The position numbers and the translations under genes were made by a program. From assembly GCF_009674685.1 (NCBI RefSeq), contig NZ_WKJI01000001.1, positions 496,001 through 560,000 on the forward strand: 64,000 bases of DNA, given 5' to 3'. This DNA comes from Pedobacter puniceum. Its GTDB lineage: Bacteria > Bacteroidota > Bacteroidia > Sphingobacteriales > Sphingobacteriaceae. Positions within the stretch are counted from its first letter, which is position 1. Each line of letters begins with the position of its first letter. This document shows, one piece after another, positions 1-64,000 of the stretch. The notes below the pieces were generated by a model. The model was not told the origin of the DNA. It did not search any database and saw only the letters and a program-made list of their open reading frames with translations.

Positions 1-2540
1 CTGCTGAGGCAGATGGAGGCTCGCCTTATAAGAAAGAGAAGAAGGAATATTTTCCGGCTATAAGTTTTAATAATGACCGTTTTGTAAAAATTGTTGGTCT
101 GTTTTTACTCTTGCTAGCTGTGTATTTTGCCGTAGCTTTTAGTTCTTATTTATTTACTTGGGAAGAAGACCAAAGTTATGTAAGTGATGCTAACGGTGGT
201 TGGGCAAATTTATTTAGAACTGTAGAAGAATTAGCTTCTAATGGGGTTTTAAACCCCGATATACAAAATTGGGCTGGTAAATTAGGGGCTTTATTAGCCA
301 ATCAATTTATCTATAAATGGTTTGGTATAGCATCGTTCTTATTCATCTTCATTTTTGTTGTCTTAGGATACAGACTATTATTTAAGGTAGTACTTTTTCC
401 TATATCAAGAGTTTTTGGATATAGCTTCTTTTTATTGGTTTACAGTTCTTTATTTATTGCCTATTTTCATCATTTTATAGCAGAGTATCCTCACTTTTTA
501 GAAGGTGAATTTGGTTTTTATCTCAATCAAATATTGGTTGCGCAAATAGGTTCTGCGGGTGTGGGCGGCTTATTGGCATTTGCAGGTTTAAGTACTTTGG
601 TTATTGCTTATAATATTGATTTTAATTTACCAGAGAAAAAAGTTAAAGCTCATCAAGAACAAGAAATAGAAGAAAAGCAGGAAGAAGAAGGTGATATTTC
701 AAACATCAGAATTGCAAAACCAGAAATTGAAGAAGAATATCCATCAGAGCCGGTGGAGTTTCCTTTAAATACAAAGAGACAACAACAAGAGGTTATCATC
801 CCAACAAAAGCTCCTATAGAAATAGAAGAGTCCGAGGAAGATGTTGTAGTTCAGGAGTTTGAAGCCCCAGTAAATCAACTATTAAAAGAACAGCCGCTAA
901 GAAATACGCCAAATCTGGATTTAGAAACCATCATCCCAACGGTAGAAGATACAGAGGAAGAAGTAGAGCTGATGGTAGAAAAAACGCCAGAGGAAGCTAA
1001 GGCAGAAGAATTGGTAGAACAATTTGGTGCTTTTGACCCTACTTTAGAGCTTTCTTCTTATAAAAACCCAATTTTAGATTTATTAGAGCAATACGGTAGT
1101 AATAAAATTTCTGTTGATGCAGAGGAGTTAGAATCAAATAAGAATAAAATTGTTGAGACCCTTAATAACTATAATATCGAGATAGAAAAAATTAAGGCTA
1201 CTATTGGTCCAACGGTTACTTTATATGAAATAATCCCTGCACCGGGGGTACGTATCTCTAAAATTAAAAACCTAGAGGATGATATTGCATTAAGTTTAGC
1301 AGCTTTAGGTATCAGGATTATTGCACCAATGCCAGGAAAAGGAACTATTGGTATAGAGGTGCCTAACCAGCACCCAGAAATGGTTTCTATGCGTTCTATC
1401 ATCGCTACAGAAAAATTCCAAAATACTACGATGGATTTACCTATTGCCTTGGGTAAAACCATCTCTAACGAAGTTTTTATTGCTGATTTAGCCAAAATGC
1501 CGCATATGCTGGTAGCTGGGGCAACTGGGCAAGGTAAATCTGTAGGTATTAATACCATATTAGTTTCTTTACTTTATAAAAAGCATCCATCACAACTAAA
1601 ACTGGTATTGGTAGACCCTAAAAAGGTGGAGTTAAGCTTGTTCAGAAAAATAGAAAGACATTTCTTAGCTAAACTTCCTGGGGAAGAAGATTCTATTATT
1701 ACCGATACTAAAAAAGTTATCCATACCTTAAATTCTTTGTGTGTAGAGATGGATCAGCGATATGATTTACTGAAAGATGCGGGGGTAAGAAATTTAAAAG
1801 AGTATAACGAGAAATTTATCAAGCGTAAGCTAAACCCAAACAATGGACACCGCTTTTTACCGTTTATTGTTTTGGTGATAGATGAGTTTGCAGATTTAAT
1901 GATGACCGCAGGAAAAGAGGTAGAAACACCAATTGCCAGATTAGCACAATTAGCCAGAGCTATTGGTATACACTTGGTTTTAGCTACACAAAGGCCATCG
2001 GTAAACATCATTACAGGTACTATTAAAGCCAATTTTCCGGCTAGGTTAGCCTTTAGGGTTACCTCTAAAATAGACTCGAGAACCATTTTAGATTCTGGAG
2101 GTGCAGACCAATTGATAGGGAAAGGAGATATGTTATTATCTACCGGTAGCGATTTAATTCGTTTACAATGTGCTTTTGTTGATACGCCAGAGGTAGATAG
2201 GGTAACCGAGTTTATTGGTAACCAAAGAGGATACTCATCGGCTTATTTATTGCCAGAATATGTTGGAGATGATAGCGACCCTGGTAGTGTGAAAGATTTT
2301 GATCCATCAGACCGCGACCCTATGTTTGAAGATGCTGCTCGTTTAATTGTGATGCATCAACAAGGTTCTACGTCTTTAATCCAGCGTAAGCTTAAATTAG
2401 GATATAATAGAGCCGGTAGAATTATAGATCAGCTAGAAGCTGCAGGAGTAGTAGGGCCTTTTGAAGGAAGCAAAGCGAGAGAGGTTTTAATTCCTGATGA
2501 ATATGCTTTGGAACAGTTCTTGGATAATATGAACAAATAA
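1..2540 (+). CDS. ftsK: DNA translocase FtsK/SpoIIIE, 5' end outside the window
   Basis: Membrane-anchored, ATP-driven DNA pump that clears and aligns chromosome termini at the division septum. The frame is open to the left edge (reading from base 3), so the true start is outside; about 845 residues are visible. In order they show four hydrophobic segments (roughly bases 85-640), a long acidic Glu/Pro-rich linker (about 640-1020), the alpha/beta motor and a C-terminal gamma winged helix (about 2310-2530). The motor carries Walker A GATGQGKS near base 1519 and a Walker B-like VIDEFADLM near 1875. LVLVDPKKVELSLF and LATQRPSVNIITG are typical FtsK motor motifs. The LolA-like gene follows after 6 bp, probably cotranscribed. 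An internal TTG at 111 could be mistaken for the start, but the upstream codons read as natural FtsK sequence. Confidence 0.97.
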   Translation, partial: AEADGGSPYKKEKKEYFPAISFNNDRFVKIVGLFLLLLAVYFAVAFSSYLFTWEEDQSYVSDANGGWANLFRTVEELASNGVLNPDIQNWAGKLGALLANQFIYKWFGIASFLFIFIFVVLGYRLLFKVVLFPISRVFGYSFFLLVYSSLFIAYFHHFIAEYPHFLEGEFGFYLNQILVAQIGSAGVGGLLAFAGLSTLVIAYNIDFNLPEKKVKAHQEQEIEEKQEEEGDISNIRIAKPEIEEEYPSEPVEFPLNTKRQQQEVIIPTKAPIEIEESEEDVVVQEFEAPVNQLLKEQPLRNTPNLDLETIIPTVEDTEEEVELMVEKTPEEAKAEELVEQFGAFDPTLELSSYKNPILDLLEQYGSNKISVDAEELESNKNKIVETLNNYNIEIEKIKATIGPTVTLYEIIPAPGVRISKIKNLEDDIALSLAALGIRIIAPMPGKGTIGIEVPNQHPEMVSMRSIIATEKFQNTTMDLPIALGKTISNEVFIADLAKMPHMLVAGATGQGKSVGINTILVSLLYKKHPSQLKLVLVDPKKVELSLFRKIERHFLAKLPGEEDSIITDTKKVIHTLNSLCVEMDQRYDLLKDAGVRNLKEYNEKFIKRKLNPNNGHRFLPFIVLVIDEFADLMMTAGKEVETPIARLAQLARAIGIHLVLATQRPSVNIITGTIKANFPARLAFRVTSKIDSRTILDSGGADQLIGKGDMLLSTGSDLIRLQCAFVDTPEVDRVTEFIGNQRGYSSAYLLPEYVGDDSDPGSVKDFDPSDRDPMFEDAARLIVMHQQGSTSLIQRKLKLGYNRAGRIIDQLEAAGVVGPFEGSKAREVLIPDEYALEQFLDNMNK

Positions 2541-2546
2541 AATTTT

Positions 2547-3200
2547 ATGTTGAAGATGAGGATAAGCCTGTTAATTGCTGTTTTATTATTTGTTTTTAAG
2601 GGTGCTTTTGCCCAGCCAGATGCAAAAGCAAAAGCTATTTTAGCCGATGTAAGTAAGAAATTTAGGAGTTATAATGTGGTGAAAGCAGATTTTACTTATT
2701 CTTATTTAAACAGGCAAAACAATACCCGTGATAACCAAAAGGGAACTTTATACATACAATCTAAAACCAATAAATTTAAAGCTATTTTGCCATCGCAAGA
2801 ACTTATCTCTGATGGTAAAGTACAATGGACCTATCTGAAAGAGGATAAAGAAGTACAGGTTAGTGAGATTGATAATAGTCCTGATGCTCTAAACCCGGCA
2901 CAAATTTTTACCATTTACGAAAAAGGATTTAAATATGTGTATACGGGTGATGTAAAGGCAGGTACTAAAACCTTGCATAATATAGAGCTTGCTCCGCTTA
3001 GCAACAGGTCTTTTTCTAAAATTAAATTACAAATAGATAAGCAAAGCAAACAGTTGTATTCTTTCTCTGTTTTTGATAAGAATGGTAATATATATGCTTA
3101 TACCATCCAAACTTTTGTACCTAATGTAAAAGTATCGCCCAGCTTATTTACATTTGAAGCAGCAAAATATCCAGGCGTTGAAGTAGTTGATTTAAGATAG
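2547..3200 (+). CDS. LolA-like outer-membrane lipoprotein carrier protein
   Basis: Likely periplasmic carrier that shuttles lipoproteins from the inner to the outer membrane. The 217 residues begin with a signal peptide ending at about GAFAQ (residue 23). The mature part has the LolA-family pattern: an N-terminal helix (AKAILADVSKKFRSYNVVKA) followed by beta-strands with FTYSYLNR, GTLYIQSKTNKFKA and GKVQWTYLKEDKEVQVSE, forming a half-barrel. A second Met at 2556 (MRISLL) is an equally plausible start. It sits 6 bp after ftsK, an arrangement common in this phylum. LolA paralogues are frequent, so the general carrier role is inferred from family and not proven. Confidence 0.85.
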   Translation: MLKMRISLLIAVLLFVFKGAFAQPDAKAKAILADVSKKFRSYNVVKADFTYSYLNRQNNTRDNQKGTLYIQSKTNKFKAILPSQELISDGKVQWTYLKEDKEVQVSEIDNSPDALNPAQIFTIYEKGFKYVYTGDVKAGTKTLHNIELAPLSNRSFSKIKLQIDKQSKQLYSFSVFDKNGNIYAYTIQTFVPNVKVSPSLFTFEAAKYPGVEVVDLR

Positions 3201-3204
3201 GTTT

Positions 3205-3480
3205 ATGTCTTTAAGCATCACCCAGCATACATTAGAAAAATTAGAAAATCTTTTAAAAGATTTTGGCTACAAAGTAAGGTACGAGAAGGGTAATTTTAAA
3301 ACCGGATTTTGTATCATAGAAACCAGTAAAATGGTAGTTGTAAATAAGTTCTCTAATTTAGAAAGCAAGATAAATGCTTTAGCAGAATTAATTAAAGGCT
3401 TAGAGTTAGAAGATAGCCATTTAAGTGATAAGCAGAAGCAATTTTATTATTCGTTAAAACAAACCAAACTACAGTTTTGA
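3205..3480 (+). CDS. Small conserved hypothetical protein, 91 aa
   Basis: I do not recognise a characterised family. The 91 residues look like a real soluble alpha/beta protein: an N-terminal helix, strand-like stretches (FKTGFCIIETSKMVVVNKF) and a C-terminal helical half with a final run of Lys and Gln. There is no signal peptide or membrane segment. It starts 4 bp after the LolA-like gene and its TGA overlaps the TTG start of the next gene, so it is tightly embedded in this plus-strand operon. Translational coupling and codon use like that of its neighbours support it being expressed. No function is assigned. Confidence 0.8.
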   Translation: MSLSITQHTLEKLENLLKDFGYKVRYEKGNFKTGFCIIETSKMVVVNKFSNLESKINALAELIKGLELEDSHLSDKQKQFYYSLKQTKLQF

Positions 3481-4238
3481 AAGTCACGTTTTTAGGCACA
3501 GGTACATCACAAGGAGTTCCGGTAATTGCTTGCGATTGCGCAGTTTGTACTTCTTTAAGTGCTTATGATAAACGTTTGCGTAGTAGCATTTTGGTAAGTT
3601 CTGATAAAACTACTTTAGTGATAGACTCTGGTCCGGATTTTAGATATCAAATGTTGCGTAACCAGATTCAGCACTTAGATGCGGTTGTTTTTACACACGA
3701 GCATAAAGACCATATTGCAGGTATGGATGACATTAGAGCTTTTAATTATAAGCAACAGGCTGCTATGGAGATTTATGCAACGGAACAAGTTCAGCATGCA
3801 CTTAAACGCGAGTTTTATTATGTTTTTTCTGATTTTAAGTATCCTGGAATTCCGCTGGTAAACTTAAATACCATTCATGATGAGACTTTTATGGTGGGCG
3901 ATATAGCACTTTTACCTATAGAGGTAATGCATTATAAGCTCCCTGTAAAAGGTTTCAGAATTAAGGATTTTACTTACATTACGGATGCAAAAACAGTTTC
4001 AGAAGAGGAGATAGCTAAGATTAGAGGAAGTAAGATATTGGTGATAAATGCTTTGCAGAAAGAAAGACATATCTCGCATTTTACTTTGGATGAGGCTATT
4101 GCTTTTGCCGAGTTGATTGGAGCTGAGGAAACTTACTTTACACATATCAGTCATAAATTAGGTTTACATGATGATGTAAGTTCATCATTACCTAAAGGTA
4201 TCAAATTGGCTTACGATGGCTTAAGTATTAATATTTAA
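3477..4238 (+). CDS. MBL-fold phosphodiesterase, PhnP-like
   Basis: Metallo-beta-lactamase-fold hydrolase of the PhnP (phosphoribosyl 1,2-cyclic phosphate phosphodiesterase) type. The N-terminus MKVTFLGTGTSQGVPVIAC carries the family GTGTSxGxP signature. Two Cys follow in CDCAVC, a site that binds a structural zinc in PhnP. The metal motif THEHKDH lies near residue 75, and a late FTHISHK supplies further ligands. Length (253 aa) is normal. The start is a TTG at 3477 that overlaps the TGA of the preceding gene, implying translational coupling. No phn genes are nearby, so the physiological substrate is uncertain; such proteins are often only annotated as MBL-fold hydrolases in Bacteroidota. Confidence 0.88.
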   Translation: MKVTFLGTGTSQGVPVIACDCAVCTSLSAYDKRLRSSILVSSDKTTLVIDSGPDFRYQMLRNQIQHLDAVVFTHEHKDHIAGMDDIRAFNYKQQAAMEIYATEQVQHALKREFYYVFSDFKYPGIPLVNLNTIHDETFMVGDIALLPIEVMHYKLPVKGFRIKDFTYITDAKTVSEEEIAKIRGSKILVINALQKERHISHFTLDEAIAFAELIGAEETYFTHISHKLGLHDDVSSSLPKGIKLAYDGLSINI

Positions 4239-4241
4239 AGC

Positions 4242-4273
4242 TTGTCTGATTTTTAAATAAAAAATTATATTTG
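4242..4273 (+). promoter_or_regulatory. Bacteroidota-type promoter for the tRNA-Leu locus
   Basis: TTG at 4242-4244 and TATATTTG at 4266-4273 are separated by 21 bp, matching the Bacteroidota sigma consensus TTG-N19..21-TAnnTTTG. Transcription would begin near 4280, exactly where the degenerate tRNA 5' fragment starts and about 75 bp before the intact tRNA. Confidence 0.6.
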
Positions 4274-4279
4274 CAGCAT

Positions 4280-4345
4280 ATACCCAAGTGGCGAGTCCGG
4301 ATAGCTATCGGCTCCTTAGCTATCGGGCTGGTAGCCGAGTAAAAA
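4280..4345 (+). repeat. Degenerate tRNA-Leu 5' fragment carrying the palindrome
   Basis: The stretch beginning at 4281 copies the first 13 bases of the adjacent tRNA-Leu (ACCCARGTGGCGA, one mismatch). It then runs into a palindrome-derived insert containing GATAGCTATCGG and a second TAGCTATCGG, and afterwards shows CTGGTAGCCG, which resembles the D-loop/stem TTGGTAGACG of the tRNA. It therefore looks like a tRNA 5' part with an insert at the D-loop. It lacks an anticodon arm and cannot be a working tRNA. Confidence 0.6.
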
Positions 4346-4355
4346 GTTATTAAAT

Positions 4356-4438
4356 ACCCAGGTGGCGAAATTGGTAGACGCACCATCTTGAGGGGGTGGC
4401 GCCTTACGGGCGTGGCAGTTCGAATCTGCTCCTGGGTA
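4356..4438 (+). tRNA. tRNA-Leu (anticodon GAG)
   Basis: Class II tRNA of 83 nt, folded by eye. The acceptor stem pairs ACCCAGG with CCTGGGT (7 bp) and is followed by discriminator A at 4438. The D arm has GCG/CGC with loop AAATTGGTAGA. The anticodon stem pairs CCATC with GGTGG around loop TTGAGGG, giving anticodon GAG. A long variable arm (CGCC..GGCG) marks it as class II. The T arm is GGCAG-TTCGAAT-CTGCT with one G-U pair. CCA is not encoded. It reads CUC/CUU leucine codons. It is the only intact tRNA in the window and lies between fragments of itself. Confidence 0.95.
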
Positions 4439-4631
4439 CAATTGGCAGTTCGAGCCGATAGCTATCGGCTCTGCTCCTGGGTACAATTGGCAGTTCGAGC
4501 CGATAGCTATCGGCTCTGCTCCTGGGTACAATTGGCAGTTCGAGCCGATAGCTATCGGCTCTGCTCCTGGGTACAATTGGCAGTTCGAGTCGATAGCTAT
4601 CGGCTCTGCTCCTGGGTACAATTGGCAGTTC
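4439..4631 (+). repeat. Four tandem 45-bp copies of the tRNA-Leu 3' end, each with a 20-bp palindrome
   Basis: Units at 4439-4483, 4484-4528, 4529-4573 and 4574-4618, then a truncated fifth (4619-4631). Each unit repeats the tRNA's T-arm and 3' acceptor strand (GGCAGTTCGA...TCTGCTCCTGGGTA), but the T-loop base after TTCGA is replaced by 16 bp so that GAGCCGATAGCTATCGGCTC forms a perfect 20-bp palindrome. The fourth unit has one substitution (GTCGAT for GCCGAT). Long open frames across the region on both strands are by-products of the 45-bp (15-codon) period and not genes. Confidence 0.9.
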
Positions 4632-4705
4632 AGCTAAATTATTACCGAGCCAGCGGCTTACAATCCATAATTATCATTTCTACTTTTGAAAAAAATATAT
4701 AAAAT

Positions 4706-4993
4706 ATGGCTACTGTATATATTTTACATTCTAAAATCTTAAATCGTTTTTATATAGGTAGTTGTAAAGATTTATCTTTCCGATTAGAACAGCATTTAAA
4801 CAAAGTTTTTGAAAATAGTTTTACGTCTAAAGTTAGGGATTGGACGCTTTTTTATCATATTGAAAATCTTGAATATAAGCAGGCTAGATTGATAGAGCAG
4901 CATATTAAACAGATGAAAAGTTCAGTTTATATAAGAAACTTGAAAAAATATCCTGATCTTAAGCTTAAACTAATAGACAAATACAAATATTAG
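4706..4993 (+). CDS. GIY-YIG nuclease superfamily protein
   Basis: Stand-alone GIY-YIG domain protein of 95 residues. The N-terminus MATVYILHSKILNRFYIGSC carries the VYIL..FYIG form of the family's GIY and YIG signatures, followed by the conserved Arg in LSFRLEQH and a helix with a conserved Glu (ARLIEQHIKQMK). This is the catalytic core seen in UvrC N-termini, homing endonucleases and the small UPF0213-type proteins; the biochemical role of the stand-alone Bacteroidota forms is not established. It starts about 75 bp after the tRNA-derived palindrome array with its own AT-rich leader. The juxtaposition may mean that gene and repeats moved or amplified together, which is inference. Confidence 0.85.
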   Translation: MATVYILHSKILNRFYIGSCKDLSFRLEQHLNKVFENSFTSKVRDWTLFYHIENLEYKQARLIEQHIKQMKSSVYIRNLKKYPDLKLKLIDKYKY

Positions 4994-5092
4994 GCACTTT
5001 TTAGGCTTGGCCCCTATGACTATAGGACCAATAATTATTGAGCCAACAACTATCATGTTTATTCTTGTATAAATATTTTAAGTAAGTTATTT

Positions 5093-5548
5093 ATGACCCA
5101 AACAAAAATCAATCACCCAGACGAGTACATTGCTCAACTACCTTTAGAAAGACAAGAGGTGATGCAGAAATTAAGAACCACCATTCTGGGTAACTTACCA
5201 GAAGGATATACCGAGGAAATGAGCTACGGAATGATAGGTTTTGTTGTGCCACATTCGCTATACCCTAAAGGCTACCATTGCGACCCTAAATTGCCTTTGC
5301 CTTTCATAAGTTTGGCATCTCAAAAGAATTTTATAGCGCTATACCACATGGGTTTATATGCTGATGAAAATCTATTGCAATGGTTTAAAGAAGCTTACCC
5401 TCAACATAGTAAAGCTAAATTAGATATGGGGAAAAGTTGTATCAGATTTAAGAAAATTAATGAAATTCCTTTTGCTTTAATAGCTGAGCTTGTACAAAAA
5501 ATGAGTGTGCAGGATTGGGTTAAAATTTATGAGTCTACCTACAAATAA
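5093..5548 (+). CDS. DUF1801 domain protein
   Basis: Cytoplasmic protein of 151 residues matching the DUF1801 (YdhG-like) family. Family-type features are the opening helix with EYIAQLPLERQEVMQKLR, the central GYTEEMSYGMIGFVVP segment, and SLASQKNFIALYHMGLY followed by KLDMGKSCIRFKK. No signal peptide or membrane segment is visible. The fold is related to a small frataxin/YdhG-like group, but no reaction is established. It stands alone between the GIY-YIG gene and a 386-bp spacer, so context gives no further clue. Confidence 0.82.
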   Translation: MTQTKINHPDEYIAQLPLERQEVMQKLRTTILGNLPEGYTEEMSYGMIGFVVPHSLYPKGYHCDPKLPLPFISLASQKNFIALYHMGLYADENLLQWFKEAYPQHSKAKLDMGKSCIRFKKINEIPFALIAELVQKMSVQDWVKIYESTYK

Positions 5549-5934
5549 AAAGATAGTTTTATGTTATTTATAAAAGAAAATAGCCTTTTGTATAGATAAT
5601 TCAGCTTAATTTTTGCGCAATCGTTATCGTTTCTTTTTTATATGCAAAAATTTATTTTAAAGAATTTTATTTTTCATAAAAGCGCTATTTATTTCTTTAA
5701 TTGTTGTTTTGAGAATGTGTAATTTGTATGTTTCACCATTACACATCTACAATAAGATTACCACGTCTTTCCTAACTCTCTTCAAATGAATATAATTGTA
5801 TTGACCATTTGAAGGCATAAGTACTTTGTAAATCAGGTAATTATATAATAGTAAATATTATCTGTCTACCAAGTACCTCAAAACCTAAGAAATACAATTA
5901 ACCAATTTATAAACAACTATTAATTTAAAATCTA
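5549..5934. other. 386-bp AT-rich spacer before the secreted lyase-like gene
   Basis: No convincing coding sequence. The clearest structure is a perfect 9-bp inverted repeat, ATGTGTAAT at 5715-5723 and ATTACACAT at 5738-5746, with a 14-nt loop. It could be an operator or a small hairpin in the leader of the gene at 5935. Otherwise the stretch is low-complexity A/T. Confidence 0.5.
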
Positions 5935-8085
5935 ATGAAAAAAAATCTACTCTCTTTTGGGTTTATGAAACTCATGCTATTTTGTTTTTTGATAACTTTT
6001 AGTGCTAAATCTTTTGCACAAATAGGAACTGGTTGGGGAACAGCGGTTTCTTTAGATCAACAAGTTCAATTAGAGAATTATTCGAATCCTTCTGGTGATA
6101 ATACAGACTTTACTTGGCCAAGAACAAGTGCTTACATTGATGCTCAAGGTAATCCAGAAACATCAGATAATAGTGATGTTACCAGTAAGTATAATTACAA
6201 TTCATCTACAGGTGTTAGTACTTTTACGCTTAAAAAGTATCCAGGTAATCGATCAGAGTTACGTGTGTTTGATGTTAACAGCAGTACTAGAAATTATACT
6301 AGTGGTACACGTCAGTTTGAAGGTTATATAACAGTTGGAGATAAAATGTTTGATAACGCTATTTTCCAATTATTTGGAGGGGAAGATAATGCGACAATGT
6401 TACAAATAAGATCTAACTCTTATGATATGGATGCAGCTGATTCTAAATTTAGGATTTTTTATGATCCTAATTGTTTCAATGTGGAAGGTAATAGAGATTT
6501 AGAATTTAATGTTGTAAATAGGAAAATTAAGTTGAATGTGATTCATATTCAACAAACCTCATCAACACCTGGAAAAGTTTATATCCTTATAGATGATGAA
6601 TTAAAGTTTTCTTTCTCAGAGGAAATAACTACAGCAAATTACTTCAAATATGGTATTTATGGTAGGGAGAATGATCCTGAAACCAATGGAATTACAAATG
6701 CTGCTGTAGTTTGGGAGGATGTAAGAATTTGGAAAGGGGGAACATTTGATCCTAATGCTAGTTCTACACCGCCTGCAGCTCCTTCAAATTTAACAGCAAC
6801 AGCTGTTTCTTCAAGTCAAATCAATCTAAGCTGGACAGATAACTCTAATAATGAAACTAAGTTTTATGTGCAGCAATCAAATGACGGCGGTACAACTTGG
6901 TTTGGTATTGGTAATCCAGCAGCTAATGCTACTTCTTTATCAGTTACCGCCTTAAATGCTAATACATCTTATTCTTTCAGAGTAAGGTCAGAAATTGATG
7001 CGAGTAGGAAATCTGCTTATAGCAATACGGCTACAGCCACTACTACTGGAGCTGTACCAAATGCGCCTTCAAACTTAACAGCAACTGCAGCTTCTGCAAG
7101 TTCAATAACTTTAAGTTGGCAAGATAACTCGTCTAACGAAACTAAGTTTTATGTACAGCGTTCTAGCGATAATGGCGCAACATGGGTTGGGTTAGGTAAT
7201 CCAGCAGCTAATGCTACTTCATTTACCGCAACAGGTCTAAGTGCGAATACTCCATATTGGTTTAGAGTGAGGTCTGAGATAGATGCCAATTCTAAATCGC
7301 CTTATAGTAATACCGCAACAGCTACAACACAAATAGCATATTACCGTTTCAGATTAAAAGCTAATACTAATTTAGCTCTACAAAGTAATGATGCTACTAT
7401 CACCACTAGTGAAAATGTTAACGTGGGAACTTATTCTTCTAGTAGTCAAACACAACAATTCCAAATTGTACCTACAGATAATGGTTTTGTAAGAATTATC
7501 CCTCGTTTAGAGAGTAGTTTCGCTCTTTCTTCTTTAGATGGTGCTGCAAATGATGGTGATAATGCAGAGTTAGATCCTTACGCTTCTTACAATCGTCAGC
7601 AATGGAAATTGGTTCCTATTGCAGGTAGTGATGCTCATAAAGTAGAATTACGATTAGCATCTGCGTACGCACTAGATTGTGCTGATGTTACACCTGTAAA
7701 CGGCTCAAATGTTCAAATCTGGATTTACAACACTGCTAATACAAATTTACGCCAACAATGGGTGATAGAGCCTGCTAATGGTGGTGCTGCAATCATGGCA
7801 GCTAAAGAAAGTAGTAGGTTAAATTTATTGCAGGTAGAAGAAAGTCAAGCACAGCACTTAAGTCTTGCATTAAAGAATCAGGAGGTTGTTTTCTCTATTC
7901 CGCAAGATGGTTTTACTACAGTTAAAGTTTATAATATCAACGGTCAGTTATTAAATAGTCTGGTAGGTAAGTCTTTAACAAAAGGTGAGCACAAGATAAA
8001 TTTCGACTCATCAAAATTAAAAGGTTTATATCTTATCAGATTGACTTCTGGTAATCACGTTAAAACAATTAAGGTATTGTTTTAA
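5935..8085 (+). CDS. Secreted lyase-like protein with two FN3, ricin-type lectin and T9SS sorting domain
   Basis: Predicted exported, surface-attached or released carbohydrate-active protein of 716 residues. Order: signal peptide (about 1-29, ending SFAQ); a catalytic-looking jelly-roll domain (about 30-275); two similar FN3 domains (about 278-372 and 374-466); a ricin-like beta-trefoil (about 470-622, with QQWKLVP and QQWVIEP QxW motifs); and a C-terminal type IX sorting domain (about 640-716, with VKVYNINGQLL and GLYLIRL). In the first domain NRSELR and YFKYGIYGR resemble the RSELR and YFKxGxY motifs of PL7-type alginate lyases. The usual QIH motif appears as QLFGG, so family membership and substrate are uncertain. 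It is monocistronic with a strong hairpin after it; no SusC/D pair is nearby. Confidence 0.8.
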   Translation: MKKNLLSFGFMKLMLFCFLITFSAKSFAQIGTGWGTAVSLDQQVQLENYSNPSGDNTDFTWPRTSAYIDAQGNPETSDNSDVTSKYNYNSSTGVSTFTLKKYPGNRSELRVFDVNSSTRNYTSGTRQFEGYITVGDKMFDNAIFQLFGGEDNATMLQIRSNSYDMDAADSKFRIFYDPNCFNVEGNRDLEFNVVNRKIKLNVIHIQQTSSTPGKVYILIDDELKFSFSEEITTANYFKYGIYGRENDPETNGITNAAVVWEDVRIWKGGTFDPNASSTPPAAPSNLTATAVSSSQINLSWTDNSNNETKFYVQQSNDGGTTWFGIGNPAANATSLSVTALNANTSYSFRVRSEIDASRKSAYSNTATATTTGAVPNAPSNLTATAASASSITLSWQDNSSNETKFYVQRSSDNGATWVGLGNPAANATSFTATGLSANTPYWFRVRSEIDANSKSPYSNTATATTQIAYYRFRLKANTNLALQSNDATITTSENVNVGTYSSSSQTQQFQIVPTDNGFVRIIPRLESSFALSSLDGAANDGDNAELDPYASYNRQQWKLVPIAGSDAHKVELRLASAYALDCADVTPVNGSNVQIWIYNTANTNLRQQWVIEPANGGAAIMAAKESSRLNLLQVEESQAQHLSLALKNQEVVFSIPQDGFTTVKVYNINGQLLNSLVGKSLTKGEHKINFDSSKLKGLYLIRLTSGNHVKTIKVLF

Positions 8086-8103
8086 TAGCATAAACTTCAT
8101 TTT

Positions 8104-8140
8104 ATAAGCCAGTATTATGAATAATACTGGCTTATTTTTT
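8104..8140. terminator. Bidirectional terminator between convergent genes
   Basis: A perfect 15-bp stem (8104-8118 with 8121-8135) and a 2-nt loop, followed by a T-run on the plus strand. It sits between the stop of the secreted protein (8085) and the stop of the convergent AraC-family gene (8145), so it can serve both. Confidence 0.85.
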
Positions 8141-8144
8141 TATA

Positions 8145-9119
8145 TCAATTAAAAATCTTATTATACTTATTCCTATACGCGATAGGCGTTAAGCCAGTTA
8201 TTTTTTTGAAGATGGTTCTAAAGGCTTTAGTATCGGTATAACCAATATCATACATCACTTCATGAATATTTTTACGGCTCGATTCAAAACTGCGTTTAGC
8301 ATACTCCATTTTTACCCTATTGATATAGGCAAGTACCGAGTTATTGGTAGCCATTTTAAACCTCCTCTCGAAACTTCTTCTACCTAATTTTACCAAATCT
8401 GCAAGTTCATCAATGGTTATTTTTTCTTGGATATGGAGGTCTATAAAATCTTGTGCTTGTTTAATAGCTTCATCCTGATGGTTTTTTTGTCCTTGAAACA
8501 TGGCAAAAGCAGCCTGACTTTCCCTGTCAATATCAACGGCGAAATATTTTGAAGCTAAAATAGCGGTTGGTCTATCCGTATATTTTTCTACCAAGTGTAA
8601 TAGTAAGTTCCAATAAGAATTAGCGCCACCGCTAGAGTATATGCCATTTTCTTCGGTAATGATACTACCATCAACCACTTCAACATCAGGAAACATCATC
8701 CTAAATTCATTTTGAAAACCCCAATGAGTAGAACATTTTTTACCAGCCAATAAGCCAGTAGAAGCCAGTAAAAAAGCCCCCACACATAGCGAAGCTACTT
8801 CTGCACCTTCTTGATATTGTTGTTTTATCCAAGGTAAAAGTTCTTCATTTTTAGCAATTGCGGTTTTCATATCTCCAAATAAAGCGGGTATCACCACCAA
8901 ATCTGTTTTTGCTACATCTTCTAAAAGTTTTGATGTATTTACAGAAAATAAGCCACCATTAAGTTTTACTTCCTTTTTTAAACCTACCAGCTGAACTTCA
9001 AATAAAGGGCTTTTGCCCGCAGCCATCATAAACTGGTTCACGGCCGAAAATAAATATTGAGGGTCTGCTATGGCTTGTAAAACAGAGCTTTCTGGTACTA
9101 AGATGCTAACACGTTTCAT
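8145..9119 (-). CDS. GlxA-family transcriptional regulator (DJ-1/PfpI + AraC HTH)
   Basis: Transcription factor of 324 residues with two parts. Residues about 1-185 form a DJ-1/PfpI class I amidotransferase-like sensor domain, with the cysteine elbow ASLCVGAFLLASTGLLAGK and the later STHWG. Residues about 215-320 are an AraC double helix-turn-helix (ITIDELADLVKLGRRSFERR, then NIHEVMYDIGYTDTKAFRTI). GlxA-like proteins bind DNA and generally lack hydrolase activity. The gene is divergent from the SRPBCC/VOC array starting at 9269 with a 149-bp shared intergenic region, so that array is its most likely target. The effector is not predictable from sequence. Confidence 0.9.
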   Translation of the reverse strand: MKRVSILVPESSVLQAIADPQYLFSAVNQFMMAAGKSPLFEVQLVGLKKEVKLNGGLFSVNTSKLLEDVAKTDLVVIPALFGDMKTAIAKNEELLPWIKQQYQEGAEVASLCVGAFLLASTGLLAGKKCSTHWGFQNEFRMMFPDVEVVDGSIITEENGIYSSGGANSYWNLLLHLVEKYTDRPTAILASKYFAVDIDRESQAAFAMFQGQKNHQDEAIKQAQDFIDLHIQEKITIDELADLVKLGRRSFERRFKMATNNSVLAYINRVKMEYAKRSFESSRKNIHEVMYDIGYTDTKAFRTIFKKITGLTPIAYRNKYNKIFN

Positions 9120-9268
9120 ATTAGAGGATTAAATGCTTTTTCTAAGATAAAATTATTTGTCGTAAATAGCCCTTTATTTGACATTTATACAGGTTTCCTT
9201 TTTTAAAGGAAGTACCCATATTTGTATCGTAACAACATCAAAATATAAACCTATTAAAGCTTAAGAAA

Positions 9269-9682
9269 ATGGAAAAAGCAAAAATTACAGTTCAAGCAAA
9301 TGTTAACGCCCCACTAGAAAAAGTATGGGATTATTATACCCAACCTAAGCATATCGTTAATTGGAATTTTGCCGATACTAGCTGGCATTGCCCCGCTGCA
9401 GAGAATGATATGCAGGTAGGAGGTACCTACAAAGCCCGTATGGAAGCCAAAGATGGCAGTAATGGTTTTGATTTTGAGGCTGTTTATACAGAAATTGTAG
9501 AAAAAGAGAGCTTTACTTATACCTTTTGGGATAGAACAGCTACTGTTACTTTTCAGAATTTAGGCGCTCAAACCTTAGTTACTGTAATTTTTGACCCTGA
9601 AGATGAAAACCCTATTGATATGCAACAAGCGGGTTGGCAAATGATTCTAAACAATTTTAAATCTTATACAGAAGCTTCTTAA
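9269..9682 (+). CDS. SRPBCC (AHSA1-like) domain protein, copy 1
   Basis: Small START/Bet v1-like hydrophobic-pocket protein of 137 residues, AHSA1-like subgroup. Family hallmarks are the N-terminal VQANVNAPLEKVWDYYTQPKHIVNWNF, the central GGTYKARMEAKDG and the C-terminal helix AGWQMILNNFKSYTEA. Such proteins bind small hydrophobic ligands or act as cochaperone-like modules; no ligand can be named. It is the first gene of the array divergent from the GlxA-like regulator and is followed after 11 bp by a VOC gene. Two more SRPBCC genes lie downstream (10121, 13083) with only modest similarity, so they are old paralogues and not fresh duplicates. Confidence 0.88.
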   Translation: MEKAKITVQANVNAPLEKVWDYYTQPKHIVNWNFADTSWHCPAAENDMQVGGTYKARMEAKDGSNGFDFEAVYTEIVEKESFTYTFWDRTATVTFQNLGAQTLVTVIFDPEDENPIDMQQAGWQMILNNFKSYTEAS

Positions 9683-9693
9683 ACCTTAAAAAT

Positions 9694-10128
9694 ATGAATA
9701 ACCTCATTTACCCTTGCTTATGGTTTAACCATGAAGCCAAAGCAGCAGCAACTTTTTACAGTGCTATATTCCCCAACTTTAAAATTTTAGATGAAAATGA
9801 ATTAGTTGTGGTTTGGGAGCTAAATGGTACAAGATTTATGGGCTTAAATGGTGGTCCGCAATTTAAGTTTAGCGAGGCAGTTTCTTTTGTTATAGAGTGT
9901 GCTACACAAGAAGAAATAGACCATTACTGGGATAAGCTTACTGCCGATGGTGGCTCAGAAAGTATGTGTGGATGGTGTAAAGATAAATATGGCGTTTCTT
10001 GGCAGGTAGTACCTCAAGTATTAGGAACATTAATGTCTGACCCTAATAAAAGAGATAGAGTAGTGGCCGCATTTATGCAAATGAAAAAATTCGATATACA
10101 AACCTTAATTCAGGCAGCAAATGGTTAG
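9694..10128 (+). CDS. VOC-superfamily (PhnB-like) protein, copy 1
   Basis: Vicinal-oxygen-chelate fold protein of 144 residues, PhnB/'3-demethylubiquinone methyltransferase-like' group. Seen: IYPCLWFNHEAKAAATFYSA at the start, NGTRFMGLNGGPQFKFSEAVSFVIECATQEEID in the middle, GWCKDKYGVSWQVVP at the second metal-side motif, and the C-terminal AFMQMKKFDIQTLIQA typical of the group. The methyltransferase name is a historic mis-annotation; activity is unknown. Its last 8 bases overlap the next SRPBCC gene (ATGGTTAG), indicating coupled translation. Confidence 0.88.
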   Translation: MNNLIYPCLWFNHEAKAAATFYSAIFPNFKILDENELVVVWELNGTRFMGLNGGPQFKFSEAVSFVIECATQEEIDHYWDKLTADGGSESMCGWCKDKYGVSWQVVPQVLGTLMSDPNKRDRVVAAFMQMKKFDIQTLIQAANG

Positions 10129-10555
10129 CAATAAGTTTGAAATAGAAATTAATGCCTCAGCAGCACAAGTTTGGCAGGCATTAACCAATACCACTGTGTT
10201 AGACAAGTGGATGAAAAATGTTAAAGTAGAAACAGCTTGGAAAGCTGGTGCTGCCATTACCTATACCTGTTACGACGAAAACGGAGATGTATTTGTCTGG
10301 AATGGGCAAAAAATGGTTTGGGATGGTATCATCAAAGTATTTGAAGAAAATAAAGAATTTACCTGTTCTTATCCTGATAAAAGTACAGGACTGGTAGAAG
10401 AAAGCTATATTTTAGAAACCTTATCAGCTCATAAAACTAAATTGCTTCAATTACAAGTTTTTGAGCAGCAAGAAGTGGCTGATGCTTACCAAGAGGGCAC
10501 TTTAGAAATGCTTAACTTACTAAAAGCTTATGTAGAAGCTCATCATCATGTTTAA
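10121..10555 (+). CDS. SRPBCC (AHSA1-like) domain protein, copy 2
   Basis: SRPBCC protein of 144 residues: FEIEINASAAQVWQALTNTTVLDKWM at the start, a central GAAITYTCYDENG, FEENKEFTCSYPDKSTGLVEE, and a C-terminal helix EGTLEMLNLLKAYVEA ending in three His. It overlaps both neighbours by 8 bp (with the VOC genes at 9694 and 10548). The three genes are therefore one translationally coupled set, implying linked dosage. Ligand or partner unknown. Confidence 0.87.
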   Translation: MVSNKFEIEINASAAQVWQALTNTTVLDKWMKNVKVETAWKAGAAITYTCYDENGDVFVWNGQKMVWDGIIKVFEENKEFTCSYPDKSTGLVEESYILETLSAHKTKLLQLQVFEQQEVADAYQEGTLEMLNLLKAYVEAHHHV

Positions 10556-10967
10556 AATTTCTGCTTATTTAAGTTTTAGAGGTAATTGCCGCGAGGCCAT
10601 GTTGTTTTATCAGCATTGTTTGGGGGGCAGGCTCAGCTTTCAAACCGTAGGAGAATCTCCTATGGCAGCACAGCTACCTCAAAACATTAAGGATTTTATT
10701 TTACATGCCATGCTCATTACCGATAATTTTGCGCTCATGGCTAGTGATATCAGTCCAGAAAGCGGACTTTTAAATGGTAATGCGCTTTCGCTGATGCTGG
10801 ATTGCCATCAGGAAGAAGCTATATATACCGCATTTTACCAATTATCAAAAGGAGGCATCATTAAACAAGCCCTTCAAGAAACCCACTGGGGTGCATTATT
10901 TGGCGAACTAACCGATAAATATGGCCATCATTGGATTTTAAACTTTAATAAGAACCAACAACTATAA
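10548..10967 (+). CDS. VOC-superfamily (PhnB-like) protein, copy 2
   Basis: Glyoxalase/PhnB-like VOC protein of 139 residues with SAYLSFRGNCREAMLFYQHCLGG, DFILHAMLITDNFALMASDI and the final FGELTDKYGHHWILNF, the standard two-repeat VOC layout. Start and stop are fixed by an 8-bp overlap with the upstream SRPBCC gene and a 5-bp gap to the DoxX gene, so it belongs to the same transcript. It is closer in type to the gene at 13589 than to that at 9694. No substrate is assigned. Confidence 0.87.
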   Translation: MFKISAYLSFRGNCREAMLFYQHCLGGRLSFQTVGESPMAAQLPQNIKDFILHAMLITDNFALMASDISPESGLLNGNALSLMLDCHQEEAIYTAFYQLSKGGIIKQALQETHWGALFGELTDKYGHHWILNFNKNQQL

Positions 10968-10972
10968 ACATC

Positions 10973-11347
10973 ATGAAAAAAGAAAAAATTATTTATTGGG
11001 TAGCCACCAGCATCATCGCCTTATTTGAAGGTGTTATGCCTGCACTTACCTCACAAACAGAACTTGCTAGAGAAGGTATCAGGCATTTAGGTTATCCAGC
11101 CTATTTTGGAAATGCTTTAGTAGTCTTTAAGATAGTAGGCGTTTTAATCCTTATCATCCCTCAAATCCCTAAAAGAATAAAAGAATGGGCCTATGCCGGT
11201 TTTACTTTCAACTTTATTTTTGCGGCCATTAGCCACGGTTTTGTTGATGGTATCAACTTTCAAACCTTCTTCCCATTTATCATTTTAGGTATTTTAATGC
11301 TTTCTTATGTTTATTACCATAAGCTGCAAACAAGACAGGAATTTTAG
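10973..11347 (+). CDS. DoxX-family membrane protein
   Basis: Integral inner-membrane protein of 124 residues with four hydrophobic segments, matching the DoxX/DoxX-like group. Typical points are EGVMPALTSQTELAREGIRHLGYPAYF and KIVGVLILIIPQIPKRIKEWAYAGFTFNF. DoxX-like proteins are quinol-oxidase-subunit relatives often found in oxidative-stress or small-molecule-handling operons; the exact role is unsettled. It follows the second VOC gene by 5 bp and ends before a 51-bp gap to arr. Confidence 0.88.
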   Translation: MKKEKIIYWVATSIIALFEGVMPALTSQTELAREGIRHLGYPAYFGNALVVFKIVGVLILIIPQIPKRIKEWAYAGFTFNFIFAAISHGFVDGINFQTFFPFIILGILMLSYVYYHKLQTRQEF

Positions 11348-11398
11348 GGATATTAGCCATATCTTTGACATGTAGACTATTAAAAACATCAACCTAAA

Positions 11399-11848
11399 AT
11401 GCAACAAACACCTCAGCAACTTTTATTAAATGGTGCAGCCAAACCTTTTGCACAAACTTATTTTCACGGTACCAAAGCAAACCTTCAACTAGGTGAATAT
11501 ATAGCCGTTGGTTTTAATTCTAATTATGGACAGCAAAAAAATGCACAATACATTTTTCTATCTGCAACTTTAGATGCTGCAATTTGGGGTGCAGAACTAG
11601 CTTTGGGAGAAGGCAGAGAAAGAATTTATTTGGTAGAGCCTACCGGCGAACTAGAAAATGATCCGGATTTAACAGATAAAAAGTTTCCCGGAAACCCTAC
11701 GCAGTCTTATCGTTCTAAACAACCATTTAGAGTAGTAGGAGAGGTAACGTTATGGCAAAGACATCCCGATGAGCAAATTGAAGCTATGAAAGCAGCTTTG
11801 GCCAAGCTTAAAGCCGAGGGAGTCAATTCTTTAAATGATGCTGAATAA
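11399..11848 (+). CDS. arr: NAD(+)-rifampin ADP-ribosyltransferase Arr
   Basis: Cytoplasmic enzyme of 149 residues that transfers ADP-ribose from NAD to the ansa-bridge hydroxyl of rifamycins and inactivates them. The family signature is well preserved: AQTYFHGTKANLQLGEYIA with the NAD-site His, AQYIFLSATLDAAIWGAELA, RIYLVEPTGELENDPDLTD, and KKFPGNPTQSYRS. Length is normal for Arr. It stands within the SRPBCC/VOC accessory array in its own short transcription interval. Chromosomal Arr genes are widespread in environmental bacteria, so this may be intrinsic and not recently acquired; no mobile element is seen beside it. Confidence 0.93.
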   Translation: MQQTPQQLLLNGAAKPFAQTYFHGTKANLQLGEYIAVGFNSNYGQQKNAQYIFLSATLDAAIWGAELALGEGRERIYLVEPTGELENDPDLTDKKFPGNPTQSYRSKQPFRVVGEVTLWQRHPDEQIEAMKAALAKLKAEGVNSLNDAE

Positions 11849-11893
11849 TCATCCTAAATAAGTTTTAATATTTAAATTGTAACCTCATTTAAG

Positions 11894-12292
11894 ATGCAAA
11901 ATATGTTTACAGTAGAACAGATTCAAACAGCACATGCTAAGGTAAAATCTGGAGCTGATTTTCCGGCTTACATTAAAGAAATCAAAGCATTAGGCGTTAC
12001 ACATTATGAAGCTTATGTAGCAGATGGGCATATAGACTACCATGGCAGAAATGATTATACTGTAAAAGTGCCGGCCAAATATGAAGCAATGCTTATCAAC
12101 CATGATTTAAAAGAGGAAGGGTTTAAAGCTCAACTGTTGGCGCATCAACAAGGAAAAACAGATTATCTTACCTTTATACGCATGTGTGCTGATACAGGTA
12201 TTGAACATTGGAAAATCAATATCAGTAACATGACTTGTAGCTATTATAATCTAGCAGGAGAAGAAGTATTAACAGAACATATACCACAATAA
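11894..12292 (+). CDS. DUF1398 family protein
   Basis: Protein of 132 residues of the DUF1398 (E. coli YbcV-like) family: FTVEQIQTAHAKVKSGADFP, IKALGVTHYEAYVADGHIDY and the characteristic DTGIEHWKINISNMTCSYYN near the C-terminus. The fold is small alpha/beta and no catalytic function is established. It lies 45 bp after arr and 9 bp before the methionine aminopeptidase gene, consistent with shared transcription. No signal peptide or membrane segment. Confidence 0.87.
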   Translation: MQNMFTVEQIQTAHAKVKSGADFPAYIKEIKALGVTHYEAYVADGHIDYHGRNDYTVKVPAKYEAMLINHDLKEEGFKAQLLAHQQGKTDYLTFIRMCADTGIEHWKINISNMTCSYYNLAGEEVLTEHIPQ

Positions 12293-12301
12293 TAAACATC
12301 A

Positions 12302-13066
12302 ATGTCAATCACCAACGAAACAGAGCTATTAGGCATGAAAAAGGTTAGTGAAGCTGTTGCCTTCACTTTAAAGGAAATGTGTAAATATGCTCAACCCGGC
12401 ATGACTACCAAAGAACTAGACGACTTTGGAGGGAAAATACTGGCCGACTTTGGGGCCTTTTCTGCACCTTTTAAAACCTATCAGTTCCCAGGGTATACTT
12501 GCATCAGCGTTAACCAAGAATTTTGTCATGGTATCCCTTCTGAACAAAGAAAACTAAAAGAGGGTGATTTAATTAATATTGATGTTTCTGCAGAACTCAA
12601 TGGCTTTTGGTCTGATAATGGGAACTCCTTTGTTTTAGGAGAAGATATTTATCAGCATCAAACCCTTATCAATGCCTCTAAACAGATATTGCATAAAGCT
12701 ATACACAACATCAAGGGCGGTGTTCGTATTTCAGATATAGGGTATTTGATAGAAACAGAAGCCAAGAAAAGAGGTTATCAAGTCATTAAAAATTTAACAG
12801 GCCATGGTGTAGGACGAAGCCTTCATGAAGAACCAAGCGAGATTGCCAATTACAGAGACCGTTTCAACCTTACAAGATTTAGAAAAAATACTGTTGTGGC
12901 TATAGAGACTTTTATTGCAACAAAGTCAACCTATGCAGAAACGCTTTCAGACGGTTGGACTATGGTTGGTAATAAAGGAGGATTTATGGCTCAACATGAG
13001 CATACCATTGTCGTAACTGATGGAAAGCCTATCATACTCACAGAAATGAACGAGATTTGGAATTAA
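12302..13066 (+). CDS. map: Type I methionine aminopeptidase
   Basis: Removes the initiator methionine from nascent proteins. The 254-residue pita-bread fold keeps the metal ligands D94, D105, H168, E202 and E233 and the substrate-side His residues H76 (FCHGIPS) and H175 (GRSLHEEP). The usual YxGDxxRTF strand is GFWSDNGNSF here, which is divergent but keeps the Asp. The essential map of Bacteroidota normally lies with ribosomal-protein genes, so this is probably a second copy. Its place in an array of detoxification-type genes, 9 bp after DUF1398, is unusual and may point to a backup or specialised role. Confidence 0.9.
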   Translation: MSITNETELLGMKKVSEAVAFTLKEMCKYAQPGMTTKELDDFGGKILADFGAFSAPFKTYQFPGYTCISVNQEFCHGIPSEQRKLKEGDLINIDVSAELNGFWSDNGNSFVLGEDIYQHQTLINASKQILHKAIHNIKGGVRISDIGYLIETEAKKRGYQVIKNLTGHGVGRSLHEEPSEIANYRDRFNLTRFRKNTVVAIETFIATKSTYAETLSDGWTMVGNKGGFMAQHEHTIVVTDGKPIILTEMNEIWN

Positions 13067-13082
13067 AACTCATAGTAAAAAA

Positions 13083-13544
13083 ATGGCAGCAGAAATTTTC
13101 TATACCACACCAGCCCAAGAGATTGTAAGCACCAGAGTTTTTAATACCACACAGCAAAACCTTTTTCAAGCTTGGGCCAATCCTAAGTACCTTAAAAACT
13201 GGTGGGGTCCTAAAGGTTTTACCAACACTTTTAATGAGTTTGATTTTCGAGAGGGAGGTAAATGGAGTTTTATCATGCATGGTCCAGATAAGGGAAATTA
13301 TGCTAACGAGTGCGAGTTCATCAAAATCATAGAACCCTCTTTAATAGCATGGAAAAGACATTCTAAACCGCTCTTTCAGGTAGTAGCTAGCTTTGAAGAA
13401 ATAAGCCATCAGCAAACTAAACTCGTATTTAAAATGATTTTTGATACAGCCGAGGAATGTGAAAAATTAAAACCTTTTGTGGTAGATAAGAACGAGGAAA
13501 ACTTTGATAAGCTAGAAGCGGTCCTGTTAAGTATGAAGGTTTAG
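13083..13544 (+). CDS. SRPBCC (AHSA1-like) domain protein, copy 3
   Basis: SRPBCC protein of 153 residues: TRVFNTTQQNLFQAWANPKY, then the WWGPKGFTNTFNEFDFREGGKW segment that marks the classical AHSA1/YndB group, and a C-terminal GCN-like helix region with EENFDKLEAVLLSM. Compared with the copies at 9269 and 10121 it is the most canonical. It starts 16 bp after map and is followed by a VOC gene (13589), repeating the SRPBCC-then-VOC order seen twice upstream. Confidence 0.9.
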   Translation: MAAEIFYTTPAQEIVSTRVFNTTQQNLFQAWANPKYLKNWWGPKGFTNTFNEFDFREGGKWSFIMHGPDKGNYANECEFIKIIEPSLIAWKRHSKPLFQVVASFEEISHQQTKLVFKMIFDTAEECEKLKPFVVDKNEENFDKLEAVLLSMKV

Positions 13545-13588
13545 GTAAAGAGCCGAAATCTGGAAAATCACTAACTAAAAATAAAATC

Positions 13589-14020
13589 ATGGCACAAATC
13601 AATCCTTATATCAATTTCAATGGCAATGCCGAGGAGGCTTTTCACTTTTACAAATCAGTATTTGGCGGCGAATTTTTAAGAGTTATGCGCCTTAAAGACC
13701 TTTCTAGCCCAGAATTTCCAGTGGCAGAACAGGATGCAAATAAAATTCTACATATTGCCCTGCCTATTGGAACTAACATTTTAATGGGTAATGATGTTCC
13801 TGAAAGTTTAGGTCCGGTAAACGAAAACGAAAATAGGAGTAAAATAGCTATCAGCGCAGAAAGCAAAGAGGAAGCAGATAAACTCTTTAACGGACTTTCT
13901 GCAGGCGGACAGATAGAAATGCCTATCGCTGATAGCCCATGGGGTTCTTATTTTGGTATGTTTAGAGATAAATATGGTATCGAGTGGATGGTAGATTATG
14001 ATCCAAATTTTAAAGGATAA
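13589..14020 (+). CDS. VOC-superfamily (PhnB-like) protein, copy 3
   Basis: PhnB-type VOC protein of 143 residues. It is the most canonical of the three in this window: INPYINFNGNAEEAFHFYKS, FGGEFLRVMRLKD, HIALPIGTNILMGNDVPES and SPWGSYFGMFRDKYGIEW. These match the group often labelled PhnB-like or glyoxalase/bleomycin-resistance-like. Function is unknown; no phosphonate genes are present. It lies 44 bp after the third SRPBCC gene. Confidence 0.9.
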   Translation: MAQINPYINFNGNAEEAFHFYKSVFGGEFLRVMRLKDLSSPEFPVAEQDANKILHIALPIGTNILMGNDVPESLGPVNENENRSKIAISAESKEEADKLFNGLSAGGQIEMPIADSPWGSYFGMFRDKYGIEWMVDYDPNFKG

Positions 14021-14166
14021 GGGCAGGGGCTAAGGCTGTTTATTTTGTGTTTTAGCCTTACATCTTAATCATCTCTATAAGAGGTTAAAAGGTATAATTT
14101 CCACCAAATTATCTTGGATGTTACAGCTATAAACAAAAATGTTTTTAATCAGAAACGAGCTAAATT

Positions 14167-14574
14167 ATGATACATAAACAAAATAAAGCAGATACATTAT
14201 TTCTTAAAGCAGGAGAAGGTAGGGAGTATAATTGCGGTAATATGAAAGCTGTTTTTAAGGCAGATGAAAATGAAACTGCCAATCAATACAGTATTTCAGA
14301 GTGGTGGCTTGCACCACAAACGCCGGGGCCAGGTGCCCATCAACATGAAGACCATGACGAAGTGTTTTATGGAATTGAAGGGGTAACCTCTATATTGGTA
14401 GGCAATAATTGGTTATCCTTAGAAAAAGGTGATTTCTTAAGGATACCAGCAAAAACGATACACGACTTTGAAAATAGAACAAACGAAAAAGCCGGAGTAC
14501 TTAACTTTTTTATTCCAGGTGGTTTCGAGAAAAATATGCCAGCCATAGTAAAGTGGTTTGAAGAAAATGGCTAA
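14167..14574 (+). CDS. Cupin-domain protein
   Basis: Single-domain cupin of 135 residues. The first cupin motif is present as GPGAHQHEDHDEVFYGIEGV (two His and a Glu as likely metal ligands), followed by GNNWLSLEKGDFLRIPAKTIHDFEN carrying the second-motif His. Cupins with this layout bind a metal and small organic ligand and range from enzymes to sensors, so no reaction is assigned. It is the last plus-strand gene of the accessory array, 146 bp after the third VOC gene, and probably has its own promoter. Confidence 0.88.
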   Translation: MIHKQNKADTLFLKAGEGREYNCGNMKAVFKADENETANQYSISEWWLAPQTPGPGAHQHEDHDEVFYGIEGVTSILVGNNWLSLEKGDFLRIPAKTIHDFENRTNEKAGVLNFFIPGGFEKNMPAIVKWFEENG

Positions 14575-14878
14575 ACATAGATAATCTTAAGGATAGCCCA
14601 CTTTGTCATAGCAGACCACGCTTTATCATCGCGAACGCAGTGAAGCGATCCCTTCATACAAAGTATAAAATAGAAGCCACGTACCTCGCTTGACAAACAA
14701 ACCATCACTTTGTCATAGCAGACCACGATTTTGTCATCGCGAACGCAGTGAAGCGATCTCTTCATATAAGGTTAGCCCTGTATGTTGGATACTTTGATAT
14801 CGCAATTTGCGATATCAAAAATTTCCATTCCTCATTTATTACCTAAATTCAATGCCTAGTCGTAATTATAAGTTACAT
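14575..14878. other. Repeat-bearing spacer
   Basis: Spacer between the cupin gene and a convergent lipoprotein gene. It holds two REP-like direct repeats (listed separately) and a short palindrome GATATCGCAATTTGCGATATC near 14798-14818. A 64-codon minus-strand frame across it is only the repeats read through. Confidence 0.55.
14599..14766. repeat. Two REP-like direct repeats, about 60 bp each, period 107 bp
   Basis: Copies at 14599-14658 and 14706-14766 are nearly identical (CACTTTGTCATAGCAGACCA... to ...CTTCATA). Each contains the short inverted repeat ATCGC...GCGAT around GAACGCAGTGAA, resembling the GCGA/GAAGCGAT extragenic palindromes seen in many bacteria. They lie between convergent genes. 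Confidence 0.8.
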
Positions 14879-15262
14879 TTAGAAAACAACAACTGGAGCA
14901 GTTTCAGAGAAAGCTCCTGATGAATTTGCTGTAACATCTATAGGTGTGCCTACTAATTGATTTCCTCTTTTAACAGTTAGGGTAACTTTTTGTCCGGCTA
15001 CACCGCCGTTTCCTACTAATGCTATAGCGGCAGATGTTACATTACTAGTGTAAGTAATTTCTTTTCTCCATGGTAATGAGGTAATTTGCTCATTGGTAGT
15101 ACCACCAGTTGCCGTAGTATAGGCAGCAAAGAAGGTTCCGGTAAAATTTCCGCTTATTTCATAAGTAAGCGTTCTTGAACTATTGTTGCTATTATTTTCT
15201 TCTTTTTTACAAGAAAGCAAAACACAAGAAAGGGCAATGCATAATAAGATGATGTTTTTCAT
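14879..15262 (-). CDS. Small lipoprotein, unknown function
   Basis: Lipoprotein of 127 residues: signal peptide with lipobox LLSC (Cys at about residue 18), a Lys/Asn/Ser-rich linker, then about 95 residues of beta-rich sequence (TLTYEISGNFTGTFFAAYTT, LPWRKEITY, AGQKVTLTVKRG). The strand-PWxKxxxY-strand pattern recalls immunoglobulin-like domains such as mycobacterial MmpS proteins, but the similarity is weak and only suggestive. It lies 62 bp upstream of the outer-membrane protein at 15325 when read in the opposite sense, i.e. downstream of it on the minus strand, so the two may be cotranscribed. Confidence 0.75.
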   Translation of the reverse strand: MKNIILLCIALSCVLLSCKKEENNSNNSSRTLTYEISGNFTGTFFAAYTTATGGTTNEQITSLPWRKEITYTSNVTSAAIALVGNGGVAGQKVTLTVKRGNQLVGTPIDVTANSSGAFSETAPVVVF

Positions 15263-15324
15263 GATAATGTTTTTTTAATTTTAAGATAATGGTATTTGTT
15301 TTTTTAATGAGAGATGTAAGGTTG

Positions 15325-15834
15325 TTAGTTCAATTTAAATGCTACTCCAATTCTTGCATTGGTACTACCAATAGCGCCTAGTTCTGCAAATAAACCTATA
15401 TGCTTATTGATGTAGTATCTTCCTCCAATATAAACGCCTAAAAATAATCCGCTTCCATAGTCGTCTCCTAAATTTAGGTCTTCGTCCTTCCATGAAAAGC
15501 TCCTGTAACCTAAAGTTGGGCCTCCGTAAAGGTCTATTTTATCATTTTCTATATGCAGTAGCTTATTAACATGGTAAGAAGCTCTTAAACCAACATAAAT
15601 AGCCGTAAATTTTACAGAAGCATAATCTGCTGATAAATAATCTGCTTGTGCTCCTAAGCTTATATTTTCTGTAATACCTTTTTCAAATGATGCTCCTAAA
15701 GGTATTCCACCATCGTAATAAGAATTAACGCCAATACCTATGTTTAACAATTTATCGCCTTTGGAATACGCTCCATTTTGTGCAAATGAAGAAATGGTAA
15801 GGATACTTAAAATAAATGTGCTTAAGATTTTCAT
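15325..15834 (-). CDS. Outer-membrane beta-barrel protein
   Basis: Predicted small outer-membrane barrel of 169 residues: signal peptide ending SSFAQ (about residue 19), then alternating amphipathic strands rich in Tyr/Gly (LLNIGIGVNSYYDGG, VGLRASYHVNK, GLFLGVYIGGRYYINKH, LFAELGAIGSTNARIGVAFKLN). It ends in a polar-aromatic strand but with Asn as last residue. The promoter region (15835-16012) contains the CTTAAG palindrome at 15914-15927, also found around the Crp/Fnr regulator's other neighbours. Confidence 0.8.
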   Translation of the reverse strand: MKILSTFILSILTISSFAQNGAYSKGDKLLNIGIGVNSYYDGGIPLGASFEKGITENISLGAQADYLSADYASVKFTAIYVGLRASYHVNKLLHIENDKIDLYGGPTLGYRSFSWKDEDLNLGDDYGSGLFLGVYIGGRYYINKHIGLFAELGAIGSTNARIGVAFKLN

Positions 15835-15913
15835 GTTTTTCTGTTAAAGTTTGTGATTATATGTTCTTATCAAATACAATCACAAAATTACAGCAAAGAC
15901 ATGTTGCTATTCA

Positions 15914-15927
15914 TGAACTTAAGTTAA
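15914..15927. promoter_or_regulatory. CTTAAG-centred palindrome, candidate operator 1
   Basis: TGAACTTAAGTTAA, containing the 10-bp perfect palindrome AACTTAAGTT, sits 80 bp upstream of the start of the outer-membrane protein gene at 15834. The same 14-mer occurs at 17787-17800 and a reverse-oriented variant at 17866-17879. Its spread around the Crp/Fnr gene suggests a regulator site; this is inference. Confidence 0.45.
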
Positions 15928-16012
15928 CAAATCCAGAATGTTAGCTTATGGTAAATAGCCTAAGCTTTTGGTTTTTTACCAAATTAAAAGGAGCTAAATT
16001 TTAGATGATAAA

Positions 16013-16636
16013 TTAAATAGCCACCTTATGAAGGTATTGTTCTGTTTTTACTAATCTTTTTCTGATACGACTTAAAGATTGCGGTGTTAAGCCCAAATAG
16101 CTAGCAATTTGGTATTGAGGTACTCTTTGTAGTAGATCTGGTCTGCTACTAACAAAATTCATATAACGTTGTTCTGGCGAAGCAATCTTGAAATGGTCAA
16201 AAGCTGTTTGTTGTTTCACCAAAAGTTCTTCAGAGTAAAGTCGGCATATTTTTTCAAACCTTGGGAACCTTTCTAGCATCATTTTTTCTGATTCTGGGGT
16301 GCCAATGCTCACCAAGCAATCCTCTACACAAGCTACATAATGCTCAGATGGTTTATTGGTAATGATGCAGGAGGGAGAGAACTGTTCATTTTCAGTAAAA
16401 AAAGCTGTTATTTTTTCTTCTCCATCAACTAAATAATAACTTCTTAAGCAGCCTTTTATCAGATAATAACTGGTTTTAGAAAATTGTCCTTCTTTCAGCA
16501 GAATTGTTCCTTTTTTGTAAGCTCTAAAAATATTTAAAGAATGAATAACTGCTAGTTCTTCTTCAGAAAAATTCAACAGCCTAGTCATTTCTTTAAGGTA
16601 TTGTGTTTTTAATATTTCAATGTCTTTCAAGTTCAT
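16013..16636 (-). CDS. Crp/Fnr-family transcriptional regulator
   Basis: Regulator of 207 residues. Residues about 25-130 form a cyclic-nucleotide-binding-type beta-roll (YKKGTILLKEGQFSKTSYYLIKGCLRSYYL), without the PRAAT phosphate-binding signature of true CRP, as is usual for the Bacteroidota group. The C-terminal part has the recognition motif VPQYQIASYLGLTPQSLSRIRKR. In this subgroup the effector is generally unknown. It is flanked by an MDR oxidoreductase gene (54 bp upstream on the same strand) and outer-membrane protein genes whose leaders carry a shared palindrome, so it may be a local regulator. Confidence 0.92.
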   Translation of the reverse strand: MNLKDIEILKTQYLKEMTRLLNFSEEELAVIHSLNIFRAYKKGTILLKEGQFSKTSYYLIKGCLRSYYLVDGEEKITAFFTENEQFSPSCIITNKPSEHYVACVEDCLVSIGTPESEKMMLERFPRFEKICRLYSEELLVKQQTAFDHFKIASPEQRYMNFVSSRPDLLQRVPQYQIASYLGLTPQSLSRIRKRLVKTEQYLHKVAI

Positions 16637-16690
16637 TTTATAATCTTCAAAAGGTAAAGGTCAAAAATGCTAATTTTTTTAAAAGCTTAA

Positions 16691-17674
16691 TTATACCTGT
16701 TGTTTAATATCTGCAATTTTCAAAATAACATTACCCGTTTTCTGTCCAGTTTCAACATAGTAGTAGGCTTCTTTTATTTCATCTAAAGTATAATAGCAAT
16801 CAATAAGAGGTTTAAAATAACCCTGTTGGGCAAGTGTTGCCAGAAATTTGATATCTTGTTTAGATAAACTAGGAGGTATAGGGAACAAAACTTTTTTACC
16901 TTTTAAGAGAGGACTTAAGATAGCTAAAAAAACATTCTGAGCGTATTTACCTAGTTCTGTAGAAATATAAATGCCATCATTTTTAAGCAGTGGCTTACAA
17001 ATAGAAAAAGAACTTTTTCCTACAGCATCAAATATAAAATCAAACTGATAAGGGCATTTTAAAAAATCTTCTTTTTCGTAATCTATAACCTCATCTGCAC
17101 CTAAATTTCTAACAAGCGCTATATTTTTGCTATTACAAACAGCGGTTACGTAGGCACCAAAATATTTTAAAAGTTGAACCGCAGAAGAGCCAATTGCTCC
17201 GGTAGCACCATAAACCAAAACTTTTTGGCCTCTCTGCACCTTTGCCGCTCTTATAATGTTTAAAGCGTAATGCGAGCCCTCGGTAAGGGCAGCTGCTTCA
17301 TATACAGTTAAATTTGAGGGTATACGTTCTAGGGCATCTTGCTCCTTAACCGTGATATATTCTGCATGCCCACCAAAGGTTTTATCATTATATCCAAAAA
17401 CTAAATCGCCCACCTTAAATTCAGATACCTGTACTCCACAGCTTTCTACCACACCAGCAAATTCACTACCTAAAATAGGGTATTTAGGCTTAAATAAACC
17501 ACTCCAAAATCTTGAAATAACATACTCGGCACTTCTAAAGCCCGCATCAGTGCGGTTTACGGTAGAAGCGTAAATCTTTATCAAGAGTTCATCATCTTTA
17601 GGTCTAGGCTTTTCAAGCTCTGTTAAAAACACAACTTCAGGAGATCCGTATGTTTGATGAATAGCTGCTTTCAT
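16691..17674 (-). CDS. Medium-chain dehydrogenase/reductase, quinone-oxidoreductase-like
   Basis: NAD(P)-dependent MDR enzyme of 327 residues. The N-terminal GroES-like part has KIYASTVNRTDAGFR, PILGSEFAGVVESCG and KVGDLVFGY. The Rossmann part has VLVYGATGAIGSSAVQLLKY, the AxxGxxG form used by quinone oxidoreductases and related NAD(P)H-dependent reductases. The catalytic-zinc ligands of alcohol dehydrogenases are missing (N in place of C at the CxxD position), so a zinc-independent reductase is more likely than an alcohol dehydrogenase. The Crp/Fnr gene follows after 54 bp on the same strand. Confidence 0.88.
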   Translation of the reverse strand: MKAAIHQTYGSPEVVFLTELEKPRPKDDELLIKIYASTVNRTDAGFRSAEYVISRFWSGLFKPKYPILGSEFAGVVESCGVQVSEFKVGDLVFGYNDKTFGGHAEYITVKEQDALERIPSNLTVYEAAALTEGSHYALNIIRAAKVQRGQKVLVYGATGAIGSSAVQLLKYFGAYVTAVCNSKNIALVRNLGADEVIDYEKEDFLKCPYQFDFIFDAVGKSSFSICKPLLKNDGIYISTELGKYAQNVFLAILSPLLKGKKVLFPIPPSLSKQDIKFLATLAQQGYFKPLIDCYYTLDEIKEAYYYVETGQKTGNVILKIADIKQQV

Positions 17675-17786
17675 AAGCTTTAATCATGATAAATATAGTT
17701 GTAACCTATCCATAAAAGATATTTTACACTGGTGCTTTTATATAAGTTTTTTAAAAGCAAGATAGCTTAAGTTTATAAGTTAATCA

Positions 17787-17879
17787 TGAACTTAAGTTAA
17801 TAAATTCTTCTAAGAAGGATAATATTCATCATCATCATTTTTCTAAAATCATTAAGGTTCATTTCTTAACTTAAGTGAA
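17787..17879. promoter_or_regulatory. Two CTTAAG-centred palindromes in a divergent promoter region
   Basis: TGAACTTAAGTTAA at 17787-17800 and the reverse-type TTAACTTAAGTGAA at 17866-17879 lie between the divergent oxidoreductase (start 17674) and outer-membrane protein (start 17938) genes. The second is nested in a wider inverted repeat, AAGGTTCA (17854-17861) with TGAACCTT (17876-17883). Candidate sites for the nearby Crp/Fnr regulator. Confidence 0.45.
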
Positions 17880-17937
17880 CCTTTAACTTGTTTTACCTAT
17901 CTACTTTTGCTTTATCGTTAAACATATCATCAAAAAA

Positions 17938-18561
17938 ATGCAAAAGAAAATTTTATTTATAGGGTTTATCCTGATGTTGATCACTCTTCATCTAAAAGCT
18001 CAATACAACCAAACAGACAGTACATATAAACGCTGGTTTATAGGTAGCACCATCTTTTTATTGGGTAATTTAGCTACTACCAATCCTCCCGACTTTGTTC
18101 AACTCAATATAGGCTACCGCATTAGCGGAAAAGATGCGATAACCTTAGAACCCAAAACTTGGAAATATGCTTGGCCCAATGGTATTCATCCATTTTTAAA
18201 TAAGGCATATGGTAAAGAAGAAGAAAAATTTCCTGGTTATGTAAGAGAGTATGGTATTTCTGTAGCCTATCAAAGATTTTTTTGGAAGGCTTTATATGCC
18301 GAACTCAATATTATGCCTAGCCATCAAGTTTTTGTAAATAATGCGGGAAATAAAATAGATAATGGCTTCCAGATTTTTAATACTTACCGTATTGGTCATC
18401 ATATTAAATTCTTTAAAGACAAATTTTTTATTCAACCCTCTATAGCCATTACCCACCGTTTTTATCATACAGAACTGCCCAACGGATTTAAACAACTAGA
18501 CGATAAATGGTCTAAATTTGTCTTCGGAGAGCCGGGTTTTCATTTTGGGTTTAATTTTTAG
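17938..18561 (+). CDS. Secreted or outer-membrane protein, unknown function
   Basis: Protein of 207 residues with a signal peptide (ending HLKAQ, about residue 22). The mature part alternates aromatic-rich strands (WFIGSTIFLLGNLATT, FVQLNIGYRISGKDAITLEPK, REYGISVAYQRFFWKALYAE, KFFIQPSIAITHRFYHTELP) and ends in the aromatic strand FGEPGFHFGFNF. That pattern, with a C-terminal Phe, suggests a small outer-membrane barrel. It is divergent from the MDR gene across an intergenic region with two palindromes, so its expression is probably regulated with it. Confidence 0.75.
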   Translation: MQKKILFIGFILMLITLHLKAQYNQTDSTYKRWFIGSTIFLLGNLATTNPPDFVQLNIGYRISGKDAITLEPKTWKYAWPNGIHPFLNKAYGKEEEKFPGYVREYGISVAYQRFFWKALYAELNIMPSHQVFVNNAGNKIDNGFQIFNTYRIGHHIKFFKDKFFIQPSIAITHRFYHTELPNGFKQLDDKWSKFVFGEPGFHFGFNF

Positions 18562-18764
18562 CTAATCGTTTTTAAATTGACAAGAACTGTATATTAATCA
18601 CTCAAAGTGATTTTATAGCGTCTTATTATTGATGCTTTATTTCCAGTTTTTAGTTGATAAATCATGATTTCTTTACTTACAATAATCTTTGCATGGTAAT
18701 TGTATATTCCTAATTGTCTAAAATGAAGACATCTAATTAATCACTATCTATAAAAACAAACATC

Positions 18765-19064
18765 ATGGAAAATCAAAATCAAAACGAGTTTAATGAACAA
18801 ACTCAAGGTCAACCGGGAGAAAGAAACAACGATCAAGAAAACGAAAACAATCCAAGAGTTTTTGAAGAAGCAGGGGAAGAAGATGAAGATATTGGTCCTG
18901 TAAATGAAGACGAGTCTATCTTACCAGAAGAGTATGATGAAGATGCAGAGGAGGAAATAATGGAAGAAGATGGAGAAGACTTTGGCGAGGATGACGAGCT
19001 AGAAGATGACGAGCTATTGGATGACGAAGATGAAGAAGAAAACGATAGCCAGTCTAGTATCTAA
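18765..19064 (+). CDS. Highly acidic low-complexity protein
   Basis: 99-residue protein whose first third is Asn/Gln/Glu-rich (MENQNQNEFNEQTQGQPGER) and whose remainder is dominated by Asp and Glu (EEYDEDAEEEIMEEDGEDFG). No globular domain, signal peptide or membrane segment is visible; it is likely disordered. The ATG is preceded by an AT-rich leader and the frame uses ordinary codons, so I take it as real. It lies 154 bp before topB on the same strand. Acidic tails of this kind can mimic nucleic acid or bind basic proteins, but no role is assigned. Confidence 0.7.
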   Translation: MENQNQNEFNEQTQGQPGERNNDQENENNPRVFEEAGEEDEDIGPVNEDESILPEEYDEDAEEEIMEEDGEDFGEDDELEDDELLDDEDEEENDSQSSI

Positions 19065-19218
19065 AAATTTAAAAATCTTATTGGAAAGGCTTGTAGTAAT
19101 ACAGGCCTTTCTGCATTTATTTGCTGCTTAAAAATCCACACACAAGAAATTTATTCACATTAACCTGCTTAATCAATTATTATCATAAGATTTGTACCCT
19201 TATCAGTATAAATCTTAA

Positions 19219-21054
19219 ATGAAACTTGTTATAGCCGAAAAACCATCTGTAGCCCGCGAACTAGCCAAAGTTTTTGGAGCCACCAATAAAAAAGGTGGTT
19301 ATATAGAAGGAAAAGGCTACAGTTTTACCTGGGCTTTTGGTCATTTATTACAATTGGCACCTCCACAAGATTATGGCTTTTACGGTTGGAAGCAACAAAA
19401 CTTACCTATGCTTCCGCATAAATTTAAGCTGGCCGTAAGGAAAATTAAAACCAAAGATGGGGTAGTAGAAGACCCTGCTGTAAGAAAGCAATTAGATGTT
19501 ATAAAAGCCTTGTTTGATGAGTGTACAGAGATTATAGTTGCCACCGATGCTGGGCGAGAAGGAGAGCTTATTTTTAGATATATTTATTATTATCTGAAAT
19601 GTAAAAAGCCATTCCGCCGTTTATGGATTTCTTCTCAAACAGATGCTGCAATTAAAGAAGGTTTTAGAAACCTTAAACCTGGGACTGATTATGATACGCT
19701 TTTCAACTCTGCCCATTGCCGCTCAGAGTCTGATTGGTTGGTAGGCATGAATGCTACCCAAGCTTTAAGTATCTCGGCAGGAAACAAAGCCGTACTTTCT
19801 TTGGGAAGGGTGCAAACGCCAACCTTAGCCATGATTTGCCAGCGTTACCTTGAAATTCAACAATTTGTACCACAAATATATTTTCAGGTAGCCATACAAT
19901 TGAATAAAGATGGTCATCTTTTTAGAGCTATCTCTGCGGTGAATTATAAAAGCAAAGAAGAAGCAGAAACTGTTTTAGGTCAGGTTTTAGATGTTGCAGC
20001 TGGGCATCCAACAGGGGGGCATATCACCAAAGTAGAAGCAAAAGCTAAAAAAGAACCACCACCTTTGCTACATGATTTAAGTAGCTTACAGCAGGAAGCT
20101 AATAAGAAAAAAGGTTACACGGCAGACCAAACCTTAAGCATTTTACAACAATTGTATGAAAGTAAGTTGGTTACCTATCCGCGTACAGGAAGTAGATACA
20201 TTGGAGATGATATTTTTGCTGGTATACCAGCTTTAATTGCCAAATACCAGCAGCATCAACAATTTGGTAAACAAGCCGAATATTTAGCCACCGTAAAGCT
20301 GAATAAGCGAAGTGTGAATGCTAAAAAAGTAACAGACCACCACGCTATTTTACCAACAGGCGAAAATGCTGGCTATTTATCAGAAGATAAGCAAGCTGTT
20401 TATGATATGGTTGTTGGTCGTATGTTAGAAGCTTTTCATCAAGAGTGTATTAAAGAAACAACTAAAATTAGTGTAAGCTCTGGGGCTGATTTTATTGCAA
20501 ACGGTACGGTGATACAATCAGCTGGTTGGCGTTCTGTTTTTAATGATCCTGATGATGAAAAGAAAGAGGGCGAAAATGCATCTTTACCCAAAGTACTTAA
20601 AGACGAGTATTTACCCGTAACTAACAAAGCAGTTTTAGAAAAGCAAACCAAGCCAAAACCTTTATATACAGAGGCTACCTTACTTAAAGCATTAGAAACG
20701 TGTGGTAAGGATATAGAAGATGAAGAGTTACGTTATGCAATGAAAGATAGCGGTTTAGGCACACCTGCTACCAGGGCTTCTATTATAGAAACACTAATTA
20801 AACGAGATTATATTGGTAGAGAGAAAAAGAATTTAGTACCTACTAAAAAGGGCTTAGCGGTTTATGAGGTGGTAAAAGATAAAAAAATAGCACATGCAGA
20901 GCTTACAGGGCAATGGGAAAAACGCTTAGAAGAAATAAGGTCTGGTGCTTCTGTTCAAGATTTTAAGGCCGAAATAACAGCTTACACCAAAACCATAACA
21001 CAAGAACTGCTAGCAGCAGGGCAGGGCTTACATCAAGTTTTACAAGAAGCTTAG
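19219..21054 (+). CDS. topB: DNA topoisomerase III (type IA)
   Basis: Type IA topoisomerase of 611 residues that passes single strands and unlinks replication and recombination intermediates. The TOPRIM domain opens with KLVIAEKPSVARELAKVFGA and has the metal motif ATDAGREGELIFR. The catalytic tyrosine is Y320 in KLVTYPRTGSRYI. GRVQTPTLAMI and the late GLGTPATRASIIETLIKRDY are family motifs. The C-terminus lacks zinc fingers, as in many Bacteroidota TopB proteins. Many such genomes carry a plasmid- or ICE-borne TopB too; this copy has no conjugation genes around it, so it looks chromosomal. Confidence 0.95.
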   Translation: MKLVIAEKPSVARELAKVFGATNKKGGYIEGKGYSFTWAFGHLLQLAPPQDYGFYGWKQQNLPMLPHKFKLAVRKIKTKDGVVEDPAVRKQLDVIKALFDECTEIIVATDAGREGELIFRYIYYYLKCKKPFRRLWISSQTDAAIKEGFRNLKPGTDYDTLFNSAHCRSESDWLVGMNATQALSISAGNKAVLSLGRVQTPTLAMICQRYLEIQQFVPQIYFQVAIQLNKDGHLFRAISAVNYKSKEEAETVLGQVLDVAAGHPTGGHITKVEAKAKKEPPPLLHDLSSLQQEANKKKGYTADQTLSILQQLYESKLVTYPRTGSRYIGDDIFAGIPALIAKYQQHQQFGKQAEYLATVKLNKRSVNAKKVTDHHAILPTGENAGYLSEDKQAVYDMVVGRMLEAFHQECIKETTKISVSSGADFIANGTVIQSAGWRSVFNDPDDEKKEGENASLPKVLKDEYLPVTNKAVLEKQTKPKPLYTEATLLKALETCGKDIEDEELRYAMKDSGLGTPATRASIIETLIKRDYIGREKKNLVPTKKGLAVYEVVKDKKIAHAELTGQWEKRLEEIRSGASVQDFKAEITAYTKTITQELLAAGQGLHQVLQEA

Positions 21055-21131
21055 TTATATCCCTATTTTTAGGGAATTATACTTGTTTTATTACTTTTAA
21101 ATTAGATTATCGCATTTGATCATTAATACCG

Positions 21132-21164
21132 GCCTCAGTTCTCTTTCAGAACTGGGGCTTTTTT
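21132..21164 (+). terminator. Rho-independent terminator after topB
   Basis: Stem GCCTCAGTTCT (21132-21142) with AGAACTGGGGC (21148-21158), one G-U pair, 5-nt loop, followed by six T. It lies between topB and the following gene, 78 bp after the topB stop. Confidence 0.8.
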
Positions 21165-21225
21165 ATGCAAAATGATTTTAGAGAAATAGCAATTTATCAT
21201 GAACTTAAATCGTTAACTTTAAGCT

Positions 21226-22587
21226 ATGTGGTATAATAATATTCTCGAAACCATAGGAAATACTCCTTTGGTAAAGCTCAACAAAATAACTAAAGATATT
21301 GATGCTACTGTTTTAGCAAAAATAGAAACCACCAATCCGGGCAACTCTATTAAAGACCGTATGGCTTTAAAAATGATAGAAGATGCAGAGAAAAGTGGTA
21401 AGCTTAAACCAGGAGGAACTATTATAGAAGGAACATCGGGTAATACCGGGATGGGCTTAGCAATAGCAGCAGTTATTAAAGGTTATAAATGTATTTTTAC
21501 TACTACAGATAAGCAATCAAAAGAAAAGGTAGACGCTTTAAAGGCTTTTGGTGCCGAGGTTATTGTTTGCCCAACAGATGTTGAACCAGAAGATCCACGT
21601 TCTTACTATGCTGTTTCAAGTAGGTTAGAGCGTGAAACTCCAAATTCTTGGAAGCCCAATCAATATGATAATTTATCAAATTCTATAGCTCATTACGAGC
21701 AAACCGGACCAGAAATTTGGGAGCAAACAGAAGGGAAAATCACTCATTTAGTTGTAGGTGTTGGTACTGGTGGTACTATTTCCGGAGCGGGTAAATATTT
21801 GAAAGAGAAAAATCCGGATATTAAATTATGGGGTATAGATACCTATGGTTCTGTATTTAAAAAGTATAAAGAAACAGGAATATTTGATGAAAAAGAGATT
21901 TATCCCTACATCACCGAAGGTATTGGAGAAGACTTTCTACCCAAAAACGTTGATTTTGATTTAATTGATTTATTTGAAAAAGTTACCGATAAAGACGCCG
22001 CTTTAATGACACGGGAAATTGCTCGTAAAGAGGGCATTTTTGCAGGTAATTCTGCCGGTGCTGCTATTGCTGGTTTACTACAATTAAAGCATCATCTTAA
22101 AAAAGATGATGTGGTGGTGGTTATCTTCCACGATCATGGCTCTAGATATATGGCGAAAATGTATAATGATGATTGGTTGCGTGAGCGAGGCTTTTTACAG
22201 GATGAAAAATTAACGGCAAAATCTATCCTTGCAAAAAGAGAAAAACAAGAAATGGTGACTATTGATAGCAATAAAACAGTTTTAGAAGCTATTCAAACCA
22301 TGAAGACTTTAAATATCTCTCAAATCCCGATGACACAGCAAGGTATGGTTATAGGTAAAATTACCGAAGGAGATTTGCTTAATGCTTTGTTAGAAAATCC
22401 GTCTATCAAGTCGGCTAAAGTAGAATCTATTGCAACTGCATCTTTTCCTTTTGTAGATTTAAATACTTCAATAGATAAAATCTCTGGGATGATTAATAAA
22501 GAAAACTCAGCAGTTTTAGTTGAGGATGAAACAGGAACAATAGAAATCATCACCCAATACGATATTATTAATGCTATTTCGGGCTAA
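21226..22587 (+). CDS. Cystathionine beta-synthase (PLP enzyme with CBS-domain pair)
   Basis: PLP-dependent beta-replacement enzyme of 453 residues that condenses serine (or O-acetylserine) with homocysteine in reverse transsulfuration. The catalytic part (about 1-320) has PLP lysine K43 in NPGNSIKDRMAL, the phosphate/substrate loop EGTSGNTGMG and the glycine-rich GVGTGGTISG. Residues about 345-453 form a pair of CBS motifs (ISQIPMTQQGMVIGKITEGD, NSAVLVEDETGTIEIITQYD), which points to cystathionine beta-synthase rather than simple cysteine synthase (about 310 aa). It has its own promoter region after the topB terminator. A cysteine-synthase activity cannot be excluded. Confidence 0.9.
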   Translation: MWYNNILETIGNTPLVKLNKITKDIDATVLAKIETTNPGNSIKDRMALKMIEDAEKSGKLKPGGTIIEGTSGNTGMGLAIAAVIKGYKCIFTTTDKQSKEKVDALKAFGAEVIVCPTDVEPEDPRSYYAVSSRLERETPNSWKPNQYDNLSNSIAHYEQTGPEIWEQTEGKITHLVVGVGTGGTISGAGKYLKEKNPDIKLWGIDTYGSVFKKYKETGIFDEKEIYPYITEGIGEDFLPKNVDFDLIDLFEKVTDKDAALMTREIARKEGIFAGNSAGAAIAGLLQLKHHLKKDDVVVVIFHDHGSRYMAKMYNDDWLRERGFLQDEKLTAKSILAKREKQEMVTIDSNKTVLEAIQTMKTLNISQIPMTQQGMVIGKITEGDLLNALLENPSIKSAKVESIATASFPFVDLNTSIDKISGMINKENSAVLVEDETGTIEIITQYDIINAISG

Positions 22588-23055
22588 CTGAAGTAGAAAA
22601 GTACAAAGTATAGAGTAGAAAGTACAAAGTACAAAGTAAAAAGATGCTTAAAAAGCGATATTTAGGAACTTCCAATAATATTAAATCAGAATTTCCGAAG
22701 AACGAAGGATGGGCTATGAAGATTTGTATTGCAGGCAAATAAATCTTTTGCATAAACTTTCACTAAGCAGTATCGAGAAACAATCCAACGGGCGTTGTAG
22801 AAGTAATCATCAAGCAAAACCATCCACACCACTCAGGATTGTGGATAAAGATTTATTTAGACAGAACGACAAATATTCATCAGCCTTGCCTGCCTGCCGG
22901 TAGGCAGAATTTATTCATTTTTTGTTTATGTTTTTTCTTAGGCATTCATGAACTCGTTCCTTGTTTTTTGTTCAATTTTTTTCAAGAAAAATTGTCTAGG
23001 GCTGGTCGCCTATGAGGCCCAGAGACGCTTGTTCGTGAATGCCACATATCCTCAT
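22588..23055. other. Non-coding spacer with low-complexity words and a hairpin element
   Basis: Begins with AGTA-type low-complexity repeats (about 22593-22642). It contains a near-perfect 16-bp palindrome TGCCTGCCGGTAGGCA at 22891-22906 and ends in a 103-bp inverted-repeat element (22941-23043, listed separately). Two short plus-strand frames here (64 and 68 codons) have composition unlike the surrounding genes and I do not call them. Confidence 0.5.
22941..23043. repeat. 103-bp element with 13-bp terminal inverted repeats
   Basis: GGCATTCATGAAC (22941-22953) and GTTCGTGAATGCC (23031-23043) are inverted repeats with one mismatch. Inside is a further hairpin (CAATTTTT...AAAAATTG) and a GC-richer block with GGTCGCCTATGAGGCCCAGA. 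The region at 39576-39668 shares the GCATTCATGAA end, the GAGGCC block and the CGTGAATGCC end, so the two look like one family. No transposase frame is present. Confidence 0.6.
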
Positions 23056-24393
23056 TCAATCTATCTCATAACGCTCAATTTTAGCATAAAGCGTTTTTCT
23101 ATCAATATTCAAAAGCTTGGCTGCTTTAGATTTATTATAACGTACTTTTTCTAAAGTTTGCGTAATCAATAACTTCTCATTTTGCTCGTTAATAGCTTTT
23201 AAATCTGATGTTGGGTTTTGCTGTTTTATGAGTTGCCTGTTCACCGTAAAAAGCATTTCATCTGGTAAAGAACTTACTTCTGCCGTTTCGGTAGAGCTTA
23301 AAAGTACCATTCTTTTAATCACGTTTTTAAGCTCTCTTAGATTTCCTGGCCAAGAGTAACGCAATAATAAATCTTTAACCTCTGGCGACAGCTGTTTTAC
23401 ATTTCTTTTTAATTCTTGATTAGATAATTGAATAAAATGCGTGATAAAAAGTTCTAAATCTTTTCCTCTTTCTCTTAAAGGGGGTAATTGAATTTTAAAT
23501 TCGTTTAAACGATGATAAAGATCTTCTCTAAAATCTCCACGAGCAACGCTATCCGTTAAATCATCGTTGGTGGCGGTTAAAATTCTAACATCAACTTTAA
23601 TTTGTTTAGTACTGCCTAAAGGTTGTATGGTTCTTTCTTGTAAAGCCCTAAGTAGTTTTACTTGTACTTCGTAACTTAAATTTCCAACCTCATCTAAAAA
23701 TAAAGTACCACCATTAGCAACTTCAAATTGTCCTTTTTTATCTTGTAAAGCACCAGTAAAAGCACCTTTAACATGCCCGAAAAGCTCGCTAGCGGCTAGA
23801 TCTTTAGACAAAGCACCACAATCTATTGCAATAAAAGGTTTATGGTTTCTATTACTTTGGTTATGAATGGTTCTGGCTGCATATTCTTTACCTGTCCCGC
23901 TTTCACCCTGAATAATAACCGACATATCCGTAGGGGCAACTAAATCTATATAACTGTATAATTTATTAGCCTCATGGCTGTTACCCTTAATAACAGTTTC
24001 TGAAGTAGGATTTTTTTGATGTAAACTTTCCACCTTTTTATTTAAGGCATTACTCATAATCATGAGTAACTCATCAGGATTAACTGGTTTGGTGATATAA
24101 TCAAAAGCACCTAAACGCATCGCTTTCACGGCAGTTGGTACATCGTTAAAACTGGTCATGATGATAGCAGAAATACCAAGATTTTTACTGGCAACGTGGT
24201 TTAAAATATCTAAACCTGTACCATCTGGTAAACGGTAATCTAACAATAATAGGTCAAAAGAATTTTCATCAAGCAGTTTAAGTCCGCTTTTAATAGTATT
24301 TGCAGCCTCTACTATATGTTGGTGTTTTTTTAAAAAACCTTGTAAAAGTTGTGAAAATGTAATATCGTCTTCAACGATAAGTATTTTTGCCAT
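23056..24393 (-). CDS. Sigma-54-dependent response regulator, NtrC type
   Basis: Response regulator and enhancer-binding ATPase of 445 residues. The receiver (1-120) has phospho-acceptor D52 in [11 protein letters not shown] and the conserved K102 in DYITKP. The AAA+ part has Walker A GESGTGKE (163-170) and the sigma-54 contact loop GAFTGA (210-215), then Walker [12 protein letters not shown] Fis-type HTH closes the protein ([22 protein letters not shown]). No partner histidine kinase is adjacent. Targets would be sigma-54 (-24/-12) promoters elsewhere; I saw no convincing one in the immediate spacer. Confidence 0.96.
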
Positions 24394-24423
24394 AAAAACC
24401 CTGTGCTGTACAGGTCATAAATC

Positions 24424-24454
24424 GCAAAAGCCGGACCAAAATCCGGCTTTTTGC
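24424..24454 (-). terminator. Terminator after the repeat-bearing secreted protein
   Basis: Stem GCAAAAGCCGGA (24424-24435) with TCCGGCTTTTTGC (24442-24454) around a short loop. It sits between the stop of the minus-strand gene at 24493 and the start of the regulator at 24393, so it ends the former. Confidence 0.8.
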
Positions 24455-24492
24455 TTCATATATGTGTGTTAATTGTTAAAAATAGGTAGCTT

Positions 24493-24945
24493 TTATTGTA
24501 CCACTTTACCGTCTGCACCAATTCTAATTGCTCTCACTTCTTCACCTTTTTTTACCTCTATCTGGTAATATTCTTTATCTTCTGATTTTACTAAAGTTGC
24601 AGAACTAGGAACCCACTCTTTAAAAATGTCTGCTTTTAAAGTAGTTTTAACAGCCTCAGGAAGGTCTTCCATATTTACCGGATTAGACTGCTCTGTAGCT
24701 GGTGTTTGTTGGGTAGGTGTTTGTTTTGTGGTGTCTTGTGCAACTTCTGCATTACCTGTTAATGATTCTTGTGGGGCAGGTGTTGTTTTCTTAGTAGTGT
24801 CTTGTTTGGTAGTATCTTGCTTGGTGGTGTCTTGTTTGGTAGTATCTTGTGCAAACACTACTTTTTCAAAAGATAAAGATTTTGCTTCTGCGGATGCTAA
24901 TCCTGCGAATGCTACTACTGCTGCTGTTAAAATGAACTTTCTCAT
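24493..24945 (-). CDS. Secreted protein with DTTKQ repeats and a PepSY-like C-terminus
   Basis: 150-residue exported protein. A signal peptide (about 1-20, cleaved near ASAEA) leads into four tandem five-residue repeats of the DTTKQ type, a Pro/Gln/Thr-rich stretch with further DTTKQ-like words, then a small C-terminal domain (LPEAVKTTLKADIFKEWVPS, YYQIEVKKGEEVRAIRIGAD). That last part resembles the PepSY-like/BLIP-like beta-lactamase-inhibitor-type folds frequent in Bacteroidota secreted proteins, but the match is weak. The repeats span roughly 24790-24860 in DNA with a 15-bp period and could vary in copy number. It has its own terminator. Confidence 0.7.
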   Translation of the reverse strand: MRKFILTAAVVAFAGLASAEAKSLSFEKVVFAQDTTKQDTTKQDTTKQDTTKKTTPAPQESLTGNAEVAQDTTKQTPTQQTPATEQSNPVNMEDLPEAVKTTLKADIFKEWVPSSATLVKSEDKEYYQIEVKKGEEVRAIRIGADGKVVQ

Positions 24946-25110
24946 AACTTATATATTTAATTTTTAATGTTTAACGATACTATCCTAGGTTTGATAATAG
25001 TGCCAAACAAAAATTAATATCATAAGTATTTGATAGTGAGTTTGTTAATTTTTTTTGTAATAGATGTATGCTGTAGAGAAACTCCACAACTTGTTGCATA
25101 TTACAGCGTA

Positions 25111-25626
25111 TTAATGCGGCGGATGATGAGGTGGTGGTGGAGGGCCTTGCTCAGGACGACCTTCTGGTTTGTTTCCCATTAAATGGTGCAGAATTCCCGC
25201 TATCATTTCATCAAATTTTTGCTGTTGCTGAGGATTGCAAAGGGCTCTTACTTTGCTAAAATGCTCAAAAGTAACTTCTTCAAATACTTTTTGGTTTTGA
25301 CTGATTTTAGCTATTAGAACCTTACTTTCGTCTTGATTTACGGTACTATCTTTAAGAAGTGAAAAAAGTCTTTGTCTGAGTAAACGGTTTTCTTGTTTTA
25401 AGGCTTTATTAACCTTTGCATGCTCTTTTTTTAATGCTAAGAAAGCTTTTTCTTGTTTAGCATCAAATTTAAGCTCTTGTATAATGCGGTCATTATTTTC
25501 TGGTGTAGCTAAGCTAGCTGGTTGCGGGTTGGTATGTTTTAATAAATACCAAAGCACTACGCAATTCAGTAAAAAAAGAAATACGAAGCCTATTTTAAAG
25601 AAATTATCTTTGTTTTTATTATTCAT
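25111..25626 (-). CDS. Spy/CpxP-like periplasmic sensor protein with His/Pro-rich tail
   Basis: Membrane-anchored periplasmic protein of about 171 residues. I start it at the ATG at 25626 (MNNKNK), because this gives an ATGAATAA overlap with the upstream gene; an upstream alternative at 25644 is possible. A single N-terminal TM (FFKIGFVFLFLLNCVVLWYLL) is followed by a helical hairpin with DRIIQELKFDAKQEKAFLAL and CNPQQQQKFDEMIAGI, the LxxLxxxQ/LTPEQR-like pattern of Spy/CpxP/CnrX proteins. The tail is Pro- and His-rich (GPPPPPHHPPH), suggesting metal binding. It closes an operon with an ECF sigma factor and a TM protein, as CnrX does in CnrYXH systems. Confidence 0.82.
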   Translation of the reverse strand: MNNKNKDNFFKIGFVFLFLLNCVVLWYLLKHTNPQPASLATPENNDRIIQELKFDAKQEKAFLALKKEHAKVNKALKQENRLLRQRLFSLLKDSTVNQDESKVLIAKISQNQKVFEEVTFEHFSKVRALCNPQQQQKFDEMIAGILHHLMGNKPEGRPEQGPPPPPHHPPH

Positions 25627-25924
25627 AAATTTCTGTTTTTTCAAGCATATTTTGCCCTATTCCATAATCATCAATAATAGCTTTGTAGGTGCTTTGTGCT
25701 TCTTGCCTTTGCTTGTAAATTTTAACTGCAATAATATTTAAGGTTAGAAAAATAACAATAAAAGAGGCCAACGCGTATTTCCAAATAACCGCTGTACTGT
25801 GGCTATGTTGGTGAAAAGAATAATTGGCTAAACGGTATTGTAAAGTCAAGGGAGCTTCTTGTTTTTCAACAACATCTAAGGCATTTAAAATGTCTTCAAC
25901 ATGCTTTATATCTTGATTTTTCAT
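25619..25924 (-). CDS. One-TM protein, candidate anti-sigma factor
   Basis: 101-residue protein between an ECF sigma gene (4 bp upstream) and the Spy-like gene (8-bp overlap downstream). The N-terminal ~45 residues are soluble and charged (MKNQDIKHVEDILNALDVVE), then one TM (VIWKYALASFIVIFLTLNIIAV), then a short charged outer tail. Position and topology match short anti-sigma factors such as CnrY: cytoplasmic sigma-binding segment, one TM, periplasmic contact with a sensor. Sequence alone does not show a ZAS motif or other known anti-sigma fold, so the role is inferred from context. Confidence 0.65.
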   Translation of the reverse strand: MKNQDIKHVEDILNALDVVEKQEAPLTLQYRLANYSFHQHSHSTAVIWKYALASFIVIFLTLNIIAVKIYKQRQEAQSTYKAIIDDYGIGQNMLEKTEIYE

Positions 25925-25928
25925 ATGA

Positions 25929-26504
25929 TTAACCTTTATCTTTAAGTTTATCTATCAGTAACAATTTTAACTGTTGTTTTGCTCTCACCATAATGGATTC
26001 TACCGCAGAGACCGATTTATCTAAAATATCAGCGATTTCTTGCTGCCCCAATCCTTCCAATTTATGAAGTACAATTACTGTTCTATAGTGTTCTGGTAAT
26101 GCCAGTAAAGCTTCATTTAAGTATTGATGATGTTCTTTATTTTCTAGTTTAATACCTGGATGTTCAAAATCGCTATACTTATCAATTTCTGTTTGATAGT
26201 TTGAGTCAAAAATACTGATGATAAAAGCCATCCTCTTTTTTCTTTTTCTCCTTCTAAGTTCTTCCAAACATTTGTTAATAGTTATTCGGTATATCCAAGT
26301 AGAAAGTTTTGCCGTTTCTTTAAATTGATGAATGTTATGGTAAACATCAATAAATACTTCTTGTACCAAATCCTGCGCATCATCGTTATCCTGTAAAAAA
26401 CCTAAAGCCGTATTATAAACTTTATGCTGATAGCTTTTTACTAAGGTTTGATAAGCTTGTCTTTCGCCTTTTTTTAGTTGAAGTATAAGTTGCGCTTCGG
26501 TCAA
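25929..26504 (-). CDS. ECF-type RNA polymerase sigma factor
   Basis: Sigma-70-family ECF factor of 191 residues. Region 2 reads LVKSYQHKVYNTALGFLQDNDDAQDLVQEVFIDVY and continues to STWIYRITINKCLEELRRRK. Region 4 has ALPEHYRTVIVLHKLEGLGQQEIADILDKSVSAVESIMVRAK, a standard -35-binding HTH. It starts 46 bp after SCO and ends 4 bp before the candidate anti-sigma gene, which is followed by the Spy-like sensor. This is the order of a membrane-regulated, signal-responsive sigma module; autoregulation is likely but not visible. Confidence 0.94.
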   Translation of the reverse strand: MTEAQLILQLKKGERQAYQTLVKSYQHKVYNTALGFLQDNDDAQDLVQEVFIDVYHNIHQFKETAKLSTWIYRITINKCLEELRRRKRKKRMAFIISIFDSNYQTEIDKYSDFEHPGIKLENKEHHQYLNEALLALPEHYRTVIVLHKLEGLGQQEIADILDKSVSAVESIMVRAKQQLKLLLIDKLKDKG

Positions 26505-26550
26505 TTTAAATGTTTATTAAATTGGCCTCAAATTGCATAAATTTATTTAA

Positions 26551-27210
26551 TCATTCTTCTCCTTTTTTAAGGGTCTTTATATCATTTATTAATTGCGTAA
26601 TTTCTAAAGGAAGTGTACCATTGTAAATTCCTCTAATCCTTTGCGATGCATCTACCAAAACAAAATGTTCTGTATGTAAAAAGTCTGAGCTATCTTTTGT
26701 AAAACCTAAATCTTCTTCTGCGAAATAAGATTTTCTTGCTAAATCATAAATCTTTACCTTATCACCGGTTAATAAATGCCAATTTTTACTGGTGATGTTA
26801 TTTTGTGCTGCATATTTTTTTAATCTCGGAACGCTATCTATCCAAGGGGTAACGCTATAAGAAAGTATAGCAAATTGTTCATCATCTTTAAAAGCCTCGT
26901 ACACTTTGTACATGTTTTTAGTCATCACCGGGCAAATACTACCGCAGCTGGTAAAAATAAAATTGGCTACATGTATCTTCCCTTTAATGTTCTCTGCTGT
27001 TACTATTTGATGATGGTGGTTAGTAAAACTAAAGGCTCCAATTTGATGTGTAATTTTACGCTCAACATCATCCGGATTTGATATAAAATGCGGTGTAAAG
27101 TCTGGTGTATTATAATAGGGGAGCTGTTGCTGGCTTTGTTGCTGGCAAGCCATCATCCCTAAAAAACTTATCGTAACTATAAAAATTTTAAAAAATACTA
27201 TCCTTAACAT
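26551..27210 (-). CDS. SCO1/SenC-family copper-binding lipoprotein
   Basis: Thioredoxin-fold protein of 219 residues. The signal peptide ends in a lipobox (GMMAC, Cys 22), so it is a periplasm-facing lipoprotein. The copper/redox motif is present as FTSCGSICPVM (C89 and C93, CxxxC) with a conserved His at about 179 (DFLHTEHFVLVD). Family members deliver copper to cytochrome oxidase CuA or act as thiol oxidoreductases. Its start overlaps the preceding MORN-like gene by 23 bp, and the sigma gene follows after 46 bp. The neighbouring YHYH and Spy-like proteins make a copper-linked function plausible. Confidence 0.92.
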   Translation of the reverse strand: MLRIVFFKIFIVTISFLGMMACQQQSQQQLPYYNTPDFTPHFISNPDDVERKITHQIGAFSFTNHHHQIVTAENIKGKIHVANFIFTSCGSICPVMTKNMYKVYEAFKDDEQFAILSYSVTPWIDSVPRLKKYAAQNNITSKNWHLLTGDKVKIYDLARKSYFAEEDLGFTKDSSDFLHTEHFVLVDASQRIRGIYNGTLPLEITQLINDIKTLKKGEE

Positions 27211-27751
27211 TTACACAATTTTTAGTTCCTAATAAGCCAAATCTTCTTCCGTTGATGATTTGATAATTGGCCTTTATTTTTCCGTTATCGTACCACAGTT
27301 GCTGCAAACCTTCTTCATAGCCTGCTTTATAGTTCATAACTCTGATGAGTCTGCCTTCAGGGTTCCACTCTCTTGATTCTCCTTCATACTCATCATTTTC
27401 AAATCTATAAATAGCTTTTTTAGTACCGTTTTCCCACCATAAACGATACTCTCCAATTTTTTTACCAGCTGCAAAAACTCTGCTTTCTTTTAATTTTCCA
27501 CTTTCGTAAAATTGTTTCCAAACCCCTTCTTCTTTGCCATTAACAAAGCTTCTGATACTGGCTGTATCTTTACTTTCGGGATAAAAACCTATCACTATAC
27601 CGCTAAAAATGCTATCATTTAAAGTAGTGATGCCACCATTGGTAAAAAGGTTGATATCATCTTCATGATAAATTTTTAGCTGGGGGTTTTTACAAGCCAT
27701 CAACCAAAAAAAGCATAAAAAACTACTGCGTAACAGTGCCTGCCGTACCAT
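27188..27751 (-). CDS. MORN-like repeat lipoprotein, YwqK family
   Basis: Repeat protein of about 187 residues. I place the start at the ATG at 27751 (MVRQALLRSS), because the longer frame back to 27853 runs deep into the upstream gene. A hydrophobic leader ends in a lipobox (WLMAC). Then come several about 22-residue MORN_2-type units: NGKEEGVWKQFYESGKLKES, GKKIGEYRLWWENGTKKAIY, NDEYEGESREWNPEGRLIRV, GYEEGLQQLWYDNGKIKA. The family is annotated as 'YwqK antitoxin' but in Bacteroidota these are usually surface or periplasmic proteins, so I would not read toxin-antitoxin into it. It overlaps both neighbours (29 bp with the YHYH gene, 23 bp with SCO). Confidence 0.8.
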   Translation of the reverse strand: MVRQALLRSSFLCFFWLMACKNPQLKIYHEDDINLFTNGGITTLNDSIFSGIVIGFYPESKDTASIRSFVNGKEEGVWKQFYESGKLKESRVFAAGKKIGEYRLWWENGTKKAIYRFENDEYEGESREWNPEGRLIRVMNYKAGYEEGLQQLWYDNGKIKANYQIINGRRFGLLGTKNCVNVKDSIF

Positions 27752-28478
27752 AATAGCCACTTCCGTTAATGTAAGGATCTGTACTGGTGATATGATAATG
27801 ATAAATTCCGTTTGGATAATCAGCAGTTGCATGCGTATGTCCGTGGAATTCATCTAAATCTGCATTTACAACCGTTCTGTTATTCTCTAATGGTCCATAC
27901 ACCGGGAAACCATCTAAAAGAAAGCCTAATAAAGCATTTTTACCTTTTGCAGTAGTTAAATAAGTAGGCTCTACGTGGTAATGGTAAGCACCTTGCTGTT
28001 GCGGATGTCCTGCATATTGGTCAAAACTATTAATCTCGCCAGTTAAAGGCTGATTATTTGGTCCGGCGTATTGATTATAAATAGGCACTCCGTTTAAAGA
28101 AACGCCAATAGCACCTAATGCTGTAGCCCGGTGCGTAGTGGCTACCTGCGGGTTTAAAGGGATTTTAAAAGTATAGTTAAAAGAGGCAATTTTATTTGGA
28201 TTCTTATTAAAAGCAGCGTTTGTGCCATTGTAAGCTTCGTATTTACTGCTCCAAGTTGTGTTTTGATAATAAGGGCTGTTGTGGTCTGGTAAACCATTCA
28301 CTTTAATAACAACAAAGTTGCCTTCAATGTAAATGTCTTGTGCACCATAAATTTTCTTATATACATCTGGTACAGTTGTGGTGTTGGTGTTTGGCGTTGC
28401 CTCTTCGCTGGTGGTCGAGCTTTTTTTGCATGCTAATGAAAGAATGATAAAGCAGGAAAATAATAGTTTAGTTTTCAT
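27723..28478 (-). CDS. YHYH-domain lipoprotein
   Basis: Exported lipoprotein of about 251 residues. The best start is the ATG at 28478 (MKTKLLFSC), giving a signal peptide with lipobox LSLAC; a longer frame to 28511 adds only 11 residues. The domain is defined by two YHYH motifs (QGAYHYHVEPTYLT and GIYHYHITSTDPYINGSGYYG) and by GFLLDGFPVYGP between them. The His-rich motifs suggest metal binding; no activity is established. It is the first gene of the minus-strand cluster YHYH, MORN-like, SCO, ECF sigma, TM protein, Spy-like, and its promoter must lie in the 94 bp between it and the GH3 gene. Confidence 0.87.
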   Translation of the reverse strand: MKTKLLFSCFIILSLACKKSSTTSEEATPNTNTTTVPDVYKKIYGAQDIYIEGNFVVIKVNGLPDHNSPYYQNTTWSSKYEAYNGTNAAFNKNPNKIASFNYTFKIPLNPQVATTHRATALGAIGVSLNGVPIYNQYAGPNNQPLTGEINSFDQYAGHPQQQGAYHYHVEPTYLTTAKGKNALLGFLLDGFPVYGPLENNRTVVNADLDEFHGHTHATADYPNGIYHYHITSTDPYINGSGYYGTAGTVTQ

Positions 28479-28572
28479 ATCTTTTTTGTTTTGATATGAT
28501 TTAGATGCCATCCCTACAAAATTCCTGCGCTGTTTTTTGTGTTTATTCTTATGATACTGATTATCAATGATT

Positions 28573-30114
28573 TTAATTTGTGTTTAGCTGCTTTTGCTCT
28601 AAAGATGAAAAGTAATTTTCTAAATCCAGAAGCTCATTTTCTTTCATTACCCGAGGTATTTTTACCTGTCCGCCCATTTTCTTGGTTTCATCACTCCATA
28701 AATAAAAATAGTCTACAGGTACTATGCGAACCTCAATCGCTTTAAGTGCTTTAGAGCGAGCCACCGTATAGTTTTTATTTAAGTTTTGTAAGCATTTATC
28801 TAAAAAGGCAGCTATAGCCTTTTCATCATCATCTTTATGGCATCCTAAAATCCATTGGTGAACAAAAGCATCATCTTTTTTTACGGCGCCAACAACAAAT
28901 TCTTTAATTTCTAAATCAAATTCTTGCTCTACCATAGCAATGGCTTTATTCATCTGGTGGACAGATAATTGCGAACCTACTACGTTTAAAAAATGCTTTG
29001 TTCTACCTGTAATTTTTATTTCGGCTTTTGTTTTATCTGTAATCATCACCGTATCACCAATCATATAACGCCAAGCACCTGCAACTGTAGAAATCAGCAA
29101 AACATATTCTTTATTTTCTTCTGCATGTTCTAAAGTGTAAACAGGTGCATCTTGTTTTACAGCGCCATTTTCATCTAAAAATTGTTCTTCAAAAGGCACA
29201 AATTCAAAGAAAATACCATTGTTGCAAGTTAAGGCCATTGCTGTTGTATGAGGTCTTTTTTGCATTGCAATAAAACCTTCAGACGCTAAATAGGTATCGA
29301 TATAAATTAAAGGATGAGCCAATAATTTCTCCAGACTATTTCTATAAGGTTCAAAGGCAACGCCACCAGTAGTGTAAACCATTAAATTAGGCCAAATTTG
29401 GTGGATGTTTTGAAGCTGATGTTTTTCTATAATGGCTTTTAGCATCAGTTCTATCCAAGCAGGAATACCTGATAGACTGCCAATATCCCAGTTTGGGGCT
29501 TCCTCTGCAATTTTTTCTATTCGTAAATCCCAATCTTCAATACTGGCAATTTCTTGTCCGGGTTTATAATATCCTTTAAACCATACAGGAAGATTGGCTG
29601 CGCTAATACCACTAATTTCTCCCATTAAAAATTCGCCTTGTTTAATTAGTTGTGTGCAGCTTCCCAGCATCAAGATTTGTTTTTCAAAAAATGAGGCAGG
29701 TAAATCAAAATTTCTCAAACTTAAAACCTGTTGTATGCCTGCTTTTCTAATGGCTTCTAATAAATCATCCGTTACCGGGATTTGCTTGCTATGACTGGTA
29801 GTGCCGCTACTTAAAGCAAAATATTGCTGTGTGCCCGGCCAAGTAATATTTTGATGGCCTTTAGCTAAATAATGCCACCAATCGGCATGTATTTTATCAT
29901 AATCATGAATGGGTACTTGCGCCTGAAAAGCCTGTTCTAAAGCATCAGCATTTAAAACATCTTCAAAATGATAATGCTTACCAAATGCCGTATGTTTGGC
30001 TTGTTCTAGTAGTTTTTTTAAAACTTCTTTTTGTGCCTTTGCAGGATGTTCATCGGTACTTACCCATCCCGAAAGGGATATAGCTTTCTTTATTAATTCG
30101 CCTATAACCGTCAT
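28573..30114 (-). CDS. GH3-family acyl-acid-amido synthetase-like protein
   Basis: Protein of 513 residues of the GH3 (auxin-responsive promoter) superfamily, adenylate-forming enzymes that in plants conjugate hormones to amino acids. Seen: the N-terminal KKLLEQAKHTAFGKHYHFED, the ATP-site FALSSGTTSHSKQIPVT, VYTTGGVAFEPYRNSL, and a C-terminal part with LNVVGSQLSVHQMNKA and QVKIPRVMKE. Bacterial GH3 genes are widespread in Bacteroidota, but substrates are mostly unknown. It stands alone between the YHYH cluster and the YihY/BrkB gene, both on the same strand, with about 50 bp on the upstream side. Confidence 0.9.
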   Translation of the reverse strand: MTVIGELIKKAISLSGWVSTDEHPAKAQKEVLKKLLEQAKHTAFGKHYHFEDVLNADALEQAFQAQVPIHDYDKIHADWWHYLAKGHQNITWPGTQQYFALSSGTTSHSKQIPVTDDLLEAIRKAGIQQVLSLRNFDLPASFFEKQILMLGSCTQLIKQGEFLMGEISGISAANLPVWFKGYYKPGQEIASIEDWDLRIEKIAEEAPNWDIGSLSGIPAWIELMLKAIIEKHQLQNIHQIWPNLMVYTTGGVAFEPYRNSLEKLLAHPLIYIDTYLASEGFIAMQKRPHTTAMALTCNNGIFFEFVPFEEQFLDENGAVKQDAPVYTLEHAEENKEYVLLISTVAGAWRYMIGDTVMITDKTKAEIKITGRTKHFLNVVGSQLSVHQMNKAIAMVEQEFDLEIKEFVVGAVKKDDAFVHQWILGCHKDDDEKAIAAFLDKCLQNLNKNYTVARSKALKAIEVRIVPVDYFYLWSDETKKMGGQVKIPRVMKENELLDLENYFSSLEQKQLNTN

Positions 30115-30164
30115 AGTAGATGTAGATGTTTAGACCTAGAAATACAATTTTAATACCGTTGTTT

Positions 30165-31082
30165 TTACGGTGCAAGGCCTTTAATTTCTTCTAGTCTAAA
30201 TTTATAAGCCATACGAGTGGTTTTGATAGGAAGTTTGAGTTCTTCGCTCATGGTTTGTATAAAGCAAGCGCCATAATAAAAAATAAAAGACGAGTAAAAA
30301 ATGTACAGCATAACCAACAAGATAGCGCCAGAAGTACCATATATTTCATTAATGTTTGAGTTAATGAGGACTGCTTTTAAAATGATTTTTCCTACTGTAA
30401 ACAGTATAGCTGTAAAAGTGCTTCCTAAAAAACTGATACGCCAATATGGTCTGCCATCAGCAATGAACCTAAATGCAATGCTAAACCAAGTGGTGGCTAC
30501 GGTTAAAAAAATCAACTCGTTAAGAAAATTTCCTAAAATGGGTAGGTAGCCAAATTCTTTTTCCAGATAAATTCTTATCCCTTCTAACAAAAATACTATA
30601 AAGAGTAATAAGCCACCTAAGCTGATAATCCCTAAAGATTTTGCCCTTTGCTTGATATGAAATTTAAATCCGGGATGTTCTTTTACTCGGATACTCCATA
30701 ATTGGTTTATGGTGTTTCTGATGATGATAAATAGGGTAGTAGAGACAAAAAGCAGGAAAATAAACCCCAAAACGGTGATGTACCAAGTCTCACTCATGGC
30801 ATAAATATTTCTTAGGATACTTCTTATCTCATCTGCGCTAACTGTCCCCAAGTTTTCAGAGAGCTTTTCTAGGATATTTTGCCCAAATTCTCTTCGGTTA
30901 AAAAACATCCCAAACAATTGTAAAAGCACAACAATGATAGCAGGGAGGGCAAAAGTTGCAAAAAAAGCTGTGGAGGCGGCTAAACGTAAAGGGTCGTTTT
31001 TCTTAAAATTCTCAAAAGCAAGTCTGGCAAATAAAGTAAAATGTTTTAAATGCTTTATAAATCTCTTTCTTTTAGATTCCAT
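30165..31082 (-). CDS. YihY/virulence-factor BrkB family membrane protein
   Basis: Polytopic inner-membrane protein of 305 residues. Hydrophobic segments lie at about 37-60, 110-130, 150-175, 190-212, 225-245 and 255-280. Family features are DPLRLAASTAFFATFALPAI in the first TM, IIRNTINQLWSIRVKEHPGF, and the closing YGTSGAILLVMLYIFYSSFIFYYGACFIQT. It was once called ribonuclease BN, which was a mis-assignment. The transport or other role of the family is not settled. It is the most upstream gene of the minus-strand run; divergent proB starts 108 bp away. Confidence 0.9.
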   Translation of the reverse strand: MESKRKRFIKHLKHFTLFARLAFENFKKNDPLRLAASTAFFATFALPAIIVVLLQLFGMFFNRREFGQNILEKLSENLGTVSADEIRSILRNIYAMSETWYITVLGFIFLLFVSTTLFIIIRNTINQLWSIRVKEHPGFKFHIKQRAKSLGIISLGGLLLFIVFLLEGIRIYLEKEFGYLPILGNFLNELIFLTVATTWFSIAFRFIADGRPYWRISFLGSTFTAILFTVGKIILKAVLINSNINEIYGTSGAILLVMLYIFYSSFIFYYGACFIQTMSEELKLPIKTTRMAYKFRLEEIKGLAP

Positions 31083-31190
31083 ACCATGAGTTAAACAAAA
31101 ATAGAACCACTAAAAAAGCAGCTTTAATTGCACTGATTTAACCTAATTCAATTCAAATTTTTATAGTTTTACGCTTCAAATAAAAATAGA

Positions 31191-32225
31191 TTGAAGAAGC
31201 CCATAATCGTTATCAAATTTGGTTCGGCATCCATTACCACTAGTAAAGGAGAGCTTGATGAACTGGTAGTGAGTGAAATAGCTCGTCAGGTTGCGCTATT
31301 GCATCAAAATTATAATATTGTTTTAGTTTCTTCTGGTGCTGTGGCAGCCGGTAAAAAGCATTTACAACAATATGCAGGTACTTTAATAGAGCGTAAAGCG
31401 GCAGCTGCAATTGGTAACCCTTTGTTATTGCAAACCTATTCTAAATATTTTGCGCCTTTTCAATTAGCTATTGCACAAAGCTTGTGCGAGCGTCATCATT
31501 TTTCTAACAGAGACCAGTTTTTACAGCTTAAAAAAACGTATGAAGAGCTCTGGAAAAACGGTATTATACCTGTTGCTAATGAAAATGATGTGGTAAGTAA
31601 CCTCGAACTTAAATTTTCTGATAACGATGAATTGGCAACCTTAATAGCCGTTGGTTTTGGTGCCGAGCAGATTTTATACAGCACCTCTGTACCAGGTGTT
31701 TTAGATGCTGATGGACAAGTTATCCCAGAGATAAAAGTGATAGATAAAGAAGCTTTATCGCTAGCAAAGAAAGAGAAATCTGCCGTTGGTTTAGGCGGGA
31801 TGACATCTAAGTTGAATTTTGCCCGTTTAGCCACCCAAATGGGTATAAAAGCTGTGATTTTTGGTGTACGCACACAAGATGGTATTTTAAAAGCCGTTAA
31901 AGGAGAAACAGGTACGGTTTGTTTGGCACAACCTTGTAACATTCCGTCTAGAAATAAATGGTTGGCCAGCGGTAGTTTGGTTACCGGAAAAATTCAGGTG
32001 GATGATGGTGCACAAAAAGCCTTAAAAGCAAGACATAGTTTACTTGCTGTAGGTGTTAAAAAAGTATTGAGAGATTTTGAGGCTGGCGAGGTATTCGAGA
32101 TTTTAGACGAGAAAGGCCTAGCATTCGCGGTAGCAAAATCTAAAATAGATTCAAAAATTTTAAGTTCAGATACCAAAAAGCAAAACTTGGAAATTGCACA
32201 TGCAGATGACATCGTTTTACTTTAA
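31191..32225 (+). CDS. proB: Glutamate 5-kinase
   Basis: First step of proline synthesis: phosphorylates glutamate to gamma-glutamyl phosphate. The 344 residues comprise an amino-acid-kinase domain (IVIKFGSASIT at the start, VLVSSGAVAAGK, IPVANENDVVS, AVGLGGMTSKLNFARLA) and a C-terminal PUA domain (about 265-344). The start is TTG at 31191, since an in-frame stop lies just upstream and no ATG fits. proA follows after 12 bp, so the two enzymes are made from one transcript and can channel the unstable product. Confidence 0.94.
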   Translation: MKKPIIVIKFGSASITTSKGELDELVVSEIARQVALLHQNYNIVLVSSGAVAAGKKHLQQYAGTLIERKAAAAIGNPLLLQTYSKYFAPFQLAIAQSLCERHHFSNRDQFLQLKKTYEELWKNGIIPVANENDVVSNLELKFSDNDELATLIAVGFGAEQILYSTSVPGVLDADGQVIPEIKVIDKEALSLAKKEKSAVGLGGMTSKLNFARLATQMGIKAVIFGVRTQDGILKAVKGETGTVCLAQPCNIPSRNKWLASGSLVTGKIQVDDGAQKALKARHSLLAVGVKKVLRDFEAGEVFEILDEKGLAFAVAKSKIDSKILSSDTKKQNLEIAHADDIVLL

Positions 32226-32237
32226 TATTTATAAGCA

Positions 32238-33485
32238 ATGGAAAATATTCAGGATATATTAAAAGCAGCATCCAAAGCAACAACAGTTATCAGAAACCTG
32301 TCTGCCGATAAAAAGCAGGCTGTTTTGCATGATTTGGCTAAAGATTTAATTAAACATAGTGATTTAATTATTACCGAAAACCAGAAGGATTTAGAGAAAA
32401 TGGATGATACCGACCCTAAAAAGGATAGGTTGCTACTTTCTGCCGATAGAATTATTGGTTTGGCTAAAAGTGTAAATGAAGTAGCTGTTTTGGAAGATCC
32501 AACAGGGGTAATTTTATCAGAAAAAACTTTACCTAACGGACTTAAAGTGCAAAAGAAAACAGTTGCCTTGGGTGTTGTGGGGGTAATCTATGAATCGAGA
32601 CCGAATGTAACCATAGATGTAGCTGCTTTATGTATACGCTCTGGTAATGTTTGTTTGCTAAGAGGTGGTACCGATGCTTATTTTACCAACATCTGTTTGG
32701 TAGATATTATCCGTAATGTTTTAAAGGCACATCAGTTAAATCCTGATATTGTACAGTTAATGCCGGTAGACCGTAAATATGTGCAAGAATTGCTTACAGC
32801 AACCAAATATGTAGATATTATTATCCCTAGAGGCTCGCAACAACTCATAGATTTTGTAAGACAAAACGCTAAAGTACCTGTTATAGAAACTGGTGCTGGT
32901 GTTTGCCATACATATGTAGAAAGTACTGCTAATTTAGAAAAGGCATCAAAAATCATCACTAATGCTAAAGTGAGCAGGCCATCTGTTTGTAACTCTTTAG
33001 ACACTGTAGTGGTTGATAGAAGTGTTGCTGCAGATTTATTGAAATTGGTTGCCGATGATATGCTGCCTTATGCAGTAGAGATTTTTGCTGATGATTATGC
33101 TCATCAAATCTTGAATGATTTAAAATATCCTTTCTTACAAAGAGCAGAGGCTGAAGATTTCGGTCGCGAGTTTTTATCCCTAAAATGCTCTGTTAAGGTT
33201 GTGGATGGGATAGAGGAAGCTTTAGCACACATCAGCGAGTTTTCTTCTAAACATTCTGAAGCCATCATCTCAGAAGACCAAGCATTGATAGAAATATTTA
33301 TGAATGATGTTGATGCAGCGGCTGTTTATGCTAACGCCTCAACCCGCTTTACCGATGGTGGCGAGTTTGGTTTAGGTGCTGAAATAGGTATCTCTACCCA
33401 AAAATTACATGCTCGTGGTCCTTTTGCATTAGAAAAACTCGTGACAGAAAAATGGTATGTGACGGGTAATGGGCAGGTGAGGTAA
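32238..33485 (+). CDS. proA: Gamma-glutamyl phosphate reductase (glutamate-5-semialdehyde dehydrogenase)
   Basis: Second step of proline synthesis: NADPH-dependent reduction of gamma-glutamyl phosphate to glutamate 5-semialdehyde. The 415 residues fit the family: GVVGVIYESRPNVTIDVAALCIRSGN, then IPRGSQQLIDFVRQNAKVPVIETG, the active-site Cys in KVSRPSVCNSLDTVVV, and TRFTDGGEFGLGAEIGISTQKLHARGPF near the end. The gene is 12 bp behind proB. It is followed by a short stretch of degenerate AGTCCG-type repeats rather than a clear terminator. Confidence 0.96.
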   Translation: MENIQDILKAASKATTVIRNLSADKKQAVLHDLAKDLIKHSDLIITENQKDLEKMDDTDPKKDRLLLSADRIIGLAKSVNEVAVLEDPTGVILSEKTLPNGLKVQKKTVALGVVGVIYESRPNVTIDVAALCIRSGNVCLLRGGTDAYFTNICLVDIIRNVLKAHQLNPDIVQLMPVDRKYVQELLTATKYVDIIIPRGSQQLIDFVRQNAKVPVIETGAGVCHTYVESTANLEKASKIITNAKVSRPSVCNSLDTVVVDRSVAADLLKLVADDMLPYAVEIFADDYAHQILNDLKYPFLQRAEAEDFGREFLSLKCSVKVVDGIEEALAHISEFSSKHSEAIISEDQALIEIFMNDVDAAAVYANASTRFTDGGEFGLGAEIGISTQKLHARGPFALEKLVTEKWYVTGNGQVR

Positions 33486-33499
33486 GTTGGGGAGTCCGC

Positions 33500-33588
33500 A
33501 GTCCGTGGTCCGCAGTCTGAAGTTTGGGTGCTGAGTTTGAAAGTTGGGTAGACAGCTGTTCGTAGTCCGTGGTCCGCAGTTTGAAGTC
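33500..33588. repeat. Degenerate direct repeat after proA
   Basis: AGTCCGTGGTCCGCAGTCTG at 33500 recurs as AGTCCGTGGTCCGCAGTTTG at 33564 (period 64 bp), in a stretch built of AGTC/GTCCG words. Similar AGT-word stretches occur at 22593-22642 and about 41628-41700, all just after or before genes. Confidence 0.65.
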
Positions 33589-33670
33589 TGGATGTTTAAT
33601 TTAGGTGGTTTTTGAAGGGTTGAACATTAATAGCAATAGTTTGTTCATCATATATCAACATTTAAAAGAG

Positions 33671-34516
33671 ATGAAACATATACTTATCATATTGGTATTA
33701 TTTTGCTTTTCTTGTAAGGAGAAAGCGCAAACACAAGACAAAAAAAGAAATCAGTTTGCAACCATCAGTTCTTACTTTCATCAGGATTGGGCCAACCAAA
33801 AACATTGGGATGATGGCTTAGCAGAAGTAGCTGTTTATGAAGCAAAACGCAGCATTTATGGTAAAGTAAGAGATTTTGATTATACCTACATCACCGTATC
33901 AGAAGATTTTAATAAAGCTTTTAGGGTTAAAACCGATGATTACCAGCGTAAAGACCTTTATAAAGTGTTAAAAGTAAATGCTTTTGCTCGTATCCCTACG
34001 GATAATTATCCTTATCATTTCTTAACTTCTATGTTTTTCCTCAGAGAAAACGCTTTGGTATTGGATAAAATGACTACCAGCTCGCAAGAATGGTGTGGCA
34101 ATACTTTTAAAGAATATCTTCAAGACAGTAAAGGCATTAACTTAAATTATCACTCTTATTGGGATAACGAAGGCGATGGTAAAACCCAAATAGCAGCAGG
34201 CGTTTTACTAGAAGACCAATTGCCATACACTTTAAGAGCTTTAAAATTTCAAGATGGCTTAGCTTTCTCTGCTTCGGTTTTAGAAAGTCAAATCTCAAGT
34301 AAAGTAGGTAAATTAACGGTTTACGATGCCAATTTTAAAATTATCGATGATAAAGCTTCCAACACTTGGAAGGTTGAGCTTACTTTAGAAAGTGGCAAAG
34401 TTAATAGTTATTATTTTGCTAAAGCTTATCCTAATGTTCTCATGAAACAAACTACTTGGGACAGTAGAAATCTCATTTTAAAAGACCTTTCTAGATATGC
34501 GTATTGGCAGCAATAA
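33671..34516 (+). CDS. Lipoprotein, unknown function
   Basis: About 281-residue lipoprotein. I start it at ATG 33671 (MKHILIILVL), since only this start gives a proper signal peptide with lipobox CFSC; a longer frame begins with GTG at 33605. The mature part has a central WCGNTFKEY and later YDANFKIIDD. Relatives in Bacteroidota are sometimes labelled 'septum formation inhibitor Maf', which I consider a mis-annotation because Maf motifs are absent. Its last 20 bp overlap the GH113-like gene, so the two are translated together and perhaps act together at the cell surface. Confidence 0.75.
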   Translation: MKHILIILVLFCFSCKEKAQTQDKKRNQFATISSYFHQDWANQKHWDDGLAEVAVYEAKRSIYGKVRDFDYTYITVSEDFNKAFRVKTDDYQRKDLYKVLKVNAFARIPTDNYPYHFLTSMFFLRENALVLDKMTTSSQEWCGNTFKEYLQDSKGINLNYHSYWDNEGDGKTQIAAGVLLEDQLPYTLRALKFQDGLAFSASVLESQISSKVGKLTVYDANFKIIDDKASNTWKVELTLESGKVNSYYFAKAYPNVLMKQTTWDSRNLILKDLSRYAYWQQ

Positions 34517-35531
34517 AATACTACTCGTTTTTGCTTTGCTGTTATTCTCTTGCTCACAGGCCGAGTCTCAGAAGAAAGATGCCGTTTGGGTAAAAGATAA
34601 AATCAACGGGATAAGTTTTGTTGCGCCCCCACGTGTGGTTGACGATACTTGGTCTAAAGAAATTAAAAGTATTCATGCTGGTTGGGTAGCCATTATTCCT
34701 TATGCTTTTTCAAATGTAAACGAGCCTGCCGTTATTTATCATCCTGAAAGGCAGTACTGGGGCGAGTCTTTAGAAGGTGTAAAAGCCACCATTAAACAAG
34801 CCCATGCTAACGGATTAAAAGTAATGGTAAAACCACAGGTTTGGCTACAAAGAGGCGCATGGATAGGCAGTTTTGATTTAGTCACCGAAGCCCAATGGCA
34901 GCAATGGGAGCAAGATTATGAAAAGTATATCTTAACTTTTGCACAACTAGCCAAGCAAGAGCAAGCCGATATGATTTGTATTGGTACCGAGTATAGAAAT
35001 GCAGCCATTAAACGCCCAAAATTTTGGTTAAAGCTTATCGCGGATATCAGAAAAGTTTACCAAGGGAAGTTAACCTATTGCGCAAATTGGGATGATTACC
35101 AACAAATTACCTTTTGGCAAGCTTTAGATTTTATAGGTATTAGCGGCTATTTCCCAATCTCAGAAGCTAAAGAACCTAGCGTTAAAGAACTGGTTAAAGC
35201 CTGGAAACCCTACCAGCAAGAGCTAGCGAAATTTAGTAAAGAGGTAGCCAAACCCATCTTGTTTACAGAATATGGTTACCGCAGTATGGAGCAACCTGCA
35301 TGGAAATCTTGGGAAGCAGAACATCAAAAAAGAAATATCAACCAACAGGCACAAGCCAATGCTTACGAAGCACTTTTCTTGAGTTTATGGAAAGAACCTT
35401 GGTTTGCAGGAGGTTTCGCATGGAAATGGTACTCCTCTTTCAGAAGAATAGACCCCATCCAAAACAACGACTGGACCCCACAAAACAAAAAAGCGCAAGC
35501 CGTTATAAAAGCTTACTATCAGAAGTATTGA
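34497..35531 (+). CDS. GH113-like glycoside hydrolase, lipoprotein
   Basis: Secreted TIM-barrel enzyme of 344 residues. The signal peptide ends in a lipobox (LFSC). Two candidate catalytic acids sit at the expected strand ends: E in ICIGTEYRNAA (acid/base) and E in PILFTEYGYRS (nucleophile), as in clan A GH113/GH5-like beta-mannanases. GGFAWKWYSSF near the end is also family-typical. Beta-mannosidic substrates are a reasonable guess but not shown. It overlaps the preceding lipoprotein gene by 20 bp. No SusCD, mannose permease or regulator is next to it. Confidence 0.82.
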   Translation: MRIGSNKILLVFALLLFSCSQAESQKKDAVWVKDKINGISFVAPPRVVDDTWSKEIKSIHAGWVAIIPYAFSNVNEPAVIYHPERQYWGESLEGVKATIKQAHANGLKVMVKPQVWLQRGAWIGSFDLVTEAQWQQWEQDYEKYILTFAQLAKQEQADMICIGTEYRNAAIKRPKFWLKLIADIRKVYQGKLTYCANWDDYQQITFWQALDFIGISGYFPISEAKEPSVKELVKAWKPYQQELAKFSKEVAKPILFTEYGYRSMEQPAWKSWEAEHQKRNINQQAQANAYEALFLSLWKEPWFAGGFAWKWYSSFRRIDPIQNNDWTPQNKKAQAVIKAYYQKY

Positions 35532-35590
35532 TTGAGTGTATAATAAGACTATATGATCTTCAACTTCCGGAAAAGGGATACTTCTACCGT

Positions 35591-36733
35591 TTATCTTACA
35601 GAATCATAGATCCCTAAACGAGCAGGTTTTGTTAAAACGATATGCCAAAGGTGATTTTTTCTAGACCTGAAAGATGCAGCGCTAGCACATAGGAAATATC
35701 GCCACATTCGATAGAAGCGTTCATCGTAACTATCTTTTAAGCTATCCCAGCTTTCCTCAAACTTCTTAAGCCATTGCATCAAAGTTGGGTCATAGTATGT
35801 GCCGAAGTTATGCCAGTCTTCTAATACAAAAAGACCTTGCCATGCTTTTGATAATTGACTTGCAGATGGTAACATTCCATTTGGGAATATATATTTATCA
35901 ATCCATGGGTCGGTAGTTTTAGCATCATAATTACCCCCAATAGTATGTATTAAAAATATGCCATCATCTTCAAGATTCTTAGCAGCAACTTCCATATAGG
36001 TTCTAAAGTTTCGGTAGCCAACTGCTTCAAGCATAGCAATAGAAACAACCCTATCAAACTTTTCATTTACTTCTCTATAATCTTGTATTCTAATTTCAAC
36101 AGGCAAATCTTTATTAATTTCTCTTGCTAAAATTGCCTGTTGTTCTGATATGGTAATACCAACAACTGAAACCTCATATTTTTCAGCTACGTATTTTGCA
36201 AAACCGCCCCAGCCACAGCCAATCTCTAAAATTCGCATTCCTTTTTCTAATTTTAACTTACGGCAAATCAAATCTAGTTTTGCTTCCTGGGCTTCCTCAA
36301 GGTTATTTGCATTTTCCCAATAAGCACAAGAATACATCATTCTAGAATCGAGCATTTTCTCAAAAAGATTATTACCTATATCATAATGTTTATAAGCAAC
36401 CTCTTTTGCTCTAGTTTTATCCTGCATATTTTTAAACTTTGCATTTAAATAATAAAACAGGGTATTTAAATCTCTAGGTAGTTTTTTATCTAAACGATGG
36501 TATAAAACACGGTGCAAAAATTCATCAACAGCTTCACAGTCCCACCAGCCATCCATATATGCCTCACCAAAGGCTATAGAGCCACCAGATATAATTCTAT
36601 TGTATAGTTTAGGATTATGAACTTGTATATCCCAAGGCTGTTTTCCATTAACTGTAATACCAACTGATGCAAAAGCTTCTGTGAAAATCTGACTTAGCGA
36701 GATCATGAGAGATGATTTATGTTTTTTGGTCAA
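35591..36733 (-). CDS. Cyclopropane-fatty-acyl-phospholipid synthase-like methyltransferase
   Basis: SAM-dependent enzyme of 380 residues of the Cfa family, which adds a methylene bridge to unsaturated acyl chains of membrane lipids. The N-terminal part has FGEAYMDGWWDCEAVDEFLHR. The SAM pocket is KGMRILEIGCGWGGFAKYVA. Family-typical are KEVAYKHYDIGNNLFEKMLD, MMYSCAYW, VSIAMLEAVGYRN, and WIDKYIFPNGMLPS. No partner gene lies in the same transcript. A methyltransferase with slightly different product (e.g. 10-methyl) cannot be excluded. Confidence 0.93.
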   Translation of the reverse strand: MTKKHKSSLMISLSQIFTEAFASVGITVNGKQPWDIQVHNPKLYNRIISGGSIAFGEAYMDGWWDCEAVDEFLHRVLYHRLDKKLPRDLNTLFYYLNAKFKNMQDKTRAKEVAYKHYDIGNNLFEKMLDSRMMYSCAYWENANNLEEAQEAKLDLICRKLKLEKGMRILEIGCGWGGFAKYVAEKYEVSVVGITISEQQAILAREINKDLPVEIRIQDYREVNEKFDRVVSIAMLEAVGYRNFRTYMEVAAKNLEDDGIFLIHTIGGNYDAKTTDPWIDKYIFPNGMLPSASQLSKAWQGLFVLEDWHNFGTYYDPTLMQWLKKFEESWDSLKDSYDERFYRMWRYFLCASAASFRSRKNHLWHIVLTKPARLGIYDSVR

Positions 36734-37178
36734 ATATATATTTTTTTATTCTTAGGGTTTATTTAATTCTAAAATCATTTAAAATATTTAAGTAGCTGTT
36801 TAGCACAAGTTTTTAAAAAGGGCTAAAGAGAGTGATGATTTGTGCTTTTGGGTAATAGATTTTTGAAGGCAAGCTCATTCAAACGTAATATGATATATCT
36901 TTTGTGAATTATCCGAGTATAAAAGACTAGTTTGTGTTTATATAAATGATTCTGATATGGAAGATTATTTTAATAGGTTGAAGAGCTATAAATTTAGGAA
37001 GTAAATGTTCTGCAAATTTGCGTCTGCCGTGATTTGTATTTAGTAAAATATGCTTTTCAGGATATTAGCTCACAAATTCTGAAATCATGATAAACAGGTT
37101 TATTCTAGTACTGTAAAATAAAGCACTACAGCTAACAACCTAACCAACTAACCAACTAACCAACTAACACCTAACCAC
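36734..37178. other. 445-bp spacer with an 8-bp microsatellite
   Basis: AT-rich spacer between two minus-strand genes, with no coding frame I can support. At its right end (about 37132-37173) the 8-bp word TAACCAAC repeats about three times perfectly, with degenerate flanks (CTAACAACC, CTAACACC). This lies just after the stop of the aldo/keto reductase gene. It may hold the cfa promoter on the minus strand, but no clear -33/-7 pair was identified. Confidence 0.5.
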
Positions 37179-38168
37179 CTACACCAAAATTCTCTCAATC
37201 CTCGCTAGTTCATCCTCGCTAAATGCAATATTTTCCAAAGCTTTCAAAGAGTCTTCTAGCTGCTCGGGCTTGCTTGCACCTACCAAAACAGAAGTAACAC
37301 GATGGTCTTTTAACAACCAAGCAATAGCCATTTGTGCTAAGCTTTGGTTTCTGCTTACAGCAATATCATTTAAGGCTTTAATTTGGTTCAATCTTTCTTC
37401 TGTAATATGCTCTGCTTTTAAGAAGCCGTGAGATTTTGCAGCCCTAGAATCTTGAGGGATGCCTTTTAAATATTTATTGGTTAATAAACCTTGGGCTAAT
37501 GGCGAGAAAGGAATACAACCTACACCTTCTTTGCCTAATAAATCTAATAAACCATCCTCAACCCAGCGTTCAAACATCGAGTATTTAGGTTGGTGGATGA
37601 TACATGGAGTACCTAAATCTTTTAAAATTTGTATGGCTTTAGCACATTCTTCTGGTTTATAATTAGAAAGACCAATGTATAAAGCTTTTCCTTGGCGCAC
37701 TATTAAATCTAAAGCGCTCATGGTTTCTTCTAGAGGTGTTTCTGGGTCTGGGCGGTGATGATAAAAAATATCCACATAGTCTAATTGCATACGTTTTAAA
37801 CTTTGGTCTAAACTAGCAACTAGATATTTTTTAGAACCCCAATCGCCATAAGGGCCATCCCACATGGTATAGCCAGCTTTAGAAGAAATAATCAATTCAT
37901 CGCGGTAGCTGCTAAAATCTTTTTTAAGTATATAGCCAAAATTTTCTTCAGCAGAGCCCGGAGGCGGACCGTAGTTATTAGCTAAATCAAAATGAGTAAT
38001 GCCGTTATCAAAAGCAGTTTTAATGATATTTCTACCATTTTCAAAAGTATCTACACCACCGAAATTATGCCACAAGCCTAATGATAATGCCGAAAGTTTA
38101 ATGCCACTTTTACCACATCTGCGGTAAAGCATCTTATCATATCTGCTTTTTTGAGGAATATAATGCAT
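37179..38168 (-). CDS. Aldo/keto reductase, YghZ/L-glyceraldehyde 3-phosphate reductase type
   Basis: NADPH-dependent TIM-barrel reductase of about 329 residues. The start is placed at ATG 38168 (MHYIPQKSRYDKM), as upstream codons to 38210 look like leader sequence. The catalytic tetrad is visible: D and Y in FDLANNYG, K in IISSKAGYTMW, and H in DIFYHHRPDP. The cofactor-binding end has SVLVGASKPEQLEDSL. The first part (RRCGKSGIKLSALSLGLWHNFG) is typical of the YghZ group that reduces methylglyoxal or L-glyceraldehyde 3-phosphate. It is divergent from trxB with 156 bp between. Confidence 0.93.
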   Translation of the reverse strand: MHYIPQKSRYDKMLYRRCGKSGIKLSALSLGLWHNFGGVDTFENGRNIIKTAFDNGITHFDLANNYGPPPGSAEENFGYILKKDFSSYRDELIISSKAGYTMWDGPYGDWGSKKYLVASLDQSLKRMQLDYVDIFYHHRPDPETPLEETMSALDLIVRQGKALYIGLSNYKPEECAKAIQILKDLGTPCIIHQPKYSMFERWVEDGLLDLLGKEGVGCIPFSPLAQGLLTNKYLKGIPQDSRAAKSHGFLKAEHITEERLNQIKALNDIAVSRNQSLAQMAIAWLLKDHRVTSVLVGASKPEQLEDSLKALENIAFSEDELARIERILV

Positions 38169-38272
38169 GTTTTTAGATTTTAGAATGCCAAAATAGTAAA
38201 TTAATAACATCTTAGAGGCGCAAAAAATAAATAAGTTGCAGCATCATAATTAAATCATAATTTTCTACAGAT

Positions 38273-38302
38273 TTGTGTTTTTAGCTGCTAACATTAACTT
38301 TG
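38273..38302 (+). promoter_or_regulatory. Promoter of trxB
   Basis: TTG at 38273-38275 and TAACTTTG at 38295-38302 are 19 bp apart, an exact fit to the Bacteroidota consensus TTG-N19-TAnnTTTG. The trxB ATG follows 22 bp after the -7 box, giving a very short leader. Confidence 0.75.
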
Positions 38303-38324
38303 CATCTCAATCATAAACAAAACA

Positions 38325-39275
38325 ATGACAGAAGAATTAGAACACGTTAAGTGCTTAATTATAGGATCTGGTCCTGCGGGCTATACTGCTGCTATTTATG
38401 CTGCTAGAGCTGATTTAAAACCTGTAATGATTACAGGTATGCAAATGGGTGGGCAGTTAACACAAACCACTGATGTTGAGAATTTCCCAGGTTACCCTGG
38501 AGGTGTAATGGGGCCAGAAATGATGGAAGACTTTAGAAAACAGGCAGAACGTTTTGGTACAGATATCCGTTTTGGTTACGTATCATCAGTAGATTTTACA
38601 GGTCCTGTTCATAAAGTTGTGGTAGATGATTCTAAAACAATATTAGCAGATACCGTGATTGTTTCTACAGGAGCATCGGCGAAATGGTTAGGTTTAGAGT
38701 CTGAGCAAAAATATAACGGTTTTGGTGTTTCTGCTTGTGCTGTTTGCGATGGATTTTTCTTCAAAAACCAAGATGTAGCTATTGTTGGGGCAGGAGATAC
38801 CGCGGCAGAAGAAGCTACCTATCTGGCTAAATTATGTAATAAAGTTTACATGATTGTTCGTCGTGATGAGTTTAGAGCATCAAAAGCCATGGAAAAACGC
38901 GTATTAAATACCGCAAATATTGAGATTTTATACAACTCAGAAACCCAAGAGATTTTAGGCGATGGCAAAAATGTTACGGGCGTTAGGGTTATCAATAACA
39001 AAACACAAGAAACTAAAGATTTAAATGTTACAGGTTTCTTTGTAGCCATTGGTCATAAACCTAATACCGATATTTTTAAAGGTTGGATAGATATGGATGA
39101 AACAGGTTATATCATCACTAAGCCAGATAGTACCGCTACTAATATCCCTGGAGTTTTTGTTTCTGGCGATGCACAAGATAAAATTTACCGTCAGGCAGTA
39201 ACCGCTGCAGGTTCTGGCTGTATGGCAGCTTTAGAGGCCGAACGTTATTTAGCTGCTTTAGAAGACGCAGAGTAA
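38325..39275 (+). CDS. trxB: Thioredoxin-disulfide reductase
   Basis: FAD- and NADPH-dependent enzyme of 316 residues that keeps thioredoxin reduced. It has the FAD dinucleotide motif GSGPAGYTAAIYAARA, GGQLTQTTDVENFPGYP, the redox pair C138/C141 in SACAVCDG, the NADPH motif VGAGDTAAEEA, and the C-terminal GVFVSGDAQDKIYRQAVTAA. Length and motifs are standard for low-molecular-weight TrxB. It has its own strong promoter and ends in a bidirectional terminator. No thioredoxin gene is adjacent. Confidence 0.97.
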   Translation: MTEELEHVKCLIIGSGPAGYTAAIYAARADLKPVMITGMQMGGQLTQTTDVENFPGYPGGVMGPEMMEDFRKQAERFGTDIRFGYVSSVDFTGPVHKVVVDDSKTILADTVIVSTGASAKWLGLESEQKYNGFGVSACAVCDGFFFKNQDVAIVGAGDTAAEEATYLAKLCNKVYMIVRRDEFRASKAMEKRVLNTANIEILYNSETQEILGDGKNVTGVRVINNKTQETKDLNVTGFFVAIGHKPNTDIFKGWIDMDETGYIITKPDSTATNIPGVFVSGDAQDKIYRQAVTAAGSGCMAALEAERYLAALEDAE

Positions 39276-39294
39276 CATTGTGATCATCTGAAAT

Positions 39295-39332
39295 AAGAAA
39301 GCTCAACTATCTTTTGATGGTTGAGCTTTCTT
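39295..39332. terminator. Terminator after trxB
   Basis: Stem AAGAAAGCTCAAC (39295-39307) with GTTGAGCTTTCTT (39320-39332). Its A- and T-flanks allow function on either strand; it lies 19 bp after the trxB stop. Confidence 0.8.
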
Positions 39333-39575
39333 ATTGATATTACTTTGGTATTAAGTTTATTGGATTCAAATAGTTCGATTATAGAGCCTTAGCATTAACA
39401 ACCGTTTACGCTTAATTCCGCCTTGGCGATTGCGGCATCTACAAAACTAGACTTAGCAGAACCTTTAAAAGCAAGCGGCGCAGCGGAGAGTTTATTCAAT
39501 TAGCTTATTGTTTTTTAAAGGCTTTCATGTGTTCGCTTTGCTCGGGTTTGGATACTTTTTGCGGAAACATGCAAA

Positions 39576-39668
39576 GCATTCATGAAGGCCAAAACATAAA
39601 ACTAATACTTTGAATAAAAGTATCTTGACATGGCCGGTCAAGAGGCCGGAAAGCCAGAGCGTGAATGC
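39576..39668. repeat. 93-bp inverted-repeat element, second member of a family
   Basis: GCATTCATGAA at 39576 and CGTGAATGC ending at 39668 form imperfect terminal inverted repeats. Inside are a small hairpin (ATACTT...AAGTAT) and GGCCGGTCAAGAGGCC. The ends and the GAGGCC block recall the element at 22941-23043. Confidence 0.5.
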
Positions 39669-39717
39669 CTGATTTTGATATAATAACACCAATGTTAATT
39701 AAGTCGAAAGATATAAA

Positions 39718-41565
39718 TTAACCTATTCCATACAAACTGCCACCTTTATCCCATAACCTATCAATTTTCTTTTCAACTTCTGGGTTTTGAATTAGTGGAG
39801 GAGCGTGATGAGGTTTTATTCTAGCATCAATCACAATTGGGCCTTTACAACCCCAATGTTTATGTTCTATAAAGCTGTTAATACCATAAATATCATGTGA
39901 AGGATTACTTCTGGTAAAACTCACCCAAACAAAATTATTAGGAGTTTTAGCTGTAAACTCAGCATCATCACATAAAATAATAAGACCTAAGCCACCCAAA
40001 TCCTGTGTTTTTAAATAGTTATTTAGAATCTCAGTTTCTTCCTCAGCTTTTTTATAATCTGTAAAAACTGGTGCTTGTATGGCTATTACACCTGGCATCA
40101 CCATTTTAAATCCTGAATATAGATTTGGGATACTAAAACTAGCAGGAACTTCATTCCATAAAGTACGTTTTACCTCTCCGGCAATAGCTATAGCTACTTT
40201 AGAACCTGCGTTAATATCTGTACCGCTATAATCTAAAGTATCAATAGTGGTTTTGGTGTAAAAATGTAAATCGCGGGTAAAATCTATCCTTTCCAAAACA
40301 TGCTGCATAAAGGCAGGAATATCATGGATATCCAGCTCAGGATTATCTTCTTTGGCACAAATAAACAAGTATTTAGCTAAGCTGAGTTGGTTTTTACCTA
40401 AAACATGGTTAGCAATGGTTAATATTTCCTGAGGTTTACGCTCTTTTAAATACGGAGTATAGCGTTCGCTTCCTAAGGCAAAAAGTAGAGGGTGAACGCC
40501 GGCTGCATCTACCGCATTTACGGCATGCAAGCCTGGTACTTCTTGCGGAATGGCAGCTCCGGTAATTTCATGAATAAGCGCACCAAAGCTGGTATCTTCT
40601 TGTGGCGGTCTGCCTACAACAGTAAAACTCCAAATAGCATCTTTTTTATGGTAAACCTGATGCACTTTCATTAAAGGGAAAGGATGTGTTAAACTGTAAT
40701 AACCTAAATGGTCACCAAAAGGTCCTTCAGGTTTGTTTTCTTGCGGATAAACAGTCCCAGTAATCACAAAATCAGCATCGGCAGAAATGCAAAAACCTTC
40801 TTCATCATAAAAATATCTAAACCTACGATTGCCTAAAGCACCAGCAAAAGTCATTTCAGATAAACCTTCTGGTAAAGGCATAACAGCAGCTAAAGGATGT
40901 GATGGTGGGCCACCTACAAAAATACTTACTTTTAAAGGTTGTCCTAAAGCATTTGCCTTGGTTTGGTGTACTCCAATACCTCTGTGCAATTGGTAATGTA
41001 GGCCAATTTCCTTATCGGTGATGTATTCGTTTCCACTGAGTTGTATGCGATACATCCCTAAGTTAGCATTCATGATACCGGGTTTGGTGATGTCTTCCGT
41101 ATAAACCTGTGGCATAGTCACAAAAGGGCCGCCATCCATTGGCCAATTTACAATAGGGGGGATATCAGAAATTTTTGCTCTACCATAATTGATAGGACTA
41201 TTTCTGCTGGTTTTCATAGGTAAGGCAGAAAGCGCTGTTAAAGAAACATCCAAATATTTAAAAGGCGCTTTTAAAGCTCTCATGGGGTCTCCTTTTAAAT
41301 CTACCAACACTTTAAGTTTCTCTAAGGTATCTCTAAACATAAACTTGCTACGCTCTAGCGTACCAAAAAGATTAGATACGGCAGGAAACTTACTACCTTT
41401 AATATTCTCGAAATACAGTGCTGGTCCTTGCTGTTCGTAAACACGATGATGAATGGCTGCAGCTTCTAAATAGGGGTCTACTTCTTCCTTAATCCTAACT
41501 AAATGTCCGTTACGTTCTAAATCGTTAACGCAATCTCTTAAACTATGATATCCCATGATAGACAA
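39718..41565 (-). CDS. UbiD-family decarboxylase
   Basis: Prenylated-FMN-dependent (de)carboxylase of 615 residues. The N-terminal half (about 1-340) and C-terminal half fit UbiD: GYHSLRDCVNDLERNGHLVR at the start, GPFGDHLGYYS with family-typical Glu/His surroundings, and SFGALIHEITGAAIPQEVPG near the prFMN site. In Bacteroidota such proteins are usually assigned to quinone synthesis (menaquinone-type decarboxylase), but no men or ubi genes are near and no UbiX partner is present in the window. The start may be the first Met (41565) or the fourth residue's Met (41556). Confidence 0.9.
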   Translation of the reverse strand: MSIMGYHSLRDCVNDLERNGHLVRIKEEVDPYLEAAAIHHRVYEQQGPALYFENIKGSKFPAVSNLFGTLERSKFMFRDTLEKLKVLVDLKGDPMRALKAPFKYLDVSLTALSALPMKTSRNSPINYGRAKISDIPPIVNWPMDGGPFVTMPQVYTEDITKPGIMNANLGMYRIQLSGNEYITDKEIGLHYQLHRGIGVHQTKANALGQPLKVSIFVGGPPSHPLAAVMPLPEGLSEMTFAGALGNRRFRYFYDEEGFCISADADFVITGTVYPQENKPEGPFGDHLGYYSLTHPFPLMKVHQVYHKKDAIWSFTVVGRPPQEDTSFGALIHEITGAAIPQEVPGLHAVNAVDAAGVHPLLFALGSERYTPYLKERKPQEILTIANHVLGKNQLSLAKYLFICAKEDNPELDIHDIPAFMQHVLERIDFTRDLHFYTKTTIDTLDYSGTDINAGSKVAIAIAGEVKRTLWNEVPASFSIPNLYSGFKMVMPGVIAIQAPVFTDYKKAEEETEILNNYLKTQDLGGLGLIILCDDAEFTAKTPNNFVWVSFTRSNPSHDIYGINSFIEHKHWGCKGPIVIDARIKPHHAPPLIQNPEVEKKIDRLWDKGGSLYGIG

Positions 41566-41788
41566 ATATCATGATAATGAATTTTGTTTTCAGGAAAAGA
41601 TTAAATTTAGTAGAAAGTTTAAAGTATAAAGTCTGCAGACCGAAGACGACTGTCCGATGTATGGGGTGGAAAGCGTAGGAAGTGCAGAGTAGAAAGACCT
41701 TTTAAAGCGGGCATTTGGGTGCTGCCTTTAATATTAAAACCAAATCTTGACGAAGAAAGAAGCCGCTATCTGGCTAGAGTATCTCTAC

Positions 41789-41926
41789 TTAAAAGAAAAA
41801 AGGCAAATCCTTAAAAAAAGAAATTCTTTGCTTTAGGATATACTTTTTATAGATAAAAGTGCTTAAAACAGCGAAGTTATATAAGGCAAATATCAAGATT
41901 AGGATAAGGGTAGCTGTATCTGTCAT
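41789..41926 (-). CDS. Possible 45-residue single-TM protein
   Basis: Too short for routine gene finding. The minus-strand ATG at 41926 opens 45 codons ending TAA (41789-41791). The translation has a clear TM segment, TLILILIFALYNFAVLSTFI, then a basic cytoplasm-type stretch (YKKYILKQRISFFK), consistent with a small N-out/C-in membrane protein. It sits between the TonB receptor's terminator and the UbiD gene, all on the same strand, so it would need its own promoter in the short gap. Conservation in relatives would decide; chance hydrophobic frames are common in AT-rich DNA. Confidence 0.4.
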   Translation of the reverse strand: MTDTATLILILIFALYNFAVLSTFIYKKYILKQRISFFKDLPFFF

Positions 41927-41960
41927 ACCATAAATATAGTTTAATATGTTAGTGAAAACA

Positions 41961-41990
41961 AAAAAGCCTCAGGAAATTTCCCGAGGCCTC
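41961..41990 (-). terminator. Terminator of the TonB receptor gene
   Basis: Stem GCCTCAGGAA (41966-41975) with TTCCCGAGGC (41978-41987), one G-U pair, with an A-run on the plus strand that gives a T-run on the minus strand. It lies about 30 bp after the receptor stop. Confidence 0.8.
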
Positions 41991-42016
41991 AAACTATAAT
42001 TTAAAAAGAGTATTTA

Positions 42017-44434
42017 CTAAAATTTCACACCTAAAGAAAGGTAAGCAATACGACCATCAGCAGGCATGATACCAGGACCTGGATAACCACCAGCTCTACG
42101 GGTAAAATAACGCTCATCTGTTAAGTTATTAACCCCAGCTTTAATGTTATAGTGTTTTAAGAATTTATAACTTGCTGATAAATCTTGTACGCTATAAGCT
42201 GGAATTAAACCTGTTGTAGCAGCAGCATTTGGTGCTACTGTATTAGAAGCATCGGCGAAAGCCTCACCAATTTTACTTAACTGCCATGTCATAGAGAAAC
42301 CTTTTAAGCTATAAGTAGCACCAAAACGGTTAATGCTTCTTGGAGCATTTTCTACTCTTTTTCCTGCTAAGTTGCCCTCCACAATTTGATTACTGCTATT
42401 TACAGATGTAGTTTTAAAATCTTGATAAGTAGCATCAATATGAGCTAATGAAGCAAATAAGCTTACATAACCTACTCTAGAACGTTTGAAAATTGCTGTA
42501 ACAGGGTCTACTTCAACATAGGCTTCAAATCCTTTACTTACTGATCTACCTAAATTTGTACGGAATTGGAAGTTTTGCGAGTTACCATTTGATTGTGTAA
42601 TTGTTCCAATACGATCATCATAGTTTAAATAGAAATAATCGATATCAAAATTTAGGAAATTACTTACTTGACCACGGTAACCAAAATCAAAATTGTAACC
42701 TCTAGCATCTTTTAAATTAGGGTCAATAACATCTGTTGTAGCTGGTGGCGTTAAATCAGAAATTAACACCGGACGATAAGCTTGTGAGATATTAGAATAA
42801 AATTTAGTTGTTGGTGTGATTTTATACTCAGCACCTGCACCAACAAGTAAGAAGTTACGTTTGCGTGTAGCAGGAGTTAAGTTTGAAGTAGCGTTAAACT
42901 GACCTTCCATAGTAGAGCTGATATTCTCTAAACGCACACCACCAGTTACTAAGAACTTATCGGTAATATGGAAAATGTTTTCAAGAAATGCTGCTGAGTT
43001 TACATTAGCAAAATCAAGATTACGTGGGTAAACACCGCTGGATAAGTTGAAATCCATATCGGTACCGTTAGTACCAACACCTTGTTGCTTACGGTCAATA
43101 TGCCCATTAAAATATCTTACACCTGCTGCTAATGTATTATTTAAGCCTAAAGCTCTATATTCTGTTAATAAACGTAACTCAGAACCGTAAGTAGTATAAT
43201 AATCGCGGTCTACTTGTCTGTTACCTAAATTATCTGGGGTAGTAATGGCGCTTACAATACCAACACTATTTCTTTCTGCAATAGTTCCAAAAGCTTTCCA
43301 GCTAAGTTTAGTTTTCTCGTTAAATATGTATTCTGCATTCAAAGATGGTACTAACCAAGGTGTGCTAAACCAGTTTCTGCTTCTATTACTCTGACGAGCA
43401 TCTTGGTTAAACTGAACATCAGTTAAACCACCTGGTTGCTGACTTTCGGTAGTCATATAAGTAATCTCTGTACCTATTTTAAACTTCTTAGAAACTGCGT
43501 AGCTTAATTCAAAATGTGCGTGGTCAGTATCAAAGAATCCATTATCTCTCCAACCATCACCTCTTCTTTTTTGATAGTATGCAGTATAACTTAAACGGCC
43601 AACAGTACCACCTATGTAATTAAAAGTACTAAATAGGCCGTTACTACCTACAGTGTTTTGAGATTCAAATGTTAAACGGGTAGAAATATCTGGTTTGCGT
43701 AATACGAAATTCATTAAACCACCAAACTGAGGGCCATACTGTAATGATGAGGCACCACGGATAATCTCAATACGGTCTACAACTTCCATTGGCGGAGTAT
43801 AGTAAGCTTCAGGATAACCCATTGGGTCTGGCGTAATATCATAGCCATCCATTCTTACGTTAAATTCCCAAGAACGGTTAGGACTTAAACCACGCGAAGC
43901 AACACCCAATTGTATCCCAGAACCATCATTCTCCCAAACAGAGATACCTGGTGTACGACCAAAAATTTGGCGACTATTATTCATCGCTAGGTTAGCGTTG
44001 ATGTTATCTAATTTAATCAGTTCATTTTTCTTGGCTGCATTAATTCTGAAATCAGTAACATCAGGAAGAGTCTCATTGCCTTTTATACCTCTTCTGGTAG
44101 ATACCTCAATTTCGTTTAGTAAAAGACCATCGTCTTCAAGCTTAAAATTAACAGTACTGTTTTGGTTGTCTGATAAGGAAACTTCTGTAGTTTTATTTTT
44201 CATACCTACGAAGCTTAATATTAAGGTGTAGTTACCTTTTTCAAGACCTTTGATAACATACTCTCCTTTAACGTTGGTTTGTGCGGCTCTAACTGTCCCT
44301 TTTAAAACTATGGTAGCACCGGCAACTGGATGATCATTACCATCAACAACTTTCCCATTTATAGATGCTTTTTGTGCAAATACTATACTTGTGAAACAAA
44401 CAAAGCTTAGTAGTAGACTAATACGCAATTTCAT
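42017..44434 (-). CDS. TonB-dependent receptor, FecA-like
   Basis: Outer-membrane transporter of 805 residues. The order is signal peptide (ending SIVFAQ, about 21), a carboxypeptidase-regulatory-like domain (about 24-105: SINGKVVDGNDHPVAGATIV, TNVKGEYVIKGLEKGNYTL), a plug (about 125-250, with IFGRTPGISVWENDGSG and VVDRIEIIRGASSLQYGPQFGG), and a barrel ending in YLSLGVKF. The plug resembles Fe(III)-dicitrate receptor (FecA) relatives, so a siderophore or iron-chelate substrate is likely. There is no SusD gene and no anti-sigma/sigma pair beside it, which argues against a glycan SusCD system. Confidence 0.92.
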   Translation of the reverse strand: MKLRISLLLSFVCFTSIVFAQKASINGKVVDGNDHPVAGATIVLKGTVRAAQTNVKGEYVIKGLEKGNYTLILSFVGMKNKTTEVSLSDNQNSTVNFKLEDDGLLLNEIEVSTRRGIKGNETLPDVTDFRINAAKKNELIKLDNINANLAMNNSRQIFGRTPGISVWENDGSGIQLGVASRGLSPNRSWEFNVRMDGYDITPDPMGYPEAYYTPPMEVVDRIEIIRGASSLQYGPQFGGLMNFVLRKPDISTRLTFESQNTVGSNGLFSTFNYIGGTVGRLSYTAYYQKRRGDGWRDNGFFDTDHAHFELSYAVSKKFKIGTEITYMTTESQQPGGLTDVQFNQDARQSNRSRNWFSTPWLVPSLNAEYIFNEKTKLSWKAFGTIAERNSVGIVSAITTPDNLGNRQVDRDYYTTYGSELRLLTEYRALGLNNTLAAGVRYFNGHIDRKQQGVGTNGTDMDFNLSSGVYPRNLDFANVNSAAFLENIFHITDKFLVTGGVRLENISSTMEGQFNATSNLTPATRKRNFLLVGAGAEYKITPTTKFYSNISQAYRPVLISDLTPPATTDVIDPNLKDARGYNFDFGYRGQVSNFLNFDIDYFYLNYDDRIGTITQSNGNSQNFQFRTNLGRSVSKGFEAYVEVDPVTAIFKRSRVGYVSLFASLAHIDATYQDFKTTSVNSSNQIVEGNLAGKRVENAPRSINRFGATYSLKGFSMTWQLSKIGEAFADASNTVAPNAAATTGLIPAYSVQDLSASYKFLKHYNIKAGVNNLTDERYFTRRAGGYPGPGIMPADGRIAYLSLGVKF

Positions 44435-44604
44435 ATACGCTTGATTAAATTAGATTAATTATAAATAATGCGGCAAACGTATATATTATTTAGATTAAAT
44501 CCAAATAAAAAAGATTAGAAATTTAATTTTTTTAAGAGAAGAAATCTCTAATTATAAATTTCACAGAAAGTGCTTTAAATGATGTTTAAAAGAAGTTTAT
44601 TATG

Positions 44605-44658
44605 AGAAAAGCAGAGTTCCAGACCATCAGGAGATGGTAACGAAGTCTCTGCTTTTCT
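44605..44658 (-). terminator. Terminator of the S9 peptidase gene
   Basis: A 12-bp stem AGAAAAGCAGAG (44605-44616) with CTCTGCTTTTCT (44647-44658). Its loop holds a second small hairpin (ACCATC...GATGGT). It lies just after the minus-strand peptidase stop at 44675. Confidence 0.7.
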
Positions 44659-44674
44659 AAAACAAAATGTTTTA

Positions 44675-47494
44675 TTATTTAACCAGCTCTAAGCCAAAAT
44701 TTCTGCCTTTTTCTACAGCAGGAACACCTTTTGCCATCCAAACTGGGGCTGGGGAGTCTTTTAAATAATGATCAAAAAACTGTAATTCTCTTATCGAGAT
44801 GTCTTTACGATTTTCTCTTTTAATAAGATTATGTGCTTCGCCATTGTATTGCAGCATCCAAACTGGTTTACCCAACCTTCTTAAAGCGGTAAACATTTCA
44901 ATACCTTGATACCAAGGCACTGCGCCATCAGCATCATTAGCCATAATAACTACCGGCGTCTCTACTTTTGGTAAATGAAAAAGAGGCGAGTTTTTAATAT
45001 ATAATTCTGGTTTTTCCCATAATGTGCCACCAATCCTACTTTGGGTATGCTCGTACTGAAATTGTCTGCTCATACCAGATTCCCAACGTATACCTCCATA
45101 CGCCGATGTCATATTTACAACAGGTGCACCAGACCAAGCCGCAGCATACATATTGTTGTGTGTGATGAGGTACGCTACTTGATAACCTCCCCAACTTTGC
45201 CCTTGTATACCTATTTTAGAGCCATTTACCCAACTGTTCTTTTTTAAATGGTCTACGCCAGAGTTGATGAATTCTACCGCAGAAGCACCTGGTTCGCCAA
45301 TGGTATAACTAATATCTGGTGTAAAAACCAGATACCCATTGCTAGCAAACATGGCAATATCTAAACGAGATGGAGTAGGTGCTGGGGCTTGATAACGGTA
45401 TAAACCATCAGATAGTTTCTCATAAAAATAAACCACCATTGGATATTTTTTTGTTGGATCAAAATTTTCTGGTTTGTATAAAATACCAGTTGCTTCGTAG
45501 CCTTTTGGTGTTTTCCAATTCACCAATTCAGAACTAAACCAATTGTATTCTTTTTGTTGAGGATTAATATTACTCAGTTGAACTTCTTTTCTAAAATCGG
45601 TACTGCTATATAAATCTGCTGGTTTAGCAACGTTAGATTTCGTGTAGATATAAACATCAGCATCTTTAGCTTTTATAGCTTCAGAATATCCCATAGGTAC
45701 AAAAGGTAGCTGAATAGGATTTTTTAAACTTGAAATATTCTTTTTATAATATGCCCATTGCTTATTGATGGTATTTTGAGCTATTAACCATAAATCTTCT
45801 TTAGCACCAATAAAGTATTGTTTATCAACCGGGATGTTGTACCTGATAGTTGTTTTGGTTGAACGACCTAAATTATTAGTAAAATTCTGACTTTCTGCTG
45901 TTGCAGGATTGATTTTCCAGATATCATAACGGTCGTAAATTAAAACAGCTTCATCATTTTCTGTCCAAGCAGCTATACCATATGGTTGCGGGTCGTCTGG
46001 CGAGTCATTTTCTTCATCACTAAAAGAAACCGTTATTTTACCCGTAAGATTAACCGTTTTACGGGTAGCTGTAGCAAATGAGAACCAGTTTTTCTGTTCA
46101 TAATCATACCAAATAACGTATTTACCTGCTGGTGATAGTTGAAACCTACCTTTTGCAGCCTTAGAGTTTATTGCAATGCGCTCTCCGGTAATAGTAGAAA
46201 TTAAATATGCATGTTTTAGTGTATTGCCTTTCCATTGCATAGATACTCTTTTACCTGTATCTGTTACAGCTAAGATGTATTCTGCATGGTTAAGCTGGGC
46301 TACGTAAGAATCAGAAAGGTATTCATCCTCTAGCTGAATAAATTTTTTGTCTTTTTGCTGAGGATAAATAACCGCTAAATAATTTTTTTGTAAATCTCTA
46401 CGCAGATTTTTTAGCTGCATGGGTTGTAAATAATCATCCTGATAATGCCAAATGTCTAGTTTGGCAGTTTCAAAATCAACCTGAGTGGTGTCTTGTGGGA
46501 TAGGGTTGGGTGCAGTACCGAAATAAAGTTTAGCTCCATTTTTATCAAAACGTAATCTAGAAAAGCCACTAGGCGACCAATTTTCTTTCAATTGCTTAGC
46601 ATTATTTGCCATAAGAATTTGAGCCGTATCACTCACGAAATCATAATAGTACAAACTAAAAGGTTTTGATAAAGCCTTTTCAGGATATTTCTCTGCTACA
46701 AAAGCAAATTGTTTAGCTTGCTCATCAAAAACTAAACTTTTATAAGTTCCTTTTCCAGAGCTAATTAATTTTGATTTTCCAGCTAACACATCATAGATGT
46801 ATAATCCAGATTTTACCTGCTTATTGTTTTTAGGAGCAGCAATTACATAAGCTATTTGGTTACCTTGTTTACTTATCTCATAATCTGTAACATGTTCAAT
46901 TTCTTTGATGCTGCCATCTTTTAGATGAACAATTTTAAGAACAGCACCTGCTTTTTTACTTTCTAAAAGTTGGTCGCTTATTTTCTTAACTGTATCTGCA
47001 GCTGGTTTTTTTAAGGTGTCTTTTAGGGGAGTTTTAGTAGCTAAAAATGCTAAAAAAGCACCTTTTTCTGCTAATTTAAATGATTTCGCATCCGGATATT
47101 TTTGAAGCTTACCTGTTTCTAAAGCAAAAATACCAATAGAATCTTTTGGCATTTCTTCTGGTTTCTTCTTCTTGATTTTTGCCTCTCGGGTATCTTTATA
47201 CCAAGGTTTTATAGTAAAAATGGCGTATTTAGAATCAGAAGTGAATAGGGCAGAGTCGCCACGACTTACAGTTTGCAGTATTTTATTATTCGCTGTTTTG
47301 ATGTACAAATGAGCATCTCCTTGTTGTGGTCTTACTTGATAAAGTATATATTTTCCATTATTACTTATTTTGGGGCTTGCTACACTTTGCCATTGGTCGT
47401 AAACGCTATGGTCTAGCGGTTTTTTAGAATTTTGCTGCGCAAAGCCAATTTGATAAAGCAATAAGCTGAAGCTTAGGAGTATAAATTTCTGCAT
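44675..47494 (-). CDS. S9-family (prolyl oligopeptidase-like) exported peptidase
   Basis: Exported serine peptidase of 939 residues, longer than typical S9 enzymes. A signal peptide (ending IGFAQ, about 19) precedes a beta-propeller-like region (about 30-650) and a C-terminal alpha/beta-hydrolase domain. Catalytic Ser lies in KIGIQGQSWGGYQVAYL, Asp in MANDADGAVPWYQG, and His in YNGEAHNLIKREN. The family removes dipeptides or cleaves after Pro in small peptides; this form probably works on peptides in the periplasm. It has its own promoter region and terminator and no evident partner gene. Confidence 0.93.
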   Translation of the reverse strand: MQKFILLSFSLLLYQIGFAQQNSKKPLDHSVYDQWQSVASPKISNNGKYILYQVRPQQGDAHLYIKTANNKILQTVSRGDSALFTSDSKYAIFTIKPWYKDTREAKIKKKKPEEMPKDSIGIFALETGKLQKYPDAKSFKLAEKGAFLAFLATKTPLKDTLKKPAADTVKKISDQLLESKKAGAVLKIVHLKDGSIKEIEHVTDYEISKQGNQIAYVIAAPKNNKQVKSGLYIYDVLAGKSKLISSGKGTYKSLVFDEQAKQFAFVAEKYPEKALSKPFSLYYYDFVSDTAQILMANNAKQLKENWSPSGFSRLRFDKNGAKLYFGTAPNPIPQDTTQVDFETAKLDIWHYQDDYLQPMQLKNLRRDLQKNYLAVIYPQQKDKKFIQLEDEYLSDSYVAQLNHAEYILAVTDTGKRVSMQWKGNTLKHAYLISTITGERIAINSKAAKGRFQLSPAGKYVIWYDYEQKNWFSFATATRKTVNLTGKITVSFSDEENDSPDDPQPYGIAAWTENDEAVLIYDRYDIWKINPATAESQNFTNNLGRSTKTTIRYNIPVDKQYFIGAKEDLWLIAQNTINKQWAYYKKNISSLKNPIQLPFVPMGYSEAIKAKDADVYIYTKSNVAKPADLYSSTDFRKEVQLSNINPQQKEYNWFSSELVNWKTPKGYEATGILYKPENFDPTKKYPMVVYFYEKLSDGLYRYQAPAPTPSRLDIAMFASNGYLVFTPDISYTIGEPGASAVEFINSGVDHLKKNSWVNGSKIGIQGQSWGGYQVAYLITHNNMYAAAWSGAPVVNMTSAYGGIRWESGMSRQFQYEHTQSRIGGTLWEKPELYIKNSPLFHLPKVETPVVIMANDADGAVPWYQGIEMFTALRRLGKPVWMLQYNGEAHNLIKRENRKDISIRELQFFDHYLKDSPAPVWMAKGVPAVEKGRNFGLELVK

Positions 47495-47596
47495 GATATA
47501 TTCGTTTTAACCAAATGTAACGAATAAGGCAGGTGGACATCTCTAAGAAACAGAAAAATTACTTAAGCAGAGCGAGCGGCTTTATAAGATATAAAA

Positions 47597-47625
47597 AAAG
47601 CCATCACAATTGTTGTGATGGCTTT
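47597..47625 (-). terminator. Terminator of cold-shock gene 1
   Basis: 13-bp stem AAAGCCATCACAA (47597-47609) with TTGTGATGGCTTT (47613-47625), 3-nt loop, A-run on the plus strand serving as the minus-strand T-tract. It lies 40 bp after the stop at 47665. Confidence 0.85.
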
Positions 47626-47664
47626 GTAATGACTTTAAATGTTTAATTATATAAAAAGCTGCAA

Positions 47665-47856
47665 TTAAGCAAGTCTTACATTAGCAGCATTTAATCCTTT
47701 TTTACCATTTTGAAGGTCGAAAGTAACTTCGTCATTTTCTCTGATATCATCTACCAGACCCGAAACATGTACAAAATACTCATTGTTTGTTCCGTCTTCT
47801 TTAATAAAACCAAAACCTTTGGTAGAATTAAAGAACTTTACTGTTCCATTATTCAT
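47665..47856 (-). CDS. Cold-shock domain protein, copy 1
   Basis: Single-stranded nucleic acid-binding OB-fold protein of 63 residues acting as an RNA chaperone. RNP1 is KGFGFI (residues about 13-18), and the RNP2-like segment is YFVHVSG. It is about 89% identical to the gene at 48093; seven substitutions are visible between residue 24 and the end, none in the RNP1 core. The long AT-rich upstream region is typical of csp leaders. The pair arose by tandem duplication, including a look-alike terminator. Confidence 0.96.
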   Translation of the reverse strand: MNNGTVKFFNSTKGFGFIKEDGTNNEYFVHVSGLVDDIRENDEVTFDLQNGKKGLNAANVRLA

Positions 47857-48025
47857 GTTATAATTTTTAATTGAGGCAAATATAATAAAAATAAAAATGT
47901 AAAACTAATTTTTAATAAATTTAATATTTGGTTAAAATAAAAAGCTATATATTATTTTATTAATTCTTTAAGCTGATGTTATAAACTTAGTTAGCTAGAA
48001 GGTAGAGAGGCTCTTAAATCAAAAA

Positions 48026-48052
48026 AGCCCTCGTTTCATAGAAACGAGGGCT
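48026..48052 (-). terminator. Terminator of cold-shock gene 2
   Basis: 12-bp stem AGCCCTCGTTTC (48026-48037) with GAAACGAGGGCT (48041-48052), 3-nt loop, A-run on the plus-strand side. It lies 41 bp after the stop at 48093, the same layout as copy 1 but with a different stem sequence. Confidence 0.85.
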
Positions 48053-48092
48053 TTGATGACTTTAAATGTGATCTATATTAAGAGACCTGCAA

Positions 48093-48284
48093 TTAAGCAA
48101 GTTTAACATTCACTGCATTTAATCCTTTTTTTCCGTCCTGTAGGTCGAAAGTAACTTCGTCATTTTCTCTGATTTCGTCAATCAGACCTGAAACGTGTAC
48201 AAAGTATTCTTTGCTCGTTCCATCTTCTTTAATAAAACCAAATCCTTTGGTTGAGTTAAAGAACTTTACTGTTCCATTGTTCAT
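48093..48284 (-). CDS. Cold-shock domain protein, copy 2
   Basis: 63-residue cold-shock protein, near twin of the gene at 47665. MNNGTVKFFNSTKGFGFIKE is identical in both; differences lie at residues 24-25 (SK for NN) and at a few conservative positions (I/V, E/D, D/N, V/A, K/R). Each copy has its own leader and terminator, so they are separately expressed and could respond to different conditions. Confidence 0.96.
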   Translation of the reverse strand: MNNGTVKFFNSTKGFGFIKEDGTSKEYFVHVSGLIDEIRENDEVTFDLQDGKKGLNAVNVKLA

Positions 48285-48370
48285 TTGTGATTGTTATTAA
48301 TTATTTCAAATGTATATATAATAATTTAGAATAACTATTGTTTTAAGTTTTCTCCAAAAAAATGACAATA

Positions 48371-48403
48371 AAAAAAGCCATGATTATACATCATGGCTTT
48401 TTT
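48371..48403 (-). terminator. Terminator of the DUF3276 gene
   Basis: 13-bp stem AAAAAAGCCATGA (48371-48383) with TCATGGCTTTTTT (48391-48403). It lies 18 bp after the minus-strand stop at 48422. Confidence 0.82.
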
Positions 48404-48421
48404 TATCTAAATGGTTATTTT

Positions 48422-48748
48422 TTAGATTTCAAAAGAGAAATCGTCATCTACTTTCTGAGGGGCTCCATCAGGATTGTATTCGTATCTTTTTTCAACAACT
48501 TCTTGATGTGCTTTAATGTAATCTACTGTTTCTGCAAGACCTTCAGCAAATTTTTCAAAATCTTCTTTGTAAAGGAAAATCTTATGTTTTACAAATACAC
48601 CGTCTTCTAATCTTTTTTTGCTTTCGGTTACAGTAATGTAATAATCGTTTGATCTTGTTGATTTTACATCAAAAAAATAAGTTCTTTTTCCTGCTCTTAC
48701 TTTTTTAGAAAAAACCTCTTCTCTCTCTTTGTTTTCGTAATCTCCCAT
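48422..48748 (-). CDS. DUF3276 family protein, PUR-type nucleic acid-binding
   Basis: About 108-residue protein of the DUF3276 (PUR-alpha-like) family, found mostly in Bacteroidota and presumed to bind DNA or RNA. Seen: EEVFSKKVRAGKRTYFFDVK, YYITVTESKKR, and KHKIFLYKEDFEKFAEGLAE, the PUR repeat pattern of strands followed by a helix. I start it at ATG 48748 (MGDYENKERE); an upstream Met at 48760 adds four residues. It lies next to the cold-shock pair, all on the same strand, but each has its own terminator, so they are separate units. Confidence 0.9.
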   Translation of the reverse strand: MGDYENKEREEVFSKKVRAGKRTYFFDVKSTRSNDYYITVTESKKRLEDGVFVKHKIFLYKEDFEKFAEGLAETVDYIKAHQEVVEKRYEYNPDGAPQKVDDDFSFEI

Positions 48749-48838
48749 TGCTGTTGTCAAGTTTTTAGTTTTGATTGGTTAAATAAAGAAAGAAAAAACT
48801 AAAGTTCCAAATAATTGTTAAAGCAAATTCATTAAAAC

Positions 48839-50638
48839 TCAGCTAATCTGTTCTTCTTCTAGCAATTGCTTTTCATATAAATCAAAATACAACCCTTTTT
48901 TTGTTAATAAATGCTCATGATTTCCGATTTCTGCAATCTCTCCATCATCTAATACAATTATTTTATCAGCATTTTTAATGGTAGATACCCTATGCGCAAT
49001 GATAACACTTGTTTTGTGGCGCATAATTTTTCCTAAGTTATTCAAAATTGTTTCTTCTGTTTTGGTATCAACAGCAGATAAGCTATCATCGAAAATGAGT
49101 ATTTGTGGCGAGTTAATGATAGCTCTGGCAATAGAAACTCTTTGCTTTTGCCCTCCCGATAAGGTAATGCCTCGTTCGCCAATAAAGGTTTCAAATTGCT
49201 GGTCAAACTCCATAATATTATGGTAAACAGCGGCGTCTTTGGCGGCTTGTTCTACTTTAGGCATATCCATTTCATCTAAACTAAAAGCAATATTACGGGC
49301 AATAGTATCAGAAAATAAGAACACCTCTTGCGGTACAAAACCAATTTGGCTACGGTAGTTTTCTAAATTTAACTGATGGATAGGAGTGCCATCAATTAAA
49401 ATTTCTCCTTTATCAATATCATACATTCTTAAAAGAAGATTGGCTAGTGTAGATTTTCCTGATCCTGTTTTGCCAATTATAGCTAATACTTCGCCTGCTT
49501 TTAGCTCAAAACTTATGTTTTTTATAGCTTGTATACCGGTATCTGGATAAGTAAAACTAACATTTTTAAAGCTAATATCTCCAGAGATATTTTTTATGAT
49601 TGCTTGGGATTCACTGTAAATATCTGGCTTTATACTTAAAAAATTATTGATTCTTTTTTGTGATGCTGCAGCCCTTTGGATTAAAGAAGTTACCCATCCT
49701 AAAGACATCACCGGAAAGGTTAATTGGTTTACATAAATGATAAATTCTGCAATATTACCTGCTGTAATTTTTCCTTCCATAACCTCAATACCTCCCATGT
49801 AAACGGTTATGATAGTACTTAAGCCAATCATCAGCAACATAAATGGATAAAATAAAGCTTGTACTTTAACTAGGGATAATGATTCTGATTTATAACCTTC
49901 GCTTTCTTTTGCAAAACCTGCTCTTATTTGTTCTTCTCTGCCATAAGATTTAATTACCCTAATGCCTGCAAAAGATTCTTGTACGTAAGAAGACAAATCG
50001 CTTTAGCGTTCCTGTATTTTCTCGCTTTTTAAGTTGATGATGCTGTTTACATAATAAATAGCAATGGCTAATATTGGTAGAGGAGCTAAACAATATAGGG
50101 CTAGTTTTAGGTTAACACCTACCATAGCTATAATAATAAGTGCAAACAGTACTATGGTGTTAATGGCATACATAATAGCCGGACCTACATACATTCTTAC
50201 TCTGCTTACATCTTCAGTAACGCGGTTCATTAAATCGCCAGTGTTATTTTTTCTGAAGAAAGCCATATCCAGCTTTTGATATTGGTTGTAGATGTCGTTT
50301 TTTAAATCGTACTCTATATGTCTGGAGGTAAGGATAATGGTTTGCCTCATGAAAAACAGAAAAATACCACGTGTTAAGGCCATCAACAGTACTAATAAAC
50401 CAAAAAATAAAAGACTAGTACCAAATAAATCATAAATAATTTCTTGTCTATTAAAGCCAAAGAATAGCCTATATAAAGCGATATTTTCATTAACTAAGTC
50501 TAGCGCTAAACGAATAATTTGGGCTGGTACAACGGCAAAAAAGTTTGATATAATAACAAATATGACACCGGGGATTAGCTTCCATCGGTACTTAAAGAAA
50601 AATTTATTGAGATATGCTAGTTCTTTCATGGATTGCAT
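48839..50638 (-). pseudogene. ABC exporter (TM + ATPase) interrupted by an in-frame TAA
   Basis: A single ABC exporter reading frame of about 600 codons (normal length) broken at 50003-50005. The first part (50638-50003, 211 codons) has the TM helices and KNDIYNQYQKLDMAFFRKNN. The second (from 49996) resumes in the same frame: LNLKSEKIQER, stop, SDLSSYVQESFAGIRVIK; relatives normally have Leu at the stop, so TTA to TAA is one change. The rest is intact: Walker A GKTGSGKST, signature LSGGQKQRVSIARA, Walker B ILIFDDSLSA, H-loop IIAHRVS. Real nonsense mutation, sequencing error or readthrough cannot be told apart here. Translation could restart at TTG 49996, but that would make a product lacking its first TM helices. 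Confidence 0.88.
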
Positions 50639-50801
50639 CCAAAGTTACAGCATTATTTTGGTTATCATATCCTGTGTTTGGAATCAAGATATAAAACTGC
50701 TTATCCATTAAAATTGTTACGCTCTTAGGTTATACTGTATTAGAAATTCAAAAAAAACAGCTACTTTTGCCAAAGATATTCAGTTTCAATTTATTGATTT
50801 T

Positions 50802-51890
50802 ATGTCATCTGTTCGTTTAGAAGAAAGTTCCGTATTTAGCCAATTAGGCTTGTTAAATCACCAGCAAGTTGTATTTTGTAATGATGAAGAAACTGGTTTA
50901 AAAGCTATCATAGCTATACATAATACAGTTTTGGGGCCAGCCCTTGGCGGAACAAGGATGTGGGCTTATTCCACAGAAGCTGAAGCTTTAAATGATGTTT
51001 TGCGCTTGTCACAAGCCATGACTTATAAAGCAGCCATCACCGGTTTAAATTTAGGAGGTGGTAAAGCAGTAATAATTGGCGATAGCAGAAAAGACAAAAC
51101 TGAAGTGATGATGCGCAGATTTGGGCGTTTTATCCAAAACTTAAACGGTGCTTTTATTACCACACAAGATGTAGGAACTAGTCCTAAGGATATGGAATAC
51201 ATCCGTATGGAAACTAAATATGTAACAGGTATTCCTGAAGTAATGGGTGGAAATGGAGACTTATCCCCTGTTACAGCAAAGGGTGTCTTCATGGGTATAA
51301 AAGCCTGTGTAAAAGAAATGTTTGGTACTGATTCTTTGGCAGGAAGAACCGTTGCAGTACAAGGAACAGGCCATGTAGGCGAAAACTTAGTAAGTCTTTT
51401 AAGAGCAGAAAATGCTAAAGTTTATGTTAGCGATATCAATGAAGAAAGATTGATAAAAGTGGCTCGACAATATGGTGCAGAAGCGGTAAATAACAGCCGT
51501 TTATTTGATATAGATTTTGATATTTACGCACCTTGTGCTTTAGGTTCTACCGTAAATTCAGAAACTATAGCTAAGATGAAATGTGCTATTATAGCAGGTT
51601 CTGCCAATAACCAATTGGCGGATGAAAAAGCAGATGGGCAACTTCTTCTAGAAAAAGGAATTTTATACGCTCCAGATTACTTAATTAACGCCGGGGGGTT
51701 AATTAATTGCTATTCTGAGTTAGAAGGTTACTCAAGAAAAAGAACTATGCAACTGGCAGAAAATATTTACGAGGCCACCAGAGAAGTATTAAAAAAATCA
51801 AAAGAAGAAGAAATACCTACTTACTTAGCTGCTAATAAAATAGCAGAGAAGAGAATTGAAGATATCAGAAAAATAAAATCATCAAATTAA
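50802..51890 (+). CDS. Glu/Leu/Phe/Val dehydrogenase (leucine dehydrogenase type)
   Basis: NAD-dependent amino-acid dehydrogenase of 362 residues that reversibly deaminates leucine or valine to the branched 2-oxo acid. The substrate/catalytic lysines lie in LSQAMTYKAAITGLNLGGGKAVI. The NAD motif is VAVQGTGHVGENL. Family-typical are TTQDVGTSPKDMEYI and the C-terminal APDYLINAGGLINCYSELEG. Length and motifs fit leucine dehydrogenase better than glutamate dehydrogenase (about 450 aa). It is followed by nusB after 51 bp; a link to branched-chain fatty-acid precursors is plausible for this phylum. Confidence 0.92.
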   Translation: MSSVRLEESSVFSQLGLLNHQQVVFCNDEETGLKAIIAIHNTVLGPALGGTRMWAYSTEAEALNDVLRLSQAMTYKAAITGLNLGGGKAVIIGDSRKDKTEVMMRRFGRFIQNLNGAFITTQDVGTSPKDMEYIRMETKYVTGIPEVMGGNGDLSPVTAKGVFMGIKACVKEMFGTDSLAGRTVAVQGTGHVGENLVSLLRAENAKVYVSDINEERLIKVARQYGAEAVNNSRLFDIDFDIYAPCALGSTVNSETIAKMKCAIIAGSANNQLADEKADGQLLLEKGILYAPDYLINAGGLINCYSELEGYSRKRTMQLAENIYEATREVLKKSKEEEIPTYLAANKIAEKRIEDIRKIKSSN

Positions 51891-51941
51891 TTATACCCAT
51901 ATACAAATTAGGTTTTTTTAAGCCAAATCGTTCTTTAAAAT

Positions 51942-52883
51942 ATGTTAAATAGAAGGCATTTAAGAGTAAAAGTAATGCAAACGCTTTATGCGTTTCAACA
52001 AACCGAGTCTACAGATTATAGGCTGCAAGAGAAAAACTTGTTAGCAAGTGTAGATAAAGTTTACGAAATGTATATTAGCTTGTTAGCTTTAATTAATGAT
52101 GTTGTGCAATATGCAGATATTGATGCAATAGAAAGGGCTAATAAACATTTGCCTTCAGAGGAGGATTTAAATCCAAACCTTAAAATTTTAAACAACTTAT
52201 TCATTAAACTTTTATTAGCGTCTGAAGAGTATCAACAAGCTATAAAAAAGTATAAAACTTCATGGGATTTTGATCCTGAGTTGGCTCGTTCTTTATTTGC
52301 GTCTTTAAAAGCTTCTGCAGAATATCAAGACTATATCAAGACAGAGGGGCAAGATTTACATACGGATAAAGACATCATTAAATTTATTTTCAAAAAAGTA
52401 ATCTTAAAATCTTCTTTAGCACAATCTGCCTTAGAAGAAAAGCATATTAACTGGCAAGTAGATCAAGATGTTTTACAAGCCATGATAGCTAAAACATTGA
52501 AAAATTTCTCTTCTTTAGAAGGAGATCATAAATTAGCACAAATTAGTTCTAACTGGTCTGAGGACAAAGAGTTTATCACAGATTTATTTCATAAAACTGT
52601 TGCTAACGAAAGCACTTTCCAAGAGCTTATTGCTGGTAAAACCAAAAATTGGGAAGCAGATAGGATAGCCATGATGGATGTCATCATCATGAAAATGGCT
52701 ATTGCAGAAATGATATATTTCTCAAGTATCCCGGTTAAGGTTACCATTAATGAATATCTGGAAATAGCAAAAGAATTTAGTACACCTAAGAGTAATTCAT
52801 TCATAAATGGTATTTTAGACAAAATATTTGAGGAGTTAAATGCTCAAAATAAAATTAGAAAATACGGAAGAGGTTTAAATTAA
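51942..52883 (+). CDS. nusB: Transcription antitermination factor NusB, long Bacteroidota form
   Basis: Helical RNA-binding protein of 313 residues, about twice the length of E. coli NusB. The start MLNRRHLRVKVMQTLYAFQQ carries the boxA-binding Arg-rich opening, and the C-terminal part (about 200-313) has the core NusB fold with VTINEYLEIAKEFSTPKSNSFINGILDKI. The extra helical middle is normal for this phylum. It acts in rRNA antitermination and ribosome assembly. The DUF1573, yajC and ybbR-like genes follow with short gaps, which is a conserved neighbourhood in Bacteroidota. Confidence 0.93.
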   Translation: MLNRRHLRVKVMQTLYAFQQTESTDYRLQEKNLLASVDKVYEMYISLLALINDVVQYADIDAIERANKHLPSEEDLNPNLKILNNLFIKLLLASEEYQQAIKKYKTSWDFDPELARSLFASLKASAEYQDYIKTEGQDLHTDKDIIKFIFKKVILKSSLAQSALEEKHINWQVDQDVLQAMIAKTLKNFSSLEGDHKLAQISSNWSEDKEFITDLFHKTVANESTFQELIAGKTKNWEADRIAMMDVIIMKMAIAEMIYFSSIPVKVTINEYLEIAKEFSTPKSNSFINGILDKIFEELNAQNKIRKYGRGLN

Positions 52884-52891
52884 GAAGCGAT

Positions 52892-53323
52892 ATGAAAAAA
52901 TGTTTTTTAGTACTAGGAGTTGCTATTTTTCTTTTTACAGGATGTAGCAATAATGGTTCAACAAAAAGTGACGCTAACAGTACCGATACCACCAGTACAT
53001 CTACAAAAGGTGCTGCTGCAATGACTTTTAAGGAAGAAACTTATGATTTTGGGAAGATAAAAGAAGGCGAAAAGGTATCTCATGATTTTATTTTTGAAAA
53101 TACTGGAGAAGCACCATTAATTATCTTAAATGCTACTGCAACTTGTGGCTGTACCGTTCCAGAATGGCCAAAAGAACCTATTGCTGTAGGTGGTACCGCA
53201 AAAATTACTGTAGTGTTTGATAGCGCAGGCAAAGTTGGTTTACAAGATAAAGTAGTAACTATTCTTGCCAATACAGTTCCAAATACAACACAAATACACC
53301 TGATAGGTGAAGTAACTCAATAA
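52892..53323 (+). CDS. DUF1573 lipoprotein
   Basis: Lipoprotein of 143 residues. Signal peptide and lipobox FTGC (Cys about 18) are followed by a Ser/Thr-rich linker and a DUF1573 domain: FKEETYDFGKIKEGEKVSHD, FIFENTGEAPLIILNATATC, GCTVPEWPKEPI, then the closing strand. The domain is an immunoglobulin-like fold (ASH/MSP-related) with no known enzyme activity, and may be a cell-surface or periplasmic scaffold. It lies 8 bp after nusB and 5 bp before yajC. Confidence 0.92.
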   Translation: MKKCFLVLGVAIFLFTGCSNNGSTKSDANSTDTTSTSTKGAAAMTFKEETYDFGKIKEGEKVSHDFIFENTGEAPLIILNATATCGCTVPEWPKEPIAVGGTAKITVVFDSAGKVGLQDKVVTILANTVPNTTQIHLIGEVTQ

Positions 53324-53328
53324 ATTAA

Positions 53329-53637
53329 ATGATAGATATGTTAAATTTTGTTTTATTACAAGCAAGCAGTGGGGTAATGCAATTCCTTCCAATGCTATTA
53401 ATCGTTGTGGTTTTTTATTTTTTCATGATAAGACCGCAAATGAAAAAAGCTAAAGACCATAAAAAGTTTGTTGCTGAATTAAAAAAAGGAGATAAAGTAA
53501 TTACTACTGCAGGTATACATGGTAGAATTGTTGATTTAAATGAAACTACCATCGTTTTAGAAACAGAAGGCGGTGGCAAAATCAGATTTGAAAAAGCGGC
53601 AGTTTCTTTAGAATCTTCTAAAGGCTTAAATAGCTAA
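53329..53637 (+). CDS. yajC: Preprotein translocase subunit YajC
   Basis: Small single-TM protein of 102 residues that associates with SecDF-YajC at the inner membrane. The TM (MQFLPMLLIVVVFYFFMIRPQ) is followed by the family signature QMKKAKDHKKFVAELKKGDKVITTAGIHGRIVD and GGKIRFEKAAV. The start may be 53329 or ATG 53338 (MLNFVLL). It sits between the DUF1573 and ybbR-like genes as usual in Bacteroidota; a terminator follows. Confidence 0.95.
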   Translation: MIDMLNFVLLQASSGVMQFLPMLLIVVVFYFFMIRPQMKKAKDHKKFVAELKKGDKVITTAGIHGRIVDLNETTIVLETEGGGKIRFEKAAVSLESSKGLNS

Positions 53638-53657
53638 TCAAAAAAATAAATTAAAGG

Positions 53658-53690
53658 TGCCGTTTTGATATATTCGAAACGGCATTTTTG
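53658..53690 (+). terminator. Terminator after yajC
   Basis: 11-bp stem TGCCGTTTTGA (53658-53668) with TCGAAACGGCA (53674-53684), one T-G pair, followed by T5. It separates the nusB-yajC transcript from the next operon. Confidence 0.8.
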
Positions 53691-53724
53691 TTGTAAATAA
53701 ACAAATAGCCTTAATTTTTAGTAT

Positions 53725-54672
53725 ATGGCAATCATCAGGTTATCTGCAGCAGAGCGTAAAAGAATAAGTATATTTTTTACTTGTTTGCTTTTAGCTGTTA
53801 CCGCCTGGATGTTTTACTCTTTGTCTCTTAAATATGATTATCAGCTTAAAACGTTGGTAACATTCAAAAATCTTCCTCAAAACAAAGCTTTTTATCCTTT
53901 ACAATCTGATACCGTTATGCTCAACGTACAAGGCACAGGTTGGCAGCTTTTATTTAATAGGATTGGCGTTGGCTCTAAGGAAATAAAAGTAGATTTAGCT
54001 TCTTTAGAAAAACAGCATTTTATAACCTTTACAGAGCAACTACCCACAATTAATAGGCAATTTTCATCTTTACAAAAGATTGTAAGCATACAGCCTGATA
54101 CCTTGTTTTTTGATTTTACGACTAGGAAAGTTAAAAGGATACCAGTAAAATTTGTCTCAGATATTAAGTATAAAAAGCAATTTGGACAATCAAAAGATAC
54201 CAAACTTAAGCCTGCTTATATAACTATTACAGGCCCTCAAGACCAGCTACAAAGAATTACATATTGGGAAACAGATACTTTTAAGAAGAAAAATGTTGAT
54301 GCTTCTTTATCTGCTAAAGTGTATTTAAAAGAGCCTTCAGAGCCTAATATCAGCTTATTCCCCTTATCGGTAGAAATGCAGCTACCTGTTGAGGAATTTA
54401 CCGAGAAAGTGATAACTATACCTGTTAGAGTTATCAATAATCCAGATTATCAACAGGTAAAAATTATTCCAGAAAAAGTTACCCTTACGGTGATGGTAGC
54501 CCTTTCTTATTATGCAGACATTAATGAGGATGATTTTACCGTAACAGCAGATTTAAGTTTATGGCGAAAATCCGGAGCTAGTAAACTCCCGGTAGTAGTC
54601 AAAAATAAAAATGCTTATGTAAAAATAAGCCAGATAGTGCCACAGCAAGTAGATTTTATGATTCTTAAATAA
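53725..54672 (+). CDS. YbbR-like (CdaR-type) domain protein
   Basis: Membrane-anchored protein of 315 residues. One N-terminal TM (ISIFFTCLLLAVTAWMFYSL) is followed by tandem YbbR-like beta domains (KNLPQNKAFYPLQSDTVMLN near the start, VKRIPVKFVS and AYITITGPQDQLQRI, EKVITIPVRVINNP later). In Firmicutes CdaR regulates a diadenylate cyclase; whether the Bacteroidota form does is unknown. Its TAA overlaps the ATG of coaE by one base, so they are coupled. Confidence 0.85.
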   Translation: MAIIRLSAAERKRISIFFTCLLLAVTAWMFYSLSLKYDYQLKTLVTFKNLPQNKAFYPLQSDTVMLNVQGTGWQLLFNRIGVGSKEIKVDLASLEKQHFITFTEQLPTINRQFSSLQKIVSIQPDTLFFDFTTRKVKRIPVKFVSDIKYKKQFGQSKDTKLKPAYITITGPQDQLQRITYWETDTFKKKNVDASLSAKVYLKEPSEPNISLFPLSVEMQLPVEEFTEKVITIPVRVINNPDYQQVKIIPEKVTLTVMVALSYYADINEDDFTVTADLSLWRKSGASKLPVVVKNKNAYVKISQIVPQQVDFMILK

Positions 54673-55268
54673 TGATGAAGGTAGGAATTACAGGAGGTAT
54701 TGGCAGCGGAAAAACCACAGTATGTAAGTTATTTGAGCTTCTGGGTATTCCTGTTTTTTACGCAGATACAGCAGGTAAAGAATTGATGGTACATAATTTA
54801 GGTGTTAAGAAAGCTGTAGTTAATTTATTTGGAGAAGCTGCTTATTTTCTGGATGCTAGCCTAAATAGAAAATATATAGCTGATATTGTTTTTAAGGATG
54901 AGCAAAAACTAAACGCTTTAAATGCTATTATTCATCCCGCTGTAAAAGATGCTTTTTTAATTTGGAGCGAGAAACAAAAAACGCCTTATGTATTAAAAGA
55001 AGCAGCTTTACTTTTTGAGAGTAAATCTTATTTAGATAATGACTATAATATCTTAGTTTCTTCGCCGGTAGAGTTACGTATAAAAAGGGTAATGGAAAGA
55101 GACCAAACCAGCAGAGAAAAGGTTTTAGAACGTATAGAAAAACAGCTTCCAGAAGATGAAAAGGAAAAACTTGCTGATTTTTTTATCCTCAATAACGAGG
55201 AATTACATTTAATACCACAGGTCTTAAAAATACATCAGCAATTGGTGCTTTTAGCTCAACAGAAATGA
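54672..55268 (+). CDS. coaE: Dephospho-CoA kinase
   Basis: Last enzyme of coenzyme A synthesis, phosphorylating the 3'-OH of dephospho-CoA. P-loop GGIGSGKTT near the start, YADTAGKELM with the catalytic Asp, and ERDQTSREKVLERIEKQLPED with the family's lid Arg residues. 198 residues is the normal size. A second ATG at 54675 is an alternative start. It is coupled to the ybbR-like gene (1-bp overlap) and to the next gene by an ATGA overlap. Confidence 0.95.
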   Translation: MMKVGITGGIGSGKTTVCKLFELLGIPVFYADTAGKELMVHNLGVKKAVVNLFGEAAYFLDASLNRKYIADIVFKDEQKLNALNAIIHPAVKDAFLIWSEKQKTPYVLKEAALLFESKSYLDNDYNILVSSPVELRIKRVMERDQTSREKVLERIEKQLPEDEKEKLADFFILNNEELHLIPQVLKIHQQLVLLAQQK

Positions 55269-56203
55269 TTATAGATGATTTTTTAGTCCTTAAACCAGAA
55301 GGAATTTATTGCCGATACGCCGATTTTTATTTAGATCCACAATTGCCTGTACAGCAAGCTGTCATTTCTCACGCACACGGTGACCATGCAAAGGCTAATA
55401 ACCATAACGTTTATTGTACTGCATTTACCAGAAAGTTAATGGAGCTTCGTTATAAAAAGCAAGCTGCTAAAGACTTTAATATTATCCATTATCATCAAGA
55501 GTTTTTTATTAAGGATGTGAAGCTAACTTTTTATCCAGCTGGACATATTTTAGGCTCTGCCATGGTAAAAATGGAGTATCAAGGTTGCTCTTATTTATAC
55601 ACTGGCGATTATAAGCTACAAGAAGACACTACCTGTGAGCCAGCAGAATTAGTTAAAGCCGATGTTTTGATTACTGAAACTACCTTTGCAAATCCAGAAG
55701 TACAGCATCCAAACGTAGAGGATGAGATAAAAAAGTTAAATGAAATAGAACAAAATATTATTCTTGGAGTATACGGTTTAGGCAAAGCACAAAGAATTAC
55801 GAGTTTAATTAATCAGTTTTGTCCACAAAAAGAAGTTCATCTTCATTATGCTATTTATCCAATACATCAGCTTTATGAAACTTTTGGGTACCAATTAGGT
55901 AAATATCAATTATATAATAGAAAAAGTTTAAAACAAAATCAGTTACAACAAGTATATTTAGTGCCACCATTAACTTTTAATAGTTATACAAGAGCTAAAG
56001 AAGTAGCCAGGATATTTGCATCAGGTTGGAAATATTTACAAAAAAGTAACGATGCTGCTTTATACATTTCTGACCATGTGGATTGGAATGATATTTTACA
56101 CACTATTAAAGAGGTGAGACCTAAAGAAGTTTGGACTTTACATGGTGATGGTATGGCGCTTAAACAATATTTTAAAGAGGATTTAGTAGTTAAGTTGCTT
56201 TAA
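55265..56203 (+). CDS. MBL-fold exonuclease, ligase-associated DNA-damage-response type
   Basis: Metallo-beta-lactamase/beta-CASP-like protein of 312 residues matching the 'ligase-associated DNA damage response exonuclease' group. The metal motif is SHAHGDHA; further ligands lie in FYPAGHILGSAMVKME, LYTGDYKLQ and the late LYISDHVDWND. These proteins usually sit with a DNA ligase and an Lhr-type helicase; neither is in this window, so the gene is separated from its typical partners. It is coupled to coaE by an ATGA overlap and to the next small gene by a TAATG overlap. Confidence 0.88.
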   Translation: MIIDDFLVLKPEGIYCRYADFYLDPQLPVQQAVISHAHGDHAKANNHNVYCTAFTRKLMELRYKKQAAKDFNIIHYHQEFFIKDVKLTFYPAGHILGSAMVKMEYQGCSYLYTGDYKLQEDTTCEPAELVKADVLITETTFANPEVQHPNVEDEIKKLNEIEQNIILGVYGLGKAQRITSLINQFCPQKEVHLHYAIYPIHQLYETFGYQLGKYQLYNRKSLKQNQLQQVYLVPPLTFNSYTRAKEVARIFASGWKYLQKSNDAALYISDHVDWNDILHTIKEVRPKEVWTLHGDGMALKQYFKEDLVVKLL

Positions 56204-56361
56204 TGTTGGTAGAAAATATTGATTATTACATTAACGAAGACGGTAATTTTGTATTTACAGAAGCTTACCATTTAAAGCGTGGTTATTGCTGTAAGAATGG
56301 CTGTAAACACTGCCCTTGGTCTTATAAAAAGGAAAAGCCAGAAAAAAATATAAAGAAGTAA
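56203..56361 (+). CDS. DUF5522 protein, 52 aa, Cys-rich
   Basis: Below routine length limits but well supported. The ATG at 56203 overlaps the previous stop (TAATG). The 52 residues contain the DUF5522 motif HLKRGYCCKNGCKHCPWSY, with five Cys and a His that could bind a metal. Similar proteins of about 50 residues are widespread in Bacteroidota and Proteobacteria and have no known function. The Lys-rich tail is also typical. The MarR-type regulator follows after 13 bp, so the gene is part of the coaE operon. Confidence 0.85.
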   Translation: MLVENIDYYINEDGNFVFTEAYHLKRGYCCKNGCKHCPWSYKKEKPEKNIKK

Positions 56362-56374
56362 ATTTGCTCAAATT

Positions 56375-56824
56375 ATGGAATTAGAAAAAGAGATATTTAG
56401 CAAAGGTTTCGATAGCTTTTACAATAAATCTATCGTAAATATTCTTTACACACATGGTTGGTTAAGCAATCATTTAAAAAGTGAGTTAGATAAATTTAAT
56501 ATTACTCCGCAGCAGTACAATGTTCTAAGAATTTTAAGAGGGCAACTTCCAAATCCGGCCACTATAAACTTATTAAAAGAACGTATGTTAGATAAAATGT
56601 CTGACGCCTCGCGTATTGTAGACCGTTTGGTTCAGAAAGAGTTGGTAAAACGCTCTATCAATAAAAAAGATAGGAGAGCTGTAGACATTATTATTACTGA
56701 TAAAGGACTTAAGCTATTGGAAACTATCCAAATGGAAGATCATGTTACCAATATCTTAAAAAAGAATCTATCAGAAGAAGAAGCTAAACAACTGAGTGAT
56801 TTATTAGATAAGTTTAGAGGTTAA
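56375..56824 (+). CDS. MarR-family transcriptional regulator
   Basis: Winged-helix regulator of 149 residues. The dimer-forming N-terminal helix (YNKSIVNILYTHGWLSNHLKSE) is followed by a wHTH with FNITPQQYNVLRILRGQLPN, the recognition helix MSDASRIVDRLVQKELVKRS and the wing KKDRRAVDIIITDKG. Such proteins often repress a divergent or adjacent gene in response to a small molecule. It ends immediately next to the convergent ZIP gene and follows DUF5522 by 13 bp, so its target is not obvious from position. Confidence 0.93.
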   Translation: MELEKEIFSKGFDSFYNKSIVNILYTHGWLSNHLKSELDKFNITPQQYNVLRILRGQLPNPATINLLKERMLDKMSDASRIVDRLVQKELVKRSINKKDRRAVDIIITDKGLKLLETIQMEDHVTNILKKNLSEEEAKQLSDLLDKFRG

Positions 56825-57529
56825 TTAATGTAAAAGATAGCCTGCTAATGCCAGTATAATTCCTAAAGCTACAGCTAAAGTCTTTTTTAAAGTAAAACGA
56901 TGATCTACCGTAGATTCAAATAATATGGTGGTAGAAATATGTAAAAATATACCAATTACTATACCCATTATAGACGAATAGTACTCTCCCAAGAAAGCCC
57001 CATTTTTAAGAGAGAAGCTAAATAAATAACCAAAAGGCGACATTAGAGCAAAAATAACCAGCAAAATAGAGGTTGTTTGTTTACTAATGTGGTTGCTTAA
57101 TAAAACACTTCCTAGCGCAAAAGCAGCCGGTATATGGTGAATAGCAATTCCTAAAACAAGCTCTTGATTATTAGCCGCAGCAATGGGCATTCCTTCTAAG
57201 AAAGCATGCAAACTTAAGCTCAGCATGATGCCCCAAGGAAAGCTTTTCTGGTGACTATGTTTATGGATGTGGCCATGTTCAATACCATCAGAAAATTGCT
57301 CTAAAAGTATCTGTAAGATAAAACCTCCTAAAATAAATAAACCAACCTCATGGTTATTACCTTGATAAACATCTGGTAAAAGATGTAAAACAGTTATAGC
57401 AAATAAATAAGCGCCGCTAAAAGCTAAGATAAGTTTAAGTCTTTGCGGATGGTCTTTTTTAACAAAGAATACAGCAAAACCGCCAATAATTGCCCCAATG
57501 GTAAGGATAAGGATGATTAAATAATTCAT
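56825..57529 (-). CDS. ZIP-family metal transporter
   Basis: Inner-membrane zinc/metal uptake protein of 234 residues with about eight TM helices. The His-rich loop is HGHIHKHSHQ. TM4/TM5 carry the transport motifs HAFLEGMPIAA and AIHHIPAAFALGS. This size and pattern match prokaryotic ZIP (ZupT-like) proteins. The ATG overlaps the PAP2 gene's stop by 4 bp, so it is the last gene of a three-gene minus-strand operon (methyltransferase, PAP2, ZIP). The final codons abut the convergent MarR stop. Confidence 0.92.
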   Translation of the reverse strand: MNYLIILILTIGAIIGGFAVFFVKKDHPQRLKLILAFSGAYLFAITVLHLLPDVYQGNNHEVGLFILGGFILQILLEQFSDGIEHGHIHKHSHQKSFPWGIMLSLSLHAFLEGMPIAAANNQELVLGIAIHHIPAAFALGSVLLSNHISKQTTSILLVIFALMSPFGYLFSFSLKNGAFLGEYYSSIMGIVIGIFLHISTTILFESTVDHRFTLKKTLAVALGIILALAGYLLH

Positions 57530-58098
57530 GATTGCGTAGAAAGAGCAAAATATTTTTGAAACAATTTAGCTATGCCAAAGCCAATAAAAGAACCTAATAA
57601 AGCACCAACAGTTATATCTATAGGAAAATGTACACCAACATAAACTTGTGCAATAGCTATAGAAGCCGCCCATATAAGACCAGTAGCAAGGGTATATTTC
57701 CAGCGTTTTCTAAATATGGTAATCAGAAATACAGCTATAGCAAAATGGTCGGTAGCATGGGTAGAAGGGAAACTTAAACCAGAACCGCAAGGAACCCGAC
57801 TGATAACTTGTTCTTTAAGCTCTATATTATTGCAAGGCCTTACTCTTTTAAAGGCGGGTTTTAAGATAGTGGCACTACCAAAATCTGCAATAGAAACGCA
57901 AATAGCTAAAAAAACAACTAGGTATAAACCTTTTATTTTATACCATTTGATAGCAAAAAATATAATAGCTAAATAAAGTGGAATCCAAGTATATTTATTA
58001 CGCAAAATAGGCATCAGAAAATCAAATACCGGATTACTTAAGCCTTTATTAATGGCAAAAAATAACTGATGATCTAGTTGTACAAGCTGTTCTATCAT
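57526..58098 (-). CDS. PAP2-family phosphatase
   Basis: Membrane phosphatase of 190 residues of the PAP2 (type 2 phosphatidic acid phosphatase) superfamily. Motif 1 is KPAFKRVRPC, motif 2 is LSFPSTHATDHF (PSTH for PSGH), and motif 3 is VYVGVHFPIDI. About five TM helices are visible. In Bacteroidota such proteins recycle undecaprenyl diphosphate or dephosphorylate lipid A. It overlaps its upstream methyltransferase and downstream ZIP genes by 4 bp each. Confidence 0.92.
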   Translation of the reverse strand: MIEQLVQLDHQLFFAINKGLSNPVFDFLMPILRNKYTWIPLYLAIIFFAIKWYKIKGLYLVVFLAICVSIADFGSATILKPAFKRVRPCNNIELKEQVISRVPCGSGLSFPSTHATDHFAIAVFLITIFRKRWKYTLATGLIWAASIAIAQVYVGVHFPIDITVGALLGSFIGFGIAKLFQKYFALSTQS

Positions 58099-58826
58099 AT
58101 TTTTTTACAAACAAAAATAAGTCTATCAGATTGATTGATGTCAAACTTATTTAACTGATAATCGCCAAAGGTATGAGATATTTCTAAGCCGGCCAGTTTA
58201 AACATCCTTTCAAAATCTGAAAGTTTAAAATCTCTTACTTCTTCTTTAAAGGAATATGGTTTAGCATGATGCTCAAAATCTATGGTTTTGATGATTTTAC
58301 CATCTTTAACTGTTCTGCTGATATGAAACTCTATACCGTCAACCTCTTTAATTTCTCTTAAAACTAGTTTATTAATGATTTTCTGACTGTTCATATAATC
58401 AAAAACTAGTTTTCCATCCGCTTTAAGCGATTTACGGAAACTTTTAAGCGCATTTATATGCTCTTTTTCTGTCTCAAAGTAACCAAAGCTGGTGAATAGA
58501 TTAAAAGCAAAATCAAAGTAATTGATGTAAAATAGATGGCGCATATCATGCACTAAAAAGTGCAAGCGGCTATTTTCAAAAGAGTGTGCGTATTTTATAT
58601 TGGCAATAGAAAGGTCTATCCCGGTAACGTCAAAGCCTTTTTTATTAAGGTAAATGGCATGTCGGCCTCTGCCGCAAGCAATGTCTAGCATTCTTGAGTC
58701 TTTGGCAGGTTTTAGCAAAGTACAAAGGTTATCAATAAAAAGTTCTGCCTCTTCCTCATCTCTTTGTTTGTAAAGAATATGATAGAAAGGCGAGTTAAAC
58801 CAATTCTGAAACCACTTTTTCGGCAT
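58095..58826 (-). CDS. Class I SAM-dependent methyltransferase
   Basis: Methyltransferase of about 243 residues. The SAM pocket is MLDIACGRGRHAIYLNKKG (motif I), followed by FDVTGIDLSIANIKYAH and a motif near DFAFNLFTSFGYFET. I start it at ATG 58826 (MPKKWFQNWF); the codon at 58835 used by longer frames is TTG. The substrate is unknown; the pattern resembles methyltransferase-domain-25/UbiE-like proteins acting on small molecules. It heads the operon with PAP2 and ZIP and is divergent from glmM across 115 bp. Confidence 0.9.
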   Translation of the reverse strand: MPKKWFQNWFNSPFYHILYKQRDEEEAELFIDNLCTLLKPAKDSRMLDIACGRGRHAIYLNKKGFDVTGIDLSIANIKYAHSFENSRLHFLVHDMRHLFYINYFDFAFNLFTSFGYFETEKEHINALKSFRKSLKADGKLVFDYMNSQKIINKLVLREIKEVDGIEFHISRTVKDGKIIKTIDFEHHAKPYSFKEEVRDFKLSDFERMFKLAGLEISHTFGDYQLNKFDINQSDRLIFVCKKI

Positions 58827-58941
58827 AAATATCAATATTATAATAGTTGCAAATATAGCTAATTAAGCTTTCAATTTGTTTTTATCCCCAATATTAAGAA
58901 TTGCAAATGCTTATGTTTATTTTTGCCCAAAATATACGATC

Positions 58942-60324
58942 GTGACTTTAATAAAATCAATCTCAGGAATAAGAGGTACTATAGGTGGTAAGGCTGGAGA
59001 CGCTTTAACCCCGTTTGATGTGGTGAAATTTACAGCTGCTTTTGGTAGTTGGGTAATACAACAAGGTGGAAATAAGAAAATTGTAGTAGGAAGAGATGCT
59101 CGTATTTCTGGCGAGATGGTGAGAAACCTTGTGGTAGGTACTTTACAAGGTTTGGGTATTGATGTTATAGATTTAGGTTTATCTACTACACCAACGGTAG
59201 AAATTGCCGTACCGGATGAACAAGCAGGTGGAGGTATTATTTTAACCGCTAGCCACAATCCAAAACAATGGAATGCCTTAAAATTATTGAATCATAAAGG
59301 CGAATTTATTAATGATGAAGAGGGTAAAAAAGTGCTTGAAATTGCAGAAAGCGATGCTTTAAGTTTTGCTGATGTAAATGATTTAGGTACGGTTAAATTT
59401 GATGATTCTTATCTTCAAAAGCATATCGATAAGATTTTAGCATTGCCTTTGGTTGATGTTGAAGCTATTAAAAAAGCTAATTTCAAAATTGCAGTAGATG
59501 CTGTTAATTCTACTGGAGGTATTTTTGTTCCTGCATTGTTGAAGGCCCTGGGAGTAGAAACTGTTTACGAACTTTATTGTACGCCAGATGGGCATTTCCC
59601 TCATAACCCAGAACCATTACCAGAAAATTTAACCGAGATTTCTAAAGTAGTGGTACAAAACAGAGCCGATTTAGGTATTGTTGTAGATCCTGATGTTGAT
59701 AGACTATGCTTTGTTTGTGAAGATGGTTCTATGTTTGGCGAGGAATACACTTTGGTAGCTGTTGCTGATTATATCCTAAAAAATAATCCAGGAAATACAG
59801 TTTCTAATTTGTCTTCTACCAGAGCGCTAAGAGATGTTACAGAAGCTGCTGGTGGTGTTTATAAAGCTTCTGCTGTAGGCGAAGTAAATGTTGTTAACTT
59901 GATGAAAGCAGAAAACGCTGTGATAGGTGGCGAAGGAAATGGTGGAATTATTTATCCTGAATTACATTACGGAAGAGATGCTTTAGTTGGAATTGCTTTG
60001 TTTTTAACACATTTAGCTAAATATGGTAAATCTATTTCTTTGTTGAGAAAGAGCTATCCTTCTTATTTCATTTCAAAAAATAAAATCACGCTTACACCAG
60101 AAATGGATATTGATAACTTGCTAAAGCAAGTTGAAGAAAAATATAAAAATCAGCCTTATTCTACTATAGATGGTTTAAAAATAGAGTTTGACAAACAGTG
60201 GGTTCACCTTCGTAGGTCTAATACAGAGCCTATCATCAGAATTTATTCTGAAGGAGATTCTGAAACTGTTGCAGATAACCTAGCTAATAAGATTATTGCA
60301 GATATTAAGGAGATATTGAAGTAA
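58942..60324 (+). CDS. glmM: Phosphoglucosamine mutase
   Basis: Interconverts glucosamine 6-phosphate and 1-phosphate on the way to UDP-GlcNAc for peptidoglycan. I start it at GTG 58942 (VTLIKSISGIRGTIGG), which matches the family N-terminus; a longer TTG frame from 58876 adds 22 unlike residues. Phosphoserine S104 is in TASHNP. The metal-binding motif is DPDVDRL, the sugar-binding motif is GGEGNGG, and the C-terminal phosphate site is RRSNTEPIIR. Length, 460 residues, is normal. The stop codon overlaps the first copy of a 49-bp tandem repeat. Confidence 0.95.
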   Translation: MTLIKSISGIRGTIGGKAGDALTPFDVVKFTAAFGSWVIQQGGNKKIVVGRDARISGEMVRNLVVGTLQGLGIDVIDLGLSTTPTVEIAVPDEQAGGGIILTASHNPKQWNALKLLNHKGEFINDEEGKKVLEIAESDALSFADVNDLGTVKFDDSYLQKHIDKILALPLVDVEAIKKANFKIAVDAVNSTGGIFVPALLKALGVETVYELYCTPDGHFPHNPEPLPENLTEISKVVVQNRADLGIVVDPDVDRLCFVCEDGSMFGEEYTLVAVADYILKNNPGNTVSNLSSTRALRDVTEAAGGVYKASAVGEVNVVNLMKAENAVIGGEGNGGIIYPELHYGRDALVGIALFLTHLAKYGKSISLLRKSYPSYFISKNKITLTPEMDIDNLLKQVEEKYKNQPYSTIDGLKIEFDKQWVHLRRSNTEPIIRIYSEGDSETVADNLANKIIADIKEILK

Positions 60325-60490
60325 TATTGATTGATTTTTGAATGATAGAATGATAGATTAGATATTAAAGTAATATTGATTGATTTTTGAATGATAGAAT
60401 GATAGATTAGATATTAAAGTAATATTGATTGATTTTTGAATGATAGAATGATAGATTAGATATTAAAGTAATATTGATTGATTTTTAAAC
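60322..60490 (+). repeat. 49-bp tandem repeat starting in the glmM stop codon
   Basis: Units at 60322-60370, 60371-60419 and 60420-60468 are almost identical, and a partial fourth (60469 to about 60487) diverges. The unit starts TAATATTGATTGATTTTTGA and ends GATTAGATATTAAAG; that end resembles the last codons of glmM (GAGATATTGAAG before TAA), so the repeat may have grown out of the gene's own 3' end. The right part leads into the four-helix-bundle gene. Confidence 0.85.
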
Positions 60491-60538
60491 AATAGAATAA
60501 CTGATTGTATATAGTGATTAACTGATTAGAATTAATAA

Positions 60539-60916
60539 ATGGAACGGATAAGTAAATCTGAATTTGCAGATGTTTTTAAGTCTAGAACTAAGCAATTCGT
60601 AATAGACAATATTGCACTTTTCAGGTTGCTTCCTAAAACAGAAGAAGCTAAAATAATAGGTAAGCAGTTATTAAGGTCTTCATCTTCAGTCGGTGCAAAT
60701 TACAGAGCAGCTTGTAGAGCAAGGTCAAAAGCAGAATTTTATTCTAAATTATCAATTGTAGTAGAAGAGGCTGATGAAAGTGCATTTTGGTTAGAGGTTT
60801 TGGTTGAAAGTCAAATTTTAAAAATTGTACAAGTAGAACGACTTTTAAAGGAAGCAAATAAAATCTTAAAAGTAGTTGCTTCAGCAAGAAAAACAGTATC
60901 AGTAAATAATAAGTAA
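60539..60916 (+). CDS. S23-type four-helix-bundle protein
   Basis: Small all-helical protein of 125 residues of the S23 (23S rRNA intervening sequence) family. Seen: FADVFKSRTKQFVIDNIALFR, then KIIGKQLLRSSSSVGANYRAACRARSKAEFYSKLSIVVEEADES, and ESQILKIVQVERLLKEANKI, the four-helix pattern also shared with Avd of diversity-generating retroelements. In other bacteria the gene lies inside rRNA insertion sequences; here it is intergenic. The sequence before it (ATTGATTGATTTTTGAATGA) and after it (TCATTCAATAAAAACTCAAT) are imperfect inverted repeats. No reverse transcriptase or variable-repeat target is present, so it is not a DGR. Function unknown; RNA binding is a guess. Confidence 0.88.
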   Translation: MERISKSEFADVFKSRTKQFVIDNIALFRLLPKTEEAKIIGKQLLRSSSSVGANYRAACRARSKAEFYSKLSIVVEEADESAFWLEVLVESQILKIVQVERLLKEANKILKVVASARKTVSVNNK

Positions 60917-60999
60917 TTATTTATCATTCAATAAAAACTCAATCAATCATTCAATAATTATTCACTAAATCAAAACTCAATCAATTATTCAATAAAAAA
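60917..60999. repeat. Short direct repeats after the four-helix-bundle gene
   Basis: The word AAAACTCAATCAATNATTCAATAA occurs twice (about 60935-60957 and 60973-60996). It is the approximate reverse complement of the repeat upstream of the gene (TTGATTGATTTTTGAATGA), so the gene sits in an imperfect inverted-repeat frame. Confidence 0.65.
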
Positions 61000-62133
61000 A
61001 TGACCCGAGTATATTTAGATAATGCTGCAACTACGCCGCTTGATAAGGAGGTGATGAAGGCTATGGTAGAAGTGATGGAGCAAAGTTATGGCAACCCGTC
61101 TTCTATACATGCGCATGGTAGGGAAGTAAGAACTATTGTGGAGAAGGCAAGGAAAAACGTAGCCAACTTGCTTCATACTGCGCCGGCAAATATATTTTTT
61201 ACTTCCGGAGGTACCGAGGCTGATAATACGGCTATACGTTCTGCTATTCAGGATTTAGGAATTACTCACGCCATCACTTCAAAAATAGAGCATCATGCTG
61301 TTGGGCATACTTTAGAAATGCTAGAGAAAACAGGTAAGATAAAACTTAGCTATGTTAATATTGATAGCAAAGGAAATATCGATTTTACTCATTTAGAAGA
61401 GCTATTAAGCAAAGCTGATAAATCTTTAGTGTCTTTAATGCATGCTAATAATGAGATTGCTACCATTACCGATATTGAAAGAGTAGGAGAACTCTGCGAG
61501 CAATATGGCGCTATCTTTCATTGTGATACGGTGCAAACCATGGGGCACTATGCTTTTGATGTAAGTAAGTTAAAAGTACATTTTATGGTATGTTCTGCTC
61601 ATAAGTTACATGGCCCAAAAGGAGTAGGCTTTTTATATGTTCATCCATCCATAAAAATAAATCCTATGATTTATGGTGGTTCGCAAGAGCGTAATATGCG
61701 TGGCGGAACAGAAAATGTTTATGGTATAGCAGGTTTATCTAAAGCGCTTTCTATCGCTCATGAGCATATGCAAGATCATCGAGAGCATATACAATCGCTC
61801 AAAACATATATGATGGAACAGTTAAAAGCAGTTATCCCAAATATCCATTTTAATGGAGAAACAGCGCCTGATAAAAGCTTGTACACTGTTTTAAGTGTTT
61901 GCTTTCCTGAAATGGATATGGCAGATATGCTTTTATTTAATTTAGATATCAATGGTATTTCTGCATCAGGTGGTAGTGCATGTTCATCAGGAACAGATAT
62001 TGGCTCTCATGTACTTACAGCTATAGGTGCAGATGCTAACCGACCATCAGTTAGGTTCTCTTTCTCGAAACTTAATACCAAAGAAGAGATTGATTATGTG
62101 GTAGAAAAGGTTAAAGAAGTATATAAGCTATAA
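61000..62133 (+). CDS. Cysteine desulfurase, NifS/IscS-like
   Basis: PLP enzyme of 377 residues that removes sulfur from cysteine for Fe-S clusters and thio-cofactors. The PLP lysine is K202 in CSAHKLHGPKG. The active-site cysteine is C328 in SGGSACSSGT, in the mobile-loop form of group I (IscS/NifS). Family-typical are YLDNAATTPLDKEVMKAM at the start and SGGTEADNTAIR. No IscU or tRNA-thiolation gene is next to it, so the sulfur acceptor is not apparent. It follows the four-helix-bundle element and probably has its own promoter. Confidence 0.93.
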   Translation: MTRVYLDNAATTPLDKEVMKAMVEVMEQSYGNPSSIHAHGREVRTIVEKARKNVANLLHTAPANIFFTSGGTEADNTAIRSAIQDLGITHAITSKIEHHAVGHTLEMLEKTGKIKLSYVNIDSKGNIDFTHLEELLSKADKSLVSLMHANNEIATITDIERVGELCEQYGAIFHCDTVQTMGHYAFDVSKLKVHFMVCSAHKLHGPKGVGFLYVHPSIKINPMIYGGSQERNMRGGTENVYGIAGLSKALSIAHEHMQDHREHIQSLKTYMMEQLKAVIPNIHFNGETAPDKSLYTVLSVCFPEMDMADMLLFNLDINGISASGGSACSSGTDIGSHVLTAIGADANRPSVRFSFSKLNTKEEIDYVVEKVKEVYKL

Positions 62134-62196
62134 ATCTACTGGCAAGCTATTTGTTTTAACGTCCTGTATAAAATCTATTAATTAAAACATGATGTT

Positions 62197-62406
62197 ATGG
62201 AAAGTAAAGTAGAAAAGCTAAACGAGCTTAAAGAAAAAGAGCTAAAGTTAAAAGAAGAGCTGTTAAAAGAAGGGCATGAGGATATAAAAGATAACAATCC
62301 AGACCCTGTTGTAGATAGTAAGGATACGTTTACAGTATCGCCAGCAAATAAATCAAGAGCGCATAAAGGACATATCGGGCCTGATAAAGAACCCGGGACA
62401 TTTTAA
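62197..62406 (+). CDS. Small charged hypothetical protein, 69 aa
   Basis: Protein of 69 residues with a strongly charged coiled-coil-like N-terminal half (KVEKLNELKEKELKLKEELL) and a polar, probably disordered C-terminal half with SRAHKGHIGPDKEPG. No signal peptide. It has a leader with an ATG context like its neighbours and ends 7 bp before a good terminator, which supports expression. I do not recognise the family. Confidence 0.6.
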   Translation: MESKVEKLNELKEKELKLKEELLKEGHEDIKDNNPDPVVDSKDTFTVSPANKSRAHKGHIGPDKEPGTF

Positions 62407-62413
62407 ATATCAT

Positions 62414-62444
62414 AGAGTCTACAACAAGTAGACTCTTTTTTTTT
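62414..62444 (+). terminator. Terminator after the 69-residue gene
   Basis: 9-bp stem AGAGTCTAC (62414-62422) with GTAGACTCT (62428-62436), 5-nt loop, followed by eight T. Confidence 0.88.
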
Positions 62445-62494
62445 AGAACATTTTATCCTGCTCAACTGTAGTATGCTTGTAAACTATTAAGCGT

Positions 62495-63394
62495 ATGAAA
62501 AGAAGAGATTTCATTAAAACTGGAACTTTAGCAGTTGCAGCTTCTCAAATGCCAGGGAAAGTTTGGGCTTCTTGGTTCGGAATGGCCGATTATCAAATCA
62601 GGATGTTAAGCGGCAATCTGGGCGTTTTTACAGAACAAGGTGGTACTATTGCATTTTTAAAGTCTAAAAGTGGTATAGTAGTCGTGGACTCTCAGTTTCC
62701 AAATCCGGCTCAACATTTAATTGATGAGTTGAGGAAAAGATACGATGAAACTCCTTTTCAATTATTAATTAATACACACCATCATGCCGACCATAGTAGT
62801 GGTAATATCGCTTTTAAAGGATTAGTGAAACATGTGGTGGCACATGAAAACTCTGCTAAAAATCAAATTAGAGTATCAGAAGAAGCTAAAAAAGCTGGTA
62901 AAGAAAGCGTGATTTTAGCTCCAGATAAAACTTTTCAAACTACGTGGAATTATAAATTAGATAAGGAAAATATCAAGCTTTATTATTTTGGAGCAGGGCA
63001 TACCAATGGAGATTCATTTGTGCATTTTGAAAATCAAAATACTGTACATACCGGGGATTTAGTTTTTAATAGAAGATTTCCTTATATCGATAAATCAGCT
63101 GGAGCAGATATCCAAAATTGGATTAAAGTTTTGGATAAAGCTTTGGATACCTTTGACGCAAAAACGCAATATATTTTTGGTCATGCTTTAGACCCACAAA
63201 AAATTATTGGAACACAAGAAGATATTAAAGCCTATCAGAATTATTTAGAAAAGCTTTTAGAATATGTTGCTAAAGAGAAAAAAGCAGGTAAAAGTTTAGA
63301 AGATATTTCCAAAGTAAAAATTATACCCGGTGCAGAAGAGTGGCAGGGGCAAGGAATAGAGCGAAGTATAAATGCCGCTTATCAAGAGCTGTAA
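62495..63394 (+). CDS. Tat-exported MBL-fold hydrolase
   Basis: Metallo-beta-lactamase-superfamily protein of 299 residues with a twin-arginine signal (MKRRDFIKTGTLAVAASQMP), hence exported folded, probably with bound metal. The zinc motif is LLINTHHHADHSSGN; more ligands lie in FGAGHTNGDSF, TVHTGDLVF and YIFGHAL. The pattern matches periplasmic class B-like hydrolases without evidence for beta-lactamase activity; a general hydrolase (ester, lactone or sulfur compounds) is equally possible. It has its own terminator, shared with the convergent accD. Confidence 0.9.
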   Translation: MKRRDFIKTGTLAVAASQMPGKVWASWFGMADYQIRMLSGNLGVFTEQGGTIAFLKSKSGIVVVDSQFPNPAQHLIDELRKRYDETPFQLLINTHHHADHSSGNIAFKGLVKHVVAHENSAKNQIRVSEEAKKAGKESVILAPDKTFQTTWNYKLDKENIKLYYFGAGHTNGDSFVHFENQNTVHTGDLVFNRRFPYIDKSAGADIQNWIKVLDKALDTFDAKTQYIFGHALDPQKIIGTQEDIKAYQNYLEKLLEYVAKEKKAGKSLEDISKVKIIPGAEEWQGQGIERSINAAYQEL

Positions 63395-63395
63395 A

Positions 63396-63430
63396 ACAAA
63401 AAGAGCCGATTTAAAATCGGCTCTTTTTGT
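63396..63430. terminator. Bidirectional terminator between the MBL gene and accD
   Basis: 17-bp perfect stem (63396-63412 with 63414-63430) and a 1-nt loop, flanked by A-run and T-run. It serves both convergent genes. Confidence 0.9.
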
Positions 63431-64000
63431 TTAGTTATTCATGATTCTGATGAAAGTAGAGAGTTTGTTTTTAATTTCTCTTCTATCAACAATAAAATCA
63501 AGGAAACCATGCTCTAAAACAAATTCAGATGTTTGGAAACCTTTTGGTAAGTCTTTTTTGATAGTTTCTTTAATAACCCTTGGGCCTGCAAAGCCAATTA
63601 AAGCACCTGGTTCTGCAATATTAATATCGCCAAGCATCGCATAAGAAGCAGTTACACCACCTGTTGTAGGGTCTGTTAATAAAGAAATGTAAGGGATTTT
63701 TGCCTTGCTTAATAAAGCCAGTTTTGCCGATGTTTTAGCCATTTGCATTAAAGAGAATGCCGCTTCCATCATCCTTGCTCCGCCTGATTTAGAAATCATC
63801 AGGAAAGGGATTTTGTGCTCGATACAATAATCTATAGATCTAGCAATTTTTTCTCCTACTACAGAGCCCATAGAGCCTCCAATAAAGTTGAAATCCATAC
63901 AAGCAATTACTAAATCTTGACCGTCTATTTTGCCATGTGCGGCTCTTATAGCATCTTTTAATCCAGTTTTCTTGTAACTTTCAACTAATCTGTCTTTATA
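63431..64000 (-). CDS. accD: Acetyl-CoA carboxylase carboxyltransferase subunit beta, N-terminus outside the window
   Basis: Beta subunit of acetyl-CoA carboxylase, which transfers carboxyl from biotin to acetyl-CoA in the first step of fatty-acid synthesis. The frame runs off the right edge, so the zinc-ribbon and the start are missing; 189 codons remain. Seen: [92 protein letters not shown] and [12 protein letters not shown], all standard for AccD. An internal Met at 63898 is not the start. Confidence 0.96.

Follow-up and report, generated by a model that had tools for sequence, protein, structure and literature searches.

What would place four copies of the 3' end of a tRNA gene, each carrying a perfect palindrome, directly behind the intact gene that they copy? 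This arrangement is found in Pedobacter puniceum (Bacteroidota, Sphingobacteriaceae), in a 64,000-nucleotide stretch of contig NZ_WKJI01000001.1 (positions 496,001 to 560,000) that we refer to as the window. An earlier, sequence-only reading had considered a stack of old integrase attachment sites, a tandem amplification or a decoy for tRNA-processing enzymes. Having compared the locus with those of many other genomes, we favor the possibility that the repeats are something more specific; they look like the worn remains of a tiny, one-gene and apparently selfish element, and the array is probably the amplified end of a free-standing, homing-endonuclease-like GIY-YIG nuclease element that targets tRNA genes.

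Structure of the tRNA-Leu(GAG) locus

The intact tRNA-Leu(GAG) gene lies on the forward strand at 4356-4439 (ARAGORN; Rfam RF00005, 44.7 bits over 4356-4438). It is followed on the same strand by four tandem 45-bp units (4440-4484, 4485-4529, 4530-4574 and 4575-4619), each consisting of the T-arm and acceptor 3' strand of the tRNA-Leu. In each unit the single A that follows TTCGA in the T-loop has been swapped for a 16-bp insert, giving the 20-bp palindrome GAGCCGATAGCTATCGGCTC (4452-4471, 4497-4516, 4542-4561 and 4587-4606). Units 2 and 3 are identical to unit 1, and unit 4 differs from it by one base (GAGTCG...). A partial fifth unit of 12 bp (AATTGGCAGTTC, 4620-4631, forward strand) forms the junction with the nuclease part of the locus and is also present in a relative, G013 (as AATTAGCAGTTC). 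The sequence-only reading had described this array correctly: ARAGORN, Rfam and the sequence all bear out a tRNA-Leu followed by four T-arm/acceptor copies over 4440-4619, and the replacement of the T-loop base by a palindrome-making insert holds for all four units.

What that reading overlooked are a 5' tRNA copy and a nuclease gene, which together with the array make up one element. The 5' partial copy of the tRNA-Leu (4282-4334, forward strand) is composed of tRNA positions 1-13 (4282-4294), a 34-bp double palindromic insert (4295-4328) that substitutes D-loop positions 14-16, and TGGTAG (positions 17-22). Allowing one mismatch, the core sequence CCGATAGCTATCGG occurs five times in the window as opposed to never in 100 shuffles, and the fifth of these cores sits upstream of the tRNA-Leu, within the 5' copy. 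Immediately ahead, at 4266-4273 on the forward strand, is TATATTTG, a probable Bacteroidota -7 promoter box; in an alignment of the window locus the same sequence stands directly ahead of the tRNA in G013 and in a second relative, G011. Given that the box precedes the 5' pseudo-copy, the intact tRNA-Leu is probably transcribed through that copy.

The nuclease gene (4706-4993, forward strand, 95 aa; Pfam PF01541, 4e-8) is an intact ORF that begins 75 bp past the array, and it is the only gene seen in the element. Beyond it, the alignment with G013 delineates a decayed right end with degenerate palindromes (5010-5054, forward strand); at the matching place G013 retains ...TCGAACCGATAGCTATCGGATCTGCTTCTGG, in which a T-loop palindrome is accompanied by a portion of the tRNA 3' end. 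Some miRNA-like Rfam matches were obtained on the array, but these fell far under the gathering scores and were dismissed as chance. As a separate observation, a rifampin ADP-ribosyltransferase gene (Arr-ms, PF12120, 1.4e-47) is located at window positions 11399-11848, about 6.4 kb from the element.

Comparison of the locus between species (rather than strains) revealed filled and empty forms of one and the same site: the window's own genome (G000) and G013 carry the element, whereas in G011 the locus is empty. In G013 the nuclease ORF has acquired frameshifts and stops and the right end has a T-loop palindrome, and there is neither an array nor a 5' copy, both of which are present in G000; the 5' copy is absent from G011 as well. 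Since the element occurs in both G000 and G013, the insertion is common to the two, and the array and 5' copy were either gained in G000 or lost in G013. The sequence-only reading had suggested searching relatives for the 45-bp unit. The array was not found in the 99 other genomes searched, two of which gave short pieces of 24-34 bp.

The nuclease and its relatives

In a 25-row alignment residues Y5, Y16, G18, R26, H30 and E64 are invariant, and the window nuclease possesses the conserved Tyr, Arg and Glu as well as the GIY-YIG fold. The PF01541 match covers residues 2-73 of the 95, leaving little outside the catalytic domain, for which AlphaFold2 predicts a confident GIY-YIG structure (mean pLDDT 93). 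Foldseek matched the model to the GIY-YIG domains of UPF0213, I-TevI, Slx1 and UvrC, with weak E-values (0.014-0.66) and probabilities of 0.69-1.00, and in a profile search the nearest solved structures were UPF0213 1zg2 (4e-8) and 1ywl. Such bare GIY-YIG proteins are similar to the window nuclease in size and fold, and we know of no association between them and either tRNAs or palindromes. NCBIfam returned for the ORF only a sub-cutoff match to a group I intron endonuclease, and Pfam returned GIY-YIG only. Rfam detected no group I or other intron over 3500-5600 at E up to 1; the ORF stands alone between genes.

Relatives of the protein are widespread. The window protein as query detected them in 141 of 301 family genomes (E 1e-3), and a profile of 25 relatives matched in 155 of 247 sampled phylum genomes (E 1e-8). 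The best 80 of 366 encoding stretches in named genomes, hereafter the named loci, include Pedobacter, Mucilaginibacter, Flavobacterium, Cytophaga, Chryseolinea, Aequorivita and many MAGs. With the window protein there was no tblastn match in 50,697 phage records (E 1e-5) and no plasmid match at E 1e-5. In its own genome the single protein matched itself alone; the profile recovered two further GIY-YIG genes there, one beside a tRNA-Ser (L253) and a third gene with no tRNA beside it (L252). Values of dN/dS were 0.06-0.16 in five distinct close pairs and 0.44 in a sixth (13 pairs in all, comprising 7 finite values, two of which are the same comparison, 1 identical pair and 5 saturated pairs). 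By this measure the nuclease ORFs are mostly under purifying selection.

Association with tRNA genes

A tRNA on the same strand within 300 bp was found for 25 of the 29 family best matches, 26 of the 29 phylum best matches, 35 of 40 further phylum loci, 61 of the 80 named loci (58 by a simpler count) and 12 of 14 tandem loci, the last having been chosen for being tandem; these sets overlap, as 11 of the named loci are on the same contigs as family loci, and where a locus had several ORFs the one nearest a tRNA was counted. The chance expectation is about 0.4%, based on 42 tRNAs in the 3.9 Mb of the window's own genome, where 42 is a lower bound (150 of 397 candidates were scored, giving at least 42 tRNAs, and the window's tRNA-Leu is itself not on the list). 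The remaining 19 named loci are without a tRNA within 300 bp, and some of these are at contig ends. Of 19 weaker or other matches collected later from six palindrome-rich genomes, 7 had a same-strand tRNA, indicating that the tRNA habit is a trait of some small GIY-YIG genes and is not general.

We also asked which tRNAs are targeted. The 145 rows of a protein tree are distributed over Leu (59), Asn (22), Val (17), Met (13), Asp (9), Ala (7), Gly (5), Ser (4), Pro (4), Arg (2), Thr (1), Phe (1) and Lys (1). Leu (all five isoacceptors) and Asn account for nearly all of the named loci; this make-up is biased, because a profile of Leu/Asn type and a single peptide pattern were used to find them. 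On the tree, which has few columns and many weak forks, tRNA identity changes 26 times against a shuffled mean of 80.7, and none of 200 shuffles was as low. Furthermore, the nearest relative in another family sits at the same isotype in 41 of 96 cases as opposed to 8.2 expected, although over half differ. As judged from these protein comparisons, nuclease subfamily tracks tRNA identity. The tree comprises 145 of 193 loci; those dropped had no tRNA within 700 bp, identical proteins, an X in the protein, fewer than 65 aa or an unassigned tRNA label, and L086, which ARAGORN calls Tyr, was manually relabelled Val.

Element architecture and loop palindromes

Comparison of the loci establishes a layout that recurs in many Bacteroidota, in which a full unit consists of a tRNA part that keeps one tRNA whole, often a short terminator-like hairpin, a GIY-YIG ORF of about 80-95 codons and a palindrome-marked partial tRNA copy. 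Our counts refer to 153 of the 193 loci, after removal of 12 duplicate contigs or identical loci and of those with no tRNA within 700 bp. The intact tRNA is ahead of the ORF in 131 of them, the commonest form having a 5'-truncated second tRNA copy after the ORF. In the other 22 the intact tRNA comes after the ORF; examples of this form have a 3'-truncated copy ahead of the ORF (L061, L062, L070, L071 and L074) and a duplicated promoter region.

The second tRNA copy is interrupted by 8-40 bp in 95 of the 153 loci. In 90 loci the interrupting sequence contains a palindrome of 13 nt or longer (shuffled mean 9.6, maximum 13 in 20 rounds), and 80 loci have one of 16 nt or longer (shuffled 4.0, maximum 8); in the other 63 no palindrome-interrupted second copy was detected by the method used. 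The sequence-only reading would have counted a lack of palindrome-bearing tRNA fragments in related genomes towards an artefact; these 90 loci demonstrate that many have them. Interruptions fall in the T-loop (53 loci), D-loop (24), anticodon loop (19) or elsewhere (7), where one locus may count repeatedly and assignment depends on the position ranges that we chose. At the junction, it is most often three tRNA bases that are missing (47 of 144 fragment pairs). A frequent form of the palindrome is TCCCGA...TCGGGA with element-specific centres, namely CCCGATAGCTATCGGG at Leu and Asn, TCCCGATTTTACATCGGGA at Val, TCCGCCAGCTGGCGGA at Met and TCCCGAATGCTTTCGGGA at Ala. In G204 the palindrome of the Met element differs from that of the Val element, and thus, to judge from this one genome, the palindrome seems tied to the element and not to the host. 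Around the ORFs of the 80 named loci perfect palindromes occur at 1.44 per kb versus 0.09 per kb more than 1.5 kb away, an approximately 15-fold difference.

Tandem repeats occur among these loci, both of whole units and of ORF-less tRNA copies. Among the matches listed, whole units are repeated at tRNA-Val (358 bp, 7.0 copies; 350 bp, 3.2 copies) and at tRNA-Met (363 bp, 6.3 copies; 358 bp, 3.2 copies), with 97-100% matches, and Rfam detected tRNAs only (19 matches) on the 14 tandem loci. The array of the window has a sibling in L099 (G035:C29), where four tandem 112-bp copies of tRNA-Ala with palindromes in the D- and anticodon loops and no ORF inside are located about 20-450 bp ahead of an intact tRNA-Ala. 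The window's own genome has a second element of the same design at a tRNA-Ser(GCT) (L253, approximately 1370-1838; G000:C4:292520 region), laid out as a 5' tRNA-Ser(GCT) copy with hairpin inserts in its D- and anticodon loops, a GIY-YIG ORF and the intact tRNA-Ser.

Palindromes away from tRNA genes

The palindrome is also dispersed. Exact copies of TCCCGATAGCTATCGGGA are present in 42 of 201 family genomes, compared to none for the reversed control. It was found in 12 of the 15 genomes with a strong match to the window-type nuclease (E 1e-13 or better) versus 30 of the 186 others (p 5e-7), and at four or more copies in 10 of the 15 versus 8 of the 186; these counts include element-internal copies and ignore kinship. 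With the window's genus left out the figures are 6 of 10 versus 7 of 173, again ignoring kinship. In the window's own genome there are 7 core copies at 5 other loci, all intergenic and none with a tRNA within 1.5 kb. At three places in this genome (L002, L014 and L016) TCCCGATAGCTATCGGGA lies in intergenic simple repeats such as GTTAGTTGG, and at two of them it is doubled within 31-39 bp.

A related pattern is seen at GIY-YIG loci without a tRNA within 300 bp, 9 of 12 of which sit between inverted repeat copies: L252 (G000:C5:148718), L261, L264, L266, L267, L268, L270, L271 and L272, but not L255, L258 or L263. The bracketing copies, repeats such as TGTCATTGCGAGG, CTGAGCGGAGTCGAAG and GTCATGCCGAACTTGTTTCGGCA, are 13-31 bp exact as opposed to shuffled maxima of 10-13. 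G221 has 43 TGTCATTGCGAGG sites (control 0). Four +/- pairs have a spacing of 59-77 bp and another two bracket GIY-YIG genes, and this pattern is a possible GIY-YIG counterpart of RAYT/REPIN. In G000 there are 20 CTGAGCGGAGTCGAAG sites, 8 of them around the gene of L252.

Discussion

A plausible scenario for the tRNA-targeting element is as follows. The nuclease would cut its cognate tRNA gene within a loop-coding segment, and recombinational repair from a copy of the element would insert a unit that brings along the missing portion of the tRNA. One functional tRNA would therefore remain and the displaced piece would persist as a palindrome-marked pseudo-copy. As the palindrome destroys the loop sequence, the displaced copy is probably protected from renewed cutting; in addition, the palindrome may serve the nuclease as a site of recognition or recombination. 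Tandem arrays could then arise through further rounds of cutting or through unequal exchange between tRNA ends of identical sequence. In the window, we suggest that the right end decayed and that ORF-less 45-bp ends were amplified to four between the tRNA and the nuclease gene. The tandem amplification proposed in the sequence-only reading would accordingly have been right in spirit, with the amplified units being ends of a mobile element at a tRNA gene.

Several observations count against this scenario. The pseudo-copies have replaced loops, while an intact and presumably cleavable tRNA stays next to the nuclease gene, leaving self-protection unexplained. Palindromes are present in several loops of one tRNA copy at L155, and in all three loops at L110, which is more than one insertion junction needs. 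The palindrome is dispersed away from tRNAs, and G151 has 13 copies with no GIY-YIG match at 1e-8. One close pair of nucleases has the dN/dS of 0.44 noted above. Finally, the 63 loci with no detected palindrome-interrupted second copy, the 19 named loci lacking a tRNA within 300 bp and the later set with 7 of 19 also weigh against it, as does L252.

An alternative is that the palindrome is itself the mobile unit, REP-like and mobilised by the GIY-YIG protein in the way that RAYT transposases mobilise REPs, with tRNA hairpin loops as preferred landing sites and tRNA fragments carried along. The excess of TCCCGATAGCTATCGGGA in genomes with a window-type nuclease and the fully occupied loops of L110 speak for this idea, and the inverted repeats around 9 of 12 tRNA-less GIY-YIG loci keep it alive. 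However, nuclease subfamily follows tRNA identity and, together with the differing Met and Val palindromes of G204, this makes the tRNA more than a chance landing site; moreover, G161 (47 palindromes) and G151 (13) have only distant GIY-YIG matches or none. On balance we consider this alternative somewhat less likely than not. A broader proposal, which we find quite possible but hold tentatively, is that the bare GIY-YIG domains of Bacteroidota form a new minimal class of mobile element, 'nuclease plus palindrome', whose enzyme would write or spread a palindrome. One branch would be specialised, subfamily by subfamily, for tRNA genes, replacing loops and keeping one tRNA whole, and a sister branch would drive REPIN-like inverted repeats of the TGTCATTGCGAGG and CTGAGCGGAGTCGAAG types.

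The other explanations fare less well. tRNA 3' ends are classic att sites, and the repeats could be scars or a stack of att sites left by a tyrosine-integrase element such as a phage or genomic island. In G002, a member of the window's genus, a tyrosine integrase (PF00589) does start about 95 bp after the same tRNA-Leu(GAG) (L035, 1679-2875), and the tRNA is thus probably also an att site elsewhere. Nevertheless, when the 23 listed ORFs of at least 80 aa in window 1-14000 were compared with Pfam, 17 matched a family and neither an integrase nor a transposase was among the 23; the element has a GIY-YIG nuclease instead, and att repeats do not explain loop palindromes or copies truncated at either end. 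We therefore rejected the att-site stack raised in the sequence-only reading and regard it as highly unlikely. A host function, in which the repeats would be retained to tune the processing of tRNA-Leu, acting in the RNA as decoys, leaders or terminators, might be argued from the 5' copy lying between the probable promoter and the tRNA and from the RNA fold of the array region, which is far better than that of shuffles (z -7.7; minimum-energy fold without a cloverleaf). Low fold energy is, however, expected of any tandem palindrome, so that the fold is uninformative, and the array occurs in none of the 99 other relatives searched and is missing from G013, where the element is present; we think this explanation, and with it the decoy raised in the sequence-only reading, improbable. 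As for an assembly artefact, some tandem loci of other genomes (L090 and L098) run into contig ends, so such repeats do trouble assemblers, but the array as a whole spans 180 bp within a contig of 1.56 Mb, unit 4 carries its own base change and tandem units are also found elsewhere, on long contigs (L088 and L089), and we give an artefact almost no credence.

The tRNA-targeting element that we favor shares individual traits with several known systems. Like REP/RAYT and REPIN systems it combines one small nuclease gene with dispersed extragenic palindromes. RAYTs are Y1 (IS200-like) transposases; here a Y1 transposase was not found, the enzyme is of the GIY-YIG type and palindromes are also in tRNA loops. 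Phages and islands that integrate at tRNAs carry a replacement tRNA end and use an integrase, and mitochondrial homing endonuclease genes replace the 3' end of a gene, as in Allomyces atp6. In both cases an essential gene is entered and its missing part is restored from the element, as proposed here, but they involve an integrase or protein-gene targets and, to our knowledge, no palindromes in tRNA loops. The E. coli tyrT repeats, tandem 178-bp units that contain the tRNA 3' end, with tpr/rtT, resemble the window array in placing tandem tRNA 3' ends behind a tRNA gene. They differ from it in unit length (178 versus 45 bp), and we know of no GIY-YIG gene or loop palindromes associated with them.

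The closest known system is SegB, which is larger than the bare 80-95-aa domain of our element and, unlike it, resides in phage genomes. T-even phages encode SegB, a homing endonuclease of the free-standing GIY-YIG type, in their tRNA region; it has been implicated in cutting tRNA-containing sequence, and its homologs are often near phage tRNAs (PMC13096335, PMC2988022). In phage T6 it is required for tandem amplification of a 718-bp tRNA-Tyr/segB unit (PMC13096335). The T6 case demonstrates that such an enzyme is capable of promoting the kind of tandem amplification proposed above. The two systems are alike, as far as the passages on SegB go, in having a free-standing GIY-YIG gene beside tRNA genes and in tandem amplification; those same passages describe no palindromes (PMC13096335) and no tRNA-restoring design or isotype-specific subfamilies, in which the element differs. 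In the text available to us, a phylogenomic study of GIY-YIG proteins (PMC1564403) has tRNA at 3 places (1 in the text, 2 in references), none on such an element, and no mention of Bacteroid-, Cytophaga, YhbQ, COG2827 or palindrom-. The sequence-only reading had known of no described element with this architecture, and we likewise met no bacterial element of such design among the matches listed from open-licence papers, which points only weakly to its being new. Phages are known to carry free-standing GIY-YIG homing genes near tRNAs, and the bacterial, tRNA-restoring, palindrome-marked and isotype-specific form was not met in the literature searched.

If our reading is true, a small mobile element that is very common in Bacteroidota has been overlooked so far. 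With its single gene of some 90 codons it would exploit tRNA genes, which are among the best-conserved targets that a genome has, without destroying them. It would account for the many small GIY-YIG genes beside tRNAs and for the tRNA-like pseudogenes in this phylum, and it would make the role of the palindrome testable at once. The isotype-specific subfamilies would provide a natural set of minimal nucleases for studying target-site recognition by a bare GIY-YIG domain, and the element as a whole would be a bacterial counterpart to the SegB-driven amplification of tRNA genes in phages.
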